In this document: positions 1 to 64,000 of the stretch, in pieces | Layout: every line of letters begins with the position of its first letter | How positions within the stretch are numbered: the first letter of the stretch is position 1 | Assembly (NCBI GenBank): GCA_950295325.1 | Contig: OX485803.1 | Coordinates: 42,485,554-42,549,553 of the forward strand | Direction of reading: 5' to 3' | Length of the DNA stretch: 64,000 nt | DNA from: Polytrichum commune | Lineage: Eukaryota > Streptophyta > Polytrichopsida > Polytrichales > Polytrichaceae | Translations under genes and position numbers: made by a program | The notes under the pieces: generated by a model | The model's database searches: none | The model's input: the letters and a program-made list of their open reading frames with translations, nothing else | What the model was told of the DNA's origin: nothing

Positions 1-704
1 TTCAGCCTAGTAAAAATATCGACACAAGATTGGAGAATAGGAGGACGACAAGCAACGCGATATTGGTACTCTCTGCCTGCGCTATGCTTAGTTCCTGCAA
101 AGCTCGGGAGCAGAAACTGACTAACAATCAGAATAACCACGACACTCAATGATCACCAATCTCTGTGGATCGTTTCAGACCTTCTCTTCAAGGTTTCCGC
201 ATCAGATCACGCAGCCTGGCTAAAAAACTCTACACAAGATTGGAGAAGAGAATGACGACAAGCAATCCTAAACCCTAAACACAACGGTGAGGCTCAAATG
301 TTGTGCACAAACGGGCACCCTACAATCAGGTTGAAGAGTTTCAAAAGAGAAGGGGAGAAAAACCACCAAGAGAAGTCGGGCATAGAATTAGGCTTCCAAT
401 TTCATCCATTTTTGGGTGAATGATAAGTAATTTTTCATTTATCCCTCGTGAGGCATGCGTACGAAATTGATTCTACTGAACATACATCCTAAGATCCTTA
501 TTTTCAGCCCCTATATTATTTTTACTAAAAGGGAATGGCCCATATTTTATACCTATCTATTTTACTTGTAATGGGCTTATGTACTTTTAATGGACCCTTC
601 ATTATTTGGAATTCTTTTATAATTTTTATGTCAAATGATTTTAATCCTCCCTATATTATGCCGCATGTCGTTTTTAAAATGCACTAAGTGACCTCCCCGT
701 GGGC
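1..704. other. Non-coding, AT-rich, with a diverged direct duplication
   Basis: I see no supported gene here. Two similar stretches, near 5-58 and 216-275, share the run CACAAGATTGGAGAA and a downstream GACGACAAGCAA, so the segment contains a diverged direct repeat about 210 bp apart. A telobox-like AAACCCTAAAC lies near 278. Such boxes occur in plant promoters, but no gene follows it. Confidence 0.35.
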
Positions 705-2520
705 GAGGAATGGAGTAGTTTACTTTATCGGGTCAATATGAATCACAATCCATACCCGGTGGCAAATCAAGCTTTTATTTGGTGGATCCAAACAACTCAG
801 ACCCCTCCAAAGTACAATCCCTAGTATTGAGATCTTCCAACCCCGGATAGGACTTCATGGCATCTGCTAGTAGTTTCGGATCTCCGCACTTGGTAGCAGC
901 TTTCAATTTCAAGGACGTAGAATCAGTCCCTTTACCAGTAGAACCACCTCTCAACCGCGATCTGTAATTTACAATCTGCATGAATGTACGGATCAAATCG
1001 TCCACTATTGCTTCATACAGACAAGTCATCTTGTTTCCAGACTAATGGAGCCATTTGTTATGCACTGTTTTTGTAAGATTACATATTGGCATTTATGCAC
1101 GTTCATCCATTGTCATATCCTGCAGACATTACACAAATTATGATAGATGATATATGTAAATATATATAATGGATATTCAAAAGCAAAATAACATCTAAAA
1201 TACATAGTGACGAAGCACTTACAAGAATCATGTGACCACCCCATTGCCTATAACGAAAGTGCTAGAATCCCAACCACTCAGACAAACCGAGAATGTCTTA
1301 TTCTGTGGCAGCTCCGGATGACAACCACCATGATCGAATGACATGATATTTAGTTTCAGCTTCATCAATTGTTATCGCGTCTTTATAACCCTTGCATAGT
1401 TGTTGTGCTAAAATTGCAAAGATGTCTTGATATATTTTTGCGTCACCTTATCCAAACTTTGTGACCAATGAAAAAGGCAAGTACGCTCACGACCCACCAT
1501 TGGCAAACTTAGGTCACCTACACCATATATCTTTCTAACCGCATTCCAATTAGCCTGAGCAATGTCTGCCATGAAATCCTTGAAATTCACTTTTGACACT
1601 CCATTTTCTGACATGACGGAGTTCAAATTTTCCCAAAAGAGTGTTTGAGCTACACCATCTTCAGATTACATGTCACAACACGTAATGGTCAGTACCTTAC
1701 AATACTTCCTATCGTACACATTACACGTAAGGGTAGTCCAGTCCTTCAGACGTTTGAGGTGGTCAAACATTATCCATGAATTCTCCATATCTCCTCCCAA
1801 CTACATACGTTTAACAAGATCCACACCACTTCCTGGAAGATCTATTGATATTTTGAAGACAAATACTTTGTCTTTGGATTGTCCTGGGAATCTACTACCA
1901 TGAACGTATTTGAAGCCCGAATGATCTTTGAGCGCTATGATACTATCCATCGTACATATTCCACTATGAACAAAGCGTTTTGAATCTTATACAAATTTAC
2001 GACAATTTGGAGAGGCAAGACAACTGAATTTATCCATGACGACCTCCAATGACGAACATGCTAGGTGATGTCCTTCACCATTTTATGGAGATTTTAAGAG
2101 GTAGTCTGCTAGGAATTGTTTGCTCGTTACCATAATTATTACAAAGTTTTTGGCAATGGGTGTTTTCATGACCTCATTGGCAACACATTGGTAAGCCATG
2201 TCAAGTGACTCACGACATGTATCATTTGATATATAGTGTTCATAAACACCTAGATGTATACAAGTTCTTGATATCCATGGGGATGTGGAGTGAACATATA
2301 TTATACGAGCATGACACAACGCAATACACATTGGCGTTGAATGACATACCCTACATTCCAATCTCGATATTTTGGGGGCAACATTTCCCACAGAAAATCC
2401 ATTCGGCGTAGTTGTGAACACCTGCATTGTGATACACATAATCATAATATGTATTTGTACACTGTAAATGACCGGCACATGAAGATTGCCTAAAAGATAG
2501 TCTAAAATTACATAAGAGGG
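705..2520 (-). pseudogene. Decayed MULE-like transposase copy, lacking its N-terminus and SWIM end
   Basis: This is a second copy of the transposase annotated at 15,125-18,927. Three stretches match it residue for residue with scattered differences. At 775-1029 it reads MTCLYEAIVDDLIRTF and GDPKLLADAMKSYPG. At 1408-1626 it reads FMADIAQANWNAVRKIYG followed by the CLFHW motif. At 2083-2520 it reads CAGHLQC and the cysteine-rich stretch after it. The exon 1 donor (ACTTAC on the plus strand, near 1220) is still visible. The copy has several frameshifts and stops. It ends near 705, before the SWIM zinc finger, and near 2,520, before the N-terminal half. It runs into a methyltransferase-like fragment on the opposite strand, so the whole unit looks like an internally deleted transposon. 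Not functional. Confidence 0.8.
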
Positions 2521-2690
2521 CCCCGAGAGTATTGGCAGTGCCGCCAATACCCCCGTGTATGAAAATGAAAACACGTATGAAGGTCCCATGAGTATTGGCG
2601 GTGCCACCAACATCCCCCCCTGCACCACAGTGGGTATAAATGCGGAAATACGTAAGAGAGCCATGGGAATATTGGCGGCCCGCGAGAAAA
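2521..2690. repeat. Short imperfect tandem with a TATTGGC-type palindrome
   Basis: Two to three imperfect units of about 80 bp each carry a near-palindrome of the form TATTGGC-RGTGCC-RCCAATA, for example at 2531-2552 and near 2592. The block sits exactly at the junction between the truncated transposase and the truncated methyltransferase-like fragment. It may be what remains of the intergenic palindromic region of the parent element. It resembles, but does not match, the arrays at 20-22 kb. Confidence 0.5.
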
Positions 2691-3330
2691 ACATCCATTG
2701 TTCTTCGAATGTTTGATTGATGCTTTCTCAAAATCCGAAGGCATTATTGCAGACGGCACTGCTGGCACATGTATAAAATATTTTGTTTTTGTTTTAAAAT
2801 TATCTTATTATGTGATCGTTACAAACTAACATGTTTTCATTTATTGATCTTTTGATAATTGTTTATTATCTCTTTGAAGCGTCACCTCTTGGCATTGGAA
2901 GGTGATGAAGATGTTTTTGATTATGTCTTGAGGCCTTTGATTATACAATCTCCTTTACCTATTGGCAAGGATATCAATTTTGAAGACTCGGATAATTCTC
3001 CACTTGTTAATCGCGAGAAAATCAATTTATTTTGTTAATAAGTTTTGTTTGTTTATCTTGTTCGAAAGTTTCATATGGTTGATTGTATAATTTTACTTGC
3101 ATTATATTGTATATGTATTTAGTTGGATTATTATGGATATTAACACATCTATGTTGTCGTGTGCTAGCAATGTGATACCACAATGTTACAGACGTTGACG
3201 ACCTTTTTTTGAAGATCCAAATTTTGTAGCAAGCCCATCACCACTACGAAGCCTCCCTATCTATGCCGAGACTATGGCTTCCGTTTGGAGTTCATAGATT
3301 TAGAGGCCAAATCATGATTAACATCCATGA
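2691..3330 (+). pseudogene. 3' fragment of the ParB/methyltransferase-like gene
   Basis: Plus-strand remains of the last exons of the gene at 19,450-26,438. The segment 2693-2780 reads LFFECLIDAFSKSEG followed by IIADGTAGT, matching RFFQDLIELFTPSNG and VVDLTCSTG of the better copy. After an intron (about 2781-2879) comes RHLLALEGDEDVFDYVLRPL. A last exon near 3,230-3,300 gives SPSPLRSLPIYAETMA, matching the tail motif RSPSRSPRLPSYAENVA. The intron after the glycine-rich motif also occurs in the copy at 11.5-13.1 kb but not in the one at 25.6-26.1 kb. Everything upstream of the motif I region is missing. Not functional. Confidence 0.75.
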
Positions 3331-4676
3331 AATGCATGTTGTTGAGAGTAGACAATGTAGTGAAGATGAAAGCTGAATGTGTTTAGTTCAAGAGAACGTC
3401 ATTTGTCCATGTTAGCAATGGTCACTCCAGTGGAAGGTAGGGAAAAAAAATAAAAGAAAAAATAGCTTTTGTTTATCAAGCAAAAGACAATTGTCAAGGA
3501 CTAGAATGAATAGACGTGTTCCTCGAATGATAGGAGTGGACCTATCAGGCTCAACAAGAAATTTGACGTACAAAGATATTGTGGCATCTGAAATGATAAC
3601 GGAAGATGTCTTCGAACATCAAACTCCTACATGTGAAGCTCAATCACATATCGTCTCTGAATGTGTGAGACCCAAACCTTCACCCCTTATGCCTCGAAGT
3701 TTGGGTGACGGCTCAAGCTTCACATGGATCTAAATTATCCTCTTGTACCAAACTAATTTACATTATGTGTTGGGACATAAGGTGAGCGTGCACACAATTT
3801 GTATTAGGGAATTGAACCGCACAGCTACATTCATCAATTCTCAAAACCCACAACCTTTACCAACTTCAACCCTCTTTAGGTTGCATACCCCTCTGGTAAT
3901 TCTAGGTGTGAGTAATGAGCTCTTCAGTATTAATAAATACTTGTGCCACATTGCTCAATCGTTAAGCCCCTAAGTTTACACTTCCTACTTGCCTAACCCC
4001 CACAACACTAATATTAATTAACTACCTATTTAACTACCTAATTAACTACCTAATGAGACCCTTAGTCCCCATCCTAACGTCTCTGCTCCCCCACACTAGG
4101 CCTCGGCCATCACAGCAGCTAGCACGGTCATGAGATCCGTGCCTCAACACCCCTGCCCCCACCGTAGAGCTTCTCAGTCCTCCGAACCAAGCGTTGAACT
4201 TCTCAATCTCTGTAAGGATTCAGCGGACTGCCCTTCCACGCCTTTCTAGCAATGCCGTAATCCACAACCTTGCAAGCTCAACTTTCCGCCTTCCCACCAG
4301 AATTTCTAGGCCAGAATCCAGGTTGAGGAAGACAAATTGAATTCACACAACTGCCCACCTCGACGCACTCCATGCGGGTTAGAGCCAGTGTAGCACATTC
4401 GCCGCATGACAGTTGCATTGCCGCCTGTATTGATTTTTCGACATGCATCCACCGGTTCCAGTGCCGATTCCTCCCTTCTCGAATGTGGACATCGCTCTTC
4501 GTCCAGCAGCCATCACATCTGTAAGAGCGCCCGAGCTCTCTCTCCAACCCAATTTGTCGCATGAGTGAATGAGAGCATAATCTCAAGCTGGTTATGCAGT
4601 TCAATCCAACATCCTCCGAGCCCCAGTTCGGTGCCCTCGGGGGGGGGGGCAGTGTGTTAAAAAGTTAAGGATATAG
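3331..4676. other. No supported gene; unassigned repeat-like DNA
   Basis: Open frames exist (3491-3733 +, 3743-3973 +, 4278-4604 -) but none shows a motif I recognise. A small tandem of TTAACTACCTA units lies near 4,018-4,052 and a G10 run near 4,640. Confidence 0.3.
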
Positions 4677-4936
4677 GTGCGAACAACCACTATTTTATAG
4701 GGGGGTATTACTTTCAATTCTCTTCTTTTCTCACATGCTATCATTATGTAAATTTCTACTTTGGGTTAATAGAAAAATGGCTTGCATTACTTATAATTCC
4801 AAAATACCTATTATTCCATACCCTATAGTACTTTAAAGATGTCCAATGCCATTTTTGATACCCTATATTACTCTTAAGTCGATTTATAATTTTTAGCTCC
4901 CATGTTTTTAAAATACCCTATCATTTGTTCGCACGT
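4677..4936. mobile_element. Small MITE candidate, 260 bp
   Basis: GTGCGAACAA at the left end is mirrored by TTGTTCGCAC at the right end. The inverted similarity continues imperfectly into TATTTTATAGGG and TACCCTATCA. The interior is AT-rich and non-coding with repeated TACCCTATA words. I could not assign a superfamily because no target duplication is clear next to the flanking G and C homopolymers. Confidence 0.45.
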
Positions 4937-5379
4937 ATATTGCTACTCCAACCAATGACTACCCCCCCCCCCCGAGTTGGTGCCACTCCTGCACGCACAC
5001 ATTGTCACCAGCTCAAGGTCGGCCATTCACAGACTTACGCATATTTTCTCCTTTTCGGCACACCCCCTACCCAGAGGCTGACACCTTCTTAGTCCAGCGT
5101 CCTCGAACTACTGCCGACGTACCTCTGAGTCGCATCCTCCTTTTCCACCTCGCTGCTCCCCTCACAGTGGTGGCCGCCGACCTCCTGCCTTCGAAAGACC
5201 AGATTCCCCGAGAGAGAGAGAGAAAGAGAGGGTCCAGGGGCCTCATCCCTGGATCCGGAAATCCAGATCCTTACCCACCTTTGGGTAACGGCCCCCTTCC
5301 CTTTACGAACATGGCCCTTATCCAAAACGAACACCCCCAACACCTAAGCATGGTTAATACTTCCTACCTTGGCCATCTA
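4937..5379. other. No supported gene; C-run and GA-rich stretch
   Basis: A C12 run near 4,963 and a GAGA stretch near 5,212-5,230 are the only clear features. The 128-codon frame at 5002-5388 overlaps a minus-strand frame of similar length and shows no motif, so I do not call it a gene. Confidence 0.3.
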
Positions 5380-7189
5380 AAAGTGTAGCCGTTAATGGCT
5401 ACCCTTAGTTGCATTTCAGATTCTTTTGTATACATGCTTCCTTCTTCATGTAGACACATACTTTCATAATTTTTTGTCCTTCAATAAGGTGGTCGTTAAC
5501 GGCCACTCTTATTGAAATTTCATATTCTTTTGCATATGTGGTTTTTTCCTTATGTATACTCTCACTTTCATAATTTTTTTACACTTGTCATATTTCTCAT
5601 TTTCTTTTAGTTTGCATATGTGATTTCTTCCATATGTATATATTCCTATTAATTTGTTTTTATCTTTCATATGGGTGATATTTTTGTGCTTTAGATATGG
5701 AAGTTGTACATCTTTCAAAAAATCAATTGGAATTGCAATTGCATGCATTTTTTAAGAAAGAAACTGTCAATACATCTTCCCGTCTTGAACGGTTGAGGTA
5801 TCAACCAAGGATAAAATCTAAACTCAATATTCCACTATGGCGAATGGTTTCATTGCATGTTGTTAGGTTTTTTGTTGCTTGTGGTTATATGGAGGGCAAT
5901 GGAGTTTTTTACGTGGCCTTGGAAAACAATGAGGGGAAAACAATAAATGTTACTAATAGTATCATTTAATCATGAAATAACAACTGGGTGCGGGCAAATG
6001 ATGCCTTTGAAAAAATATTGCAAATTGATGAGAACCTTAAAAAAATTTCTAGCAAAATGTTCATGATGTGGGACGGAAATCACCGTTTGCAAGCATAGTT
6101 GCCCATTATTAATCGAGATAATACACATGAACCTACTTGGCATTATGTTGTTGAAAGTATTATTTTGGACGTCAAGGGAGATATTGCAATCATGTTGGCA
6201 GCTTTACATGAAGTCAATTGGTAATTCCTTCATTCTTATCTTTTTATTTGTTCTTTTTTTATTTTTTATTTTTTATTTTTTTGGGCTTATCATTGGTTAT
6301 TTTATTTTCTCAGGAGGATCTAAAAATTCCATGTTTATATAAATCTCGTTCATGAGCTTTTCCGCATTCAAAGCATTGTTGGGTAACTACTTTCATATTT
6401 TTAAAAACTTGTCTCCAAAGAACATCCTACTGTTGTTGATGCCAAAAAAAAATCCAAACATAGAACTTGGTTCACTTTTATTGTTAAGGCTCTCAATGGA
6501 ACTCTATATCAGATTATTTTTTCTAAAGTATTAAATTCTCGTGCATTTTTTTTTCTTATATATATTTTTTGTTTTTTTATTTGGATTTTTATAACTATAT
6601 TTTTTATTGCATCTCATTTTGATTATGTGTGATTTATCATATTCTTATATATATTTTCTTTGGTGTAGCAAGAATTGGGAGATGCTACTGCTACTGCTCA
6701 AAGGAAATTTTATGAGAAATACCCTGATCCTACACATTGGACTTCAAGTGCAGTTGATAAATTTATTTCCTAAGTTGTTGAGAGGGTGAGATTGACTTTC
6801 CATTCGGAACTGAAGAAACAACTTCCCATTGCAGATCCTAGATATACTCCTATGTTCTTAGAGTAGATGAAGTCTCATTAAGAAATTGTGAGGCCAAACC
6901 GCCCACCCTTAAGCATCCTAATCCGGGTGAGGGAATGGATATCACATTCGTTTCGCATAGCTCCCTCTTACCCACTTCATTGGAAGTCATTACATTTCCC
7001 ATTAATTCGTACACACCAATTTATTCCATAATAAGATTACAAGTGTTAAGAAACACTCTTCTCTATCATGGCGCTATTCGCATGCTCAAATACAATCCCA
7101 CACAACTTAATCACCACTCTAATGAACTAGTATTTTCCCCTTCGTTTGAAACCAACACTATGCACTAACCTAAATGACTATGCTACAAT

Positions 7190-7570
7190 TTAGTCTAGTC
7201 TAAGTAAGCTCTACCTCGGCCTTAGCAACCACTACCCTCGGCCTTAGTAAGCCCTGGTCCCATATAATTAAGTTCTGCCCTTGGCCTAGTAGCTGCTGGC
7301 TCGGCCTTCGTAAGCCCCTGGTTCCATCTAATTAAGCTATGCCCTTAGCCTAGTAGCTGCTGGCTCCATCTGATTAAGCTCTGCCCCATGGCCTAGTAGC
7401 TGCTGGCTCCATCTAATTAAGTTCTGCCCTTGGCCTAGCCTTAGCAACCACTATCCTCGGCCTTCGTAAGCCCCTGGTTCCATCTAATTAAGCTCTGCCC
7501 CACGGCCTAGTAGCTGCTGGCTCCATCTAATTAAGTTATGCCCTTGGCCTTAGTAGCTCTTGGCCTTGGC
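7190..7570. repeat. Tandem repeat, CTAGTAGCTGCTGGCTCCAT family
   Basis: About six to eight imperfect units of roughly 50-60 bp combine the phrases GGCCTAGTAGCTGCTGG, CTCCATCTAATTAAG and CTCTGCCC. Units differ by small indels and by interposed CCTCGGCCTTAGTAAGCC. Confidence 0.75.
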
Positions 7571-7584
7571 CTTAGTAAGCCCCT

Positions 7585-7740
7585 ATCAAGTTACCCTTAA
7601 TCACTACTTTCCTAAGCTCCTCTAATCACTAATTTTCTAAGCTACCTTTAATCACTACTTTTCTAAGTTCCCTTTAATCACTACTTTTCTAAGTTCCCTC
7701 TAATCGCTAATTTTCTAAGCTCCCTCTAATCAACATTCTC
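7585..7740. repeat. Tandem repeat, CTCTAATCACTAATTTTCTAAG family
   Basis: About six units of 26-30 bp follow the pattern TAATCACTAMTTTTCTAAGY then CCCTY. It directly follows the GCTGCTGG repeat in the same insertion. Confidence 0.75.
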
Positions 7741-7757
7741 TACCACACTACCCCACT

Positions 7758-7832
7758 CTCACACACACACCCACACACACCACAAGAGAGAGAGAGAATG
7801 AGAGGAAGGAGGAAGGAAGGAGGGAGGGCACC
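7758..7832. repeat. AC, GA and GGAA microsatellites
   Basis: Short runs of CACACA, GAGAGAGA and GGAAGGAAGGAGGG lie side by side. Confidence 0.8.
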
Positions 7833-8240
7833 CAAACCACAACCTCCTTAGCCATCTCCTACTTAGTAGGACCTTATCCTATCCACTAAACCCTCACCCC
7901 CTAAACCAACAAGAACATATTCTAATTCAAACATTTAAATCAAAGGCACTTCCCCTTGCCTCATCAAGTACTACTCCTCTAATCAAAACACTTTCTAATT
8001 CCACTAAACCCCTACTTAACCAAACAAGATGGCTTAAGGCCTAAACATAAATCCACACCAAGCCTCACTCTTTTTATACTTTTGATTGTTTTAACAACAC
8101 TCCAAATGCAATCCTAAGTAATTCTAAACATAAAACAAATATGAGCACTCATTTTGGACTTATATAAACTCACGATGAGAATCATGAGATGACTCAAGAA
8201 AAACTTTGGATGTTAGCGACTTCGCCAATGGACACTTCCA

Positions 8241-8287
8241 TGAAGAACATGTGAGTTGAGAGGTGGAACAACTCACATGTTCTTCGT
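8241..8287. other. Perfect short hairpin, 17-bp stem
   Basis: GAAGAACATGTGAGTTG is followed after about ten bases by its exact reverse complement. It may be a terminal hairpin of a mobile element or a small-RNA-like foldback; the sequence does not decide. Confidence 0.5.
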
Positions 8288-9240
8288 TAGGCTCTCAAAT
8301 TTCCGAAACCAAAATTCAATGATATAGAGTTTTCTAAGTGGCTTCATAAAGCTATTTAGTGGGCTCAAGTGATAATGTTTTTTTCTTCTATTATTTTTGG
8401 TACATTAAATTTTTATCTTTGTTTTTTAATTATTTTTTCAATCATTGAACTCTTCTAATCTTTATTTTGTATTTGGCAGTTGGCTATTGAGACTGAGAAG
8501 CTCTTTGATGCTACTGTGGCTAATATGCATGTATCCATCAACTATCTTCCAGATAGTATGGATCCTCTGCCCATTATTTTCAATTATGTGGAGGCAATGC
8601 GCATATCATTGTGGGATACTGCATTTTTTCGTGAATTCGGTAGAGGTAAGGGATCTCACAAAAACCATAACATTGACAAGCAACTCAATTTCAATCCAGC
8701 CATGCGAAGGGTGTTTTATAGGTACTTCAAATATGTCTTATTTCTTGCTAAAGCCATTTTCAAATCTCTGATTTTTTTTTGCTAACTATTTGGATATCGA
8801 AAGTGAAGAATGCATGTTCACATAAGAGATTATGAAATCTTGGGATCCTATGCATTTTGAAAATGTGGGTGGTATTTGGATTGTCCTCTTAAAACACCTT
8901 CCACTTTTAATGTTGTCCTTCGAGATTTCATTCAACCCGTTCTCAAGAGTACAACTAAAGTTGCTCCAAGCATAACGGATGAGGATATAACCAAGATGCC
9001 AAAAAAAAATCTAAGCCCAAAAGATCAATCCTCCTAATTCATGATAGCGATGACGATGCTCCAGTTCAAAGCAATCTCAATAACCTTGCAGAGACTGAAC
9101 ATTTTTCTTCAAATTTAGAGGCAATGTTCTCTACTTCAAAGCGGCAGAAAACAACTCCTTCTCCTATCTTCGATATACCTCCTAAGCTTAGAGGTATTGT
9201 AGTTGATTTTTTTGGCCAAAGCAGCTTAGTTACTTAATTT

Positions 9241-11520
9241 TGGTTCAAATTAGTGCCAAAACTTACTTTGATTAGAGCATTAGTAAAGAAATGCTAGACC
9301 TAATCACTAAAACTCAAAAAGTAGGTTAGCCAAATTAAAAAGCAAAAATTAGGCTAATGACCTAAAGTTAGTGAGCAAAATTTGGACATGTGTCAAATGA
9401 CTAAAACCCTTAAAAACCTAGTTACGGGAGGACACATCCATTGGGTAGGCATTTGACGGGTAACTACCGAACCTACTCGAGAGGAAAAATGAGAGAGACG
9501 AAGGAGAGAGGGGGCCATTATCAAGTTTGAGTTTTTTTTTAGCGAAGGAGAGAGCATTATCGAGTTTTGGGTTTTCGAGCGGGATACAATAAATTCCTCT
9601 CGTGAAGAGAGCGAATGTTATATTTCTGTTGAAATAAAAATTATTATTATTACATTCTTCAAAGCTCGTTTGAATTGGGTATGAAGCCTTTCTTTGTTTT
9701 GCGCGCAAGTGTCTAACAATTTTTTGTAAGGGTTCATTACATTACTGAGCACCTATCAGCTCATCTGTTACTATTAATAACAGTGCATAGGCTGCAGATG
9801 AGTTTTTCATGTCTACAGTAATAATATCCCATAATAGAAACGGGAATAATTTGTGGTCCCCCATAACGCAACGTTGAAGTTGAATAGTGTTAAGTTTGCA
9901 ATTGTGATCAGGGAGATTTTTGGGCATAACCGGTTGACATCCTAGTGTTTGCAAGTCCAACCAGTTTGCAAGCCTTCGATGCGGCGATGTAAATCCAAAG
10001 TCAACTGTTAAGAAAGATACACAACATCAGTTTAATGCACAAGAGAGTGCACAGGGTTAGAGATTCTGCTCGCATGCGGGTTCATGCCCATCTTAGCTAT
10101 GGTGCATGGTTCTTCATCAAATTGTGAGAGCAACGAGGAGGAATGCAAGAATGTCATATTTCGCGTCGGGGAGCTATTGTCGACTACTTACCCTGGGAGA
10201 ATCTGATGTTTTTTTCCACAACATTAAGCGTGACTGCAAGTCGACCTTTGGAATCGCAACTTCGACGAAACGAAAGAATTTCTCTTCTCAAGCACGATGA
10301 AGAAAAGATGGGATTGATTTTGCAAGGCAAGAGAAGACAAATATGCAGTGGAGATTAACAACTGCGCATTGATCTGGTCAAGCTTTTGAAGCTTCAGATT
10401 CATCTACAAGGCGGAGGAGCTAAGCCTTCGGCGCCGAAACGAAGAGGAAGCTTGGAAGCTGGAAGGTTATCCCATAACTCTTGGGAAGACCAAGCAGTGC
10501 AGTAATAAAAACCTTTGGACGAAGAGGCTAGTCAAGTACACTTGTCTACAGAAGTCCAACCCGAGAGCTCATCTTCCTGGAATTGAATCACAAAACCTAC
10601 AAGCTGCAAAATATAGGTGTTAATTTTTTGCACATCATAATACTTTGCATCATTTAAACACTACCATGGGCATCCAACATTGCACAATTATCACATAAAT
10701 TCAATGCTGTAATTAAAGGAAACTGTGAAAGTTGTATAAATTAATTTTTAGCTGTGAAGGCAATAAGAAAAATTACAAAAACAAAAACATCAAAATTAAG
10801 GCTTATTCCGAAGAGAATTCCAAATCTAATTAATGAAATAATAAGGAACCAAAAGATAAATGAATTAATTGAATTATGAATTTGATTAAGTAATATGAAA
10901 GAACCGATTGCTATAAAATAAATATATAAGAAAAACTAATGTATTATGGCCTAAACATATTATCGAAGAATAATGGATCCGAAACCGCCAACTTAGTTTG
11001 AGGTAAGGACCATTAAATATACTGCCACACTAAATCTCACAGTAAATAAATGAGTGAAAACAACTCGTAGGGTTGTTATTACTGTATTTCATGATCCATT
11101 AAATTCACAAATTAATCAATGAGAGTTTATGGATCTAGTCAGAGTGCCCTTGGCTCTGATGACATGTGGTTACTGGATACTCAAAAAGACTATTGTTGAG
11201 TCGTGACTCCTTGCATTGCGAAAAAACCCAAATGTCTAAACACATGGTTACTATTGGACAATGGTTGTGAGGGAGAGGCTGAGCAAATGCATGTACGGAC
11301 TTGAGAGCCCCTGAACCACAAATATTGTAATTTAACCCTAAAATAACTCTAAAAAGTTAAATTTACCTTGGGTTTGTGTGTACAAATCACATACATAAAC
11401 TATTATGAACTATCAATTCACTTAAGAGTGACATCTAGATGAATAACCTGACACTCATTTAGTCTTCCCTTGGGTGTTTCATATAAAATTGAACCCAAGT
11501 AAAAATCCTATCTACATGTA
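9241..11520. mobile_element. Unclassified insertion between the two halves of the relic gene
   Basis: About 2.3 kb with no match to the intact methyltransferase-like gene lies between its linker region (to 9,240) and its catalytic-domain half (from 11,523). A minus-strand frame at about 9,742-10,010 (SPHRRLANWLDLQTLGC and onward) looks mildly coding and could be a captured gene fragment, but I do not recognise it. The rest, 10,640-11,500, is AT-rich with no motif I can name. Confidence 0.35.
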
Positions 11521-13104
11521 TAATGGATATTTTGCCTCTTTTACCTGCAAATCATACATCTTCGGATTTAATCTTGAATGATTCTTTTGTAAGGATTATC
11601 GAGTATAAGAAGCAAACATGTACATTTCGTGCACCATACGACAACGTTGTGGTTTTTGTATCAAAGGTGAGTTCATTTTATTTTACAATTTTTAATTTTT
11701 TTCATGTTTTATAAAGTTTTACTTATATTTCATCACATTATTTTATTATTTTCTTTGAATTGTCATCTTCATTCATGAATTGCGATATCTATATTTTATC
11801 TTCTGTAGGTTGGTGAAGGCAAGCAATTTTTTTTTATGGCCAATTGTAAAAGAAACCTGTTGTGGACCTCATCATTGCGGATTACCCAGACGGTCTTCGG
11901 GTTCTAGGTGTCTCAGATCCGCCATCTCAAATTTTCCCTTAGAATGCTAACATTGCAAGTGTTCTCAACATATTGATGGCGTTTGTTCTTATCTATCTTC
12001 ATGATGATGGAGCATTCATTTTGTTTTATCCTGACAGTTCTGCGGTAAAGAGAGAAGTGACAAAATTCTTCAAAAACTATAAGTTCAAGATCAAGGATGA
12101 GTGGACTATCATAAATTGCTTGCACTTGGCAAATCCTATGAATCCGTCCAAAAATGTAAGTAGCAATTATGAAATTTCATTTTAATTGCTTTATATTTGA
12201 ATTTGTTTTTATATGATGTGTATTTTTTATTTTTTATTTTATTTTGACTTTCAAATTTTGAAGTTCAAGGTTTTGTTATTGGTTTGATCATTTTCGTTTC
12301 CCGTTACGAGCCAACCTCAAGAACTTCTGATCATCATGTATCCTTCAACTTCAGAGGTCGATTTAGCCATATATGACGTTCTCTTCAACTCTATTAGTAC
12401 GAAAATTCAATTATGTAAATCAAGAGATGGCAAACCATGGAGGGGTGCAAAGGAGAAGTTTGAAGTTCTAATGAAGTTATTTGTTCATGATTTGAGTCAT
12501 GTAGGCGATATTGTGGCAGACATGACTGCTTCTACAAGTATTGTATTTATAGTATGCAATTATTAGTTTATATGTTTTTTAATTTATACTTCAATGTTCA
12601 TGTTTTCCTAATTAATATTGTGCTTCATCCAGGTTCTTCTATTAGAGCGGCTCATTCATCCAATCGTCATATTCTAGCATTAAAAAGTGATGCCGAACTC
12701 TTTGATGAGGTACTAAACCCTCTTAAAACACCTACAACTGATACCTCATGCGATGGTATGGACTTTGATGATGATACTCCAATAGAAGATGCCACACTAT
12801 TTAACTTATGTGAGTAAGTTATTTCCTTGTTTTCTTCTCGACAACTTCAATTGTAAATTTTAGATTTTTTATTTTAATTTGTTCTTACATACTCTAATAC
12901 ATGGTTTGATGTTTGCAGTTGGATGAATCCATGGCGGATACAAACCTCGTCATTTTATCGGCACCGTGGGTTATTGAGAAGCCCCTCTCTTAGTCCTCAT
13001 AGCCTCTCTGTGTATGATGAGGCTTTAGTTGAAGCTTATGCTAATGCTTCATTTACTTCATCTTCAATTTCACCACAGATAGATCACTCCATTGTCAAGT
13101 TGAA
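11521..13104 (+). pseudogene. C-terminal catalytic half of the relic methyltransferase-like gene
   Basis: This continues the homology broken at 9,240. Exons read as follows. Residues IEYKKQTCTFRAPYDNVVVFVSK end at a GTGAGT donor near 11,668. From 11,810 comes the motif IV region VVDLIIADYPDGL (parent VDLVFLQFPDGF). Then DDGAFILFYPDSSAVK runs to a GTAAGT donor near 12,156. At 12,420-12,535 come GKPWRGAKEKFEVLMKLF and VADMTAST. After an intron, SSIRAAHSSNRHILALKSD (12,634-12,700) completes the motif I region. The last exon from 12,920 carries LLRSPSLSPHSLSVYDEA. One frameshift lies in a T run near 11,827. The sequence is cut at about 13,105 by another element's terminal repeat. Confidence 0.8.
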
Positions 13105-13240
13105 GGGGAGTGCTATCTTGTGAGCAGTAATTTGTGAGCGGTGAAGAAAACAAAATATTTGGTAATAGGACCCCCTAGTATCCTATAACCGTGGCCTAAA
13201 GAAATAATTTTTTAGGGTTCAATAATAAGAAGATTAGGGA
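13105..13240 (-). mobile_element. Terminal repeat of a second, inverted element (methyltransferase-side end)
   Basis: Starting with GGGGAGTGCTATCTTGTGAG, this segment is the inverted image of 26,467-26,635. Shared words include GGTAATAGG, TATCCTATAACCGTGG and TTTAGGGTT. Because it matches the inner sequence specific to the methyltransferase side of the complete element, I read it as the 3' end of another copy pointing the opposite way, not as the left end of the complete element. Confidence 0.65.
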
Positions 13241-13766
13241 GGACAAACAATATGAATGCTAGATTGTGAGTAGTGAGCAACGAAAAAGACCAATATGTAC
13301 ATGACTCAGGGTTGCTAGTATGTGAGCATGCGAGCATGAGCATGTGAGCCTTCATTTTTTTCCCGGTTATGGTTTGTAAATCCGTTGGGGGCCTATGACT
13401 GTGGAATTATATGTAAGGGTCTATAGTTCAAATGAACAAAAAATGAGAATGTTGCTATAACAATTTTTTACTAAAAATGAATTAATATACATTCAAATGT
13501 TCAGATAATAATAATGTAATTGGATACAATGTGTAAGCAAAGTCATGTTGAAAACAAGTGTAGCATGTTAGGATGTCTCACTATAATATACATCAATGTA
13601 AAATTTGAACACATCATAACACCATCATAAGGGTGACATTTACAAAGTCCAAAACACAAAGAACAACAAAAGTGGATTGTAGATATAAATCAGGTTGTAG
13701 ATATAAATTATTGAAGTTCTTGGAAATCAAAAATCAAAAATCAAAAATCAAATCATGAATACAAAT

Positions 13767-13860
13767 TTAAATATCGTCCAACTCAGATGCACTGAGTTCA
13801 AAATAAGCACATACTCTAGTATCGTAATATCTACGAGGTGAAGGTGAAATTCACGGGGAA
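13767..13860 (-). pseudogene. Last-exon fragment of a further methyltransferase-like copy, inverted
   Basis: On the minus strand this reads SPSPRRYYDTRVCAYFEL then SASELDDI and a stop. It matches the C-terminal tail of the family (SPSRSPRLPSYAENVAIAML then NLEDSD). It lies inside the inverted terminal repeat at 13,105, as expected for the 3' end of the gene in an inverted element copy. The rest of that copy is missing; a MITE starts at 13,873. Confidence 0.5.
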
Positions 13861-13872
13861 GTCACTTCATTG

Positions 13873-14239
13873 TCAAGTTGACACCACGTGCGGACAAAGT
13901 TTGCTACCCCTATATTACATGCCATATATAATTTTAAAATTTATGATATTTTTTCTACATATACATAACCATTTATAGTATCTTTTGTATAATTTTTTGA
14001 AATTTTTAGTCATATTTATGTTTTTTAGTAATTTTTTAGTTCAATTCTGTGTCATTATAGTTAGAAACGGTATGTTTTATGAAAAAACAAATCATCAAAT
14101 TTAGTTACCACTTTTGACTATGTCATAGGTACTGTGTATATCTACTCATGAAAAAAAAATTGATAAAATTTTGACCCATTTTGGTGGTGCAACTTACCAA
14201 AAGAAGATTTTTTTTGGTCGCACGTGGTGTTCAACTTGA
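13873..14239. mobile_element. MITE, 367 bp, TCAAGTTGACACCACGTGCG termini
   Basis: Left end TCAAGTTGACACCACGTGCG is mirrored at the right end (CGCACGTGGTGTTCAACTTGA region, 14,218-14,239) with one indel over about 23 bp. The interior is AT-rich and non-coding. It sits between the inverted relic and the left end of the complete element. No convincing target duplication is visible. Confidence 0.6.
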
Positions 14240-14241
14240 GA

Positions 14242-14335
14242 GGGAAGCTATCTTATGAGCGATGAGCAGTGAGCGGTGAGCGATGAGCAGTAACACATGA
14301 GCAATGAGCAGTAACATATGAGCAATGATTCCAAA
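14242..14335 (+). repeat. Left terminal inverted repeat with TGAGCRR heptamers
   Basis: After the terminal GGGAAGCTATCTTA, the heptamer TGAGCGA/TGAGCAG/TGAGCGG is repeated about five times without a gap, then spaced by AACACA and AACATA. Subterminal repeats of this sort are typical transposase-binding sites. Confidence 0.7.
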
Positions 14336-14569
14336 CTTAGTAAAGACACACGGGTTTAGGGTACACAACCAAAATTTTGACAAATTAATTGCATATTTTC
14401 AATTGTAAATTGCCAATATTTTAAATGAAGCACAAGTGAAAGGGCCCTATTTCCATGGATCATTTAAAACACTTTCAATTCATTGTTGATTTTTATTATA
14501 ATAATCCAAACCAATACATGTCATTTATTGACATCCTTATACATGTAGTTACAACCAACACTTGCACAA

Positions 14570-14690
14570 CTACTCACATTCCACAACACCAGCAAGTTCA
14601 AGTAGGTGCATAACCTCATTATACGTACATGTAGGTGCCATAATTGTGAGCCACTCAAACTGCTCACGGGTTGAATTAAGGCCCAGAATC
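14570..14690 (-). pseudogene. Duplicated tail of the transposase gene
   Basis: Minus-strand APTYTYNEVMHLLELAGVVE then a stop repeats the last residues of the transposase at 15,125-15,200 (APTYTYNEVMRLLELAGIVE). The homology continues into the 3' flank (14,445-14,569 matches 15,012-15,124). It is therefore a local duplication of the gene end, separated from the original by about 320 bp. Confidence 0.75.
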
Positions 14691-14734
14691 TACAAATGAA
14701 AGGAAATTAGATATTAGAAATAGTCAATATGTAG

Positions 14735-14950
14735 GTAACTACTAGGTTTTGAGACATCCGCCTGTGGATGCAAGTTGTGTAAGAGACTGGTATTAGGTCT
14801 GTATCAACCCGGGTTCGAATCCGGTTGGTTACATTGACTGGTGCTATCCCAAATTGAGCTAGTGATAAAGTAGGAATAATCTATAGGCGGATACCAAGAA
14901 GACGTTACTACGCGGATGTACGTAGAATCTTCTCAATTATTTTTTATTTT
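14735..14950 (+). mobile_element. Possible tRNA-derived SINE
   Basis: GGTTCGAATCC at 14,812-14,822 is a perfect RNA polymerase III B-box-like sequence, and the stretch ends in a T-rich tail near 14,938. The A box is weak (GTGGATGCAAGT near 14,764). It lies exactly between the two copies of the transposase tail, so it is probably inserted. A chance B box cannot be excluded. Confidence 0.3.
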
Positions 14951-15124
14951 TAGAAACTTGTTATTATTTATCCATGTCAATCAATCAAACCGCTCACGGT
15001 TGGGTCGTACTGAATCATTTGAAATACTTCCAGCCCATTGCTGATTTTTATTATAAAAATCCAAACCAAAACATGTCATATTTTGACATTCAAATATATG
15101 GTACTTAATAGACCATTTGCAATA

Positions 15125-18100
15125 CTATTCACACTCTACGATACCAGCAAGTTCAAGTAGTCGCATGACCTCGTTATAGGTATATGTAGGTGCATGAATG
15201 AACTTGTCACTCTCGTAATCCACCTTGCACAAAAATCTAAACACATAATAAAGATGTTTACAATACACCCATTTTCCTTTCTTTCCCAATGCATGAGAGG
15301 ACATTTTCGTGAAATCCGGGCATGTGCAATGCGGGATGTCGCCAATTGTGACATGGTAGGTGATATCCTGCTTGGAGACAATGTTGATTATCACTCCAAA
15401 GCCCGGATATGGAATGGCAGTGACCCCAACCACATAGTAACCCTCCATGAGTCCGGCGCTCTCCCATTTGTTTTTGTGATCCGCTAGCGGTGCTGTTGGA
15501 TTACGACGCACTGTCTTCCCAAACCTGAATGTAGGGTGGGCGTCCGGGTTTGGTGGCATAGAAAAATGCGAGCGAGGGATGGGAAGAGTTGCGATTGTTG
15601 AAAGCCTACGACGAGGGGACAATGCCTCCCTCTGCTATAGTTGAAATCCAGCATCTTCAAGTGCCAAAACCTCCTCTCGCGATAGATTGGTACCTATCTT
15701 CACCGGCCACGTGTTGGGTACTATAGGCCAGTCCAACACATATTTCTTCTTACTGCCACTTACACAACGTTTGATGTCGTCAGGGCAAAACCAAAATTCA
15801 TACTCCACATTGTTGGGAGAGCGAAATTCCTTCCTGAGCCCTTTGTATGTTGGAGCAGGTGTGCCATGTTTCCCAGTCCCGACTTTGGCATTGCACATAG
15901 TCCCTGTGATGGCCTTCAGTGCCCAACATCGTTTGGCTGAATTGGGTGGTAATCTTGCAATGTGCCACTTGGAAGCAAGACAATTAGTCTCTAACACGGA
16001 TGTAGTATGTGCCACAATATGAATTGTAGAACTCAACGATTCTTCTATGCTTTGACGAGTTGCTCGGGTATTGGGACGAGAAATAGAATAGTTCACTTTG
16101 TCGGGTCGATGAGAGTCACAATCAGCACCCGGTGGTAGGTTGAGTTTGCGTTTGGTGGAACCAAAGAGCTCTGACCCTTCCAATGCACAATCTCTAGTGT
16201 TGACGTCTTCTGCCCCTGGATAAGACTTCATGGCATCGGCCAACATTTTTGGATCTCCACACCTTGCAGCCGCTTTGAGTTTCAAGGATGCCGAATCAGG
16301 ACCTTTACCATCAGACCCCCCTTTCAACCATGTCCGGTAATTTGCAATTTGCATGAAAGCACGGATAATGTCGTCCACTGTAGCTTCATATAAACAAGTC
16401 ATCTTGTTGCCGGACTGTTGGAGCCATTTGTTGTGTACAGTCTCTGCAAGGTTGCATGTTGGCATTTCCGCACGCTCTTCTATTGTCATATCCTATGAAC
16501 AACACACAAATACAAGGATAAGACAAACATAAGATAGATTATATATTTAGGTTTGGGTTGTTCAACCCAAAATGGCTGCCACGTTTGGGTCGTTCGACCC
16601 AAACTGCATACAAGGTTTGGGTCGAACGACCCAAACTATTTGTTGTTTGTTGTGTACAGTCTCTGCAAGGTTGCATTTTGGCATTCCCGTACGCTCTTCT
16701 ATTGTCATATCCTATGAACAATACAGAAAGATAAAGATAAGAAAAACATAAGATATATTACATTGAATAATGAAGTTTGATATGTACTTACAAGTAGCAT
16801 ATGGCCACCCCATTGTCTGTAACGAAAGTGCCAAAATCCCAACCACTCTGAAAGGCCAAGGATGCCTTCCTCGGAGGCAACTCCAGATGACAACCACCAA
16901 GAACGAATCACATGGTACTTGGTCTCAGCGTCGTCCATTGTTTTCGCGTCTTTGTAATCCTTGCATATTTGTTTGTGTTGACATTGCAAGGATGGTTTGA
17001 TATACTTTTGGGTCACCTTATCCAAGCTTGCGGACCAATGGAAAAGACATGTACGCTCACGTGCAACCATGGGTAGACTTGGATCACCATCCCCGTAAAT
17101 CGCCCTCACCGCATTCCAATTAGATTGAGCACTATCAGCCATAAACCCTTTGAAGTTTACGTATGGTACACCATTTTCTGCCATGACAGCATTCAAATTT
17201 TCCCAAAAGAGAATTTGTGCTGCACCATCTTCAGATTGCATGTCACAACACGCAATAGTCAGCACTTTACAATATCGACTGTCGTACACATGGCAAGCCA
17301 TGGTCGTCCAGTCCTTCAAACGTTTGACATGGTCAAACATAATCCATGAATTCTCCATATCCCCACCGACTTGCATCCTCTTCACAAGCTCCACACCACT
17401 ACCTGGAAGGTCTACAGACATCTTGAAAACAAACACTTTATCCTTTGACTGTCCTGGGAACCGACTACCATGGACGAATTTGAAAGCAGAGTGGTCTTTG
17501 AGCGCCATAATACTATCCATAGTTCCCATTCCACTACGCAAAAAACGCTTTGATCCAGATACAAAGTTACGACAATTTGGAGACGCAAGAGTGCTGAATT
17601 TGTCCATAACGACCTCTAGGGATGAACCAACCAAGTGATGGCCTTCGACATTTGCGGGAGATTTGAGAAGGTAATCGGCCAAGAATTGTTTGCTCGCCGC
17701 CATAACTATGGCTGAATTTTTTGCTGTGGGTGTTTTCAATACTTCATTTGCAACGCATTGGTATGCCATGTCCAATGATTCACGGCATGTGCCATTGGCC
17801 ACAGGGTGATCATGTACACCAAAATGAATGCAAGCCCTGGACATTCCAACGGATGTGGAGTGAATGTATATGATTCGAGCATTACACAAAGCAATGCACA
17901 CATGTGTGGACTGACATACCTTACACTCGACAGTGGACTTAGTAGGGGGAACAACACCCACAGCAAATGGGATAGGAGTTGAACCGGCCCATTCAGTGTT
18001 GTTCCGGAGGCCCCCATTGCGATTCATGTAATCACAGTAGTCATTATGACATTGGAGATAACCAGCACAAGTAGAGCGCCGGAAGGACAGTCCAAAGTCA

Positions 18101-18927
18101 TTTTGGATATTCGTGGTTTTGGTGGTGCACCAAGGATGACCGTCGCACATCTTGTCCATGCCGTCCATTGAGTGACCATACGTACTTGGAGCTTTGAATG
18201 CCACAGGAGGCAAAAGAAACAAAACATCACCATTAAAAGAAGATGGTAAGTACTTGACTCCACGAACATCTATACTGTCAAAATCAATGGATGCAAGATC
18301 GGACTTTGATCTTTTTCTTGACTTTGTCAACTTCAAGGCATCAACCATAGTCAACCCTGTAGATGAAGGTGAAGGGTGTAGTGGAGGACGTTGAGAAGGT
18401 GAGATTTGGGGAACCACCTTGTTGTACATAAGACCGCAAGGGGATTTGGCTACATGTATAGGAAGTTGGGAAGGAGTAGAATGAACACTTCTAAATGGAA
18501 ATGGCGATGTGTTTGAAAGATCAACAGATGCACAAATGTCATCTTCTGAATCTGATAGCACAAACACACTATCATCAAGGGGTTCCACCTTAACATGTGC
18601 GATAGAGGGAATTTGAACTGTGGATGTACCGGATTCGTTTGTCAAAATGACAGTTGAAGCTTGCATCTGAGACTCAGAAAGTCCTATCACCCTAAATGAA
18701 CCAGGTCCTAAGATCCACATAAAACCAACATCAGTTCTATTTTGTGGAACCAAAATCGTTTCATACACCTCTCCATCTGCAGAGTACATCTCATGCTCTA
18801 AATACATGGTTCCTATCTGGAGGTTGAATCTCAAACTAAGTAAATCCTCTGAAACACTCACATGACCATCATCTTGGAGTGGCAAGATGAAGGGAACAAA
18901 AGATCCATGAGCTCTAATGGTAGCCAT
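15125..18927 (-). CDS. MULE-like DDE transposase with SWIM zinc finger, one in-frame stop
   Basis: Two inferred exons, 18927-16792 and 16492-15125, joined in phase 0 (CTT|GTAAGT donor, TTCATAG acceptor), give about 1,166 residues. Residues 112-130 hold VKVEP then VFVLSDSEDD; a basic stretch KSRKRSKS is at 202-209. A cysteine cluster around 287-298 (CAGYLQCHNDYC) resembles a transposon-type zinc finger. The catalytic-like region spans about 500-710: candidate acidic residues in HVYDSRY (549), GFMADSAQSNWNAV (598) and LSEWLGFWHFRYRQWGGH, plus the CLFHW block typical of MULE transposases. Exon 2 ends with a SWIM motif, CTCPDF then CKHLYYV (15,240-15,340). A TAG at 15,635-15,637 interrupts exon 2 just before the SWIM part; the reading frame is otherwise open. 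The family fit is good, but the exact catalytic triad is inferred. Confidence 0.75.
16551..16636. repeat. Three GTTTGGGTCG palindromes inside the transposase intron
   Basis: Near-perfect palindromes lie at 16,551-16,571, 16,583-16,604 and 16,615-16,636. Each is GTTTGGGTCG, two bases, CGACCCAAAC; the first has T/A changes. They belong to the same family as the array at 22,031-22,335. Confidence 0.85.
16637..16715 (-). repeat. Duplicated 3' splice site and exon start inside the transposase intron
   Basis: This stretch repeats 16,430-16,506, including the TTCATAG acceptor and the first codons of exon 2 (D-MTIEER). The intron therefore carries a second, upstream acceptor that would open the same reading frame before running into the palindromes. 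It is either a dead duplication or a source of alternative splicing. Confidence 0.7.
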
Positions 18928-19449
18928 AGAAAATCAAAAGAACATATGAACAACACATCACAAAAATATGGGGTGAATGTTGGTTTTGTATAGAGTTGTA
19001 TGAGGAAATGAATGGAAATGAAAACGTGTGATACAATAATGGATGGAGATGAAAGCGTGTGATACATAACATCTAATAATACAGAAGTGGACATAACACA
19101 ATAATAGTCAGAGAATATTTACGAACAAAATATACAGAAAATGGCGTCAAATACTAAAAGTATTGGTAGAAAACAAAAATATATATGTGTGGACTGACGT
19201 AGATGTAGAAAGAATTAAAATTGGTTGGAAAAATAAATTACTGCTCATTATGAATAGAACAAAGTAGGTGTCAGAAAATTTTGGCGGATATAACAAAAAT
19301 AAACACATAATGACAAACGCGTCGAAATATCTCGCTCATTGAACGCCAATTACAACATGTGATCGTAATATACGCCGGATTTTGTGAGATAGATACATTG
19401 GAAGAATAAATGATAGTACCTGATAGAAAACATATTATGGACACCAACG
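18928..19449. promoter_or_regulatory. Divergent promoter region between transposase and methyltransferase-like gene
   Basis: The two inferred start codons face away from each other 522 bp apart, so this segment must contain both promoters. It is AT-rich with TATA-like words (ATATATATG near 19,178 on the plus strand). No palindromic array unit lies here; the arrays start downstream of exon 1 of the plus-strand gene. Confidence 0.5.
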
Positions 19450-19854
19450 ATGGTGGACGATGTAGAGAGAACACCTGTGAGGCCGAAGAGAAGACGTAGG
19501 AAAACTTTGTATTTTACTTCCGAGAAAAAGAGGTTCAGACTGAGTGTGGGAAAGAAGAATGCAAATAAGAAAGGGAAAAGAAACTTGTTGAGTACGGTAG
19601 AAGAAACTGTGAAGACACTGGATTTTGATGCGATGAAGGATGATGAAGGTGCAAAGAACAAAGAAGATATAGATGATCGTATATCAGAGTCCGAATTAAA
19701 GACGGGTTCAAAAAAGATGACAAACAAAAAGGTAAGTCAGTTCAACGTTCACATAATTTGATAGTGCATAAGTTGTAAGTTAGGACGGAGAACCTTGTAC
19801 GTTCACTCACATATCATGTAGTAGCAATTTATAGAGGCTATAAATTGGAGAGGA

Positions 19855-21190
19855 AAAAACCTATACGTTAATGCACATGGTATATAACAGAAATTTAGGA
19901 AGGCTAGAAGTCAGGAGGAGAACGTTCAGGGTTTATAAGAGCAACTTAGAAGGCGAGAAGTTTGGAAGTAAAACCCTATACGTTAACGCACAAGGTTTAT
20001 AAGAGCAACTTAGAGAGGCCAAAAGTTGGGAGCTAAAACCCTGTGCGTTAACGCAGAGGATTTGTAATAGCAACTTAGGAAGGCAAAAAGTTGGGAGGAG
20101 AAACCCTGTGCGTTAACGCACAGGGTTTGTAAGAGCAACTTAGGAGGCAAAAAATTGGCAGGAGAAACCCTGTGCGTTAACGCACAGGGTTTGCAAGAGC
20201 AAATTAGGAGGCAAAAAATTGGGAGGAGAAACCCTGTGCGTTAACGCACAGGGTTTGCAAGAGTAACTTAGGAAGCAAAAAGTTGGGAGGAGAAACCCTG
20301 TGCGTTAACGCACAGGGTTTGCAAGAACAACTTAGGAGGCAAAAAGTTGGGAAGAGAAACCCTGTGCGTTAACGGACAGGGTTTGCAAGAGCAACTTAGG
20401 AGGCAAAAAGTTGGGAGGAAAAACCCTGTGCGTTAACGGACAGAGTTTGCAAGAGCAACTTAGGAGGCAAAAAGTTGGGAGGAGAAACCCTGTGCGTTAA
20501 CACACAGGGTTTGCAAGAACAACTTAGGAGGCAAAAAGTTGGGAAGAGAAACCCTGTGCGTTAACGGACAGGGTTTGCAAGAGCAACTTAGGAGGCAAAA
20601 AGTTGGGAGGAGAAACCCTGTGCGTTAACGGACAGGGTTTGCAAGAGCAACTTAGGAGGCAAAAAGTTGGGAGGAGAAACCCTGTGCGTTAACGCACAGG
20701 GTTTGCAAGAACAACTTAGGAGGCAAAAAGTTGGGAGGAGAAACCCTGTGCGTTAACGGACAGGGTTTGCAAGAGCAACTTAGGAGGCAAAAACTTGGGA
20801 GGAGAAACCCTGTGCGTTAACGCACAGGGTTTGCAAGAACAACTTAGGAGGCAAAAAGTTGGGAGGAGAAACCCTGTGCGTTAACGGACAGGGTTTGCAA
20901 GAGCAACTTAGGAGGCAAAAACTTGGGAGGAGAAACCCTGTGCGTCAACGCACAGGGTTTGCAAGAGCAACTTAGGATGCAAAAAGTTGGGAGGAGAAAC
21001 CCTGTGCGTTAACGCACAGGGTTTGCAAGAGCAACTTAGGAGGCAAAAACTTGGGAGGAGAAACCCTGTGCGTTAACGCACAGGGTTTGGAAGAGCAACT
21101 TAGGAGGCAAAAACTTGGGAGGAGAAACCCTGTGCGTTAACGCACAGGGTTTGCAAGAGCAACTTAGGAAGGCCAAAAGTTGGGAGGTAA
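19855..21190. repeat. Tandem array of 64-bp units, each with a GTTAAC-centred palindrome
   Basis: Seventeen units start every 64 bp exactly from 20,101 to 21,125. Two more diverged units start at 19,971 and 20,036, and weaker ones lie before them. Each unit contains CCTGTGCGTTAACGCACAGG within a longer palindrome flanked by AAACC and GGTTT, then a non-palindromic 36-bp spacer ending AAAAAGTTGGGAGGAG. Many units carry CGGACAGG in place of CGCACAGG, and GAACAACTT alternates with GAGCAACTT in the middle. This suggests 128-bp dimers amplified together. The array lies in the 2.9-kb first intron of the methyltransferase-like gene. Confidence 0.95.
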
Positions 21191-21641
21191 AACGACTAGG
21201 AGAGCCTAAAAGTAAACAAATATCTATTGTATGAATTTAAATCGATCTTCAGAGCGTAGGAACAAAAAACCATTCAAAACGGGGTTAGAATGCAAGAAAT
21301 GAGAAATATGTCTACTCAAGTATTCATGCAATATGTTATAGGAGCTAGAAAATGACACAAAATAGCATAATTTTTTTTTTGCCCCGAAACCCAAAATCTA
21401 CGAGGTGGCCCAAAACAAGAAAATAGATAGAAGAATGAGAAAAGAAAATGATTTCAAACCAAAACAAAATATAAGAAGATTTTGTAGCTACGGAGATTTA
21501 GATAATATAGCATATTTTATTTTATTTTTTTGGACCCCATTAGCATTTTTTCCAGATTTTACAAGTTTTGGCAAATCTACCAATTCCAGACAAAAGTTCT
21601 TCAAATTCAAAAAAAAAAGTTTTTAGCAAATTCATGTCTCG

Positions 21642-21812
21642 GCCCTGTGCGATTAACGCACAGGTCTTATGCGCTAACGCACAGTGGCCTCAAAGTTGCC
21701 AGCGCAGACCCTGTGCGTTAACGCACAGGGTCTACTTGCCTAGCTAGAGGCTTCACAAAGTTGGGCAAGTAGACCCTGTGCGTTAACGCACAGGGTCTGC
21801 GCTGGCAACTTT
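21642..21812. repeat. Further GTTAAC palindromes forming a 46-bp perfect inverted repeat
   Basis: Positions 21,695-21,740 and 21,764-21,809 are exact inverted copies (46 bp each) around a 23-bp loop. Each arm itself contains the CCTGTGCGTTAACGCACAGG palindrome flanked by AGAC and GTCT. Two degenerate copies of the palindrome precede them (21,643-21,664 and near 21,668-21,682). The DNA can therefore fold either as one long hairpin or as two short cruciforms. Confidence 0.9.
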
Positions 21813-22030
21813 CTAGCGGCTATGCGGGGCACGAAGAGCCACGCTAAATATGGCCGCAAGGACGAGTAGTATAAATTGCCACACCTTCAAAGCATTCAGT
21901 CTTTTTTCTCTCATCTATCGAACCGGAGCTCGTCGCTGCAAGCTCTCTCATCTACAGGTGCAGTACAAGGTTTGTTTGTACTTTCGTGATGACTGGGTAA
22001 TTGCGCATAATTAGGCGTAAATTGCGGGCA

Positions 22031-22335
22031 GTTTGGGTCGGTCGACCCAAACTGTCCGCCTGGTTTGGGTCGACCGACCCAAACTTTTCGCCTAGTTTGG
22101 GTCGAGCGACCCAAACTGTCCGCCTAATTTGGGTCGACCGACCCAAACTGTCCGTCTAGTTTGGGTCGCTCTGTAGACCTGTAGACGGATAGTTTGGGTC
22201 GAGCGACCCAAACTAGGGTGTACAGAGCGATCCAAACTGTGAGCATGGTTTGGGTCGTTCGACCCAAACTGGTTGTAGGTGGTTTGGGTCGCTCGATCGA
22301 AACCGCGTGGACAGTTTGGGTCGTTCGACCCAAAC
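22031..22335. repeat. Array of GTTTGGGTCG/CGACCCAAAC palindromes
   Basis: About nine units spaced 26-55 bp apart, most near 32-34, for example at 22,031, 22,063, 22,096, 22,193, 22,249 and 22,314. Each is GTTTGGGTCG, a variable dinucleotide, then CGACCCAAAC. Some units keep only one half (near 22,160 and 22,230) and one has a changed half (22,281). One more GTTAAC palindrome follows at 22,374-22,401. The array ends about 210 bp before exon 2 of the methyltransferase-like gene. Confidence 0.9.
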
Positions 22336-25300
22336 CTCGCGCCCAACATTTGTAGACCTGTAATTGGACACACAGACCCTGTGCGTTAACGCACAGGGTC
22401 TGCCCTTGTAGTTTTGGGGTGAACGGCCACCCTTATCGTACAATATTTAAAGGTGCAAATGGTAGTGTCTAGAATAATATTTGTTATTTTTCCCTGTGTT
22501 TGTGGTATTCTGTTGTTATTGTTGTTGCTATTGCTGTTGTTTTTGTAATGTTATTGCTAATGTGTTTCTACTGGTTTTGAAATATTTATGAAACTTATTT
22601 CATTTGTTTTAGGACCAATCAATGGATTTGGAGAGAACGACTGTTATTTCTACTGGTGATGATTCTACAATGCATTCAACTTAAGATCGTCCATTTCAAC
22701 AAGTTCATGTTCATCAGGATATATCGTCAAATCTTCATAATAAGAAAAAGAAAAAAATAAATGAATCTCTCGATGATTTTGACTCGGATGAAGATAATGA
22801 TGGTGACAATAAAACCTATCAACAGAAAGTCTGGGAGCTTACGGACAAGCGAAAGGTTAATTCCACTTCAACAATTTCCTCAATCCGTGCTGGACCGAAA
22901 TCTCGTTTGCGTGTACCCTTATGTCGCATGGTTCCAATGCCTATTGTGCGTCCTGCTTTGAAAGGCGACATCACTAAATTGGAGGCTGACTTTTTCAATG
23001 GTTATCGTGATGGTGACCGTGTGTTTTATCTATCGGCTACCGACTTTAAGGGAAATTTTCAATTTGTGGATGACGAGGTTCGTGCATCTTGGAGCCCAAA
23101 TTGGGCTCAAGCTAATGCGGTGTTTGAAACTGAATTAGATGCCGATCCTTCATTTACATCATACAAGAACAAGATGTTATTCATATGGGATGGTAATCAC
23201 AGATTTTTTGCTTGGAAAAGTTATATTGACCGCTTGCATACCGAAGATTACGAGCGTCATGTCTTTGTGGATTCCATCATTTTGGCGCCCGAGCTTGATG
23301 ACATTCCAAATTTGTTGACTGCTATGCACGACATCAACAAGTAATGTTTTTACTTCTTTATTTTCATTTATTTCTGGTTTGTATTTTGTTATTTGAATTA
23401 TATCATCCTTAATCCATGAATTCAATATTTTTTCAGGTCAACAGAAAACTCTCACGTTTCTACCAATTTGGTGCATACTTTGTATCGGATGCAAAGTATT
23501 GGCACCATGCCTTTGACTTCTTTTAAAAAAACAACTGGATCCTAGAAGTTATAAGCGATGTGAGGAGAAGTCCGTTGAAACTTGGTATTCTTTGACGCGG
23601 CCAATTTTTCTTGATTATATGTACAGTGTAAGTTTTTCTAGCATTTCCTACTATGTTTTTAATGTTTATTTATCTTTCATTTACATCACATCTATATGTA
23701 CTTATTAATTTTGGATTTTGTTTGATTTTTCAGCAAGAACTTGCCGAGGCTAGCGATATTGCTCTCAACCTTTACAATGAAACCCATCCTCTTGAACGAA
23801 CTTCAGAAGGAGTTTCTAAAGCAATGTCCGCAGCTGTCAACAAAAAACGTGCAATGTTGTCTTCTAGTTTTACAAAACAACTAGCAATTGCTGACATCAA
23901 CCTTATCCCTGCTTTTCTTGAAGAAGTTAAGCACCATTGGGGTTCATTTTCGGTGCCTGAAATGTTACAAGAGAAACTTCATCGTGTTGCTGTTAGTAAT
24001 GTGGATCCAAATGTCAAAGTCGGATGGCTCAAACTTTGGAATGGCAATAGATTTGACAAAGATGCATTGCATTTCCTGAAATCACCCCTCTCTGATTCTG
24101 CACTTGATGATTGGTTATCAAAGGCTACATATTGGGCACAGTTAGAGAAAAAAGCTATTGAAGAGCTTCAAAGTATTCTTTCATCTCCTCTTCAATTGCC
24201 TGCAGATGTGCCTACTCTCTCTGAATATATCCAAACCTGGAAGTTTGCGGCTTTCAATTCAATATTCTATCGTGAATTCAAAAGCGGAAAAGTAAAAAAA
24301 CACAACGTTTGGGATGAGCAACCGAATATTGATCTTGCTATGAAGCGTGTTCTATACAGGTACAACTTATTCTTTACTATTTCTTGATATTTTTTCATTA
24401 CATTTTACTTTTCATTCAATATTTGGCTCATAATATTTTTGTGTGTAGGTATTTCCGATATGTTTTGATTCCGCACAAATGCGTTATAGGAGAACCTCAT
24501 TTTTTTCCAAATTGGCGTGACACTGGTGCGGAAGACTCATGCATGTTCACTACTGAGATTTGTTTGGATTAGTCGCTCCCACACTATGAGGATTGTGGTT
24601 GGTATCTTGATTGTCCTAAGGATGCATGTCCGTCAAGTGAGAAGACAATCCGTCAGATAAATGATGCCAAAAATGTAGATCCTCGTGATACTGCAATTTT
24701 GCAAGCACAAATTGTGCAGCTTAAACTTAGAGAGCCAGAACCAAAAGAGACAAAACGTCGTAAGAGAAAACATGTTCCTGAAACCAAAATACAAGGTCAA
24801 TCGGAAATTTCACAACATGAAGAATTGCTTGTTCTTTCCAATGATTTGGATAAGAATACACTTGGAGGCGAAAGTTTAAAATCCGGGTGCGATGTATTGG
24901 AATTTCATTACTCCAGCACCTATGACGCTATTCATCGTGCGCCAACGAATGTTTTGAGAAAAGAGTTATTCATACTGAAAAACTTTCTTACGCTCTCTTT
25001 TGCTCGATCTACTGCTGTCAAGAACAAGTCTGAAGGGGTTGAAGTAGGCCCTCCTGAGTGGATCCAATGGCGGGCATTTCTTGAAAATGTAAGTAATCTT
25101 CATTTTGTATTTTCTGTAATGTTCTTACTTTCATTTGGATTTTATTTTGTGTCTTATATTGTGATATGTTGTGGTATTTCAGTTCAAAGACAATCGCGAA
25201 TTTCATGTCATGGGAAGTCCGACTCCATTTGCCGTTGACTTGGTTTTTCTGCAATTTCCGGACGGTTTTGACTTCAACCTCTCCAATAGACCTGCTGAAA

Positions 25301-26466
25301 TTCCTCTTTGGAATAAATATGACAAGAACTGGATGGTTGCAACAATGTCCTTGTGCAAGTCCATCTTGTCTGATGATGGCGTCCTCATAGTATTTTCTGC
25401 TATCGATATGCAAACCAAGAAGGTTTTGAATTCAACCTTACACAACGGCAACATGAAAGTTCTTAGGACTTTTATTTGCCTCAATTCGTACATGGTGTTC
25501 AAGGATCCGGAGTCTCCAACCTACACCGTAAGTATAACACATCACAATTGTTTCTATTTAATTATTTTGGTGTTATTTGCATTGTATATAATTTTAACAC
25601 AATTTACATTTTTTTGTAGACTCCGGCATTTATGGCTCATGTCTTGGTAAGGGATTTTACTACCAAAAAATCCACAAGACAACCAAACTCCACTTTTTTC
25701 GGCACTGGATTGAAAAGCAAAAACTTGCTTTTCAATTTTGTGGATGAAAAAAACACGCTTCTTCAAAAATCGGGAAGACCTTGGAGGGGGCTATATCAAA
25801 AATCGCCGCGTTTTTTTCAAGATCTTATTGAATTGTTTACACCATCGAATGGACGCGTTGTTGATTTGACATGTTCCACTGGAGCTTCTATCCTAGCAAC
25901 ACGCGCATGTGGCAGACATCTTCTTGCATTTGAGGGTGATAATGACATGTTTGAGCATATATTGAAACCGCTTTTGGAAAAGGTTTTCAAATAGGGGTCA
26001 TCTAAGGAGAATATACAAGATCTCACAAAAGAAGATGATGACCTCTCGGATGAGGAGATGCTTGAATTTGAGTGTGAGTAAGTTTTGATACAATAAATTT
26101 TTATTCAATTCATTCGTTTCATTCAATTCATTGGTTCATTTTTATTTCTTCACATTATTTACATGTTCCATCGATTTGATTTCAGGAATACGATTGGAAA
26201 GAGGACATGTCTCCCGTTTTGGGCACATAGACAATTCCTACGAAGTCCAAGTCGTAGCCCGCGTCTCCCATCATATGCCGAGAATGTTGCAATTGCAATG
26301 TTGAATCTCGAAGATTCGGATCCAAATGAAGAATCTTGCTATAGTTCCAAAATCAATTCGCAATGCAAAGGTGCTCGAATATATATAGATGACGAGGCAA
26401 AAGATAGTTTCATGTCTAGTGCTACTACTTATGAATAAATTTTTGGACTTCATGTTGTTTATCCTT

Positions 26467-26635
26467 CTCAACCCTCTTATTACTAAACCCTAAAATCATC
26501 ATTTTTAAGGCCACAATTCCACGGTTATAGGATATTGGTGGCCCTATTACCAAAATTTTCATCTTCCTCACTGCTCATAAGTTACCGCTCATCGCTCACC
26601 GCTCATTGCTCACCGCTCATAAGATAGCACTCCCC
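26467..26635 (-). repeat. Right terminal inverted repeat
   Basis: The outer part (26,581-26,635) mirrors the left end at 14,242 with the heptamer block. The inner part (26,467-26,575, with TTACTAAACCC and CACGGTTATAGG) is found again inverted at 13,105-13,240. It begins only about 30 bp after the methyltransferase-like stop codon. Confidence 0.75.
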
Positions 26636-27319
26636 GTGCCATATTCATCATAATGACCTTCATAACTTGCCTTGTAGGCTAAGTGTGCCATACCATATCT
26701 TCGGTTGCCACCCAATGATTACAAGATCATTTACGTGGATCAATAACAATCATAATAATTTATTTGGGCCACACTAAAACATATGTATAGTGTATTGGAT
26801 GAATTAAAAATTTACATAGGGATGAATTTAAAATGTTTTTGGGATGGGGACGGGATGACCACCCTCTATCTTACATGACTTTTAATGCATTTCAAGCTAT
26901 GAATTCTACATATTAAGATGAGACTCACAATATATGTGAGAGGAATGCGAGAAGTTACAAAAAGTGCATGATAATGATGTTTGATCCAAATATTCAAGTG
27001 CCATTTTGGGGTGAAATCATTTCAGGGTTAAAAGCAAATGAACTCACCAACAAACTATCCTACATGACTCCACAAAAATATCCCTTCCACATATACATGC
27101 ATAGCCCCCCCCCCCCCCCCAATTTCCACCTTTATTTTGTGGCATAATCATATGCTTGCCTCTTAATCTTAAGATAGACACTTAGGCCCCCACCCATTGG
27201 GTTTACGACGAGTACAGACAATGCCCAATGTGTGGGTTTTGTGTTGGAGTTAAATTACATAGAAGCATCATCATATGGAAATCATGCAAGGTCGGGGTGT
27301 GAAGACTTATGATGCCATA
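26636..27319. other. No gene seen; C-run
   Basis: AT-rich flank of the big transposon. A C15 run lies near 27,106-27,120. No open frame or motif stands out. Confidence 0.4.
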
Positions 27320-28361
27320 CAGTCTAACCTTGATAATGTCACCCTTGTTAATAGAACACCTTGATATTGTCACCTAAAAGTTTGAAACCGATTTTGTAAA
27401 ACTCCCTCGTTATTATCCCTATCACCCTTGATAATGTCACTATTTTTTTTCAAAATCCATAGTGTAAATGTGATAATATCAAGTATGGATGGATTGTATG
27501 GGTGGGCATGGGTTCGATATTATTGTTCATGGGTGAGCATGGGCTAAAGCAAAGCATATTGGGGGTCATTGAATGAGCTCTCATTCAATGCTTTCGGCAT
27601 AGTGGGATGCCTTGTGTAATTTCAAATTTGGTATGTGTTTCGGAGTCCAAATGCTCAATCCAAAATGGAGGAAGCAACTTTGGAATTGGGTAGACTCATC
27701 GCCGCATTAAATTTGGGTTTGGATGTTGAAGGCAAGCATGTAGAAAAGCTTTGTCCTTTGGAGTACATAAACATGGAAGGTGAAGATGATTTTGAGGTGG
27801 AATTTTCTACTGAGGAGCTTGTGCAATTAGTGCAAGATGGCGAACAGGTTCTTGATTCCATGGAAGTGGACCCATTGATTGTTGATAGTAGTGATGATGA
27901 GTCTAAAGTAGTGAAGCTAAGCGATGCACAAAGATATGCTAAAGATGTTTTGAATTTTATGACTAGACAAGGTTCTCAGATTTTCAGCACTTGTGAGTTG
28001 TTAGAAATGGAAAAAATCCATGACAAACTCATTAGAATTGGTGTTGCACATTTAACATCAACAAAACAATGTGACATTAGAAGCTTCTTTGTCTCTAGTG
28101 AGAGCTCTTTACCTGATCTCAATGACACATTATGATGTGCTCTTGTTGTTATTCACAATTTTGAATTAGATTTTACATTCAAAAACATTGAAGTCTCGTA
28201 TTTGTTATTTAAAAAAAAATTGTAATTATATTTTGATTTTCTACATATTTTTTTATAATATCACATTATGCACAAAATGTGACATTATCAAGTATGTCAC
28301 ACCTTGTTTATATCACACTTTTTGGTGAAACGGAGGGTGTGACATTATCAAGGTTAGGGTG
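27320..28361 (+). mobile_element. Tigger/pogo-like (Tc1/mariner) element, internally deleted
   Basis: The left end CAGTCTAACCTTGATAATGT is mirrored at the right end (ACATTATCAAGGTTAGGGTG), and both ends are flanked by TA, as expected for Tc1/mariner insertions. The CAGT start is usual in pogo and Tigger elements. The word TTGATAATGTCAC recurs several times inside each end region (near 27,352, 27,425 and 28,285), a likely set of transposase-binding sites. At 1,042 bp it is too short for a complete transposase; only a C-terminal reading frame remains. Confidence 0.75.
27635..28135 (+). pseudogene. C-terminal remnant of a Tigger/pogo-like transposase
   Basis: This 166-residue open frame has no stop until its natural-looking end, a composition that differs from its AT-rich flanks, and an acidic stretch (DSSDDES near residue 88). 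It lies between the terminal repeats of a Tigger-like element. Its shape (KMEEATLELGRLIAALN, then EELVQLVQDGE, then a helical tail) resembles the C-terminal tail after the DDE domain in plant Tigger transposases. No helix-turn-helix or DDE residues are present, so it cannot catalyse transposition. The open frame may be recent decay or may mark a small retained protein. Family call rests mainly on context. Confidence 0.55.
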
Positions 28362-29460
28362 TATATAGTTTCAGTTTGAGGTGGACACTTTTTAACAAAC
28401 TTAACAAACATGCAACTACACTTTATGTTGACTTGCCAAGTCCCTTTAAACAAACTAATGAGTTAAAGGTACTAGTGATGGCACATCGACATTTATGATG
28501 AGAATAATGGTGGGCCTTGATCCATTTGGGGTTGCTAGTGGGGGGGAGCCCCAAAATATTTAAATCAAATAACAACAACCAATGAGAGAAAGGGCCATGT
28601 GAGGTGTGCGAGATACGAATAAGGCTATGAGAATTGGGGATGTGACATATTAAGTCATGTTTGCAACCCTTGGACAATCATGACCATTGGAACTTAGGAA
28701 CTCCATGGCCATTCAAAATATACTTTCATTTAATACTTTCATTGCTTTTGGATGCCTCTGCTTTCATTGGAGCACATAGTCATAGTATTGGAACTTACTA
28801 GAAGAGCTTGCTTGAAAGCAATGTATACAAGGAAAAAGGAAAACCCAAGGAATGTGTAAGGTAGGAAGGAACTTAGAAATACATGAGGAGATAATCTATA
28901 TATGGTGGTGATGGTGAGGCCATCGCCCCGTCATTCCTCACCGTTTCCCATCCATTTGGAAGGGTGGGGGGAATGATGTGTAATATATGCACGAGGAGAT
29001 CATTGGCCTCTACCCATGTGTCAGGAGGAAAATTTCGGCGCTTTGTTTGACTTTATTTCACAGTCTAAGACAATGCTTCAGTTGCATGCCTTTGCCTTAA
29101 GTTTAATGTTTTGATTTAGTTCATGTGAGTTTAGCATTGTGGTTGAACTTCACAATTCATGGTTGTAAAAAGAGAAATGCCCTTCATGAAAAAAATAGTC
29201 GCTTACAAAATTAAAAAAAATGGGGTGTACAAAATAAAATGCAGTTTAGGAAAAAAATGGACAACAGTTGGGCTCCGAGAAAAAAAAATTGGGGTAAAGT
29301 CAAAAAATTGGTTACTTGGAATATAAGAAAAGAATGAAGTATTAAAAAAATAGGGTATTTTTAAATGATTCCACCAAAAAATTGTAATGACTGATAGGGT
29401 GTATTAAAATACAAGCATTTACCTTTATTTTTCTACAAGGTAAGAGCCCCCCGATAAATA
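28362..29460. other. No supported gene
   Basis: Low-complexity A-rich stretches (29,160-29,400) and one minus-strand frame (28,423-28,677) without motifs. Nothing I can name. Confidence 0.35.
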
Positions 29461-29465
29461 GGTCC

Positions 29466-29860
29466 TGAGCGCATGTGTATGCATTAATTAAAGAGAGAGT
29501 GACCTCCCTGTGAATAAATATGGGTGCAAGGGGTCAGGATGACATGGGTCCATACGTGATGGTTGATGGTGGGGTTGGCAAAAAACATTCCATAAGAAGA
29601 ACAAAGGTGAAAGGGGGGGGGGCTCAATCCGGCCCCAAGTACAAAGTGCCCCTAAGACTATAGTAGAATGAGCGCATGTGTATGCATTAATTAAAGAGAG
29701 AGTGACCTCCCTGTGAATAAATATGGGTGCAAGGGGTCAGGATGACATGGGTCCATACGTGATGGTTGATGTTGGGGTTGGCAAAAACCATTCCATAAGA
29801 AGAACAAAGGTGAAAGGGGGGGCCTCAATCCGGCCCCAAGTACAAAGTGCCCCTAAGACT
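29466..29860. repeat. Direct duplication of about 200 bp upstream of the MTN promoter array
   Basis: The block starting GAGCGCATGTGTATGCATTA at 29,467 is repeated at 29,669 with few differences and a shorter G run. Both copies end with CCTAAGACTATAGTAGAA, after which the promoter/exon 1 array begins. Confidence 0.9.
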
Positions 29861-30355
29861 ATAGTAGAAAAATGCTCTTCAAATCCACACAAATGCACCC
29901 CCCTTGCTCACAATGTCCTTCACATTCCTCCCGGACTTGACAATCTTTGCAAATTTGGTGCTGCGACATTATCACTTTCGGGCCTGCCAAGTCGCGCACA
30001 CTTCAGTACTCGCTTGAGCACCAATTTTGGGACTCTAGAACTCATCCGATTCTCTCTCTCCCTCTCTCGTGTTTCCTTCCTCTTGGTTTTAGGTTGATGT
30101 GTGGAGTTTTGGTTTAGTATTCACATGTGTATTGGGGTGGTCCAAGTTGTTTCCTCTTGGTTTTAGGTTGATGTGTGGAGTTTTGGTTTAGTATTCACGT
30201 GTGTATCGGGCCGGTCCAAGTTGTAGGTGTGCATGGGGATTAGGGTAGCAGATAGAGCGCGGGTTGGCATGCCGGATTCTTTTGGTTGGGATACTCGAGA
30301 AGCTCGTTGTTGTTCTTATGCTTAAGATGACGATTTGATGCAGGAAAAAGTGAAC

Positions 30356-30431
30356 ATGGCGGTATCGGAGGAAGTGGGCGGGGTTGCAACTCCCGAATTC
30401 CAGGCCATCAAGACGGTCATGGTAGTCATCG
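30356..30431 (+). CDS. MTN alternative first coding exon, copy 1 (distal)
   Basis: Seventy-six bases encode MAVSEEVGGVATPEFQAIKT and MVVI before a GTATGT donor. It differs from the proximal exon by one residue (V for A at position 10) and has the same splice phase. If transcription starts here, the exon could join exon 2 at 33,100. Expression is not shown by the sequence. Confidence 0.6.
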
Positions 30432-31141
30432 GTATGTATGTAATGTGAACGAATCAAATTTCTTATGATGCTTCATCTTAGATCTACTAATGCAACACAA
30501 GTTTGATTGTGTAAATCTAATTGATAAAAGTTGGAGAACATGAATAAAAACCGAATAACACCCATATACCTTAGACACCACAAATCCCTAGCCCTCCACA
30601 TACCTTGGTAGTGTATAGCTACTATTGCCATGAAGATCCTCACATGACATACATACAAACATACATACATGAAGAGCACGAGTGATAGGTACTCCGGAGA
30701 CCAATGGCTGTATAAGACTAGAGTAGAAAAATGCTCTTCAAATCCACACAAATGCACCCCCCCTTGCTCACAATTTCCTTCACATTCCTCCCGGACTTGA
30801 CAATGTTCGCAAATTCGGTGCTGCGACATCATCACCTTCGGGCCTGCCAAGTCACGCGCACTTCAGTACTCGCTTGAGCACCAATTTTGGGACTCCATAA
30901 CTCATCCGATTCTCTCTCTCCCTCTCTCATGTTTCCTTCCTCTTGGTTTTAGGTTGATGTGTGGAGTTTTGGTTTAGTATTCACGTGTGTATCGGGGTGG
31001 TCAAAGTTGTAGGTGTGCACGGGGATTAGGGTAACAGATAGAGCGCGGGTTGGCAAGCCGGATTCTTTTGGTTGGGATACTTGAGAAGCTCGTTGTTGTT
31101 CTTATTCTTAAGATGACGATTTGATGCAGGAAAAAGTGAGC

Positions 31142-31217
31142 ATGGCGGTATCGGAGGAAGTGGGCGGGGCTGCAACCCCCGAATTCCAAGCCATCAAGAC
31201 GGTCATGGTAGTCATCG
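31142..31217 (+). CDS. MTN alternative first coding exon, copy 2
   Basis: The encoded residues are identical to the proximal exon 1 (MAVSEEVGGAATPEFQAIKT then MVVI), with an intact GTATGT donor in the same phase. Confidence 0.6.
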
Positions 31218-31904
31218 GTATGTATGTAATGCGAACAAATCAAATTTCTTATGATGCTTCATTGTAGATCTGCTAATGCAACACAAGTTTGGTTGTGGAA
31301 ATCTAATTGATAAAAGTTGGAGAACATGAATAAAAACAGAATAACACCCATATACCTTAGACACCACAAATCCCTAGCCCTCCACATACCTTGGTAGTGC
31401 ATAGCTACTATTGCCATGAAGATCCTCACATGACATACATACATACATACATGACATGCATACATACATGCATACATACACGAAGAGCGCGAATGATAGG
31501 TACTCCGGAGACCGATGGCTGTATAAGACTAGAGTAGAAAAATGCTCTTCAAATCCACACAAATGCACCCCCCCCCTCGCTCACAATTTCCTTCACATTC
31601 CTCCTGGACTTGACAATCTTCGCAAATTCGGTGCTGTGACATCATCACCTTCGGGCCTGCCAAGTCGCGCACACTTCGGTACTCGCTTGAGCACCAATTT
31701 TGGGACTCTAAACCTCATCCGATTCTCTCTCTCCCTATCTCGTGTTTCCTTCCTCATGGTTTTAGGTTGTAGGTATGCACGGGGATTAGGGTAGCAGATA
31801 GAGCGTGGGTTGGCAGGCTAGATTCTTTTGGTTGGGATACTCGAGAAGCTCGTTGTTGTTCTTAATATGCTTAAGATGACGATTTGATGCAGGAAAAAGT
31901 GAGC

Positions 31905-31980
31905 ATGGTGGGATCGGAGGAAGTGGGTGGGGCCACAACCCCCGAATTCCAGGACATCAAGATGATCATGGTAGTCATCG
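31905..31980 (+). CDS. MTN alternative first coding exon, copy 3 (diverged)
   Basis: Open and in phase, but changed at several residues: MVGSEEVGGATTPEFQDIKM then IMVVI. Most differences from the proximal exon change the protein, so this unit is probably under weaker constraint than units 1, 2 and 4. Confidence 0.5.
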
Positions 31981-32696
31981 GTATGTATGTAATGCGAACG
32001 AATCAAATTTCTTATGATGTTTCATCGTAGATCTATTAATGCAACACAAGTTTGGTTGTGTAAATCTAATTGATAAAAGTTGGAGACATGAATACAACCC
32101 GAATAACACCCATATACCTTAGACACCACAAATCCCTAGCCCTCCACATATCTTGGTAGTGTATAGCTACTATTGCCATGAAGATCCTCACATGACATAC
32201 ATACATACATACATACATACATGAAGAGCGCGAGTGATAGGTACTCCGGAGACCGATGGCTGTATAAGACTAGAGTAGAAAAATGCTCTTCAAATCCACA
32301 CAAACGCACCCCCCTCGCTCACAATTTCCTTCACATTCCTCCCGGACTTGACAATCTTCGGAAATTCGGTGCTGCGACATCATCACCTTCGGGCCTGCCA
32401 AGTCGCGCGCACTTCGGTACTCGCTTGAGCACCAATTTTGGGACTCCAGAACTCATCCGATTCTTCTCTCCCTCTCGTGTTTCGTGTTTCCTTCCTCTTG
32501 GTTTTAGGTTGATGTGTGGAGTTTTGGTTTAGTATTCACGTGTGTATCGGGGTGGTCCAAGTTGTAGGTGTGCACGGGGATTAGGGTAGCAGATAGAGCG
32601 CGGGTTGGCAGGCCGGATTCTTTTGGTTGGGATACTCGAGAAGCTCTTTGTTGTTCTTATTCTTAAGATGACGATTTGATGCAGGAAAAAGTGAGC

Positions 32697-35442
32697 ATGG
32701 CGGTATCGGAGGAAGTGGGCGGGGCCGCAACCCCCGAATTCCAGGCCATCAAGACGGTCATGGTAGTCATCGGTATGTATGTAATGCGAACGAATCTTCT
32801 TACCATACCTCAATTGGGAGCTTGCATTTTCGAAGGAGCTCTTCTCTTCTTCGTGTTATGCTTTTTAAGTCCACATTGCTTTTGGAGCGCAGGATTTTTT
32901 TTGGATGTCGCAAGCATGTCACCGCAGAATCATAGAGTGTGGAAGTGGAATCTTTTGTTTGAAAAAAGAGGGTCAGTAAGGTTTGGGATTTTCCGGGAGG
33001 GTTATGAATTTAAGGAAGTCTTCTTTTTCTGGGTCGTCCATGTCATACCTTATTATTGAACAGGTTCTGGGATTTTTTTCTTGTATGGGATACTTTTAGC
33101 GATGCAGGCCGAAGCAGTTCCCTTGGTGGAAGAGCTCAAACTTGTGGAAGACTTCGGTGCTGCAATGTATGCATTCCTCCCTTTTCATGTCTTTGTTCAT
33201 CAATGAATTGCATTTGGAAATTTCTGAATTTCTAATACTTAGTCAGAGGGATACTTGTCAGTAGTGGAGAATTATCTATAAAGTTGTGCTCATTCGTCAC
33301 TTCTGTGCAGATTCCCCAAAGGAGTCCCCTGGAGAAAATACTCGGGTGGAATTGATGGGCTTAAGTTGCACATTGTTGTACCAGGAAAAGACAAGTCTTT
33401 GGGTGTGTACCAAACCTCTCTCCAATTTATTTTTTTGATCTTATCAACGCTGGAATTCTGTTGCATGAGGATTTGTAGTGAACCAAATGGTCCAGGTGTA
33501 AGGCTTTTCTGTATTAGGTTCAAGGTGGTGTACACTTTCAGAAGAACGGTGAACTGAAATTTTGTGCACAGGGGTGGACAGTGTGGGGACAGTTCCTGCT
33601 TCATTGCTGACCTATGCAGCTGCTTTGGCCCTGCAACCTGACCTGATTATCAATGCCGGTACGGCGGGCGGATTTCAGGTTCTTCACTACTTTCTCAGTA
33701 GTCATTTAGTTGACTTTTCCTTGTTATCATCCCGTATACAATGCTGTGAACACATCTGTAGATGCAAGCAATCTAATGCTTAGAGGAATCTGGGAATCTG
33801 ATTTTTTAAGAAACTGGGTGTTTCCAAGAGTTCTACACTGTATGTGGTATTTAGTGTCACTTACTATTTGGAATTACACAATGCTATAACTTCTTACTGT
33901 ATATTTCGTTTTCTAATAACAAAGACTAAATAGGTTGTATGAACACTATACAACATAAATTACTTTACTTGGTAAAAACTTGCATTCTTAACAGAGTTTT
34001 AGCACTGTGTAACTCTGAATAGTAAGTAATTCTAAATACCATAAGTAGTGTAGCTGTATTGACACTCTTTGAGTGTTCAATTCATTGCAAGTGAAAGTAA
34101 TTTGTTTTGGGCTTTGGCAGGCAAAAGGAGCTTGCATAGGTGATGTTTTTGTGGCAACAGAGTTTGCTAACCATGATCGAAGGATCCCTATTCCGGTGAG
34201 GAAGTTTACATTTCAGAACAGAGAGAAGACACAAGGTCCTTGGGCTGAACGTGTGCATTAATTCTTTACGTAGTAGATATGAGTTTTTCAATATATTGAA
34301 TCTTATGTACGCAATTCAGCATGATGCGGGCTATGGATGATACTCACTTTCAGGAGGTGGGTGCAGGTTTTTGATAAGTATGGAGTGGGTACCATAGGAG
34401 CAACTCCCTTTGGCAATCTTGTCAAGGACCTTAATCTTAAGGTCAACCATTCTTAAGATACAGAAGTCAGCACACTTGAAGGCCCTGAAGGCTGACAAGT
34501 ATTCTACACTTTTATAAGAGCAGCACTATTTTTGTATACTTTGAAATCAAGTTTAGAATAGAATTGTCATTCTCTCAGTCTATGGTTAAAAAATTATTGT
34601 AGAACCCACATGTGGAACATTTGGTCTAGGAGAGTATGAACATGTGTAGGGGTCAGTAAATCAATTATGTTAGTTCCAACTTATGCTTATCTATGGGTAT
34701 GTCTCATCTCTACAGAGATTAAAAGGCTGTTAAGCAAAAGGCTGTTGCATTTGGCTATCAATATGCAGTATACTTTTTGGCTAGGAGGGTATGCATTTGG
34801 TATGTCTGATATTTTGGCTCAAGTGAATGCTATTGTTTGCTGGGATGGCAGGAGGGGAAGGTTTCAACAGGAAATTCTTTGGACATGACACCACAGGATG
34901 AAGAGCATATAAAAGCCAATGATGCATCGGTGAAGGATATGGAGGTCAGTTCCAACTTCACTGGATATACACTGTTCAGTTTATGGGTTCAGTTTAAACA
35001 CTGATGTCCAAATTTCCTGTTCAGTGGCATTCTTGAAGGACTCTGGAGTTCCAGATTCAACAAAATAAATATGTCTTCTCAAATATTTTTCCCATGTGTC
35101 AGTCCTACATTGGTTGATATCCACTTGAGTCCCATGTGAAACTACACTCTGGCAATAATTAAAGATGAAACAGAGCATCCCCTACAGTATCAAGTCTCAT
35201 GCAATTCTAACATTTCTCATTCCATGGTCTTGCAGGGAGCTGCTATAGCATATGTTGCGGATCTTTTATCAATCCCTTTAATATCTTTGAAGGCTGTGAC
35301 AGACATTGTGGATGGCACAAAGCCCACAGTAGAGGAGTTCTTGGGAAACATGTCTTTGGCAGCATCAGCCCTTGCAAGGATTATGCCTCTTGTGTTGAAG
35401 TACATTACTGGGAAGTCTCTCTCTGATCTCTACGATTCATGA
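32697..35442 (+). CDS. MTN: 5'-methylthioadenosine nucleosidase (MTN)
   Basis: This enzyme hydrolyses 5'-methylthioadenosine, a by-product of ethylene, nicotianamine and polyamine synthesis, in the cytosolic Yang cycle. Eight exons are inferred: 32697-32772, 33100-33166, 33311-33402, 33572-33678, 34121-34195, 34367-34441, 34852-34944, 35236-35442, giving 263 residues, the usual plant MTN length. Visible signatures: VVIAMQAEAVPLV across the exon 1/2 junction with the catalytic-loop glutamate; VDSVGTVPASL; INAGTAGGF; GDVFVATEF then HDRRIPIP; TGNSLDM; KDMEGAAIAYVADLL with the substrate-binding Met-Glu; and LKAVTDIVDG with the catalytic aspartate. No stop or frameshift. An in-frame ATG 18 bases upstream (32,679) could add six residues. 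The exon 6 donor GTCAAC is weak. Three further copies of exon 1 lie upstream. Confidence 0.93.
33841..34055. mobile_element. MITE in MTN intron 4 (TTTAGTGTCACTTACTATTT family)
   Basis: The left end (GTGGTATTTAGTGTCACTTA near 33,845) and right end (GAATAGTAAGTAATTCTAAA near 34,018-34,040) are inverted relatives. The same terminal sequence appears at 52,385-52,605 and near 46,823-47,400, so it is a repeated small element. It lies wholly within an intron of an intact gene. Confidence 0.6.
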
Positions 35443-36830
35443 GAAAGATTTATCACAGAACCTTTATTTAGTGGAGGTCATAGCCATTGACCATCTTTCA
35501 CTCTAGTACAGTGTTGGTGAATTGCCAATTATTCGGCTTTAACAATTATTCTAACCAAGATACACAATTGTGAAGGTCTTCCATACTTGTATGGAGAGCA
35601 AATCTGAAAACTGTTTTCAAGTTCACTTTCATCCAGCACCTTTGCTAGCATTTGAGCTATATTGGTCTTGTAAGAGGTTCTCTTAAATGTTGGGACCAGT
35701 ACATCCGTGCCATTTGTTTAACTGCCATATTGGTGAGAAAGTTATGTCATAAGCTTTTCACCTGGTCTATGAGCAATAATAAGGTATAGAGGGCCGGCTT
35801 ATGACATTCACATATATACATATATATTTACGTACAACTTGCAGAAGTAAAGGGGGGATTTCTGGACACAGAAAATGATAATAGTTAAATACCTTCTCTT
35901 TTGCTCTTCACTCTATATTTCTCTAGCTGCAGGAAAAGGCTCTGTAAAAGGCTCTGTTGGATCTAACAAACATCTTTGTCTCCCAAAATTGTCCCAGGTG
36001 AACCTTGTAGTATTCAGTTCCTAAGCATAGTTTCAATTTTTTGAGAAACAGTATAGGTTCCACTGCCCTCTTCCATCCATGAACCCAATAACGTTGATTT
36101 ATGTAACAATCCGCCTCCCTAGCCCTCAGTCCCCAATTGGTTTCTCCAGTATAGGTGACCCGCCATCCTCTGCAGATGTGCTTTGTCTCTGTCCATGCAT
36201 TTTTGGCGTGGTTTACACAACCAAAGGCAACTCCACTAATATTGAGCTTCCTGCATCAAATTCACTTTTTACAATACTTGTTTCCCCATATAAGGCACTG
36301 CTGGTATTTTGTTTCTTATTATTGTTGGTTGTTGAATGTGACCTGAAGTGTGCCAGTGCAATTCTGCCTGTATGCAATGCAGTGGTCCTGTTCACAGTGC
36401 AGTTCCACCAGTGGAATGCACCAGGCAGAAAAGAATCTCGGAAATTGCTTGAATGCCACAGAATGAAAGCAAAAAATTCTTTATTTCTGGACACTATCTC
36501 CAATTCACAGAAGAGTTACAAACCTCAATCTCCTTACAGACTGATAGATACATACTGTACACTGCAAGAAATCTTTCATCTAAACTATGATTCGCATGCA
36601 TGTAATTTGAAAACCCTAACTCAAGAAATCCTCTGAGTAGCCTCCTTGACCAAAGTCAACAACAATTCAGTCGCTTTGGTTGATATACCCTTCCGATTGC
36701 AGATTGATTGTGTGATTTTGCAAATTCAAGAAATTGTGGCCTACAAGTATATTTTTACGCTTAACAAATATCTGTCAATTCTTGGATTCTCAGCACCTGT
36801 GAAAACCGAGTCCAGCTAGTCAGAGCCTTG
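35443..36830. other. MTN 3' flank and unassigned open frame
   Basis: The first few hundred bases are probably the MTN 3' untranslated region. A 185-codon frame on the plus strand (36,079-36,636) and an overlapping 96-codon minus frame (36,213-36,503) show no motif I recognise. I see neither start context nor splice signals that favour one, so I do not call a gene. Confidence 0.35.
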
Positions 36831-36833
36831 TAA

Positions 36834-38703
36834 GAGCGTCCCCACCAGGCTGGGTACCTGGCAGGTGAACGGCACTCCAGGTATATCGCTGCCGGGGCCG
36901 CCAAGTCCCAACGTCCATCAGTCACCGCTATCTGGTAAAAGGGTCATGAGGCGGGCATTTCAGAGGAGTTCGCTAGGTATTTTCGCCTCGGTTACCGAGC
37001 TTCCCACGCCAACGCCATCGCCCATACTTCCTTTCTTTGGATTTATTCTAATATGTCAGCAAGGGGAGAAGATGTGGCTGCAACGGGTGGGAGGACAAAG
37101 AAGGGCAGGAACTTCTGCCTGGAGGAGGAAGAAGTATTTAATGTAGGGGTATTATGTCTAGATGTTAGATTTGAACACACCGTTTAATTATATAATTCCC
37201 TAATATGGTGTATTATTATGATGTCTTACTATAGTTATAACTCACATAAGATTTTTTTTTCAACCCTATGTTCATTATAAAAAATTAGCTCACCCTATTT
37301 TGTGTTTAAGGATTGCCTATGTTCATTACAAAATTCATTTGACATGCAATGAGAACTAGCATGAACAAGCATCACCATAAATCAATAACAATGCAAACAA
37401 TCATCACCACCATGAGAATCAATGAACTATGAACTTGAATTACTAGCATGAACTACAACAATGTTTGTGTTTAGAAACACAAGTCTGTGCACTGCAGTCA
37501 GAAGCAGACCAACAAATTTAAAACTTTAGGGTCCAAGGTTTAGGGTGAACGAAGTTGGCTACAATCTACTGCTGAGAAAACAGAATCTAAACAACATTGT
37601 TGTTTTCCAAAATCAACACTTTAGTCTGTTGCACACAAGTGGAAGGAAGAACTTCAGATTCAAACTACACAACCTCAACATCAAGGACAATCAGGCAGGC
37701 AGGCAGGAGAAGCGCAAAAACAAGAAAGAGGAGGCACAAGACAAAGCACCCAGGAAGAACCTTCAAACCCTAACCCGTTGGCTACAAAAGTGCAGGTCAC
37801 AGTAAGTCTGCCATCCATTTGACATCCAACATCCCCTCGCCCATCCACAACAATTCATCCAAATCTACTGGGATTTAAGAATCCTATGGACCCCAGCTGC
37901 ACTACCTGGGGTCTTTGTTTTTTACTTTCTACTTAATTTAATACATACTTTTACATTTATTTTTGATACTTTTAAATTGAAAAGTAAAGTAAAAGCTTTT
38001 ACAAGTAACTATATAATGAGGATTTTTTATTTATTAAAATATATCCAAAGTATTTAGTGCCTTACATTCTACTACCTTACATTTTATTAGTCTATAACCA
38101 TTCATTTTATTGTAGAGATGGTTGAGCTTGAGATACATGAGGCAAAAAAACCTAGAATTGCACAAGTCATTGCTCTTAACTTCATAGAATCTACAAAGAT
38201 TTTAGAGTTAATTTATGATTCAAATACAAAAGCTTGTAAAACTCCTGGACACACTCAGAAGTTGTATGATCGTTTGTATGTTATTCCGTGTACAAAAACC
38301 CTAGAGTGGCATTATTTCCATAAAATATTTATGGACGCAGCATCTAGGGTAGAATTGACTGTTCATACAAAACAACAATATTACGTTCATTATTGCCCCC
38401 ACATGAATTGGATTTGCTAATCATCTCATATTAGTGTAGTGTTTTATTTCATTCCCAGGCGGGGCAATAAAATTCGTGCAATGAAACCGGGCAGAAAATA
38501 TATTCTCAGGCAAGGCATCTAATCACGGGCAGGGCTTCGGGGCTTGCTTATCCCGGGCGGGGGTCGGCCTCGGAGCGGGTCTGCAAGCCAGTATGTACCG
38601 GGGCTAGTGGGCCTAAGGGGATGTGCCGGGCATCCCACACTGTGCCGGGGCTGCCACCGAGGCCATTATGCCCGGGGCGGTGCCCGGGCTAGTGGGGATG
38701 CTC
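36834..38703. mobile_element. Harbinger-like non-autonomous element, 1,870 bp
   Basis: Termini GAGCGTCCCCACCAGGC (left) and GTGGGGATGCTC (right) are inverted, and both sides are flanked by TAA, a TWA target duplication typical of PIF/Harbinger. It shares its ends with the element at 47,420-48,952. Inside, GC-rich ends (CCGGGCGGGG near 38,540-38,690) contrast with an AT-rich middle. An open frame at 38,118-38,420 (100 codons) may be a remnant of an element-borne gene, but has no motif I can name. Confidence 0.7.
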
Positions 38704-39186
38704 TAAGGTATGTGGGTCACAAGTGGCTCATTTTCTGAAATATCCTACTTGCCCTAATCTGGTTTGAGACCAAAAAATTCAAGTACGTTAGCAAATCTAA
38801 GCCGATTACACTACAACAATCCAATCGAAAATTGGGCACTGTGTGATTTTACAATGATTTTCCAAATGTCACAATTTCACATTCATTATGTGGTTGTGTG
38901 GGTGCTCTCAATCTGATGACAGTAAAAACTTAAAGGAGCATTACCTAGGCCTAATGTGGTGCACTCACAGTCGAATCCGGACATTCATCCATCCAGGTGC
39001 CGCATCAGGTGCATACCCAACTAGCAGCAAAGTCGACTTTTATTTTGTTTGCTGCCCGTGGGGGCCCAGCTTGTACAGACACCTTAAAGGGTACACTGAT
39101 AGCTCAACTTCAGCTTAATACCTCCTGTGTCACTCCGGGGATCTCCATTGGGAACTTAGGGAACCTTTAAAATCCCACACAAATGC
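38704..39186. other. No supported gene
   Basis: Short AT-rich spacer with a 76-codon frame (38,888-39,118) lacking motifs. Confidence 0.3.
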
Positions 39187-39654
39187 TTCAGACCTTGGAC
39201 AACTAATCAACTAATTCAACTATTAGTTAACTAGTTGCCTTTCATAACTATAGTTATTTGCAATTTGACTTGTCAAAAAATAAAGTTAACTATAGTTATA
39301 TCTAGATAACTAAATATCTAGATAACTAAATATCTAGTTAACTAAAGTTGAGTGTTGTTTGTTCACGTAATTCTATTGTAGTGTTGTAGTCTCACTGGTG
39401 TGTTATTTGTGTTGGTGTACATGAAGGTTGTTCCGGAGCCCAACATTGTGAGTGATTATATAAAAGCGTTTCTTGATGATCCTCAGTGGCATGAACATAT
39501 GAAAGACCCTCAATTGAAGCAAATCAAGAGGCGAACTTCTTCAAATATAGAATAATACTTGGGACTTTTCTAGTTAACTATAGTTGTTCCCTAAAAATGT
39601 ATTGAAAAAATTCTAGTTAGCTGTAGTTATTTTGGCAATTGTCCAAGGTCTGAA
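39187..39654. mobile_element. MITE or gene-remnant element, TTCAGACCTTGGACAA termini
   Basis: TTCAGACCTTGGACAA at the left is the exact inverse of the right end (39,639-39,654), and ATGC flanks both sides. The interior contains many TAGTTAACTA words in both orientations. A short frame at 39,421-39,555 reads MKVVPEPNIVSDYIKAFLDD then PQWHEHMKDPQLKQIKRR, which looks coding and may be a scrap of transposase or host gene. Confidence 0.6.
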
Positions 39655-40235
39655 ATGCTCTCATAGGATGGGATGAACAATCAACCCCTTCATTTTGCAA
39701 ACATTGATTTTTCATCTGTCAAAATTTCATTCGTTAAAAATTCATTTTCAAACTGACCCAAAAATTTTGAAAATTTTCGTAAACCTTATGATGAAACTAT
39801 ATGAATGAATGGCTTGGATGTGGTCTGCCCACGACCACACACCCTTCATTCACAACGCCACGCCTCAGTGATATGGTAATACTTCCCCGTTGTCCGGACC
39901 CAGAGCATCACCACCCATCCTCAAAAACGGATGACCTCAACTTGTATTGTGAGAGGCGGCTTGCAAAAGTGCCCCACCCATCCTGCAAAATGGATGATTT
40001 GTTGGTAGGGCCGGCTTGGAAGGTTGGCTTGCAAATTGGGGTCATTTTGCAAGTCGGAGCTCCGCCCCAAAAACAAAAAAGGAGCCCCCTAAACAACAAA
40101 GGACAAACTCCATATTCCTCTCCGATTTCCAAGGTGCCAATGAGATTCATCTTGCTTTTGTTTCTTCCTTGTTTTATCACCTTGTATACAAGTCATGGGT
40201 GGATCACCCGGCTTGCAAACCGGATGACTTGAACT
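39655..40235. other. No supported gene
   Basis: Overlapping frames on both strands (39,801-40,232 + and 39,908-40,180 -) share the phrase CCATCCTGCAAAATGGATGA and its relatives, suggesting repeat-derived DNA and not a gene. Confidence 0.3.
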
Positions 40236-40269
40236 TATTGTGAGGATGATCCACCCTGCATTTTGTGGG

Positions 40270-40500
40270 ATGGGTGGTGTAGCAGTAAACTTGGGCGCCC
40301 CAACACTAAACTTCGGTGGCCTAGCTTCAAATTTTGGTGGTGCAGTAGTAAACTTCGGCGGCCCGACACTAAACTTCGGTGGCCTAGCATCCAATTTTGG
40401 TGGTCCAGTCCGTAGTAAACTTCGGTGGGCCGACACTCAAATTCATGGCCCATCATGCAACTTCAGGGGCCCAACAGTACTTATACTTCGGTGGCCCAGC
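40270..40500. repeat. Minisatellite, AAACTTCGGTGGCC family
   Basis: Ten or more imperfect units of about 20-24 bp alternate AAACTTCGGTGGCCC, AAATTTTGGTGG and short linkers. Read on the minus strand they give a run of PPKF-like peptides, but the frame is not kept through the whole array, so I treat it as non-coding. Confidence 0.75.
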
Positions 40501-40507
40501 TACTAAT

Positions 40508-40906
40508 TTAGACTCGATGAGAGCAAGGAGTCAAGGACCTCAGAGTTGAACTCTGCACCGCGCAAAACAAGCAACCAGCGCTGGAATCAAGGGGATCAGA
40601 ATTCACCTTGGCAAGCTTGTGGGTTGCCTGCCCAAGCTGCAGTTGCACTCGCAGCTCTGGTGCGATCGAGGCAAATCTGCAAGTGCACTGGACGGTTTTT
40701 TTAGTGCATGCAAGGTCCTCAATACTGAAATAATCCTCCTCCTCCGACGACGAGTCTGTCATCGATGGAGCCACTGAGATCCAACTCAAGTTCGATTGCT
40801 CTCTTCTCTGAGCATCCTCGTACACCCAGCTTGGGTTATCTTTTGTGCTCTGTCTCTGAGACATGCTCTTCACACTCAGAGTCTGGTCACAAGCACCAAG
40901 CTGCAT
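40508..40906 (-). CDS. Unidentified open frame, possible gene or captured exon
   Basis: This 132-residue frame has a composition that looks coding: a polar N-terminus (MSQRQSTKDNPSWVYEDAQR after an upstream ATG), an acidic-serine stretch (TDSSSEEEDYFSIEDLA) and a cysteine pair (CTCRF). I do not recognise the family. It lies next to the minisatellite and has no visible splice partner. It could be the first exon of a gene, a captured exon or chance. Confidence 0.3.
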   Translation of the reverse strand: MQLGACDQTLSVKSMSQRQSTKDNPSWVYEDAQRREQSNLSWISVAPSMTDSSSEEEDYFSIEDLACTKKTVQCTCRFASIAPELRVQLQLGQATHKLAKVNSDPLDSSAGCLFCAVQSSTLRSLTPCSHRV

Positions 40907-43900
40907 CAGTAGTGCAACCGTCGGCGATCAGAGGGCGAAACTAATAACCTATTCTAACTGATTCTTTTTAGCGGTGGACCTCAATTTTTCGAGCGAGCTA
41001 CTAATTGAGTCCTCGATTGATGCAATGTGGATATTCCCTGCAGCTTATATGGCTCCTCAACACCCTGATTATGCGCGGTTGAGGTTGCCGGGTGGCACTC
41101 ATGCATACAAGAATTTGGCGAAAGCAGTGATCCTTTAATTCCGGGAATCCCCACTTATGAGGAGCAACTTAAGCTGTGTACTGTAGAGTTTTCAACAAGG
41201 AGCTATAAATTAATTGTAGGCTCTTTCTTTGAAAAGAGACCATCATCCAGTTGTTTAAGGTCCAGAAATTTATAACTATGAAAATAAAATTCTATCATGA
41301 GAAAAATAAAATAATTAAATGGACAGCTTTGAAATAATAATTCACAATTTTATAGAATTTTTTATAGTATCTTTCACAATTAAAGTTTTAATGCAATAGC
41401 CAAGTTGTATTCAAGATATTTTCATGCAGTTGATTTAAAAAAATTGTTGTTTAATATTACCATTGAATGATAAGTATTTTATTATATATTTTATTATATA
41501 TTTTATTATATATTTTAATACATGTATAATTATACTATTATATTTTGACATAGATTCTTTAGCAAAATTTTGGTGGGTACATTATACGTCATAAAGGATA
41601 ACACTAACACAATTGTGATTGCTATGAACGAAGGTGAAGCACATGAATATGCACGATACCGCCAAACAATGAATCATGAATATTTGTGACATTATAAAAT
41701 ATTGGAGTTTGAACGTTGGCGGATCACATCGAGTATGGAGAAAAAAATATGGTTATATACAAATATTAACGTTTATTAGTGATGATATTTGTTAAATTAA
41801 TTAATGTTTCCAACATTAATGTTTGAATGTAAATCTTTAAAGAAAAAATGTATATCGGAATAAGAGAAAATACATTTTTATATCATAATAACTTTCAATA
41901 GATATAAACATTGCACGAGTGGTACTTTAAAAATATTGGTAATTTTGATATGTTTTGAATACATTCTTATGTTTTTGGTCCTATAATATACATATAAAAT
42001 CCAAATAATGTGTTTTTGATATCCATAGGTAGATATAGATATCATCTACTCAAATATATAATAATTTATTAACTATAATTATTGGCAAAATTAACATTCC
42101 ATGTTATTTAGTAAAATTTGATGATTTTAATAATTTTTAGACATAGTTTTATATTTTTGGATATATTTTTATTGTTTTGGCCATCAAATATGTATAGAAA
42201 TTCTAAATAATGTGTTATTTTTTTTCATCGGTACATATTGACATCACCTATGTATTTAATAATTTATAGACTGTAATGATATATAAAATCATAATTCTAC
42301 GATGTTTTGAATTAAAAAATAATAATTTTGAGAAATTTTGGACGATTGCTTTCAAATGACTACAATATATATATATATATATATATATTCATGAAATAAA
42401 CATCATTCTATATTTTTTTATGAAATTTAAATACACATTAGTTTGGTTATATATTAAAGCACATAGTTTAAGAAAGTACAAATATTTTGTAATTGCTAAT
42501 TGCAATTGTTTGGCTTCATCCTCTAGTGTAATATGGTGTGCAAGCTCAATGTATCCTTCATTATGATGGCCCTAAAGTGCCGGATTTTCATCAATGATCA
42601 CATTTTTTACTTATATCAATGTTTTGTAAGATGCAATATGACATATGAAATAAATGTATGTTTTTAATATCTACAATTAACATTGATTTTTTTAAATATT
42701 TTACACACTCATTTCAAGACAACAAATGTACGGTCTACACGCATACGTTTATCATAATGTTTGAAGTTGTGTGATTTAAACATAGGTAATAAACATTGTC
42801 TCATATTTGGACTACCCATATAATCCGCATCACTTATAAATATTGGCATATGGTACATGTATTAATTATTTTATATAATTAGATTTTTTTAATGTTATTA
42901 TATACTTGAAGAAATATTTTTTCTATATATAATTATATTTTTGGATTCCTTGTGAGAAGGGCTACAAAAATTACCTACATTGAAACAAATTGAACTAAAA
43001 TGCATTGTAAGTAATTATAATCAAGACCATATATATATATGAGTTGCGCACTTGGGCCACCTCACCTTATGATGATTTCTTGGATTTGAGCCATGGAATA
43101 AGTAGTGGGAGTAAAGGTAACTTATTTATTCAATTTTTTTATCACATCTATATAATAAATTCAAAAGAAAAATATATTATTCTTTTTTGCTAACCCTCTA
43201 GCATTGCCTACACAATGCATTGAACAAATTGCAAAAGCATGATGTATAACACAAAAAAGTAGTGGGAAAATAAAAAAGTATAGAAGGTGAGGGGAGTTAA
43301 GTATTCTCACTTTCTTTCATGTTATCCATTTTATTGTTATTTTCCACTGCCATTAGGACCATTTTTGCAATTGTGTTTGTCAATTATGGGGCTAAGGAGA
43401 CTCTCATCCATCCTAAGGTTCTACAATTGGCCTTAGGCTTTGAACATTTTAAGACAAAGACGTTGCTATAGTGCACTACCAAAAAAATACCATTCTCTAT
43501 TACAAACCTTTTATTGTTCAAAATCATTCATAGATTATGGATAACCATTATTATTAGAAAAAAACGACATAACTTGTGAAAGAGAACACACTTATTTCAC
43601 AAAAAAATATGTGTACAATATACCCAGGGATTCAACTCTTCATACCACATATGTATCAATGTGAGTGTAAGAAGGGGTATTATTTGAGGCACTAGTGTAC
43701 ATGTATGCATTAAAGAGAGGTATTGTTTTTCTCTAGTGTGTAAATCTATAAATTTTATTAAGGTTTTTGAAGTAGAGGTAGATGTACAAAAGGGTTAAGA
43801 GAAACAATTGACAATAAATCTGTTAGCTTCATCCAATTCACGTTTACATTCATTGTTTTGTATGGTCATAGTCCATACTTGACCACCATTTATGTTCTTG

Positions 43901-44477
43901 TTAGGGTTTGCATTTGGGTTCTAGGATTTGACAAACTAGAGGCTCTTGGAGCGCTTATGAGCTTCCTTGAGTTTAAATTGTGAATTGTGGTTTTGCTTAT
44001 TATGCTCTTGTCTTTGATTGCTAGATACGATCATTGAGTTACATGCTATGGATGAAAGAACATTCAATGACTTTCTCATTGGAAAGTGAAAGTGAATTTT
44101 ATGTATATAAAGACTTATTTAATTCATGATTTATGTTTTGTATATGTCATAGAGTCATTTATCACATAAAATTGAAAAGTTTAGTATAATTACATGAGTT
44201 CATTTCTAGCATGTTGTTAGTATGTATACATTTTTTTCTCTCTCTCTATAAACTTCTCATGTATAGGAGATTTAATTTCATAGCTAGTGACCCATGCATG
44301 TCATTTGGGTTTCCAATGAAGAATCCACCCCCTGGGACAATATATGAGAGCTTGTCCCAACCATAGATGTGCATCCAAAAGTAAGATGATACAGTTACCC
44401 CGAGTCCAATATTTATACTTAACTTTTCCGATTCTAGAATACTTAATGTAAAAATAACTCGACTCAACATTCTTTTA
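40907..44477. other. Gene-free AT-rich stretch
   Basis: More than 3.5 kb with very high AT content. It holds an AT dinucleotide run near 42,366-42,388, a TATTATATATTT tandem near 41,478-41,518 and a poly-purine spot, but no convincing open frame. The minus frame at 44,246-44,470 has no motif I can name. Confidence 0.5.
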
Positions 44478-45064
44478 GGGCCGGTTCACACTATGGCCAA
44501 ACTTCGAGAGGAGAAGCGTTTGGACCAATGAAAATGCAGAAATGTCCAAAGTCCGTCCTCTCGGCCTTCACACTAGAGGCCGAAGTCCAAAGGACGTCGC
44601 CTCTAAAAGAGCCTAGGTGGCAACACTTTTAGGAAGTTATGGCGCCAAGAGTCCGGCCTCTCGAGCAAAGTTTGGGTCGAGCAAAATGCTCGACCCAAAC
44701 TTCCGTCGAGAGGCCGAACTTTTTTTTCATTAAAATATCAATCATTGACAAGATCTTGACCATTAGATTGGAGGGGTTATTTTGAGCAAGGAATAAAGTG
44801 GGATGCTCCTTTGAGTTTGGACTTTGGGCTCAGCCTTTGGAGGCTTCACACTATGGCCGTCCAAGTCGAGAGGCCGTGGGAGTTCATGGCCAAAGGTTAG
44901 GACTTTGGGCTTAGCCTTTGGAGGCTTCACAGTATGCCCGGCCAAAGGCTCCACTTACTATATTTTATTGATTATTTTCAGCTCATTTCTTTGGACTCTC
45001 AACAAAGTTTGGCCACTCAATCCCACGGCCTCTCGACTTGGATGGCCATAGTGTGAACCGGCCC
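44478..45064. mobile_element. Tourist-like MITE (PIF/Harbinger), 587 bp
   Basis: The termini GGGCCGGTTCACACTATGGC (21 bp identical with the next base) are inverted, and TTA flanks both sides (44,475-44,477 and 45,065-45,067). Inner repeats of GGCCTCTCGACTT and GGACTTTGGGCT occur in both orientations, so the whole element can fold on itself. At 44,670-44,700 it holds GTTTGGGTCGAGC, five bases, and the exact inverse. Confidence 0.88.
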
Positions 45065-45067
45065 TTA

Positions 45068-46070
45068 GTCCTCATATGCTAAATACAGTATGCATCCTAG
45101 AATACCTTGTGTTCCAACATTTAAGCTTCTTCCCCCCCCCCCCCAATCTATTGGTGCATTGACTCCTAGAATTCCACCTCCATCACAGTCTCATCTCATC
45201 TAAGATAAGTCAACTGATGTAAATGGACCACAAAATGAGAATGAACATGCATAACATTATTCTGCCATGTACATTGGTTCAATGACCATGGATTATGTCA
45301 ATTCAATTGTGCGGGCCCCTTGAAAATGGGAATATTCCTTTACTATTCATATAATAGGCTTTATGTGGAAATTTGAGTGGAGTCGTACTCCCGGCACTAT
45401 GTGCATTGATAATTATTTGTCTTAGGAAATATTCACAAGAAACATTGTCCATCCCGATATTTTCTTTGCCATTATTACTAATAACAGTAATATCGTTGAA
45501 AATACAGACACTATACGAAATACTCTACTTGTTCAAACCAACACTATTCATTATTCGTACCAACGTTGATTTCTTCTTGTTCTTTAAGTTTTAATTTCAT
45601 GAAGATAAGATAGTGGAGGCCCATGTTAGATGCTAAATATAGAATGAAACACCGCCATACAGTTGAATAATGTTATGTGCAACCGATCATTTCAGCTTGA
45701 ACTAGTTAGTTGTTGCATCTACTCCTCGTGGGCTTGGTGTGAGACGATAGTTTTGTCTTAGGAGACATGAAAACCATGTTCAGGTCCCATAGTCCCAACC
45801 ACTTCCCTTTGCATGTTTAAGTACACTCTAAACTCCGTAGTATCACACATGTGTCAACCAAAGTGCACGTGATATTACAAATTTAGGTAGTGTTAACATG
45901 GATGTGTGATACTATAGAATTAGTGTAGCATGTGAAGTTATGGAATAGCACAAAGGAGATGTGAGGACAATTTGAATTCGTTCTCACATCACCTACAGTA
46001 CTATGGTCCACTCCACTTGGCCTTTTCGGGCGATGCGGTGGACACATGTACCAACATTCAACAAGTGGCA

Positions 46071-46101
<31 letters not shown>

Positions 46102-46822
46102 AAGACTAAGAAGGTGACACTCCACATGATGACACATGTGGCAATACGAGGGTGTAGGTTGACTTCTCTGGTGGTTTGCATAAATGACAAGTTTCGTGAT
46201 ATAAGAGAGAGAAATGTGACAATAAGCTGTGAGATTTGAACTACGAACATCCGTTCCCTAGGTTTTCGGGATATTAGAGTGTGTGACATTATGAGGGTTG
46301 ATATTACGGAGATTAGGATGTACTATACCCGTGTCAACTAGAGTCACATATGCTAAGAGGAAGTTAAAATACAAACTATCTAATCTCTTACCACACTCCG
46401 GTGATACACCCCCCCCCCCCCCCATGGCCCATGAGATGAGGAAAACATCTTGCCATAGAACATTGTATAACCTTCACGTTAGTGCGGGTGGGGGATGAGA
46501 GGATAGCCACGTGGTGCTCTCACCATCACGAATCCATCCACCAATTTGTGGTTCTCCAATGCACTCTAAGGGTGCTTTTTTGTCTGCCAGTAGTGTCCAA
46601 AGATTGATGCCATCAAGAATCTATGACATAACGTTTTCTTCATGAATAGCAATCAAGGAGAGACTTTCCACCCCTTCCACATTGTAATATATGAGTTTTT
46701 TTAAACACATTGTTGGTGGTGCAATACTGCACCCTCTAAAAACACACAACCTACTTGGAGAAGAATATAAGTAACTTGGGTACCAATCAACATTCCATTT
46801 CCACATCCCACTTGACAATGCT
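45068..46822. other. No supported gene; microsatellite and C-runs
   Basis: A GAA/AAG trinucleotide run lies at 46,073-46,106 and C runs near 45,131 and 46,410. Frames at 45,373-45,594 and 45,993-46,289 reflect these repeats and show no motifs. Confidence 0.4.
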
Positions 46823-47400
46823 ATATGCTATCTTTTAGTGCCACTTACTATTGTCTTTTATGTACACAAGATTTTATCTTTTTACTACTAGTGTATTTTT
46901 TACCAAGTAAAGATGTTACTGTCTCACAATGTCCAAACAACTATTTTGACCTTTGTTGACCCAAAAAAAAATGAGATATATTGTAGGTACACTAAATATG
47001 ATATTTAGTGTCACCAAGTCTAATTGTCTTGCTCAATCCTAGTTGTACGCCGCGGTGTAGTGTCACCAACATTTTTTGTCATTCCAAGTAATTTTTTTGG
47101 GGGGGATTATAGATTTACAGTGTTGCAAGTGCTGTCACTTACCAAGCAATTTTTCATCCGAATTTCAATCATCCATGACGATATTTCATCACAAGTTGTT
47201 GACAAGAGAAGGTAGGGTTTTGGCCAATGAATGGACTCATCCATCATCGATAACAGTATTTGTTCACTTATTCATAAGAAGTGTCATCCAAAAAGTTATC
47301 ATAGCGACATAAAATACCATATGACACTAAATATCATATTTAGTATAGTCGTGGCATTGCGTAATTCGAAATAGCAAGTGACAATAAATACACTATTTGA
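46823..47400. mobile_element. Larger relative of the TTTAGTGTCACTTACTATTT MITE
   Basis: TCTTTTAGTGCCACTTACTA near 46,831 on the left and AATAGCAAGTGACAATAAAT near 47,370 on the right are inverted relatives of the ends of the MITE in MTN intron 4. Internal ATATGATATTTAGTGTCA (46,997-47,014) and its near inverse at 47,322-47,345 suggest a nested or composite structure. Confidence 0.4.
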
Positions 47401-47419
47401 TGTAGTAAGGTACCTATTA

Positions 47420-48952
47420 GAGCATCCCCACCAATGATCAGGGAGATCCGACAGCTAGTTGTAAGTTAGCCGAGTGAAATTGCAAAATTACCGAATTTTT
47501 TTTGGGAGATTTCGGCCGTATAACCGAGTTAAATATGAATAGTATAGGAAATCAACTGATCAATATGAGATAATGTAGGAAATCAACTGATCAATATGAG
47601 ATAATGTAGGAAATCAACTGATCAATATGAGATAATGTAGGAAATCAACTGATCAATATGAGATAATGTAGGAAATTTAACCCCTCAGGCTCAAAAAATG
47701 GCAGAAATGAGTTGGGTCTCCAGAGGGTATAGGCGGATATTGGCTGGTCTCCCGAGGGTATGGGCAGATATTGAATGAAGGAGGTTCTTAGCCGTGTAGG
47801 TCACAAGAAACTTAACGATGCTTTTGCTTCATTATTGCATTTCATTGTTGACGGCTAGCGTTTAGAATGTATTATGAGTGTGTCTATGGAAGATCTTTGT
47901 GGTGATATTGATAATGTACTAATGGAAGCCATAGCTTTATGAAGGAACTCTACAAAGTTTAGATGGTTGTTTTCACATCCACAAAGATACCTTTCAGGGC
48001 GTTTTCCTCTTGAAGGTGAAGATGATATTGTTGATTTTGACTCTAACAGTTGGTGAATTTCATTTTTGTATATAGTATGGTATGTTAGGTTACTCTTTTA
48101 TCATGTTGTGGCCTCAAATCTAATATGAGGTTTTAAGGCCTAGGTATGATAGAAGAGTTTATCCATGGCCATCAACCGGTTGATGGCTTATTTTAGGTTC
48201 AACTCCTGCTACGGATAAATTGTTGATCATTCTTGTTGGATGTTGATATCATTACATATTATTGTTGTATGCTGATATGTTCTTTGGACATTGTTGTTGA
48301 ATGGTGTATGTTGTTTGTAGATATAATTGGAAAACCAACTTACTTATCAATGCCCGAGTTTTTGGCCGGTTGTCATTACAATCAAGAGGAAATTAACCGG
48401 CACTTGAAAGAAAATATAGGATATTGGCCGATCCAAATTAATGACAACAAGTTTGCAACCGATCAAATCCTAAAAAAACGGTAGAAATTATGAAGGGACA
48501 GATTTTAGCTGGTTGAGCTCAAAAATCTCCCGAACCCTGGTCACCACCAGACCAGGCGTGGGACATGCCAACGTCAAAAATGGGGCATCCTGGGTTCTTA
48601 GGTGGCGGTACGGGCATAAATTGAGCCCCACCAGTGTCCGGTCCGCCATAATTTAGAACCGGCCCGGGTATAGTAAAGACATTCCCCCATCATAAATGGT
48701 TCATATAATGGCCCCCCTCCGGCCCACCAAGAGATTACTTTAATATCAGATACTCCAATATCCTACTTTATCCCATGTCAGATAATAGGTGTCATTGTCT
48801 TATTGATTGCTTCCTAATTATACCGAGGGTATGCCTAGGCTTTGGTGGGCTTTGACTCAAGATGAGCCGCCCCACCCAAGATGGAGGGCTCCCTAAAGGT
48901 ATAAAATATTATATACTCTATTTGACGTGTACCCGATCTGGTGGGGATGCTC
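47420..48952. mobile_element. Harbinger-like non-autonomous element, 1,533 bp
   Basis: Termini GAGCATCCCCACCA (left) and TGGTGGGGATGCTC (right) are exact inverses and TTA flanks both sides. It is a sibling of 36,834-38,703. It contains a 31-bp tandem repeat and two open stretches that look mildly coding: about 47,775-48,057 with interruptions (KFRWLFSHPQRYLSGRFPLE) and 48,233-48,484 (PEFLAGCHYNQEEINRHLKE). These may be remnants of an element gene; I could not identify them. Confidence 0.8.
47547..47680. repeat. 31-bp tandem repeat, four copies
   Basis: GGAAATCAACTGATCAATAT plus GAGATAATGTA is repeated at 47,547, 47,578, 47,609 and 47,640 with almost no change, and a broken fifth copy follows. 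The word TTGATCAGTTGAT on the opposite strand is nearly palindromic. Confidence 0.95.
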
Positions 48953-48955
48953 TTA

Positions 48956-50348
48956 GCTAGGTAACCCAAAATCAACACATAGAACCTTACCTTTTGGGCT
49001 TTAAATATGGGCTACGAAGTGTTGGTTTTAGGTTATGTGTCGGTTTTGGATATGCCTACCTTAGCTGCGACTGCTTGAAGTATGCTTTCCAGGTCGTTTG
49101 ACTGCTCTAGTTCCTCAACTCCAGGAAGCCTTTGACATTGCCCCCCAACATTTTGAGGCCCACAATCAGCCAACGTAAGCTGAATTGTGTTTCTTAAAGA
49201 TGCACATGATGCAGTTGACCTTGGATGATTATGACTATGTCAGTCCGTATTCAGATTCTTCCACGTTCCAACACCAAGTTGACAACAAGTTCTGGTTTCT
49301 TCACACAACATTCTATTCCCTTAGGTATGTAGAGAATCAGATTCAATCTGCCAGTTTCATGTCTGGTCAGATGCTAAGTTACAAATTGCACATTGGAACA
49401 CACAATTAAGCAACGCCCAGCAAGCATTGCTGAGAACAAGTGGGCATGGATCTGGAAGCTCCAATGATTGTGAAATAAAATCCAGCCATGATGCCTCTAT
49501 ATATAAATATAGCAACTCGGTGTGACTCCTGACTCATTCTTGTGCATTCTCCAGTCATTCTAGACGAAGCAATCAGCTGGAGACAAGTAACAGATCACTC
49601 CAGGCCACCATGAGTGACATGATGACCCTGTCAGTTGGAATGTGCAGGGTTCTGCACACTACTAGGAGCGGAGAATCCCTCATAATTTCAAAACAACCAT
49701 CAATCAAACCCTATCTGGAGCCCTTTACCCTGAAAATAGATTGCTCTGACAATGGCGAGAAGAAAGAAAAGGACACCTAATGCTCCCCAAAAGGATTTGG
49801 GGTACCTTGTAAATCCTCAAGCCATCATCACATTGGACGTTCAAAGCCATCCTGGAAATAAATGAAATATCCATGTACTCGTACGTCTCAAGGTGCCTGC
49901 AAGAGTAATGAGTCTACGACTACTATGTGGGTCGGAAATTTCCTCAGTGTGAGCAATCATCATCATGCCCTTTCCAGACTCGGAGTGTCGACAGAAAGCA
50001 GCTGACAATCAATTCCCTCCGACAATCGGCTCATACTCGTTCCGGTTAAGATCAATTTCAACGAATTTAAAGGCACTAGCGTACGATGCACACAATACAA
50101 CCACGGCGCTGGCTCGCAGAAGAAACCCAAGTTTGAGTGTATTCTCAAGCATCGATCACATTATCGGCTACAGCATTCAAGGCAGCAGAATTCTCCAACA
50201 CATGTAGATTCTGCAGCCTGGGGTGTTGGTAAGGGAATTAGGTGCTGATTGATTTGATTTGATTTCGATTGATCTGGTCATGGCTACATATTTTTTTATT
50301 TTTTTATCAAAAATGACTGCATCTATATATGTACAAGTTATACACACA
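48956..50348. other. No supported gene
   Basis: Frames up to 80 codons without motifs (49,185-49,409 and 49,963-50,207). The last few hundred bases probably include the 3' untranslated region of the F-box/kelch gene on the minus strand. Confidence 0.35.
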
Positions 50349-51554
50349 TCAGATCTCGACAACGCACGAGACCTGCGCAACACCTAAGAAGTGTCCATCC
50401 AACGGCGCCGTGTCCCAGTGTCCTTTACACCGAAAATCATCGCCGGGGCCCATGGCGGGCAATTTGTACACTAGAGTCCGGTAGCTTTTGTCTTCAGCAC
50501 TCCAAGGGCCCGTGACGATGATGCTGTTGCCGAAGCCTGTAGCGCAGACAGGAGTGGCGATTCCTCTATCTCCCTCCGGAACGTAGTCCACAATATCCCA
50601 CGCGTTTGTCTCCGGCGAGTAGCACAGCAGCTGGTTTAGGTGAAACGCAAACAGGCGGCCAGCCGTGGTAATAATGCTGCTCGGGCTCACCGATTTGGAA
50701 CCGAGCGTCCACATATCGTCCACTCTCGTCCAGCAATTCTCAACCGGGTCGTACATCTCAGCGTCGCGAAGAAACTCGCCTTGGGAGGCCGTTTCGTAGC
50801 CGCTGATGACGAACAGCTTGCCGTCCAGCACCGCGGCGGCGCACTCGTCTCGCTCGGAGGCCATGTTAGGGAGGCTATCCCACGTGTCTTGTTCGTGGTT
50901 GTAAATATCAGCGGAGCGGAGAGCATTCTTGTTGTTATCATGGCCGCCTGCGACAATTATGTCTTGACCAAGAACACCGCAAGTGAAGAAGCTCCGGACG
51001 GTAGGCATGTCTGCACCCCTGCTCCATGACCATTTTGAGAAATTGAAAATGTGCACCGTGGAGAGTGTCTCCCATGTGGACGGATCCCAGCCACCAAGAA
51101 CCACGAGTTTGCCGCTCACGGCGGCGAAGCGGCAAAACAAGGGGAGCGTCTGCGGCGTGAGCTCGGGAATAGGGGGGAGTCGCTTCCATGTTCCGAGCCG
51201 CTCGTCGAGCGTGCTCACGCTGTACATCGGATGCTCCTGCTGCTGCGGCGGCTCGCTCTGTGGAATGGCTTGCAACAAGCACACGCAGTGTCCCGTTGTG
51301 CCTTGCTTCTTTCTTTGCTCGTGAAACTCGCTGCTCTTTACGAGGTCTCGCCATTTCCGGCTCACTCCTTGCATGCTAACGTGCGATTGCGCGGGCACTC
51401 GGTACAGGCACTGTAGTGCCACATCGTCGGGGAGAAATGGCACAAAGCCTTGCTCCAGGTTGCAATTTGTGTCACCCGTTGCCATCCCCGATGTCGTATG
51501 GCGCCCGGGCACCTGCCACATCCTAATTGCTTGCGTAATGCTGTTGCAACACAA
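50349..51554 (-). CDS. F-box/kelch-repeat protein (KFB type, At1g80440-like)
   Basis: An intronless frame of 401 residues. After a non-conserved leader (another Met, 24th, at 51,485 is my preferred start) comes the F-box: FLPDDVALQCLYRVPAQSHV, then VSRKWRDLVKSSEFHEQR. Kelch units follow: RLPPIPELTPQTLPLFCRF with VVLGGWDP and WSRGADMPTVRSFFTCGVLG; IIVAGGHDNNKNALRSADIY with WDSLPNMASERDECAAAVLD; and LFVISGYETASQGEFLRDAE with WTRVDDM. The C-terminal part is typical of the plant KFB/KMD group. Known members are substrate adaptors of SCF ubiquitin ligases that target phenylalanine ammonia-lyase or type-B response regulators; the substrate here is unknown. No stop or frameshift. GC content is clearly higher than in its surroundings. 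Confidence 0.92.
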   Translation of the reverse strand: MCCNSITQAIRMWQVPGRHTTSGMATGDTNCNLEQGFVPFLPDDVALQCLYRVPAQSHVSMQGVSRKWRDLVKSSEFHEQRKKQGTTGHCVCLLQAIPQSEPPQQQEHPMYSVSTLDERLGTWKRLPPIPELTPQTLPLFCRFAAVSGKLVVLGGWDPSTWETLSTVHIFNFSKWSWSRGADMPTVRSFFTCGVLGQDIIVAGGHDNNKNALRSADIYNHEQDTWDSLPNMASERDECAAAVLDGKLFVISGYETASQGEFLRDAEMYDPVENCWTRVDDMWTLGSKSVSPSSIITTAGRLFAFHLNQLLCYSPETNAWDIVDYVPEGDRGIATPVCATGFGNSIIVTGPWSAEDKSYRTLVYKLPAMGPGDDFRCKGHWDTAPLDGHFLGVAQVSCVVEI

Positions 51555-52384
51555 ATATTGTAGCGTGCGAAGAATTGAGTCGACTCGTACGAAGAAGGAG
51601 TAAACTGCAATCCCCGCCGACTCGGCAATGAAATCTCTCGAACAACGAAAACAATAACCTGCTCCAATAATTCACCAGACTACACTGTTCGAGGATCAAA
51701 ATTTCCTCTTCACATTCATCAACAGGTTAGAACACAATTAGAACTAGTCCCAAACTATATCTCTCTCTTACACTCGGTAGACTTGCTTTCTTCAGAGCAG
51801 ACGAACCTCCATAGTCTGCAATTCACCGTCCTGCCAATTCTTTCTCCTTGCCACCGACCTTAATGCACATATCCGAAATTCTACAAGCAACCGATCCATA
51901 TCGGTTACAAATTTTCTCCAACAATTTGCACCCACACACAGACAATTCACTACCGCCACCAAATCCGACTCCTCACCGAGCACAATTTCCGAAACGCCGT
52001 TGCAGACATGACCACGATGTTCCACCGAATTGGAATTAGCCGGCCTCACAATACTTAAACCTCCACAAGCACGCTTCCCGCAAGCAGATTGAGACAAGGT
52101 CGAAAGCAGACTGCACATGCTTCGTCATATTTATCTTAAAATCTTCTCCTCATCCGTCAGCTGTTAGAGCAGCGATCGGAAGACGTGCTTGATTCCGTAC
52201 AGATCGTCACATGGACGACTTTCCTGATGATCACCCACGAGTATCGACCCCCGACTCCGCATTCCGCTCACCGAGTGTATTATCCTATTGCTTTCGAACA
52301 GCTTTTAGGATTTATTTATGTTCGAAGAGTGTACGTATACGCCACTACAGTTATTGGCGCAATGAACCGGGGGAACGGACTGAG
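51555..52384. other. Upstream region of the F-box/kelch gene, with an unassigned minus frame
   Basis: Promoter and leader of the minus-strand F-box/kelch gene must lie here. A 108-residue minus frame (51,792-52,118) has a mildly coding look with cysteines (GACGGLSIVRPANSN is not a known motif). It could be part of a long 5' leader or a small gene; I cannot decide. Confidence 0.35.
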
Positions 52385-52605
52385 TGATATTCAGTGTCAC
52401 TTTCTATTTGGAATTATGAAGTGCTATATCCATGTACTGTATATCTCGTATTTGACCAGAAAATGCTAAATTGGTTGTTTGGACATTATAGAACACTAAA
52501 ATCTTTATGAGGTAGAAAATTACATAAATAATAAAAAGATATATTAACATTGTGCAAATGCAAATAGTAAGTGACACTAAACATCATATTTAGTATAGTT
52601 ACCGA
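52385..52605. mobile_element. MITE, about 220 bp (TTTAGTGTCACTTACTATTT family)
   Basis: GATATTCAGTGTCACTTTCT on the left and AATAGTAAGTGACACTAAAC on the right are inverted. The same ends and length are seen in MTN intron 4 (33,841-34,055). No coding content. Confidence 0.7.
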
Positions 52606-54277
52606 TGAACCGGTTGAAAGACTTCAGGAAAAGTACCCATCATTTTAGAGGAATTTGGAGAATATACCTCAAATCAATTCAAAAAAACTGAAAGACATCA
52701 ACATGTAACCAGTTGGACTTGGAAACACTAGGATCTCGACCGATTATGCCCAATGATCTCCCTGGACACTGTATTGGTGGTTCTTTCAAACATGGATGGT
52801 AATTGTGTCAATAATAATTATGTGTAATTGTCAATAATTGTGTAGTTATAGTAACCCTATCAAATTGTGTGCGGTCCTTTTTGCTTAGTGTAAATTGGAG
52901 TCTTTTGAGGCTCCATGATCAATTTCTATTTTTCGGTTTTTTGGATGTTTCAGTGGATGTGTCAAGGGCTGGATTCTACGCATTGCTTTTAGGAAGCTAC
53001 TCTTGGCATGCTTTTCTAGGTCTATGTCAGGTCAGGGCTAGACACCCACCTCTTTGAGGTGGGACCTACCACTAGTACTAAGCTTAAAGAGGGTCTAGTA
53101 AAAACTTGAGTCCCATAGATTTGTTGTAACAAATCATATCACATCTTGAGAGGCAAGTATGTGGAATGGAATCGGTTTCTTTTCATTGTTGACTGCATTG
53201 AAATGCACATATTTACATAGGCATGTCAATTGAGGTTGTTTGTCATAGTTCTCTCTAAGTTTACTATTTGCAGTTGCACTAGAATCAGTGATAGGTGCAA
53301 TGCCTGCACAAAGTGAGGGGCAACTTGTTATCTTGGCCTACTTGTACGTTCCTCTACACCTACCTAATAGGTGTACGTGGTTGAATGTTACCTTAATCTA
53401 CACCCTTTATTCACAACAACAATACACTCAAGAGTGCATGTAGTAAGTTTTTGTTATGGCTGAAAACAACAAAACCCAGGGAACAAAGTCTCCAGGAAGA
53501 CTGAGATAGTGTCTATAAGGGTTAATGCCACATTGGATTTAAGGACTATAATAACAACTTAGGATCTTTCTTCCTTCATTCCTTCTTAATTCCACTTATT
53601 CCCCACTCTTATGGTTCCTTGTGCTTCCTCCGTCAAAAGTGATTATGTCTTATCTTTAGGGAAAGTTTCTATCACTCTATGTCTTTGACCTATTTCAGTC
53701 GTGAAGCTCAAAAGCTTGGCAAGTAGTCCTTGGCAATTCGTCAGGACCGAAGTCCGGGGTAATGTCTTTTCGTAACCACATCGTCTTTGCATAACAAGAA
53801 TTGAGCTTTGCAATAACTTCAAATTAATTCATCTTAATTTAACTTACAGTCATTCAGCCAATCTTCACAAGACTGTAATCATCATCTTCATCTTCAACTG
53901 ATTGGCAACTTGTCCACACAAATCCCCACAGCATTATATATAATCAATGCATCAACAATGTAGGCGATATTCCTTGATTAAGGCCTAATTGCATTTTAAG
54001 CTCGAAAGTGTTAGCCTTTGGTAATGTCTTACACTAAGTAGGCAATCTCTCTTTCCTGAGATGGTAATGTCTTTTGCAGCTCACGCCTGCAATAACTCGT
54101 CTCGTCTCTGCAGCCACTGCAACGGCTACACACCAGGTAATGTCTCAGAGTAGGCCTTTGGCTATGCTCCCATGAGCGGCCTCTCTGTTCTTTTTCTCTC
54201 TTCTCTCTCAGGGACGACACCTGCTAAGCCTATAGCCCTACAGGACGTTACTCTCTCAACTCTCCCTCATAGTCTCT
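52606..54277. other. No supported gene; retrotransposon-like flank
   Basis: No frame stands out. The part from 53,700 (GGTAATGTCTTTTGCAG and similar phrases repeated near 53,760, 54,020 and 54,065) looks like repetitive, possibly LTR or leader, sequence into which the CACTA element inserted. Confidence 0.3.
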
Positions 54278-54559
54278 TTGCACTAGTAGAAAATTTTGCG
54301 TCCGGATCAATAGAAAGGCGTTGGTCGCGGTTGTTACTTAGGACGCGTTGACCTGGACATGATGTAACACAATTTTGTTGATTTTTTCTGTTGATATGGT
54401 CACAAAAATATTTTTTTAAAAAACTTATTATATATATATATATATATAACATTAAAAAATAAAAAATGAATAAATGTCAGATCTGCAATTCCTAACCCCT
54501 CCCAAGTAACCCTCAACATATACCTCACCTACAAGTATAGACTACCTACCACTTACATA

Positions 54560-54660
54560 GGTGGCAAGGCCAAGGCCGAAGGTGCCGGCCACGGGAATCG
54601 AACCTTGCACCTAGTGATACCCACACATGTGCCTTAACCACTAGGTCATCACATCACACA
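54560..54660 (-). mobile_element. tRNA-derived SINE candidate inside the CACTA element
   Basis: On the minus strand an A-box-like TAGTGGTTAAGG (54,632-54,643) is followed 27 bases later by a B box GGTTCGATTCC (54,594-54,604), with GTGGCCGGCACC after it. The order and spacing are those of a tRNA-like RNA polymerase III promoter. It lacks a cloverleaf good enough for a functional tRNA. Ends are not defined. Confidence 0.55.
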
Positions 54661-54734
54661 TAATATAAACGGAGTGTTTTAAACCTTTCTAGAATAAGGC
54701 CACTAATTTCTCTTTACTACCTACTTGATGTATA

Positions 54735-55262
54735 TATTTACAGTAAATATATACAGTATATAATTACAGTATATAATTACAGTAAATATATACAGTATAT
54801 AATTACAGTAAATAATTACAGTATATAATTACAGTAAATATATACAGTATATAATTACAGTAAATATATACAGCATATAATGACAGTATATAATTACAGT
54901 AAATATATACAGTATATAATTACAGTAAATAATTACAGTATATAATTACAGTAAATAATTACAGTATATATACAGTATATAATTACAGTAAATATATACT
55001 GTATATAATTACAGTAAATATATACTGTATATATTTACTGTAAATGTATACATATTTATATATTATATATTATATACATACATGTTACATATATTGTATA
55101 CATATATGTTACATATATTATATATATACATATATACATATATACATATATACATACATACACATACATACATACATATACATACATACATACATATATA
55201 TATTATATGTTACATATATTATATACATATTATACATATTTATATATATATATATATATTAT
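54735..55262. repeat. AT-rich microsatellite block
   Basis: From 54,740 to about 55,045, TACAGTATATAATTACAGTA words repeat many times in slightly varying order. From about 55,060 to 55,260 there are TACATA and TATA runs. The stretches are internally self-complementary. Confidence 0.9.
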
Positions 55263-55606
55263 TAACTATCAACTAATATAATATTTATAATATTTAAACA
55301 CCTTTGAATTCGTAATTATTTCCATACCCATACACTTACAAGTCCATAAATTGCAAAAAATTAAAAAGATTTTACAATATTCCAATAGATCCTAGAATAT
55401 TCAAAAAAAGATTCAAAAAAGATTTCACATTTACTAAAATTTTGTTGATTTGGTCATTGTACTATTCTAATCAACAAAAATGTAGGCAGTAAACTGTTGA
55501 TTTTTACAAAAATTCAAAAATCAGTGAAATCGGTCATTGCAGTGCCCGGATCGACAAAGATCTGTTGATTTTTTGTTGATTTGGTCATGATTTTCTAGTA
55601 GTGTTG

Positions 55607-56790
55607 TAACAGACGGGCGATAGCCCTTCCTCGACGCTTCGGCTCTCTGTCCGAGCAGGCGATGGCCCTAATCTCGACTATTTACCCTCACAGACTTCTC
55701 TCATGATTTCCCTCAACATAGCCTATCGCCTAGGCCTTGCCTCATGGAAGTTTCAGACTTCCAAGACTCTACCACTCACTGTCTAATTGCCAAAGGACTT
55801 GATCTTGCTTTCGGCTATGGTCCCTTACTTCACTCTCGACAAATAGCCCTTAACTTCTACAACAAACTGAGAGAAGTCTCTCTCTTGCCCATTGCCATTC
55901 TCAGACTTCAATTCTTCCTTCTTCCACTAGACTATTGCCCTTCTTTCTCGGCAATCAGCCTTTGCTTCATTGACATGACTCACTCACAAGACGATGGCCA
56001 CAGTCCGACTTCGACCATTGCTATTTCTAGACTCAGTTACAAAATTCCTCACCTTCTCGGTGGATGATACGTCTATTTCAACGCACATGGCTATTGCCAG
56101 AAATCACACAAGACATTTCACGATTATCAATCACACGACAAACAACTTCCACATTGAAGACAATTGCATCTCACAAACAATTTACTCATACTGTCAAATT
56201 TCCAAGTCATATCAGAGTCCGAATCACTCGGCTCTTGCATCTACGTCTATTCCTATAAGCATATTGCCCGGCTAAGTGTCTATGGCCAAACTCAATCACT
56301 GAGCTTCGACGTTCACTGCCTATTGCTATCTATGCTGAGACTATGTCAGATTCTACTCAATTGAAAATAGCCTGTCTTGGCGATGGTCAGCCTCCTCCTT
56401 ATTAGCGGGGGAGGTGAAGGCGGTTGCAACCGTCTAGGGACGACTATCGCCCTCGTTTCACACTGGTGATTTGCCTTTAAACGACTATTGCCGCTAATTG
56501 TCACTAATTTGAAAATGGTAGCTCTCCAGCTAGGCGATAGCCCAAAAATTGCGTTTACAGTGCACAAAAAACATTAGACTCTAAACTTTGAAACTTTGTA
56601 GATTCCAAAGGCTTTACAACTTAACCACAAGATTGTGTTTGTCTATGAGATTGAACCACTAAACCATAGGAGAGAGACAAAAGATCCTCTCTCCTACTTG
56701 AGCTCCCTTATATGCCAAAACACTACTTTACTTCTATTCTTATATAATAAAAGTCTATTCATAGCTCTATCTTTGGCTCTAGTATGAATC
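55607..56790. other. No supported gene; continuation of the sequence split by the CACTA element
   Basis: Style and phrases (GGCGATGGCC, AGACTT, TTGCC) resemble the left flank, so the CACTA element split one repetitive region. The 107-codon plus frame (55,744-56,067) shows no motif. Confidence 0.3.
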
Positions 56791-56822
56791 TTCTATCTTT
56801 TGGCTTGATCACAACCCACTAA

Positions 56823-57090
56823 TGGGAATTGTCTAATTCCAACTTGATGCATTCATCTATTCTTCTCGATGGAGATGTCTAATTCCAACTAGATTCAATT
56901 ATTCATTGAGAGTTGTCTGGCTCCCATGAATAACATCCATCCATTGGGAGTTATCAAACTCCCATTCATATCTTCTAGTTGGAGTTGTTCAACTCCAAAA
57001 CAAAGATCTTCCTAAGGGAGGCATCCAACTTCTAGTTGTAGTTGTCTAATTCCAACGCAATGATCTTTGATCCGGAGGCCTCTAACTCAT
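56823..57090. repeat. Tandem units each built around a GGAGTTGTCTAACTCC palindrome
   Basis: About eight units of 30-45 bp contain a short inverted pair: GGGAATTGTCTAATTCC, GAGTTGTCTGGCTCC, GGGAGTTATCAAACTCCC, GGAGTTGTTCAACTCC and similar. The pairing is kept while the letters vary. The block lies just 3' of the gypsy integrase remnant. Confidence 0.75.
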
Positions 57091-57110
57091 ATGCACAAGT
57101 CTTTTATGGA

Positions 57111-60100
57111 TTATCTAGCCCTTGTGCACAATTCTCTCTTGAGTTGTATGTTCCACTTGCACTTACAATCATCTCCATATAAAGCGAAAAATGGACTACC
57201 ACCAATACTATTATACAATCTTTGGTTATACGTGAATTCATAAAAATATAACCACTTGTCGCAAGATTGTTTTATCTTACCAACATACATTCGAAGCATG
57301 TCCTCAACCACTCGTTCTTTCAATTTGAACATAATGTCTTAGGATGATAAGTTGTACTGAGTCTAAAATTCACTCAAAAACTTAGGATACCAATCACGAA
57401 TGATTTCTAACGACATTCTATGAATATTAAAGACATTTTTCATAAACAAATTGATGACATCAAAAGCCATCATTGTTGTCATTGTGGGTATGAGATGGCT
57501 ATCTATCTTTATTGATTGATTGACAATCACAAAAATGCTATCATAACTAGGTTGTGTCTTGGGAACACTCATGATAAAATTTATACTAATTAATTCAAAA
57601 CTTGAATTAGGCACCTCAAGTGGTTGCAACAACCCGGGGCACCTAATTTGTTCAATCTAAGAAGCTTGACACTAAGCATCTCTCAACATAAATTCCAATA
57701 TTTCTCTTCCCGCATGACCAATAATAATGGCATCTAATAGCCATATATGTCTTTTGAAAACATGAATAGCTTGCTATTGGAATAATATGAAGATCGTGCA
57801 TAGTATCGAGTTTATGATTCCCAACTTTGGGAATACAAACCCTAACATTACAATATAAAATGCTACATCTTAAATCATAAGACTAAATTATTTTATCTCT
57901 TCAACAAATTTAGATTCTCTAGATAGATTTTTAAATGGTAAGTTTAACGCTTTGTCATTCGAATACTGAGTTTTAATCTCATCTAATTAACATGATTTTA
58001 TACATGAGACTGTATTTGTTGTAGGTTGTCTAGACAATGCATCACCTATTATATTCTTTGTCTTTAATTTATTCTATATCAATGTTAAATTCTTGAAGTA
58101 ACTCCATTCATCTCCATTACCCTCTACTGAGGTTTGGTAGAGTGAACAAATCCCTCAAAGATTGATGGTCAATTTTAATTTTAAAATTTGTCCCCAACAT
58201 GTAATGTTGTGACACCTTCGCAGCATGAACTACTGCAAGCAATTCTTTTTCATGGATAAGATAATTCAATTATGTATACTTTAACTTATGAGATTTGTAA
58301 GTAAGCACCCATGTCTCCTGCATCATAGTAACACCAATAGCTCGACCATTAGCATTAGCATATGTAACAATATCACCCTTCAAAAGATTCATGATTGCCA
58401 AAATAAGTGTTGATGTTAAAGCATTTTTAAAGTTCGAGAAATCTGGTCATACCTAGAATTTCAATTAATAAAGTCAGATTTCTTTTCCAATAGTGCAATC
58501 AAAGGAGATGCAATCTTGGAGAATCTTTTTACAAACCTTTGATAATAGCTAGCAAGACCTAAGAAACTTAGCACTTCAATCTTAACCCTAGGTATTGCCC
58601 ACTTAATTAATATTTTGACCTTTCTAGGGTTGATTAGTATGCCTTTGTTTAAAACTATATGCCCAAGGTACTCAATGTTAAAGATTTAGGGTTCACACTT
58701 ACTCCGCATGGCATAAAGTTTATTGGATCTCATAATATTAAATACTTGTCTAAAATCCTCTTCATGATCTTTTATCATTTTAGAGTAAATAAAAATATTA
58801 TCCATAAATACCAACACAATTTTACGTAAATATTTACGAAACAAGTTGTTCGTCAAGTTCATAAATATTGTTGGAGTGTTTGTGAGCCCAGAAGACAAAA
58901 GGCATTACAACACATAATTTATAGTGGCTTAGGCACGATTGAAATGCAATCTTTTCAATATTTGATGTTTTCATTCACCTTTGGTGGTAACCACTCTTCA
59001 AGTCAACATTTAGAAAATACCTTTGTACCATAAAGATAATTGAACAAATCATCTGACCGTGGTAAAGGATAATTTCTTTTTATGATCAATTTATTCGCAC
59101 ATTCTCCACACATAACTTTAAAGAATCATCATTTTTTCCGTAAAGAGAATTGACACACCCCAAGGAGATTTAATAGGTTTAATATAATTTTTGTTTAACA
59201 AATCCATCAACTAATTTACTAATTTTTATTTTAATCTAACCAGAGATACTATATAGCTCTTGAGACTAAGGTTGCATTAGCTACCAAATCTATAGAACAA
59301 TTCACTTCTCATACTAAGTGGTAAACCAATTATTCCAACAAGGAATACATCATTAATTTCATCAAGAATAACTTACAATCATCTTGAGCAACCTCTTTTT
59401 CCTTGTTGACTTTGATTTCATCTTGCAATTCCACCACATATACTAGAATAATTTCTTGATATTTTCTAATAAACATTTTCATTTGCAAATGAGGAAATAT
59501 AAGAGCCTTTACCTTCAGATGGAAAATGATTTTCCATAAAAAAAAACTTGTCATGTACAACACCTTCTTTTACACACGACATGTGCGTTCATTTGACATA
59601 GCCACACCGTTCCTAGATGACATCATATCACACTCCGCTCCAAACCTCAAAATCAGTTGAAGTGAGTATCCACCGGCACCTTGAACACGTGGTGGTTAAT
59701 AGAATTGGATTCGTTGTTTAATAGTGATATAAAACATGTTTTTGTTGAAACTAGGAGAAGTCTTAGTTTCCTAGTAAAAAATGGCCGACATCATACTATG
59801 CATACTTCTTGAATTAGGCAAAATCGTGCATGGATGAGAAGAGTTCAAGTATCCTTAAACTTGAACGACCATCATTTCCTATTTTACTTCCATGTTTATC
59901 ACGGTAGTATAAACTTGAATAGAGCCACCTCCATCATGCTCTTGGGCCTCTCTAAATCTTCCACCTCCAAGGTTGTCATTGTCACTTCTTTCATTTGGGG
60001 CACTTGAAAAATCTATGTCGAAGATCATGGTTAACAAACAAAGTCTTTTCTAGTGGTGTTTTTTCTATTATTTTCTCCTCAATTTAATACTCTTGTTACC

Positions 60101-61157
60101 TTCACTGATCTCACGATACATTCTAGAAAATCTAGAGGATGTGAAAAATTGACCTTGAGAACTAGCTCCTATAGACTTTTTCTGAGCCAACTAAGCTCTA
60201 CTGCCCCATCTTGTTTTTCAAAGTTTGCAAGCAAACAACATGCTTCATTCAATAGGTCAAGGGCGTAGGCTTTGACTCTAAACTTAATAAATCCCTCAAA
60301 GCTTCTCCAAAAAAAATGCACTTGATCTTTGTCTATGAAGGGAAGTAAGTAGAGTGTTTATCAAACTTTTAAATTTAAATTTTGCGACAAACATCCCTCC
60401 CTGTCTAAGTTTGTGCAACTCTGAATGCATATGTGATTGAAAACCGATTGGAAGGAATTTCTTGAGAAACAACTCCTTAAAATCCTTCCACCTTTTAATA
60501 AGATGTAACCGATGCCCTTCTTGATCCCTCTTAATTGTGTCATACCATACATGAGCTTTGTCAGTCAAAAAAATGACCATTGCTCTTATTTTATTCATTT
60601 TTAAAAATGTCTTTGCAAAAAATCCTTGACAATGGATATAAAACACAAAGCCTCTTTAGACTTGAAATTACACCCTCCAAATCTAGCTTTCATGGCAAAT
60701 TTCCTCAGATCACTCATCACATCAATACGCTTTCTATTGCTCTTTGGTCTATGAGACTAAGAAGAAGAAGCAGATTGGCTAGAGTTGCTATGACATGAAG
60801 ATTTAATCCTCTCACTAGATGGTAAGGGCGATGGAGAAATTCTTAAGATCTAAATCGATGAGATCTCCTCTACCTCGCACAACTCCTAGAGCTTGATCTA
60901 TTATCATGACTATATTTTGGCGATCTATGATCATGACTATATTTAGGAGATTGTGAACGCCTATTACAACTCCCTACAAGAGTCGAAAACGGTCAACGTT
61001 TATCAACGTCGTTAGCATCAATTTATCCTACCACCTAATCACCATCAACGGGCCTCTCCCTATTTCCTCATTCCTGAGCGATCACCTCTCGCATCCTTCC
61101 TATAAGATGTTTTCTCACTTCGGGAGTTATCACCATGGTGGTTGTTGTGTTAGCCAT
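57111..61157 (-). pseudogene. Ty3/gypsy retrotransposon, decayed gag-pol
   Basis: Minus-strand segments appear in the normal order. The gag start is near 61,157 (MANTTTTMVITPEVRKHLIG). A gag body lies at 60,296-60,646 (AHVWYDTIKRDQEG, WKDFKELFLKKFLP). Reverse transcriptase is at 58,686-58,898 (GLTNTPTIFMNLTNNLF, FMDNIFIYSKM, HKLYA-like end), where the usual YxDD is altered to FMDN. RNase H traces are near 58,100-58,330. Integrase is at 57,363-57,632 (ELISINFIMSVPKTQ, YDSIFVIVNQ) and 57,111-57,332 (FTYNQRLYNSIGGSPFFALYG). Frames are broken by many stops. I could not delimit long terminal repeats. Confidence 0.88.
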
Positions 61158-61894
61158 GATTTCTACAATATTAATTCAATCTCTCGCTCTTACGGAGTGA
61201 CAATGGTGTTAAGATGTTGATGTTGGTGTGATGTGCTCCGGCACTCTCCCTCACATCACACCAAGAAATTTTATAATTGATTGGATTTGATGTTCTCTCC
61301 CTATAGCCGCCATGTCAATTTTACAATATCAAAAAGTTACCATTTGCCGAAGTGCTAGGTCTGTTGTTGTGGATGTTGTCAAGTCAATTTGTGTCGCCAC
61401 ATTGGAGTTGATCATAGATGGGTCTGCTTTGCTAAGAAAGGTGAGATCCATTGATAAAAATTTGGAGAGCAGTTTGTTATTTGGGTTTCGAATAGGTTGG
61501 AAAGGGAGAATATTTGACCCAAGGTGAAAAGAGATAGATATTTTTTATGTTGCTCCATTTTCATAGGGTGAACATTATGTTGCATAGTGGCATTATGAGA
61601 TAAAATAGACACTCGAGTGGTTGGTGGAGGAGTTCATGAAGGTTGATAGGGTTGGATAAGTGCAATACATGATCAAACGGGATTGAATATGAAGCCTATA
61701 CATCACCGCTTTTGTGACAACTTGTTGGCCTTTAAGCATTTGCATGATGAAGACATCCTAGGAGTTTTAGCTAATGGGACTGGGTGTGAGAGTGTGACTA
61801 TAGATAGTAATCGAGTAGCTTCACCGGTCATCGTAACGAGCCCAATGACCTCATATGGGATGCTCATACCTAGGACAAGTTGGCATGGCTTAGG
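61158..61894. other. Spacer between two retrotransposon relics
   Basis: Possibly leader or LTR sequence of either element. No clear primer-binding site or terminal repeat was found. The plus frames here have no motifs. Confidence 0.3.
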
Positions 61895-64000
61895 CTACAC
61901 GCTCCATGCTTCCCTAAGTCCGATCTTGTTGATGATTCTTGAGAAATTAACCCTACCTAGCGGCATTGTGAGGATATTAGCTAATTCTTGTTCTTCGGTT
62001 GATATGTGTATGATCTCAAATTCTTTGGATATTTCCTTTTCTCTAATGAAATGGTGTTGAATCTTGATATGTTTGGTTTTTGCGTGTAATCCATGGTTCT
62101 TGACAAATTTGGTGGCATTGAAGTTACTGCAATAAAGGGGTGTTTGCTTTGTCATTTGTATCTTGAGGTTGTGTAGTAGCATCGTGGTCCATGCCATCTC
62201 CTTTGTTGTCTCACTCATGGAGATCACTTGGCGGTATTCCGCCTTTGTTGTTGAGGTAGCCATTGTGGGATGAAGCTTGTTCTTCCATGTGATTGATATA
62301 TTCCCAATTTTGATGAAGATACTAATGATAGACTTCCTCATGTCCAAGTCGCGCATATTCGGAGTAAGAAAATGCGATAAGTTACATGTTATTCTACGCC
62401 AGGAAGAAAATTTCCATGTTGTATGTTCCTTGTTCTTTGTTGCATTCATGTGTGTTTGAAGTGATTCGGTCATAAAGTGGTTAAGTACGCTTACCGCATA
62501 TGACCAGTCTAGTTTGGTGCGAGTCATGCATATTAGACTACCCACAAGTTTGTGGTATTCGTCAGTGTCAATAGGTTCCAAATTCATTATGGAGTTTAAA
62601 TTCCTCCATGGGTGTATTGATGGCAATAGTCGGAATGTTGCATGCAAAATTTCTTGAGTAAGTTGGCAATGTACATGTGTTAGACAAGCAACAACCTTTT
62701 TTGTAGGTAAAGGAAGTGTAACCCTATATAGAGTTTTAGACATCTCAAGTCTAACATCTTGTATTACCTTTATAATGCTTCCTTTTTGAATTGCAATCTT
62801 GTGGTATCATCGCGAGTCAACATGATGCCATCAATGTAGAGAACTAAAATCACGTAGAATCCAGTGGTGGTGACTTTGAAATCCAAGGATGGCAATCTAC
62901 AAGTTAGTGTGCATGTACCAAGCTCATCCAAATTGTTGTAATTTGCAAACTAATTCATTTTGTTGTCCACATATGGTTCTCTGCAATATGCAAACTAATT
63001 CATTTTGTTTGTTAAGTTCGAATCCTTGTGGTTGTGTCATGTAGACTTCCTCCGTTAGCACACCATTCAGGTATGTAGCCTTGACATCAATGCATGAAAT
63101 TGCCATTTCTTCCAAGTTGCTATGGTAATTAACGATCACCTTTATTGTGCTCTATTTAGCAGTTGGTGAAAATATTTATGGTAATCGAAACCATGTCTTT
63201 GTTGAAACCCCCGTGCCATGAGCCTTGCCTTCAATTGCTCCATTGTCCCATCTGCCCCTCTCTTGGTTCAAAAAGCCCACTTGGTAGTGATTGGTTTATT
63301 TCCTGGGGGCAGAGGGACCAAAGTCTATGTTTTGTTTGCAATGAGAATATCGTATTTAGTCTACATTGCCGTTCTCCAACACCGGTTATTGTATGCTTCG
63401 TGGAAGCCAATTGGTTTAAGAATTATAGCATCCAATGAGAAAATGTAATCTTTCAAGAAGTGTGGCGTTCCTCTCAATCTTGTTGAGATTCTAGTTGGCA
63501 TGGTTGCAAAGAACCTTGGTTTTTGCTACCTTGCGGGTTGCTGAGGGTCTTCGTGTTGTGGATGTGCAGGTGCAATGAGTTGAGGTGTAAAGGTGTCAAT
63601 GGTCGCTTTGTCATTCTTTTGTGGAAGTAAGTCAACTTCACCTTGATGTGGCTCCTCCTGCACAAGGGTTTGATTTGTGTATATTCTAAGAACTCTGATG
63701 GAATTGTTTGAGTGGTGGCATATGGTGATGGGTAGCTAGTGTTTGCCCTTAGGAGTGTAACCATCATGGTTTGCTTGTCAAATTTGATGTCCATTATTAC
63801 AAACACCTTCTTTTTTGGGGGGTTGTAGATACGGTATCCTTTTGTTTAATTGCCGTAGTGGATGAAGATGCAAATTTTTGCATTGGGGTTGAGTTTTCCC
63901 TTGAGTTCTTTCCTCAAATGGATGTAGACCACACAACCAAATACCCTCAACTTGCTTAGGTTGACGGACTAACTGGTGTATAGTTCCATTGGTGATGATA
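61895..64000 (-). pseudogene. Ty1/copia retrotransposon, decayed pol, runs off the window
   Basis: The minus strand at 61,895-62,743 carries the copia RNase H and end of pol: LVGSLICMTRTKLDWSYAVS, ISITWKNKLHPTMATSTTKA then EY, HARTKHI-like HAKTKHIKIQHHFIREK, and a TEEQELANILTMPLG tail. At 62,924-63,139 the reverse transcriptase start is seen: DVKATYLNGVLTEEVYMTQP then QGFE. At 63,474-64,000 are linker and integrase-end fragments with frameshifts. The 5' part (gag and most of integrase) lies beyond the window. Not functional. Confidence 0.85.

Follow-up and report, generated by a model that had tools for sequence, protein, structure and literature searches.

A Mutator-superfamily transposon of the moss Polytrichum commune with a divergent ParB-like/methyltransferase-like accessory gene and internal palindrome arrays

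Introduction

Active evasion of silencing by transposons is best known from VANDAL elements of Arabidopsis and their VANC proteins. A 64,000-nt stretch of the Polytrichum commune genome (contig OX485803.1, hereafter the window) raises the question of whether a transposon gene with DNA methyltransferase ancestry would serve its element by modifying DNA or by binding it. The original prediction for this locus described terminal repeats around a SWIM-containing, MULE-like transposase gene and a divergent ParB/methyltransferase-like gene, called the latter epigenetic-modifier-like, and drew an analogy with VANDAL elements.

Results

The window holds one decayed member of a Mutator-superfamily transposon family in which a transposase gene (T) and an accessory gene (B) are divergently arranged; the element occupies positions 14240-26635 and is one copy of a family of ~12-kb DNA transposons. 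For comparison, 20 other full-length copies were picked by paired exact termini, giving 21 with the window copy. Terminal repeats enclosing both genes were borne out, at 62 nt and 90% complementarity (14247-14308 versus 26567-26628) instead of the ∼45 of 48 matches noted earlier. Comparison with the 20 other copies placed the ends 7 nt further out, at 14240 and 26635; these outer 7 nt are identical among 21/21 copies, and 3 of them agree between the left and right termini of the window element. Thus defined, the left terminal inverted repeat, on the transposase side, lies at 14240-14308 (GAGGGAAGCTATCTTATGAGCG, followed by TGAGC-type short repeats), and the right one, on the B side, at 26567-26635 (ending in CGCTCATAAGATAGCACTCCCC). 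A left end at 13112 was ruled out because all 21 copies end GAGGGAA-GCTATC; the B-side terminus of another copy, inverted and degraded, is found at 13105-13256 (plus strand).

The terminal 15-mer has 313 exact matches (153+160) in the 408-Mb genome and none for a reversed control, and 54 of the first 100 matches listed can be grouped into 27 pairs that face inward within 30 kb, with no outward pair. Therefore, the terminal repeats are not due to chance. Target duplications, which the original prediction had proposed to define, are 10 bp long with ≤1 mismatch in 18/21 copies, within the Mutator range of 8-11 bp; they are absent from C1_66663430, C1_39380770 and the window copy (8/10 mismatches), and a search for a displaced duplication of the latter gave nothing convincing. 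Three copies resemble one another at 99.4-99.7% in T as well as in B, and both genes are open in one of the 21. In the window copy, T is interrupted by one in-frame stop and B by stops and a frameshift. Scans of a viral collection gave no match, and a prokaryote genome collection gave one contaminant contig matching the transposase alone.

T appears to be a Mutator-type transposase gene; it lies on the minus strand. Exon 1 (16792-18927) encodes an N-terminal domain, a zinc-binding region, two catalytic aspartates (MFDHVKR and FMADSAQ) and a CxxH motif. Exon 2 (15125-16492) contains a probable SWIM zinc finger, for which the Pfam match is sub-threshold (E 0.016), and the segment CNLAETVHNKW, which by its pattern is proposed to hold the catalytic glutamate; the in-frame stop of the window copy lies in this exon at 15635-15637. 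Residues D532 and D598 are invariant in 24 sequences, and 49 relatives were found. No relevant PDB sequence was returned when the transposase alignment served as the query. Intron 1 (16493-16791) is enlarged: part of the exon-2 start is duplicated there (16646-16711), around an array of palindromes described below. With C1_63979910 as the reference copy, dN/dS of T is 0.16-0.68, and the gene is under purifying selection.

B runs on the plus strand from 22622 to approximately 26437 in seven GT-AG exons (22622-23340, 23437-23627, 23734-24359, 24449-25088, 25183-25527, 25620-26077 and 26186-26437), so that both predicted genes are present on opposite strands. A putative TATA box (TATAAAT, a pattern match alone) at 21870-21876, plus strand, would place the start of the 5′ leader just downstream. 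Over 20 comparisons with the same reference copy, dN/dS of B is 0.12-0.45; for the window copy it is 0.129 (115.5 synonymous and 62.5 nonsynonymous changes). B is thus under purifying selection; its window copy is decayed.

Exon 1 of B encodes a ParB-like DGNHR box, which is intact in 17/20 copies covering it and is also found in two relatives, P0001 (from the moss Ceratodon) and P0002, and in an old relic in the window. No Pfam profile matched a ParB domain in B; the label ParB-like rests on the DGNHR motif and on analogy with an Ectocarpus protein. Exons 5-6 encode an N6/N4 methyltransferase-like domain. The window protein alone gives E 0.21 against N6/N4 methyltransferases, P0001 passes the Pfam N6_N4_Mtase cutoff (30.4 versus 26.7 bits), P0002 falls under it (24.1 bits), and a profile of B, P0001 and P0002 matches DpnA (1.4e-5) and CcrM (8.7e-4). 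As judged by sequence, the C-terminal domain descends from beta-class N6/N4 DNA methyltransferases, and its ancestry is clear. Apart from methyltransferase-like models, Pfam scans of these three proteins gave no strong match, and a structure model of P0001 (with P0002) was not usable (pLDDT 32).

Active beta-class amino methyltransferases have the catalytic motif [DNS]PP[YFW]. This motif is absent from every B copy and relative read: motif IV, which is DPPY in CcrM, is LQFPDG in 19 of the 20 copies covering it, LQFLDG in the remaining one, and DTPF, CDTPDN and ADYPDG in three other relatives. The glycine-rich SAM motif FxGxG is altered in B as well. A reading of B as an epigenetic modifier in the sense of an enzyme is not supported by these motifs, yet an altered DPPY does not prove that activity was lost.

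Both genes, divergently arranged, were found in 20/20 of the other full-length copies fetched, two of which have large deletions in B. Two unrelated neighbours are thereby ruled out, and in these copies, chosen by paired exact termini, the genes are neither rarely together nor bounded by unrelated termini. Relics that the original prediction placed at 0.7-3.3 kb do exist, as a transposase relic at 700-2509 on the minus strand (57-80% protein identity in pieces, without intron palindromes) and, at 2880-2942 on the plus strand, a fragment of 21 residues resembling B, and their orientations agree with an ancestral pairing. They differ from that description in that the long B-type relic lies at 5757-12533 on the plus strand (blocks 5757-6878, 8186-8887 and 11859-12533; 23-29% identity). 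The pieces need not belong to one element.

Two palindromes occur in arrays inside the element. The first, m1 (CCCTGTGCGTTAACGCACAGGG), forms a tandem array of 64-bp period with 19 sites (≤3 mismatches) at 19974-21149, where cores are flanked in the pattern AAGTTG-N10-core-N10-CAACTT; two more m1 sites (21709-21795) precede the putative B TATA box, and one further site lies at 22377-22398. The second, m2 (GTTTGGGTCGNNCGACCCAAAC), occurs as three sites with a 32-bp period within the T intron (16551-16636) and as eight sites at 22031-22335, in the inferred 5′ leader of B. With ≤3 mismatches allowed, all 22 m1 and 11 m2 sites of the window fall within the element, and shuffles expect 0, which rules out chance. 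The old relics of the window contain no m1- or m2-like dyads. The VANDAL analogy fits this anatomy well, in that palindromes occupy the T intron and the stretch separating the two start codons.

All 277 m1 sites (≤2 mismatches) in the 21 copies fall between the T and B start codons, and arrays range from 6 to 48 sites per copy. The genome has 444 exact m1 sites and the reversed control none. Among 50 distinct sites listed, the fetched copies account for 32, two other spans between facing termini for 7, and positions 9-13 kb inward of a single terminus for 11, so that m1 is seen solely at the T/B family among the sites listed. By comparison, m2 has 9,231 genomic sites; it is present in the T intron and upstream of B in 17/21 copies and absent from two. 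The m2-less subfamily has the same m1 core consensus as the other copies, with spacers 55-60% identical to theirs, and the 11 m2 sites of the window have arms 94.5% and spacers 38% alike; such core-versus-spacer contrasts are inflated by selection of the sites by core match. The retained m1 core beside diverged spacers rules out recent tandem copying as the sole origin.

Upstream of a distant B gene (L050), neither palindrome was found in the ∼3.9 kb read. Together with the two copies without m2, this means that a B gene need not have these palindromes beside it. Substitutions in the m1 core are mostly one-sided (438 single-side versus 7 complementary double changes), which speaks against any restoring of symmetry. 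CpG depletion was considered as a possible sign of hypomethylation and set aside, because values of the arrays (0.58-1.07) overlap those of other element parts (0.35-1.12) and cannot be separated from them.

Among 100 m2 sites listed, 77 are in three clusters of a second element family (L051-L053), around one of its genes, and 23 in T/B family copies or a TIR-bounded span. The protein of the second family had no Pfam match, a best NCBIfam E of 0.17, and no similarity to B in a profile comparison. By these comparisons, m2 is common to two element families with no detectable protein similarity.

Discussion

We suggest that B would mainly bind DNA and not modify it, that it would bind the palindromes of its own element, with m1 as the likely cognate site, and that this binding would keep the element from silencing in the manner of VANC, by a protein apparently unrelated to VANC. 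The arrays, with periods of 32 and 64 bp (approximately three and six helical turns), would be docking arrays adjoining both promoters, and m2 may be an extra, acquired site, read by a factor that also serves the second family. This account as a whole is tentative, and we put its probability at about 0.45. A DNA-binding, VANC-like regulator is favoured over a modifier because no copy or relative read retains DPPY.

Arrays adjoining promoters fit simple autoregulation equally well. B might bind the palindromes of the shared promoter and the T intron so as to limit expression of both genes, like a phage or plasmid repressor. This is possible but rather doubtful: palindromes suit dimeric repressors, and the placement of m1 upstream of the putative TATA box and of m2 in the T intron and ahead of the start codon of B would be as expected, but 6-48 m1 sites exceed the needs of a simple operator, and tandem arrays with fast length change are the VANC pattern.

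An improbable role for B is that of a working N6-adenine or N4-cytosine methyltransferase that marks its own element to stay active, as proposed for algal ParB-methyltransferase proteins; the clear ancestry of the domain speaks for it, and we downgraded it for the changed catalytic motif and the altered FxGxG. Equally improbable is that the palindromes bind a host factor unrelated to B, such as an insulator protein or a transcription factor. The abundance of m2 and its presence in two families would suit this, but m1 is restricted to the T/B family among the sites listed, and none of the 100 m2 sites listed points to a host gene. Least probable is a transposition accessory acting in synapsis, excision choice or target choice with the arrays as assembly sites: B is linked to the transposase in every copy read, and several Mutator elements have gained extra reading frames (PMC6446971), but the palindromes lie mid-element and in an intron, away from termini that bear a different repeat (TGAGC).

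A broader extension of the DNA-binding, VANC-like reading is more speculative and on balance unlikely. ParB/methyltransferase-derived proteins might form a second, VANC-independent class of sequence-specific plant transposon regulators with a pseudoenzyme DNA-binding domain, and palindromes might be tradable, with m1 owned by the T/B family, m2 borrowed by all but its m2-less subfamily, and the protein of the second family exploited in trans. If the element does evade silencing through an apparently unrelated protein, its open copy and its private and shared palindromes would allow one to ask whether anti-silencing arose repeatedly and whether elements borrow one another's sites. Moreover, the family cautions against reading DNA modification from a methyltransferase domain in a eukaryotic transposon.

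Compared with known systems, the C-terminal domain of B aligns to both motif IV and the SAM-binding motif of CcrM and to the SAM-binding part of DpnA; unlike both, it lacks DPPY and FxGxG and is joined to a ParB-like box and a long central region. Other Mutator elements that carry an additional gene have terminal repeats, target duplications of 8-11 bp and, in many, a SWIM finger (PMC6446971); here, by contrast, B and its relatives strongly match just methyltransferase-like Pfam models.

In VANDAL21, the VANC motifs are repeated in tandem within introns and upstream regions, and copies differ by their gain and loss (PMC5735166). Both systems belong to the Mutator superfamily and have an extra protein gene and copy-variable tandem motif arrays in introns and upstream noncoding DNA. 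Here, however, the accessory is ParB/methyltransferase-like, and the motifs are perfect palindromes of 22-28 bp, one of them common to another family, whereas VANC motifs are directional and of 9 bp.

A literature search for ParB with methyltransferase in eukaryotic transposons, with subscription papers mostly outside it, returned just PMC12477816 as relevant. That paper describes Sola1-1_Ec32, a giant transposon (21.5 kb) of the brown alga Ectocarpus, in which a ParB and N4/N6 methyltransferase protein of ∼1,100 aa, predicted to make 4mC or 6mA, is encoded opposite a Sola transposase. By that description, the likeness is a ParB-like and methyltransferase protein on the strand opposite the transposase, and the differences are a Mutator-type, 12-kb moss element, a non-canonical catalytic motif and palindrome arrays. 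Accessory genes of the ParB-methyltransferase type are thus known from algal transposons, and what is new here is their occurrence in a Mutator-type element, in a moss, with a changed motif and with private and shared palindromes.

Element boundaries and the copy sample

The transposon with terminal repeats originally predicted at 14242-26635 was recovered, with its left end now placed at 14240. Its terminal repeats (14247-14308 and 26567-26628) are 62 nt long and 90% complementary. In the 408-Mb genome (64 contigs), the terminal 15-mer GCTATCTTATGAGCG occurs exactly 153 times in forward and 160 times in reverse orientation, against zero occurrences of its reversed control. Among the first 100 listed of these 313 matches, there were 27 inward-facing pairs within 30 kb, spanning 9.2-27.4 kb (21 of the 27 at 11-13 kb), and no outward-facing pair within the same distance; 46 of the 100 termini had no exact partner within 30 kb. 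The window copy and 20 of the other 26 inward-facing pairs made up our set of 21 copies; three of the six pairs outside it exceed 16 kb. All 21 copies end in GAGGGAA-GCTATC and GATAGC-ACTCCCC, and thus the window element extends from 14240 to 26635. A 10-bp target duplication with at most one mismatch was present in 18 of the 21 and absent from the window copy, C1_66663430 and C1_39380770. The left flank of the window copy carries a MITE-like insert, and a displaced target duplication was looked for and not found.

This insert, with inverted ends TCAAGTTGACACCACGTGCG, occupies 13876-14236 and abuts the element, and a string resembling its ends, CATTGTCAAGTTGA, also lies next to 13105. Near the left end of the element, 14573-14644 duplicates 24 residues of the transposase C-terminus at 83% identity. 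At C1:433664-483268, a 49.6-kb span between family termini with several clusters of the palindromes m1 and m2 probably represents nested copies. On the minus strand of the window, an open F-box/Kelch-repeat gene at 50349-51554 is probably a host gene. A contig binned with a cyanobacterial genome (CADCWO010000080.1), an apparent eukaryotic contaminant, also encodes the family's transposase at 49% identity.

Both genes are under selection

In the copies read, the transposase gene T, with a putative SWIM finger, is paired with the divergent accessory gene B. With stop- or gap-containing codons left out, dN/dS in 20 copies, each against C1_63979910, was 0.16-0.68 for T and 0.12-0.45 for B, ratios that should be raised because many partner copies are decayed; the value of 0.68 comes from a close relative, C1_2151850, with 15 synonymous changes. 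Both genes are open in one of the 21 copies and T is open at full length in four, and B is largely deleted in two of the 20 fetched copies (C1_39380770 and C2_13600220). B shows two N-terminal haplotypes, about 88% alike, joined to a C-terminal part with 97-99% similarity, a pattern that probably reflects exchange of modules.

B is methyltransferase-like with a changed catalytic motif

B is split into seven exons bounded by GT-AG splice sites, and its product in the open copy C1_63979910 is 1,076 residues long. In two database searches the only relatives to appear were P0001 (32% identity) and P0002, which come from the moss Ceratodon purpureus and are the basis for reading the window as probably moss DNA. 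In Pfam, P0001 scored above the N6_N4_Mtase threshold and P0002 below it, the window protein by itself gave E 0.21, and a three-sequence B profile matched DpnA (1.4e-5) and CcrM (8.7e-4) in the PDB. Of the ParB/methyltransferase-like character first assigned to B, the methyltransferase part is supported by these matches; the ParB label is suggested by a DGNHR box in exon 1, and domain scans gave no profile support for it.

Twenty copies span the site with which the DPPY motif of CcrM aligns: 19 have LQFPDG and one has LQFLDG. C2_13600220 lacks this region of B. The equivalent is DTPF in P0001, CDTPDN in P0002 and ADYPDG in an old B-type relic elsewhere in the window. The SAM motif FFGVGTT of CcrM aligns with TCSTGAS. 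Defining methyltransferase residues are changed in a protein still under constraint.

A genome scan for B-type genes with a Ceratodon protein query gave 2,964 first-look candidates, 40 of which were scored, with 94 matches. The genome has at least one additional B gene, in the fetched stretch L050, about 41% identical to B of this family and with no m1 or m2 within the upstream stretch read.

Palindromes lie in noncoding parts of the element

The palindromes m1 (CCCTGTGCGTTAACGCACAGGG) and m2 (GTTTGGGTCGNNCGACCCAAAC) have 22 and 11 sites in the window (≤3 mismatches), all within the element, where none were expected. Tandem m1 sites repeat every 64 bp, framed as AAGTTG-N10-core-N10-CAACTT; for m2 the period is mostly 32 bp. 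These spacings are near six and three helical turns. Across the 21 copies (≤2 mismatches), every one of the 277 m1 sites is in the region separating the start codons of T and B, as are 125 of the 207 m2 sites; another 81 m2 sites are in the transposase intron and the last one is in a copy that lacks the start of B. Two copies, C1_9396420 and C1_43865120, have m1 and no m2. The other 19 carry m2 in the intron, 17 of them also between the start codons, the exceptions being C1_39380770 (without the 5' part of B) and C2_13600220. Three subfamilies share the same m1 core consensus, and spacer identity is 95% between two of them and 55-60% between these and the m2-less third, a core-versus-spacer contrast that is inflated because sites were picked by their cores.

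m2 also marks a second element family

In the whole genome, exact m1 sites number 444 (control 0). Of 50 distinct sites listed, 32 fall within fetched copies and seven in two facing-terminus spans (C1:433664-483268 and 18371441-18398819); the remaining 11, at C1:4875629-4879255, lie 9-13 kb inward from a lone terminus. When its central dinucleotide is left free, m2 has 9,231 exact sites (control 0), and array periods among those listed are 32, about 35, 57, 64 or 78 bp. Among 100 listed, 10 belong to copy C1_2151850, 13 to the 49.6-kb m1-bearing span and 77 to three clusters, 66 of the 77 within fetched stretches L051-L053 (C1:616300-626299, 1181000-1190900 and 2115900-2125800).

No match to T or B was found in L051-L053. 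Each of the three clusters contains a version of one related gene, which encodes about 1,250 aa in three coding blocks, and the versions share 75-86% protein identity with that of L051. Here m2 occupies both gaps between coding blocks and the upstream region, and none of 85 sites (≤2 mismatches) falls inside a block; the L051 block ends were placed by hand on the basis of open frames and with knowledge of where the palindromes lie, so 'intron' there is a reading and not a test, and one L051 open frame continues through the first m2 copy. Stretches like LIDGQHS and VFNVFGGS in the protein are reminiscent of ParB/DGQHR and methyltransferase motifs; profile scans gave no supporting ParB or methyltransferase match, and hhalign found no similarity to B.

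A possible anti-silencing system

Among the papers listed in our literature searches, we saw no report of ParB-methyltransferase accessory genes in Mutator elements or land plants. Because the arrangement matches that of Arabidopsis VANDAL elements and their anti-silencing protein VANC, we propose that B may bind m1 as its cognate site, and that B so bound would shield or activate the element, acting without modifying DNA. The sequences show the element's anatomy, the gene pairing in the copies read, the selection, the altered motif and the placement of the palindromes; binding, the cognate site and the anti-silencing effect are inferred. The main rival is autoregulation, in which B would hold down expression of both itself and T. 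The anti-silencing proposal is by analogy with VANDAL elements (PMC5735166, PMC10398659): both systems combine a selected accessory protein with motif arrays in intron and upstream regions, the length of which varies between copies.

Follow-up and report, generated by a model that had tools for sequence, protein, structure and literature searches.

Results

An accessory gene within a MULE-like transposon

The window, a 64,000-nucleotide stretch of Polytrichum commune DNA, contains at positions 19450–26438 an accessory gene of eight exons, with a transposase gene on the other strand. Both lie inside a TIR transposon. The exon borders below are putative, being GT-AG sites taken from the sequence.

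14240–26635, no strand: whole TIR transposon, 12.4 kb, with ends GAGGGAAGCTATCTTATGAGC and ...GCTCATAAGATAGCACTCCCC
15128–16492, minus strand: transposase exon 2, SWIM-like (CxC...CxH), with an open frame in C3 and C7
16551–16636, no strand: more copies of the palindrome of the second array, within the transposase intron
16792–18927, minus strand: transposase exon 1, MULE-like, within a 742-aa open frame (16705–18933)
19450–19731, plus strand: exon 0, basic (PVRPKRRRRK), open in the window (W), C7, C3 and C2 copies, donor GTAAGT
19732–22612, plus strand: first intron (GT...AG), holding the palindrome arrays
19927–21187, no strand: 64-bp tandem array of 19.7 units, most with the palindrome CCCTGTGCGTTAACGCACAGGG
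22030–22336, no strand: second palindrome array, 32-bp period, GTTTGGGTCG-nn-CGACCCAAAC
22613–23340, plus strand: exon 1, predicted ParB/Srx-like domain at 22868–23338 with WDGNHR (WDGNHRFFA), from model and fold searches
23437–23627, plus strand: exon 2, with a frameshift in the window copy
23734–24359, plus strand: exon 3
24449–25088, plus strand: exon 4, with an in-frame stop in the window copy
25183–25527, plus strand: exon 5, methyltransferase motif IV region, VDLVFLQFPDGF
25620–26077, plus strand: exon 6, motif X/I/II region, VVDLTCSTGAS...GRHLLAFEGD, with an in-frame stop
26186–26438, plus strand: exon 7 with the stop codon (26436–26438)

Exon 0 joins position 22613 in phase, and the same frames were recovered in three other genomic copies; the C3 copy has AT in place of GT behind exon 2. 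The original prediction had quoted peptides from one spliced frame of a gene carried by a transposon, and every peptide was found at its place. The window copy of the gene is broken, with in-frame stops at 22682 (exon 1), 24570 (exon 4) and about 25992 (exon 6) and one frameshift near 23530. A 1905-aa open frame was rejected, as it corresponds to a gap of N.

Three further genomic copies align across the transposon at 97–98% outside the repeat arrays, the C3 alignment beginning at 14277. The inverted arms (14247–14308 and 26567–26628) are 62 nt long and 90% identical. The target duplication is 10 bp in the C7 copy (AGTATCGGTT) and 9–10 bp in the C2 copy, both within the 8–11 bp expected of MULEs; none was found at the window copy. 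Homologues of transposase exon 1 were present at all 150 scored places, taken from 1549 candidates. Exon 2 has an in-frame stop at about 15635 in the window copy, and a Pfam search with the spliced 1167-aa transposase returned only SWIM (PF04434), weakly (E=0.1).

The linkage between the two genes was examined with 67 of 150 exon-6 matches, 52 of 150 ParB matches, 26 of 150 exon-5 matches and all 150 transposase matches. A transposase match lay upstream on the opposite strand at 44 of the 67 accessory-gene places, while neighbours in the wrong orientation numbered 1, 2 and 2; the accessory-gene subsets were hand-picked to cover the second family plus some places of greater divergence, leaving aside the L021, L017 and 36% groups. 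The accessory gene belongs to a large MULE-like transposon family, as had been predicted: the element copies, the duplications and the transposase linkage all bear this out.

Exon 6 was matched at all 150 scored places, from 1328 candidates, with many frames open, and relatives with 27–49% identity to the first row of the alignment retain the conserved blocks; a chance origin is therefore dismissed. Within this one plant genome the accessory gene falls into eight to nine sequence groups, and domain order and conserved blocks are retained across divergent groups. Over all pairs, median dN/dS was 0.25 for the ParB exon, 0.33 for E5 and 0.42 for E6a. Close pairs reached 0.6–0.96, and near-identical copies of the window family showed little third-position excess.

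The N-terminal domain resembles ParB and sulfiredoxin in predicted fold

A model of the ParB-like domain had a pLDDT of 66 and a pTM of 0.65. In Foldseek, rows 1–15 were sulfiredoxin or Srx-complex chains (E 0.04–0.74), and no match reached E 0.001. The best VIA match was Noc, with 94 aligned positions, an rmsd of 3.0 and a Z of 6.8, below the tool's safe value of 8. Among the 24 VIA entries, 22 are named Noc, KorB, ParB, PadC, sulfiredoxin, free serine kinase or SbnI; the other two, 2hwj and 1vk1, are listed without one. WDGNHR or WEGNHR follows a strand and precedes a helix in the model, as expected of a GxxR-type box II, and we take it to be the equivalent of GERR/GCHR. In the DGNHR alignment G and N are invariant in 24 of 24 rows, and H and R nearly so. 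Usable frames came from 14 of 20 ParB stretches; alignment A4 comprises 24 of 26 rows (without L015, which has N, and the partial L022), of which L024 and L039 begin with unrelated residues. A ParB/sulfiredoxin-type fold of the DGNHR domain is thus supported at the level of the predicted structure.

The ParB assignment held for the fold, as seen with Foldseek and VIA, but not for the sequence. ParB_N (PF02195) was absent from the Pfam matches of the accessory protein, and searches through Pfam, PDB sequences, PHROG, hhalign and phage tblastn yielded no ParB sequence match; PHROG gave one ParB row (E=0.055) in one of five members. Over the plant's own genome, PF02195 matched only contigs C10, C12 and C23. 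One protein from C12, L074, is of bacterial type, and hhalign of the ParB-like region against it gave a probability of 0.3. A scan of viral contigs with alignment A1 produced 70 pattern stretches, none of which was confirmed, and a pattern search of the stretch before L054 found no DGNHR-like exon. The middle region, about 480 residues between the ParB-like and methyltransferase domains, contained no DNA-binding domain detectable by Pfam.

The C-terminal domain is a methyltransferase homologue with an altered catalytic motif

In the profile search suggested for the methyltransferase part, PF01555 matched seven of seven relatives (best 3.4e-9), and all three unspliced relatives scored above Pfam's cut-off. 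The window family's own row, from the C3 copy, scored 22.6 bits against a cut-off of 26.7, and 17.4 in the whole protein. The profile phrog_3008 was likewise matched by 7/7 (best 8.2e-13). CcrM aligned over profile positions 14–229 in permuted order (E 5.5e-5), the order being IV-X-I as in CcrM. Most of the motif I region is preserved as D-x-T-x-x-T-G-A-S, with GTG in L071–L073. The model of the methyltransferase region, for which alignment A10 was used, was weak (pLDDT 41.7, pTM 0.31; the modelled sequence included 30 residues from an intron and ran through one stop), and all nine of its fold matches at E<=0.001 were N6-adenine methyltransferases. All 50 listed rows are amino-methyltransferases.

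A tblastn search of phages with the methyltransferase region of one relative returned 96 records, the best at E 2e-4 and covering 34%; by Pfam, that best record has no ParB domain. Exon 5 returned nothing useful by blastn against phages. The proposed descent from a bacterial ParB–methylase fusion is unsupported for any one particular fusion.

Motif IV was read with a pattern that required P at position 3, giving 36 reads from 32 distinct places, four of which were counted twice. The catalytic (D/N/S)PP(Y/F/W), including DPPY, occurred in none of the 36. The reads were QFPD (12), DIPE (8), EYPD (7), DIPD (2), DLPE (2) and one each of DIPY, VIPE, QYPD, DYPD and DIPQ; the window family has Q-F-P-D. 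Position 1 is D or E at 22 of the 32 distinct places. At 31 of them D, E or Q occupies position 4, and ordinary methylation is therefore doubtful. The domain is a permuted beta-class (N4/N6) amino-methyltransferase homologue with an altered catalytic motif. What had been predicted of it stood with respect to homology and motif order (PF01555, CcrM and PHROG), but not with respect to a canonical catalytic motif.

Palindrome arrays accompany the gene

With up to two mismatches allowed, CCCTGTGCGTTAACGCACAGGG is matched 21 times in the window and never in shuffles; 18 of the matches fall within the 64-bp array. The number of array units varies between copies, with 25.7 in C7, 7.7 in C3 and 7.8 in C2. 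The 26-bp palindrome has 226 exact sites genome-wide, against none for the reversed pattern. The 50 listed sites form 14 clusters on C1, 13 of which lie less than 10 kb from a transposase or exon-6 match; random points did so in 10 of 1000 cases.

Clusters of at least three near-perfect palindromes were present at 8 of 10 loci, whereas among six control stretches only one had such a cluster, which was an AT microsatellite, in a survey whose stretches measured 5.1–12.4 kb, covered only the DNA before the gene for L045 and L040, and left out L071–L073. The palindromes mostly differ between groups. Arrays were small in L020 and L037 (three palindrome copies each) and in L021 (four copies, with 8-bp arms); in L017 the array lies behind the gene, and L040, a member of the sequence group of L020, has no array. 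CpG content was 0.58 in the main array, 0.34–0.58 in the background, 0.83 in the exons and 1.11 in the second array. Since the main array equals the background, it bears no sign of 5mC protection, though the exons and the second array are higher.

Discussion

Our analysis leaves little doubt about the identity of the parts: this is an accessory gene of a MULE-like transposon, encoding a ParB/sulfiredoxin fold, a middle region and an altered beta-class methyltransferase. What the protein does is a more tentative matter. By analogy with VANC anti-silencing or ParB–parS, we favor sequence-specific self-recognition of the element's own family as a real possibility. The accessory protein may recognise the palindrome arrays of its family as candidate sites, and the ParB-like domain may load and spread it, perhaps as a dimer. 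At the arrays the protein could counter host silencing or mark the element as self, and the transposase and accessory gene would therefore stay expressed. Such a mode would combine VANC-like family-specific motif arrays with a ParB–parS type of geometry. Ordinary N4/N6 writing is a less likely role for the methyltransferase domain than the binding or sensing of DNA, or activity with a changed chemistry. The fullest form of this explanation is that a transposon superfamily took over a bacterial ParB–parS type module, with the ParB-fold protein and a parS-like array co-diverging in each family, and that the methyltransferase, having lost its aromatic catalytic residue, came to sense DNA or chromatin in self-recognition against host silencing. 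In its entirety this form is rather doubtful.

The mostly intact motif I, the CcrM-like order, the acidic residue at position 1 in most places and the single DIPY copy would also suit an active N4-cytosine/N6-adenine methyltransferase that marks its own element with the ParB-like domain as guide, as has been proposed for the gene in Ectocarpus. We consider this rather unlikely, given the near-complete replacement of the aromatic residue by D, E or Q and the Q-F-P-D of the window family; bdelloid N4CMT lost 4mC addition on an SPPY to APPA change (PMC8885841). It is unlikely that the palindromes instead bind the transposase or transpososome, with the accessory protein aiding synapsis or cutting as a transposition co-factor. 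The frequent upstream, opposite-strand transposase and the occurrence of the second palindrome inside the intron of the transposase gene agree with such a role, but the arrays are internal, mainly in the first intron of the accessory gene in the window family, and not in the TIRs. A ParB-type nicking nuclease or NTPase tied to a dead methyltransferase has a precedent in a Bacillus ParB–methylase fusion, cited in PMC5512222 as nicking DNA without sequence specificity; it is very improbable here, since palindrome arrays suggest sequence specificity. Least probable of all is a functionless passenger copied with the element, for although many copies are broken, as in the window, the dN/dS medians of three exons lie below 0.5 and divergent groups keep their domain order and conserved blocks.

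If self-recognition through the arrays is correct, transposons in a plant distinguish self from host by means of a bacterial-type partition fold and palindromic arrays of their own. They would thereby have arrived independently at an answer to the problem for which Arabidopsis elements have VANC. It also raises the question of what role a methyltransferase domain plays when it is kept after its catalytic motif has been rewritten. Because this genome has eight to nine divergent groups and most of them have a candidate site of their own, protein–DNA specificity and its co-evolution are directly testable.

The original prediction regarded bdelloid N4CMT as the known eukaryotic case of a captured amino-methyltransferase. 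This proved too narrow, given the Dam-like methylases of DIRS elements, the Ectocarpus ParB–methyltransferase gene and N4 methylation in Marchantia, reportedly the subject of a separate study. Bdelloid N4CMT shares a bacterial-type N6_N4_Mtase domain in a eukaryote, but it is encoded by a gene of the host and has SPPY together with a chromodomain; the term ParB occurs 0 times in that text (PMC8885841). The Dam-like methylases of DIRS retrotransposons and the DNMTs of Symbiodinium and Klebsormidium retrotransposons, as described in PMC5890265, are also borne by transposable elements, but they belong to other methyltransferase classes and to retrotransposons. Bacterial and phage ParB–DNA methylase fusions, such as L074 (501 aa, on the 61-kb contig C12), likewise place a ParB domain before a permuted amino-methyltransferase. 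Unlike the transposon protein, L074 has DPPY and a ParB_N profile match, and hhalign ties the two only in their methyltransferase parts.

VANC of the Arabidopsis VANDAL elements resembles the present protein as a MULE-type accessory gene with family-specific arrays that change quickly in length, introns included. The DNA targeted by VANC consists of short motifs repeated in tandem in non-coding regions, among them introns; these repeats vary from family to family and grow or shrink in number (PMC5735166, PMC10398659). Group-specific motif arrays in non-coding element DNA, as for VANC targets, were found here at 8 of 10 loci, but the VANC21 motif is short and in one orientation, whereas these arrays consist of long palindromes. 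In addition, VANDAL elements are non-TIR MULEs while the present element has TIRs, and the VANC domain DUF1985 was not among the Pfam matches of the 1076-aa accessory protein up to E=10.

The closest parallel is the Ectocarpus transposon Sola1-1_Ec32, whose accessory gene, with a ParB-like domain and an N4/N6 methyltransferase, lies opposite the transposase; the same source also cites green and red algal relatives (PMC12477816). The likeness, drawn from the published description, comprises one protein of similar length (theirs 1104 aa), the same two domains, the position opposite the transposase and a giant DNA transposon. In contrast to the brown-algal Sola1, the present case concerns a plant genome, a MULE-like element, 9–10-bp duplications and a degenerate catalytic motif; it also has palindrome arrays, whereas the stem "palindrom" is absent from the Ectocarpus text. 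A ParB–methyltransferase accessory gene in a transposon is thus of a kind already known in print. What seems to be new is that a single plant genome holds eight to nine sequence groups, and that long palindromes specific to the groups occur there in arrays.

The accessory gene and its methyltransferase domain

Our analysis confirmed the gene from which the original prediction had drawn its peptides. The surrounding genome (408 Mb, 64 contigs) has a LEAFY-type domain (PF01698), a family characteristic of land plants and related algae, above the Pfam cut-off at all four places found. In the window sequence the gene is defined as follows.

19450-26438, + strand: ParB-methyltransferase gene, eight exons

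Three in-frame stops and a frameshift disrupt the window copy. The copy on contig C3 of the same genome has a predicted spliced reading of one open protein of 1076 residues from a start ATG equivalent to 22622, or about 1173 residues if the basic first exon is included, with AT replacing GT after exon 2.

The proposed homology to bacterial-type methyltransferases was borne out by profile searches. Spliced regions of seven loci all matched PF01555 (best 3.4e-9) and phrog_3008 (best 8.2e-13), and five of the seven matched the CcrM model. A PDB search with the seven-locus profile gave DpnA/M1.HpyAVI as its top entry (4.2e-6) and aligned CcrM in permuted order over profile positions 14-229, where VDLIFADPPYNL faces vDLliaeyPdgl of the profile. 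Scanning the genome with PF01555 added a group in which the last exon forms one frame of 577 residues; its three members all exceeded Pfam's cut-off with no splicing assumed. The structure model of the domain was weak (pLDDT 41.7, pTM 0.31), and all nine of its Foldseek matches at E<=0.001 were N6-adenine methyltransferases (M1.HpyAVI, M.BceJIV, CcrM).

The original domain call was largely right, and its meaning is altered, since the canonical catalytic motif was absent in all 36 reads from 32 distinct places. The commonest readings were D-I-P-E, E-Y-P-D, and Q-F-P-D. A single copy, at 1926-3656 of locus L071, has D-I-P-Y, and two close relatives have D-I-P-D; the former is either a chance mutation or a variant in which the aromatic residue was regained. 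Because the change is common to divergent groups, it is probably old and retained rather than a recent decay. According to the excerpts of PMC8885841, the bdelloid N4CMT no longer added 4mC once the Ser and Tyr of SPPY had been changed.

Among pairs of related copies with dS of 0.02-1.0, the median dN/dS was 0.25 (30 pairs) for the ParB exon, 0.33 (13 pairs) for exon 5, and 0.42 (9 pairs) for E6a. Near-identical copies of the window family carried a weak selection signal, with variable sites numbering 16, 11, and 24 at the first, second, and third codon positions (about 532 of each) and 5 of 233 in introns.

The ParB-like domain

The ParB assignment of the DGNHR domain drew fold matches and no sequence match, the sequence searches including a PF02195 profile scan of the genome. 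An AlphaFold2 model based on 24 rows from the elements themselves (pLDDT 66, pTM 0.65) showed a strand-GNHR-helix arrangement. Its first 15 Foldseek entries were sulfiredoxin or Srx-complex chains, none at E 0.001, and 22 of the 24 entries in the VIA list were named Noc, KorB, ParB, PadC, sulfiredoxin, free serine kinase, or SbnI. As Z was at most 6.8, the model supports a ParB/sulfiredoxin-type fold with moderate strength.

The element and its transposase

Copies on contigs C7, C3, and C2 match window positions 14240-26636 with sharp ends at 97-98% identity, repeat arrays excluded; the C3 alignment begins at 14277. The terminal arms span 62 bp at 90% identity. Perfect 9-10-bp flanking duplications were present in two of the three copies tested and were not found at the third, the window copy. 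A two-exon transposase-like gene lies on the strand opposite the accessory gene. Since its only Pfam match was a weak one to SWIM (E=0.1), the name MULE rests on duplication length, terminal inverted repeats, and the SWIM motif.

The original prediction proposed looking for homologues beside MULE-like transposases in other plant genomes; our analysis counted transposase matches beside relatives in this genome. On the opposite strand and 2-15 kb upstream, a transposase match was present for at least 44 of the 67 exon-6 matches used (0.2 expected), at least 13 of 52 ParB-like exons belonging to a second family (0.16 expected), and, likewise upstream and opposite, at least 16 of 26 in a chosen set of exon-5 matches (0.06 expected). 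These counts are lower bounds because the 150 best transposase matches were used; among those listed, other orientations numbered one (exon 6), two (ParB-like exons), and two (exon 5).

A decayed copy of another family (window 1178-13120) lies left of the element, with 27% identity in its best stretch, intron included, and keeps the order and orientation of the three gene parts:

1178-2509, - strand: transposase
5754-6878: ParB-like part
about 11859: VVDLIIADYPDG of the methyltransferase part, whose motif I ends near 12640

By eye, an insertion of about 350 bp (window ~13881-14231) with inverted ends ACACCACGTGCG / GCACGTGGTGT adjoins the element's left end and is MITE-like, and the C3 copy (L011/L012) lies within or next to a non-LTR retrotransposon whose frames resemble reverse transcriptase and RNase H. 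A 171-aa open frame at 27620-28135, flanked by TGACATTATCAAG-type sequences, may be a fragment of another DNA transposon.

Palindrome arrays

Two arrays lie in the first intron of the accessory gene: a tandem array with a 64-bp unit that includes the perfect palindrome CCCTGTGCGTTAACGCACAGGG, and another bearing GTTTGGGTCG-nn-CGACCCAAAC. Both were present in all four element copies, the former with 19.7 (window), 25.7 (C7), 7.7 (C3), and 7.8 (C2) units. The 26-bp palindrome had 226 exact sites genome-wide (reversed control, 0). Fifty listed sites form 14 clusters on contig C1; 13 of these clusters have an element match no more than 10 kb away, compared with 10 of 1000 random points.

Clusters of three or more near-perfect 20-bp palindromes occurred at eight of ten loci, which are nine groups at most because L020 and L040 share one sequence group (by exon 5, the loci compared fall into eight groups at 60% identity and nine at 70%), and in one of six control stretches, where the cluster was of AT microsatellite type. 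L021 has four copies with 8-bp arms, and L040 has none. The clusters include the following.

L023: GGTGGCCGTTAACGGCCACC-like, 11 copies
L017: ACTGTCTCGG-nn-CCGAGACAGT-like, 6 copies
L054: GTGTCTCGGTGCCGAGACAC, 8 copies (no ParB-like exon found by pattern within the stretch fetched)
L045: TATTGGTGGTACCGCCAATA, 13 copies

L045 and L037 have a near-identical palindrome, and palindromes of several other loci share a CGTTAACG or TCGG-nn-CCGA core. Such shared cores would suit a single binding domain with drifting specificity. Separately, a long AT-rich tandem array of 13/39-bp units at window 54730-55262 also forms short palindromes.

Relation to known systems

This kind of protein is already known from the Ectocarpus Sola1 transposon, as described in the excerpts of PMC12477816, and the algal precedent lowers the novelty of the accessory protein. 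Those excerpts mention neither an altered catalytic motif nor a plant MULE host, and the stem "palindrom" is absent from the paper's text. Excerpts of PMC5512222 mention a Bacillus ParB-methylase fusion and its nicking activity. Contigs C10, C12, and C23 of the moss assembly carry ParB_N and/or N6_N4_Mtase domains above Pfam's cut-off; on C12 (61 kb), the ParB-methylase fusion L074 has 501 residues and the motif DPPY, and its probable source is a contaminating or symbiotic bacterium or phage.

We consider the palindrome arrays beside the accessory gene the most interesting part, and they lead to a testable mechanism. In the excerpts of PMC5735166 and PMC10398659, VANC proteins from Arabidopsis VANDAL elements are described as binding arrays of family-specific motifs, located in non-coding DNA including introns, and as removing DNA methylation.
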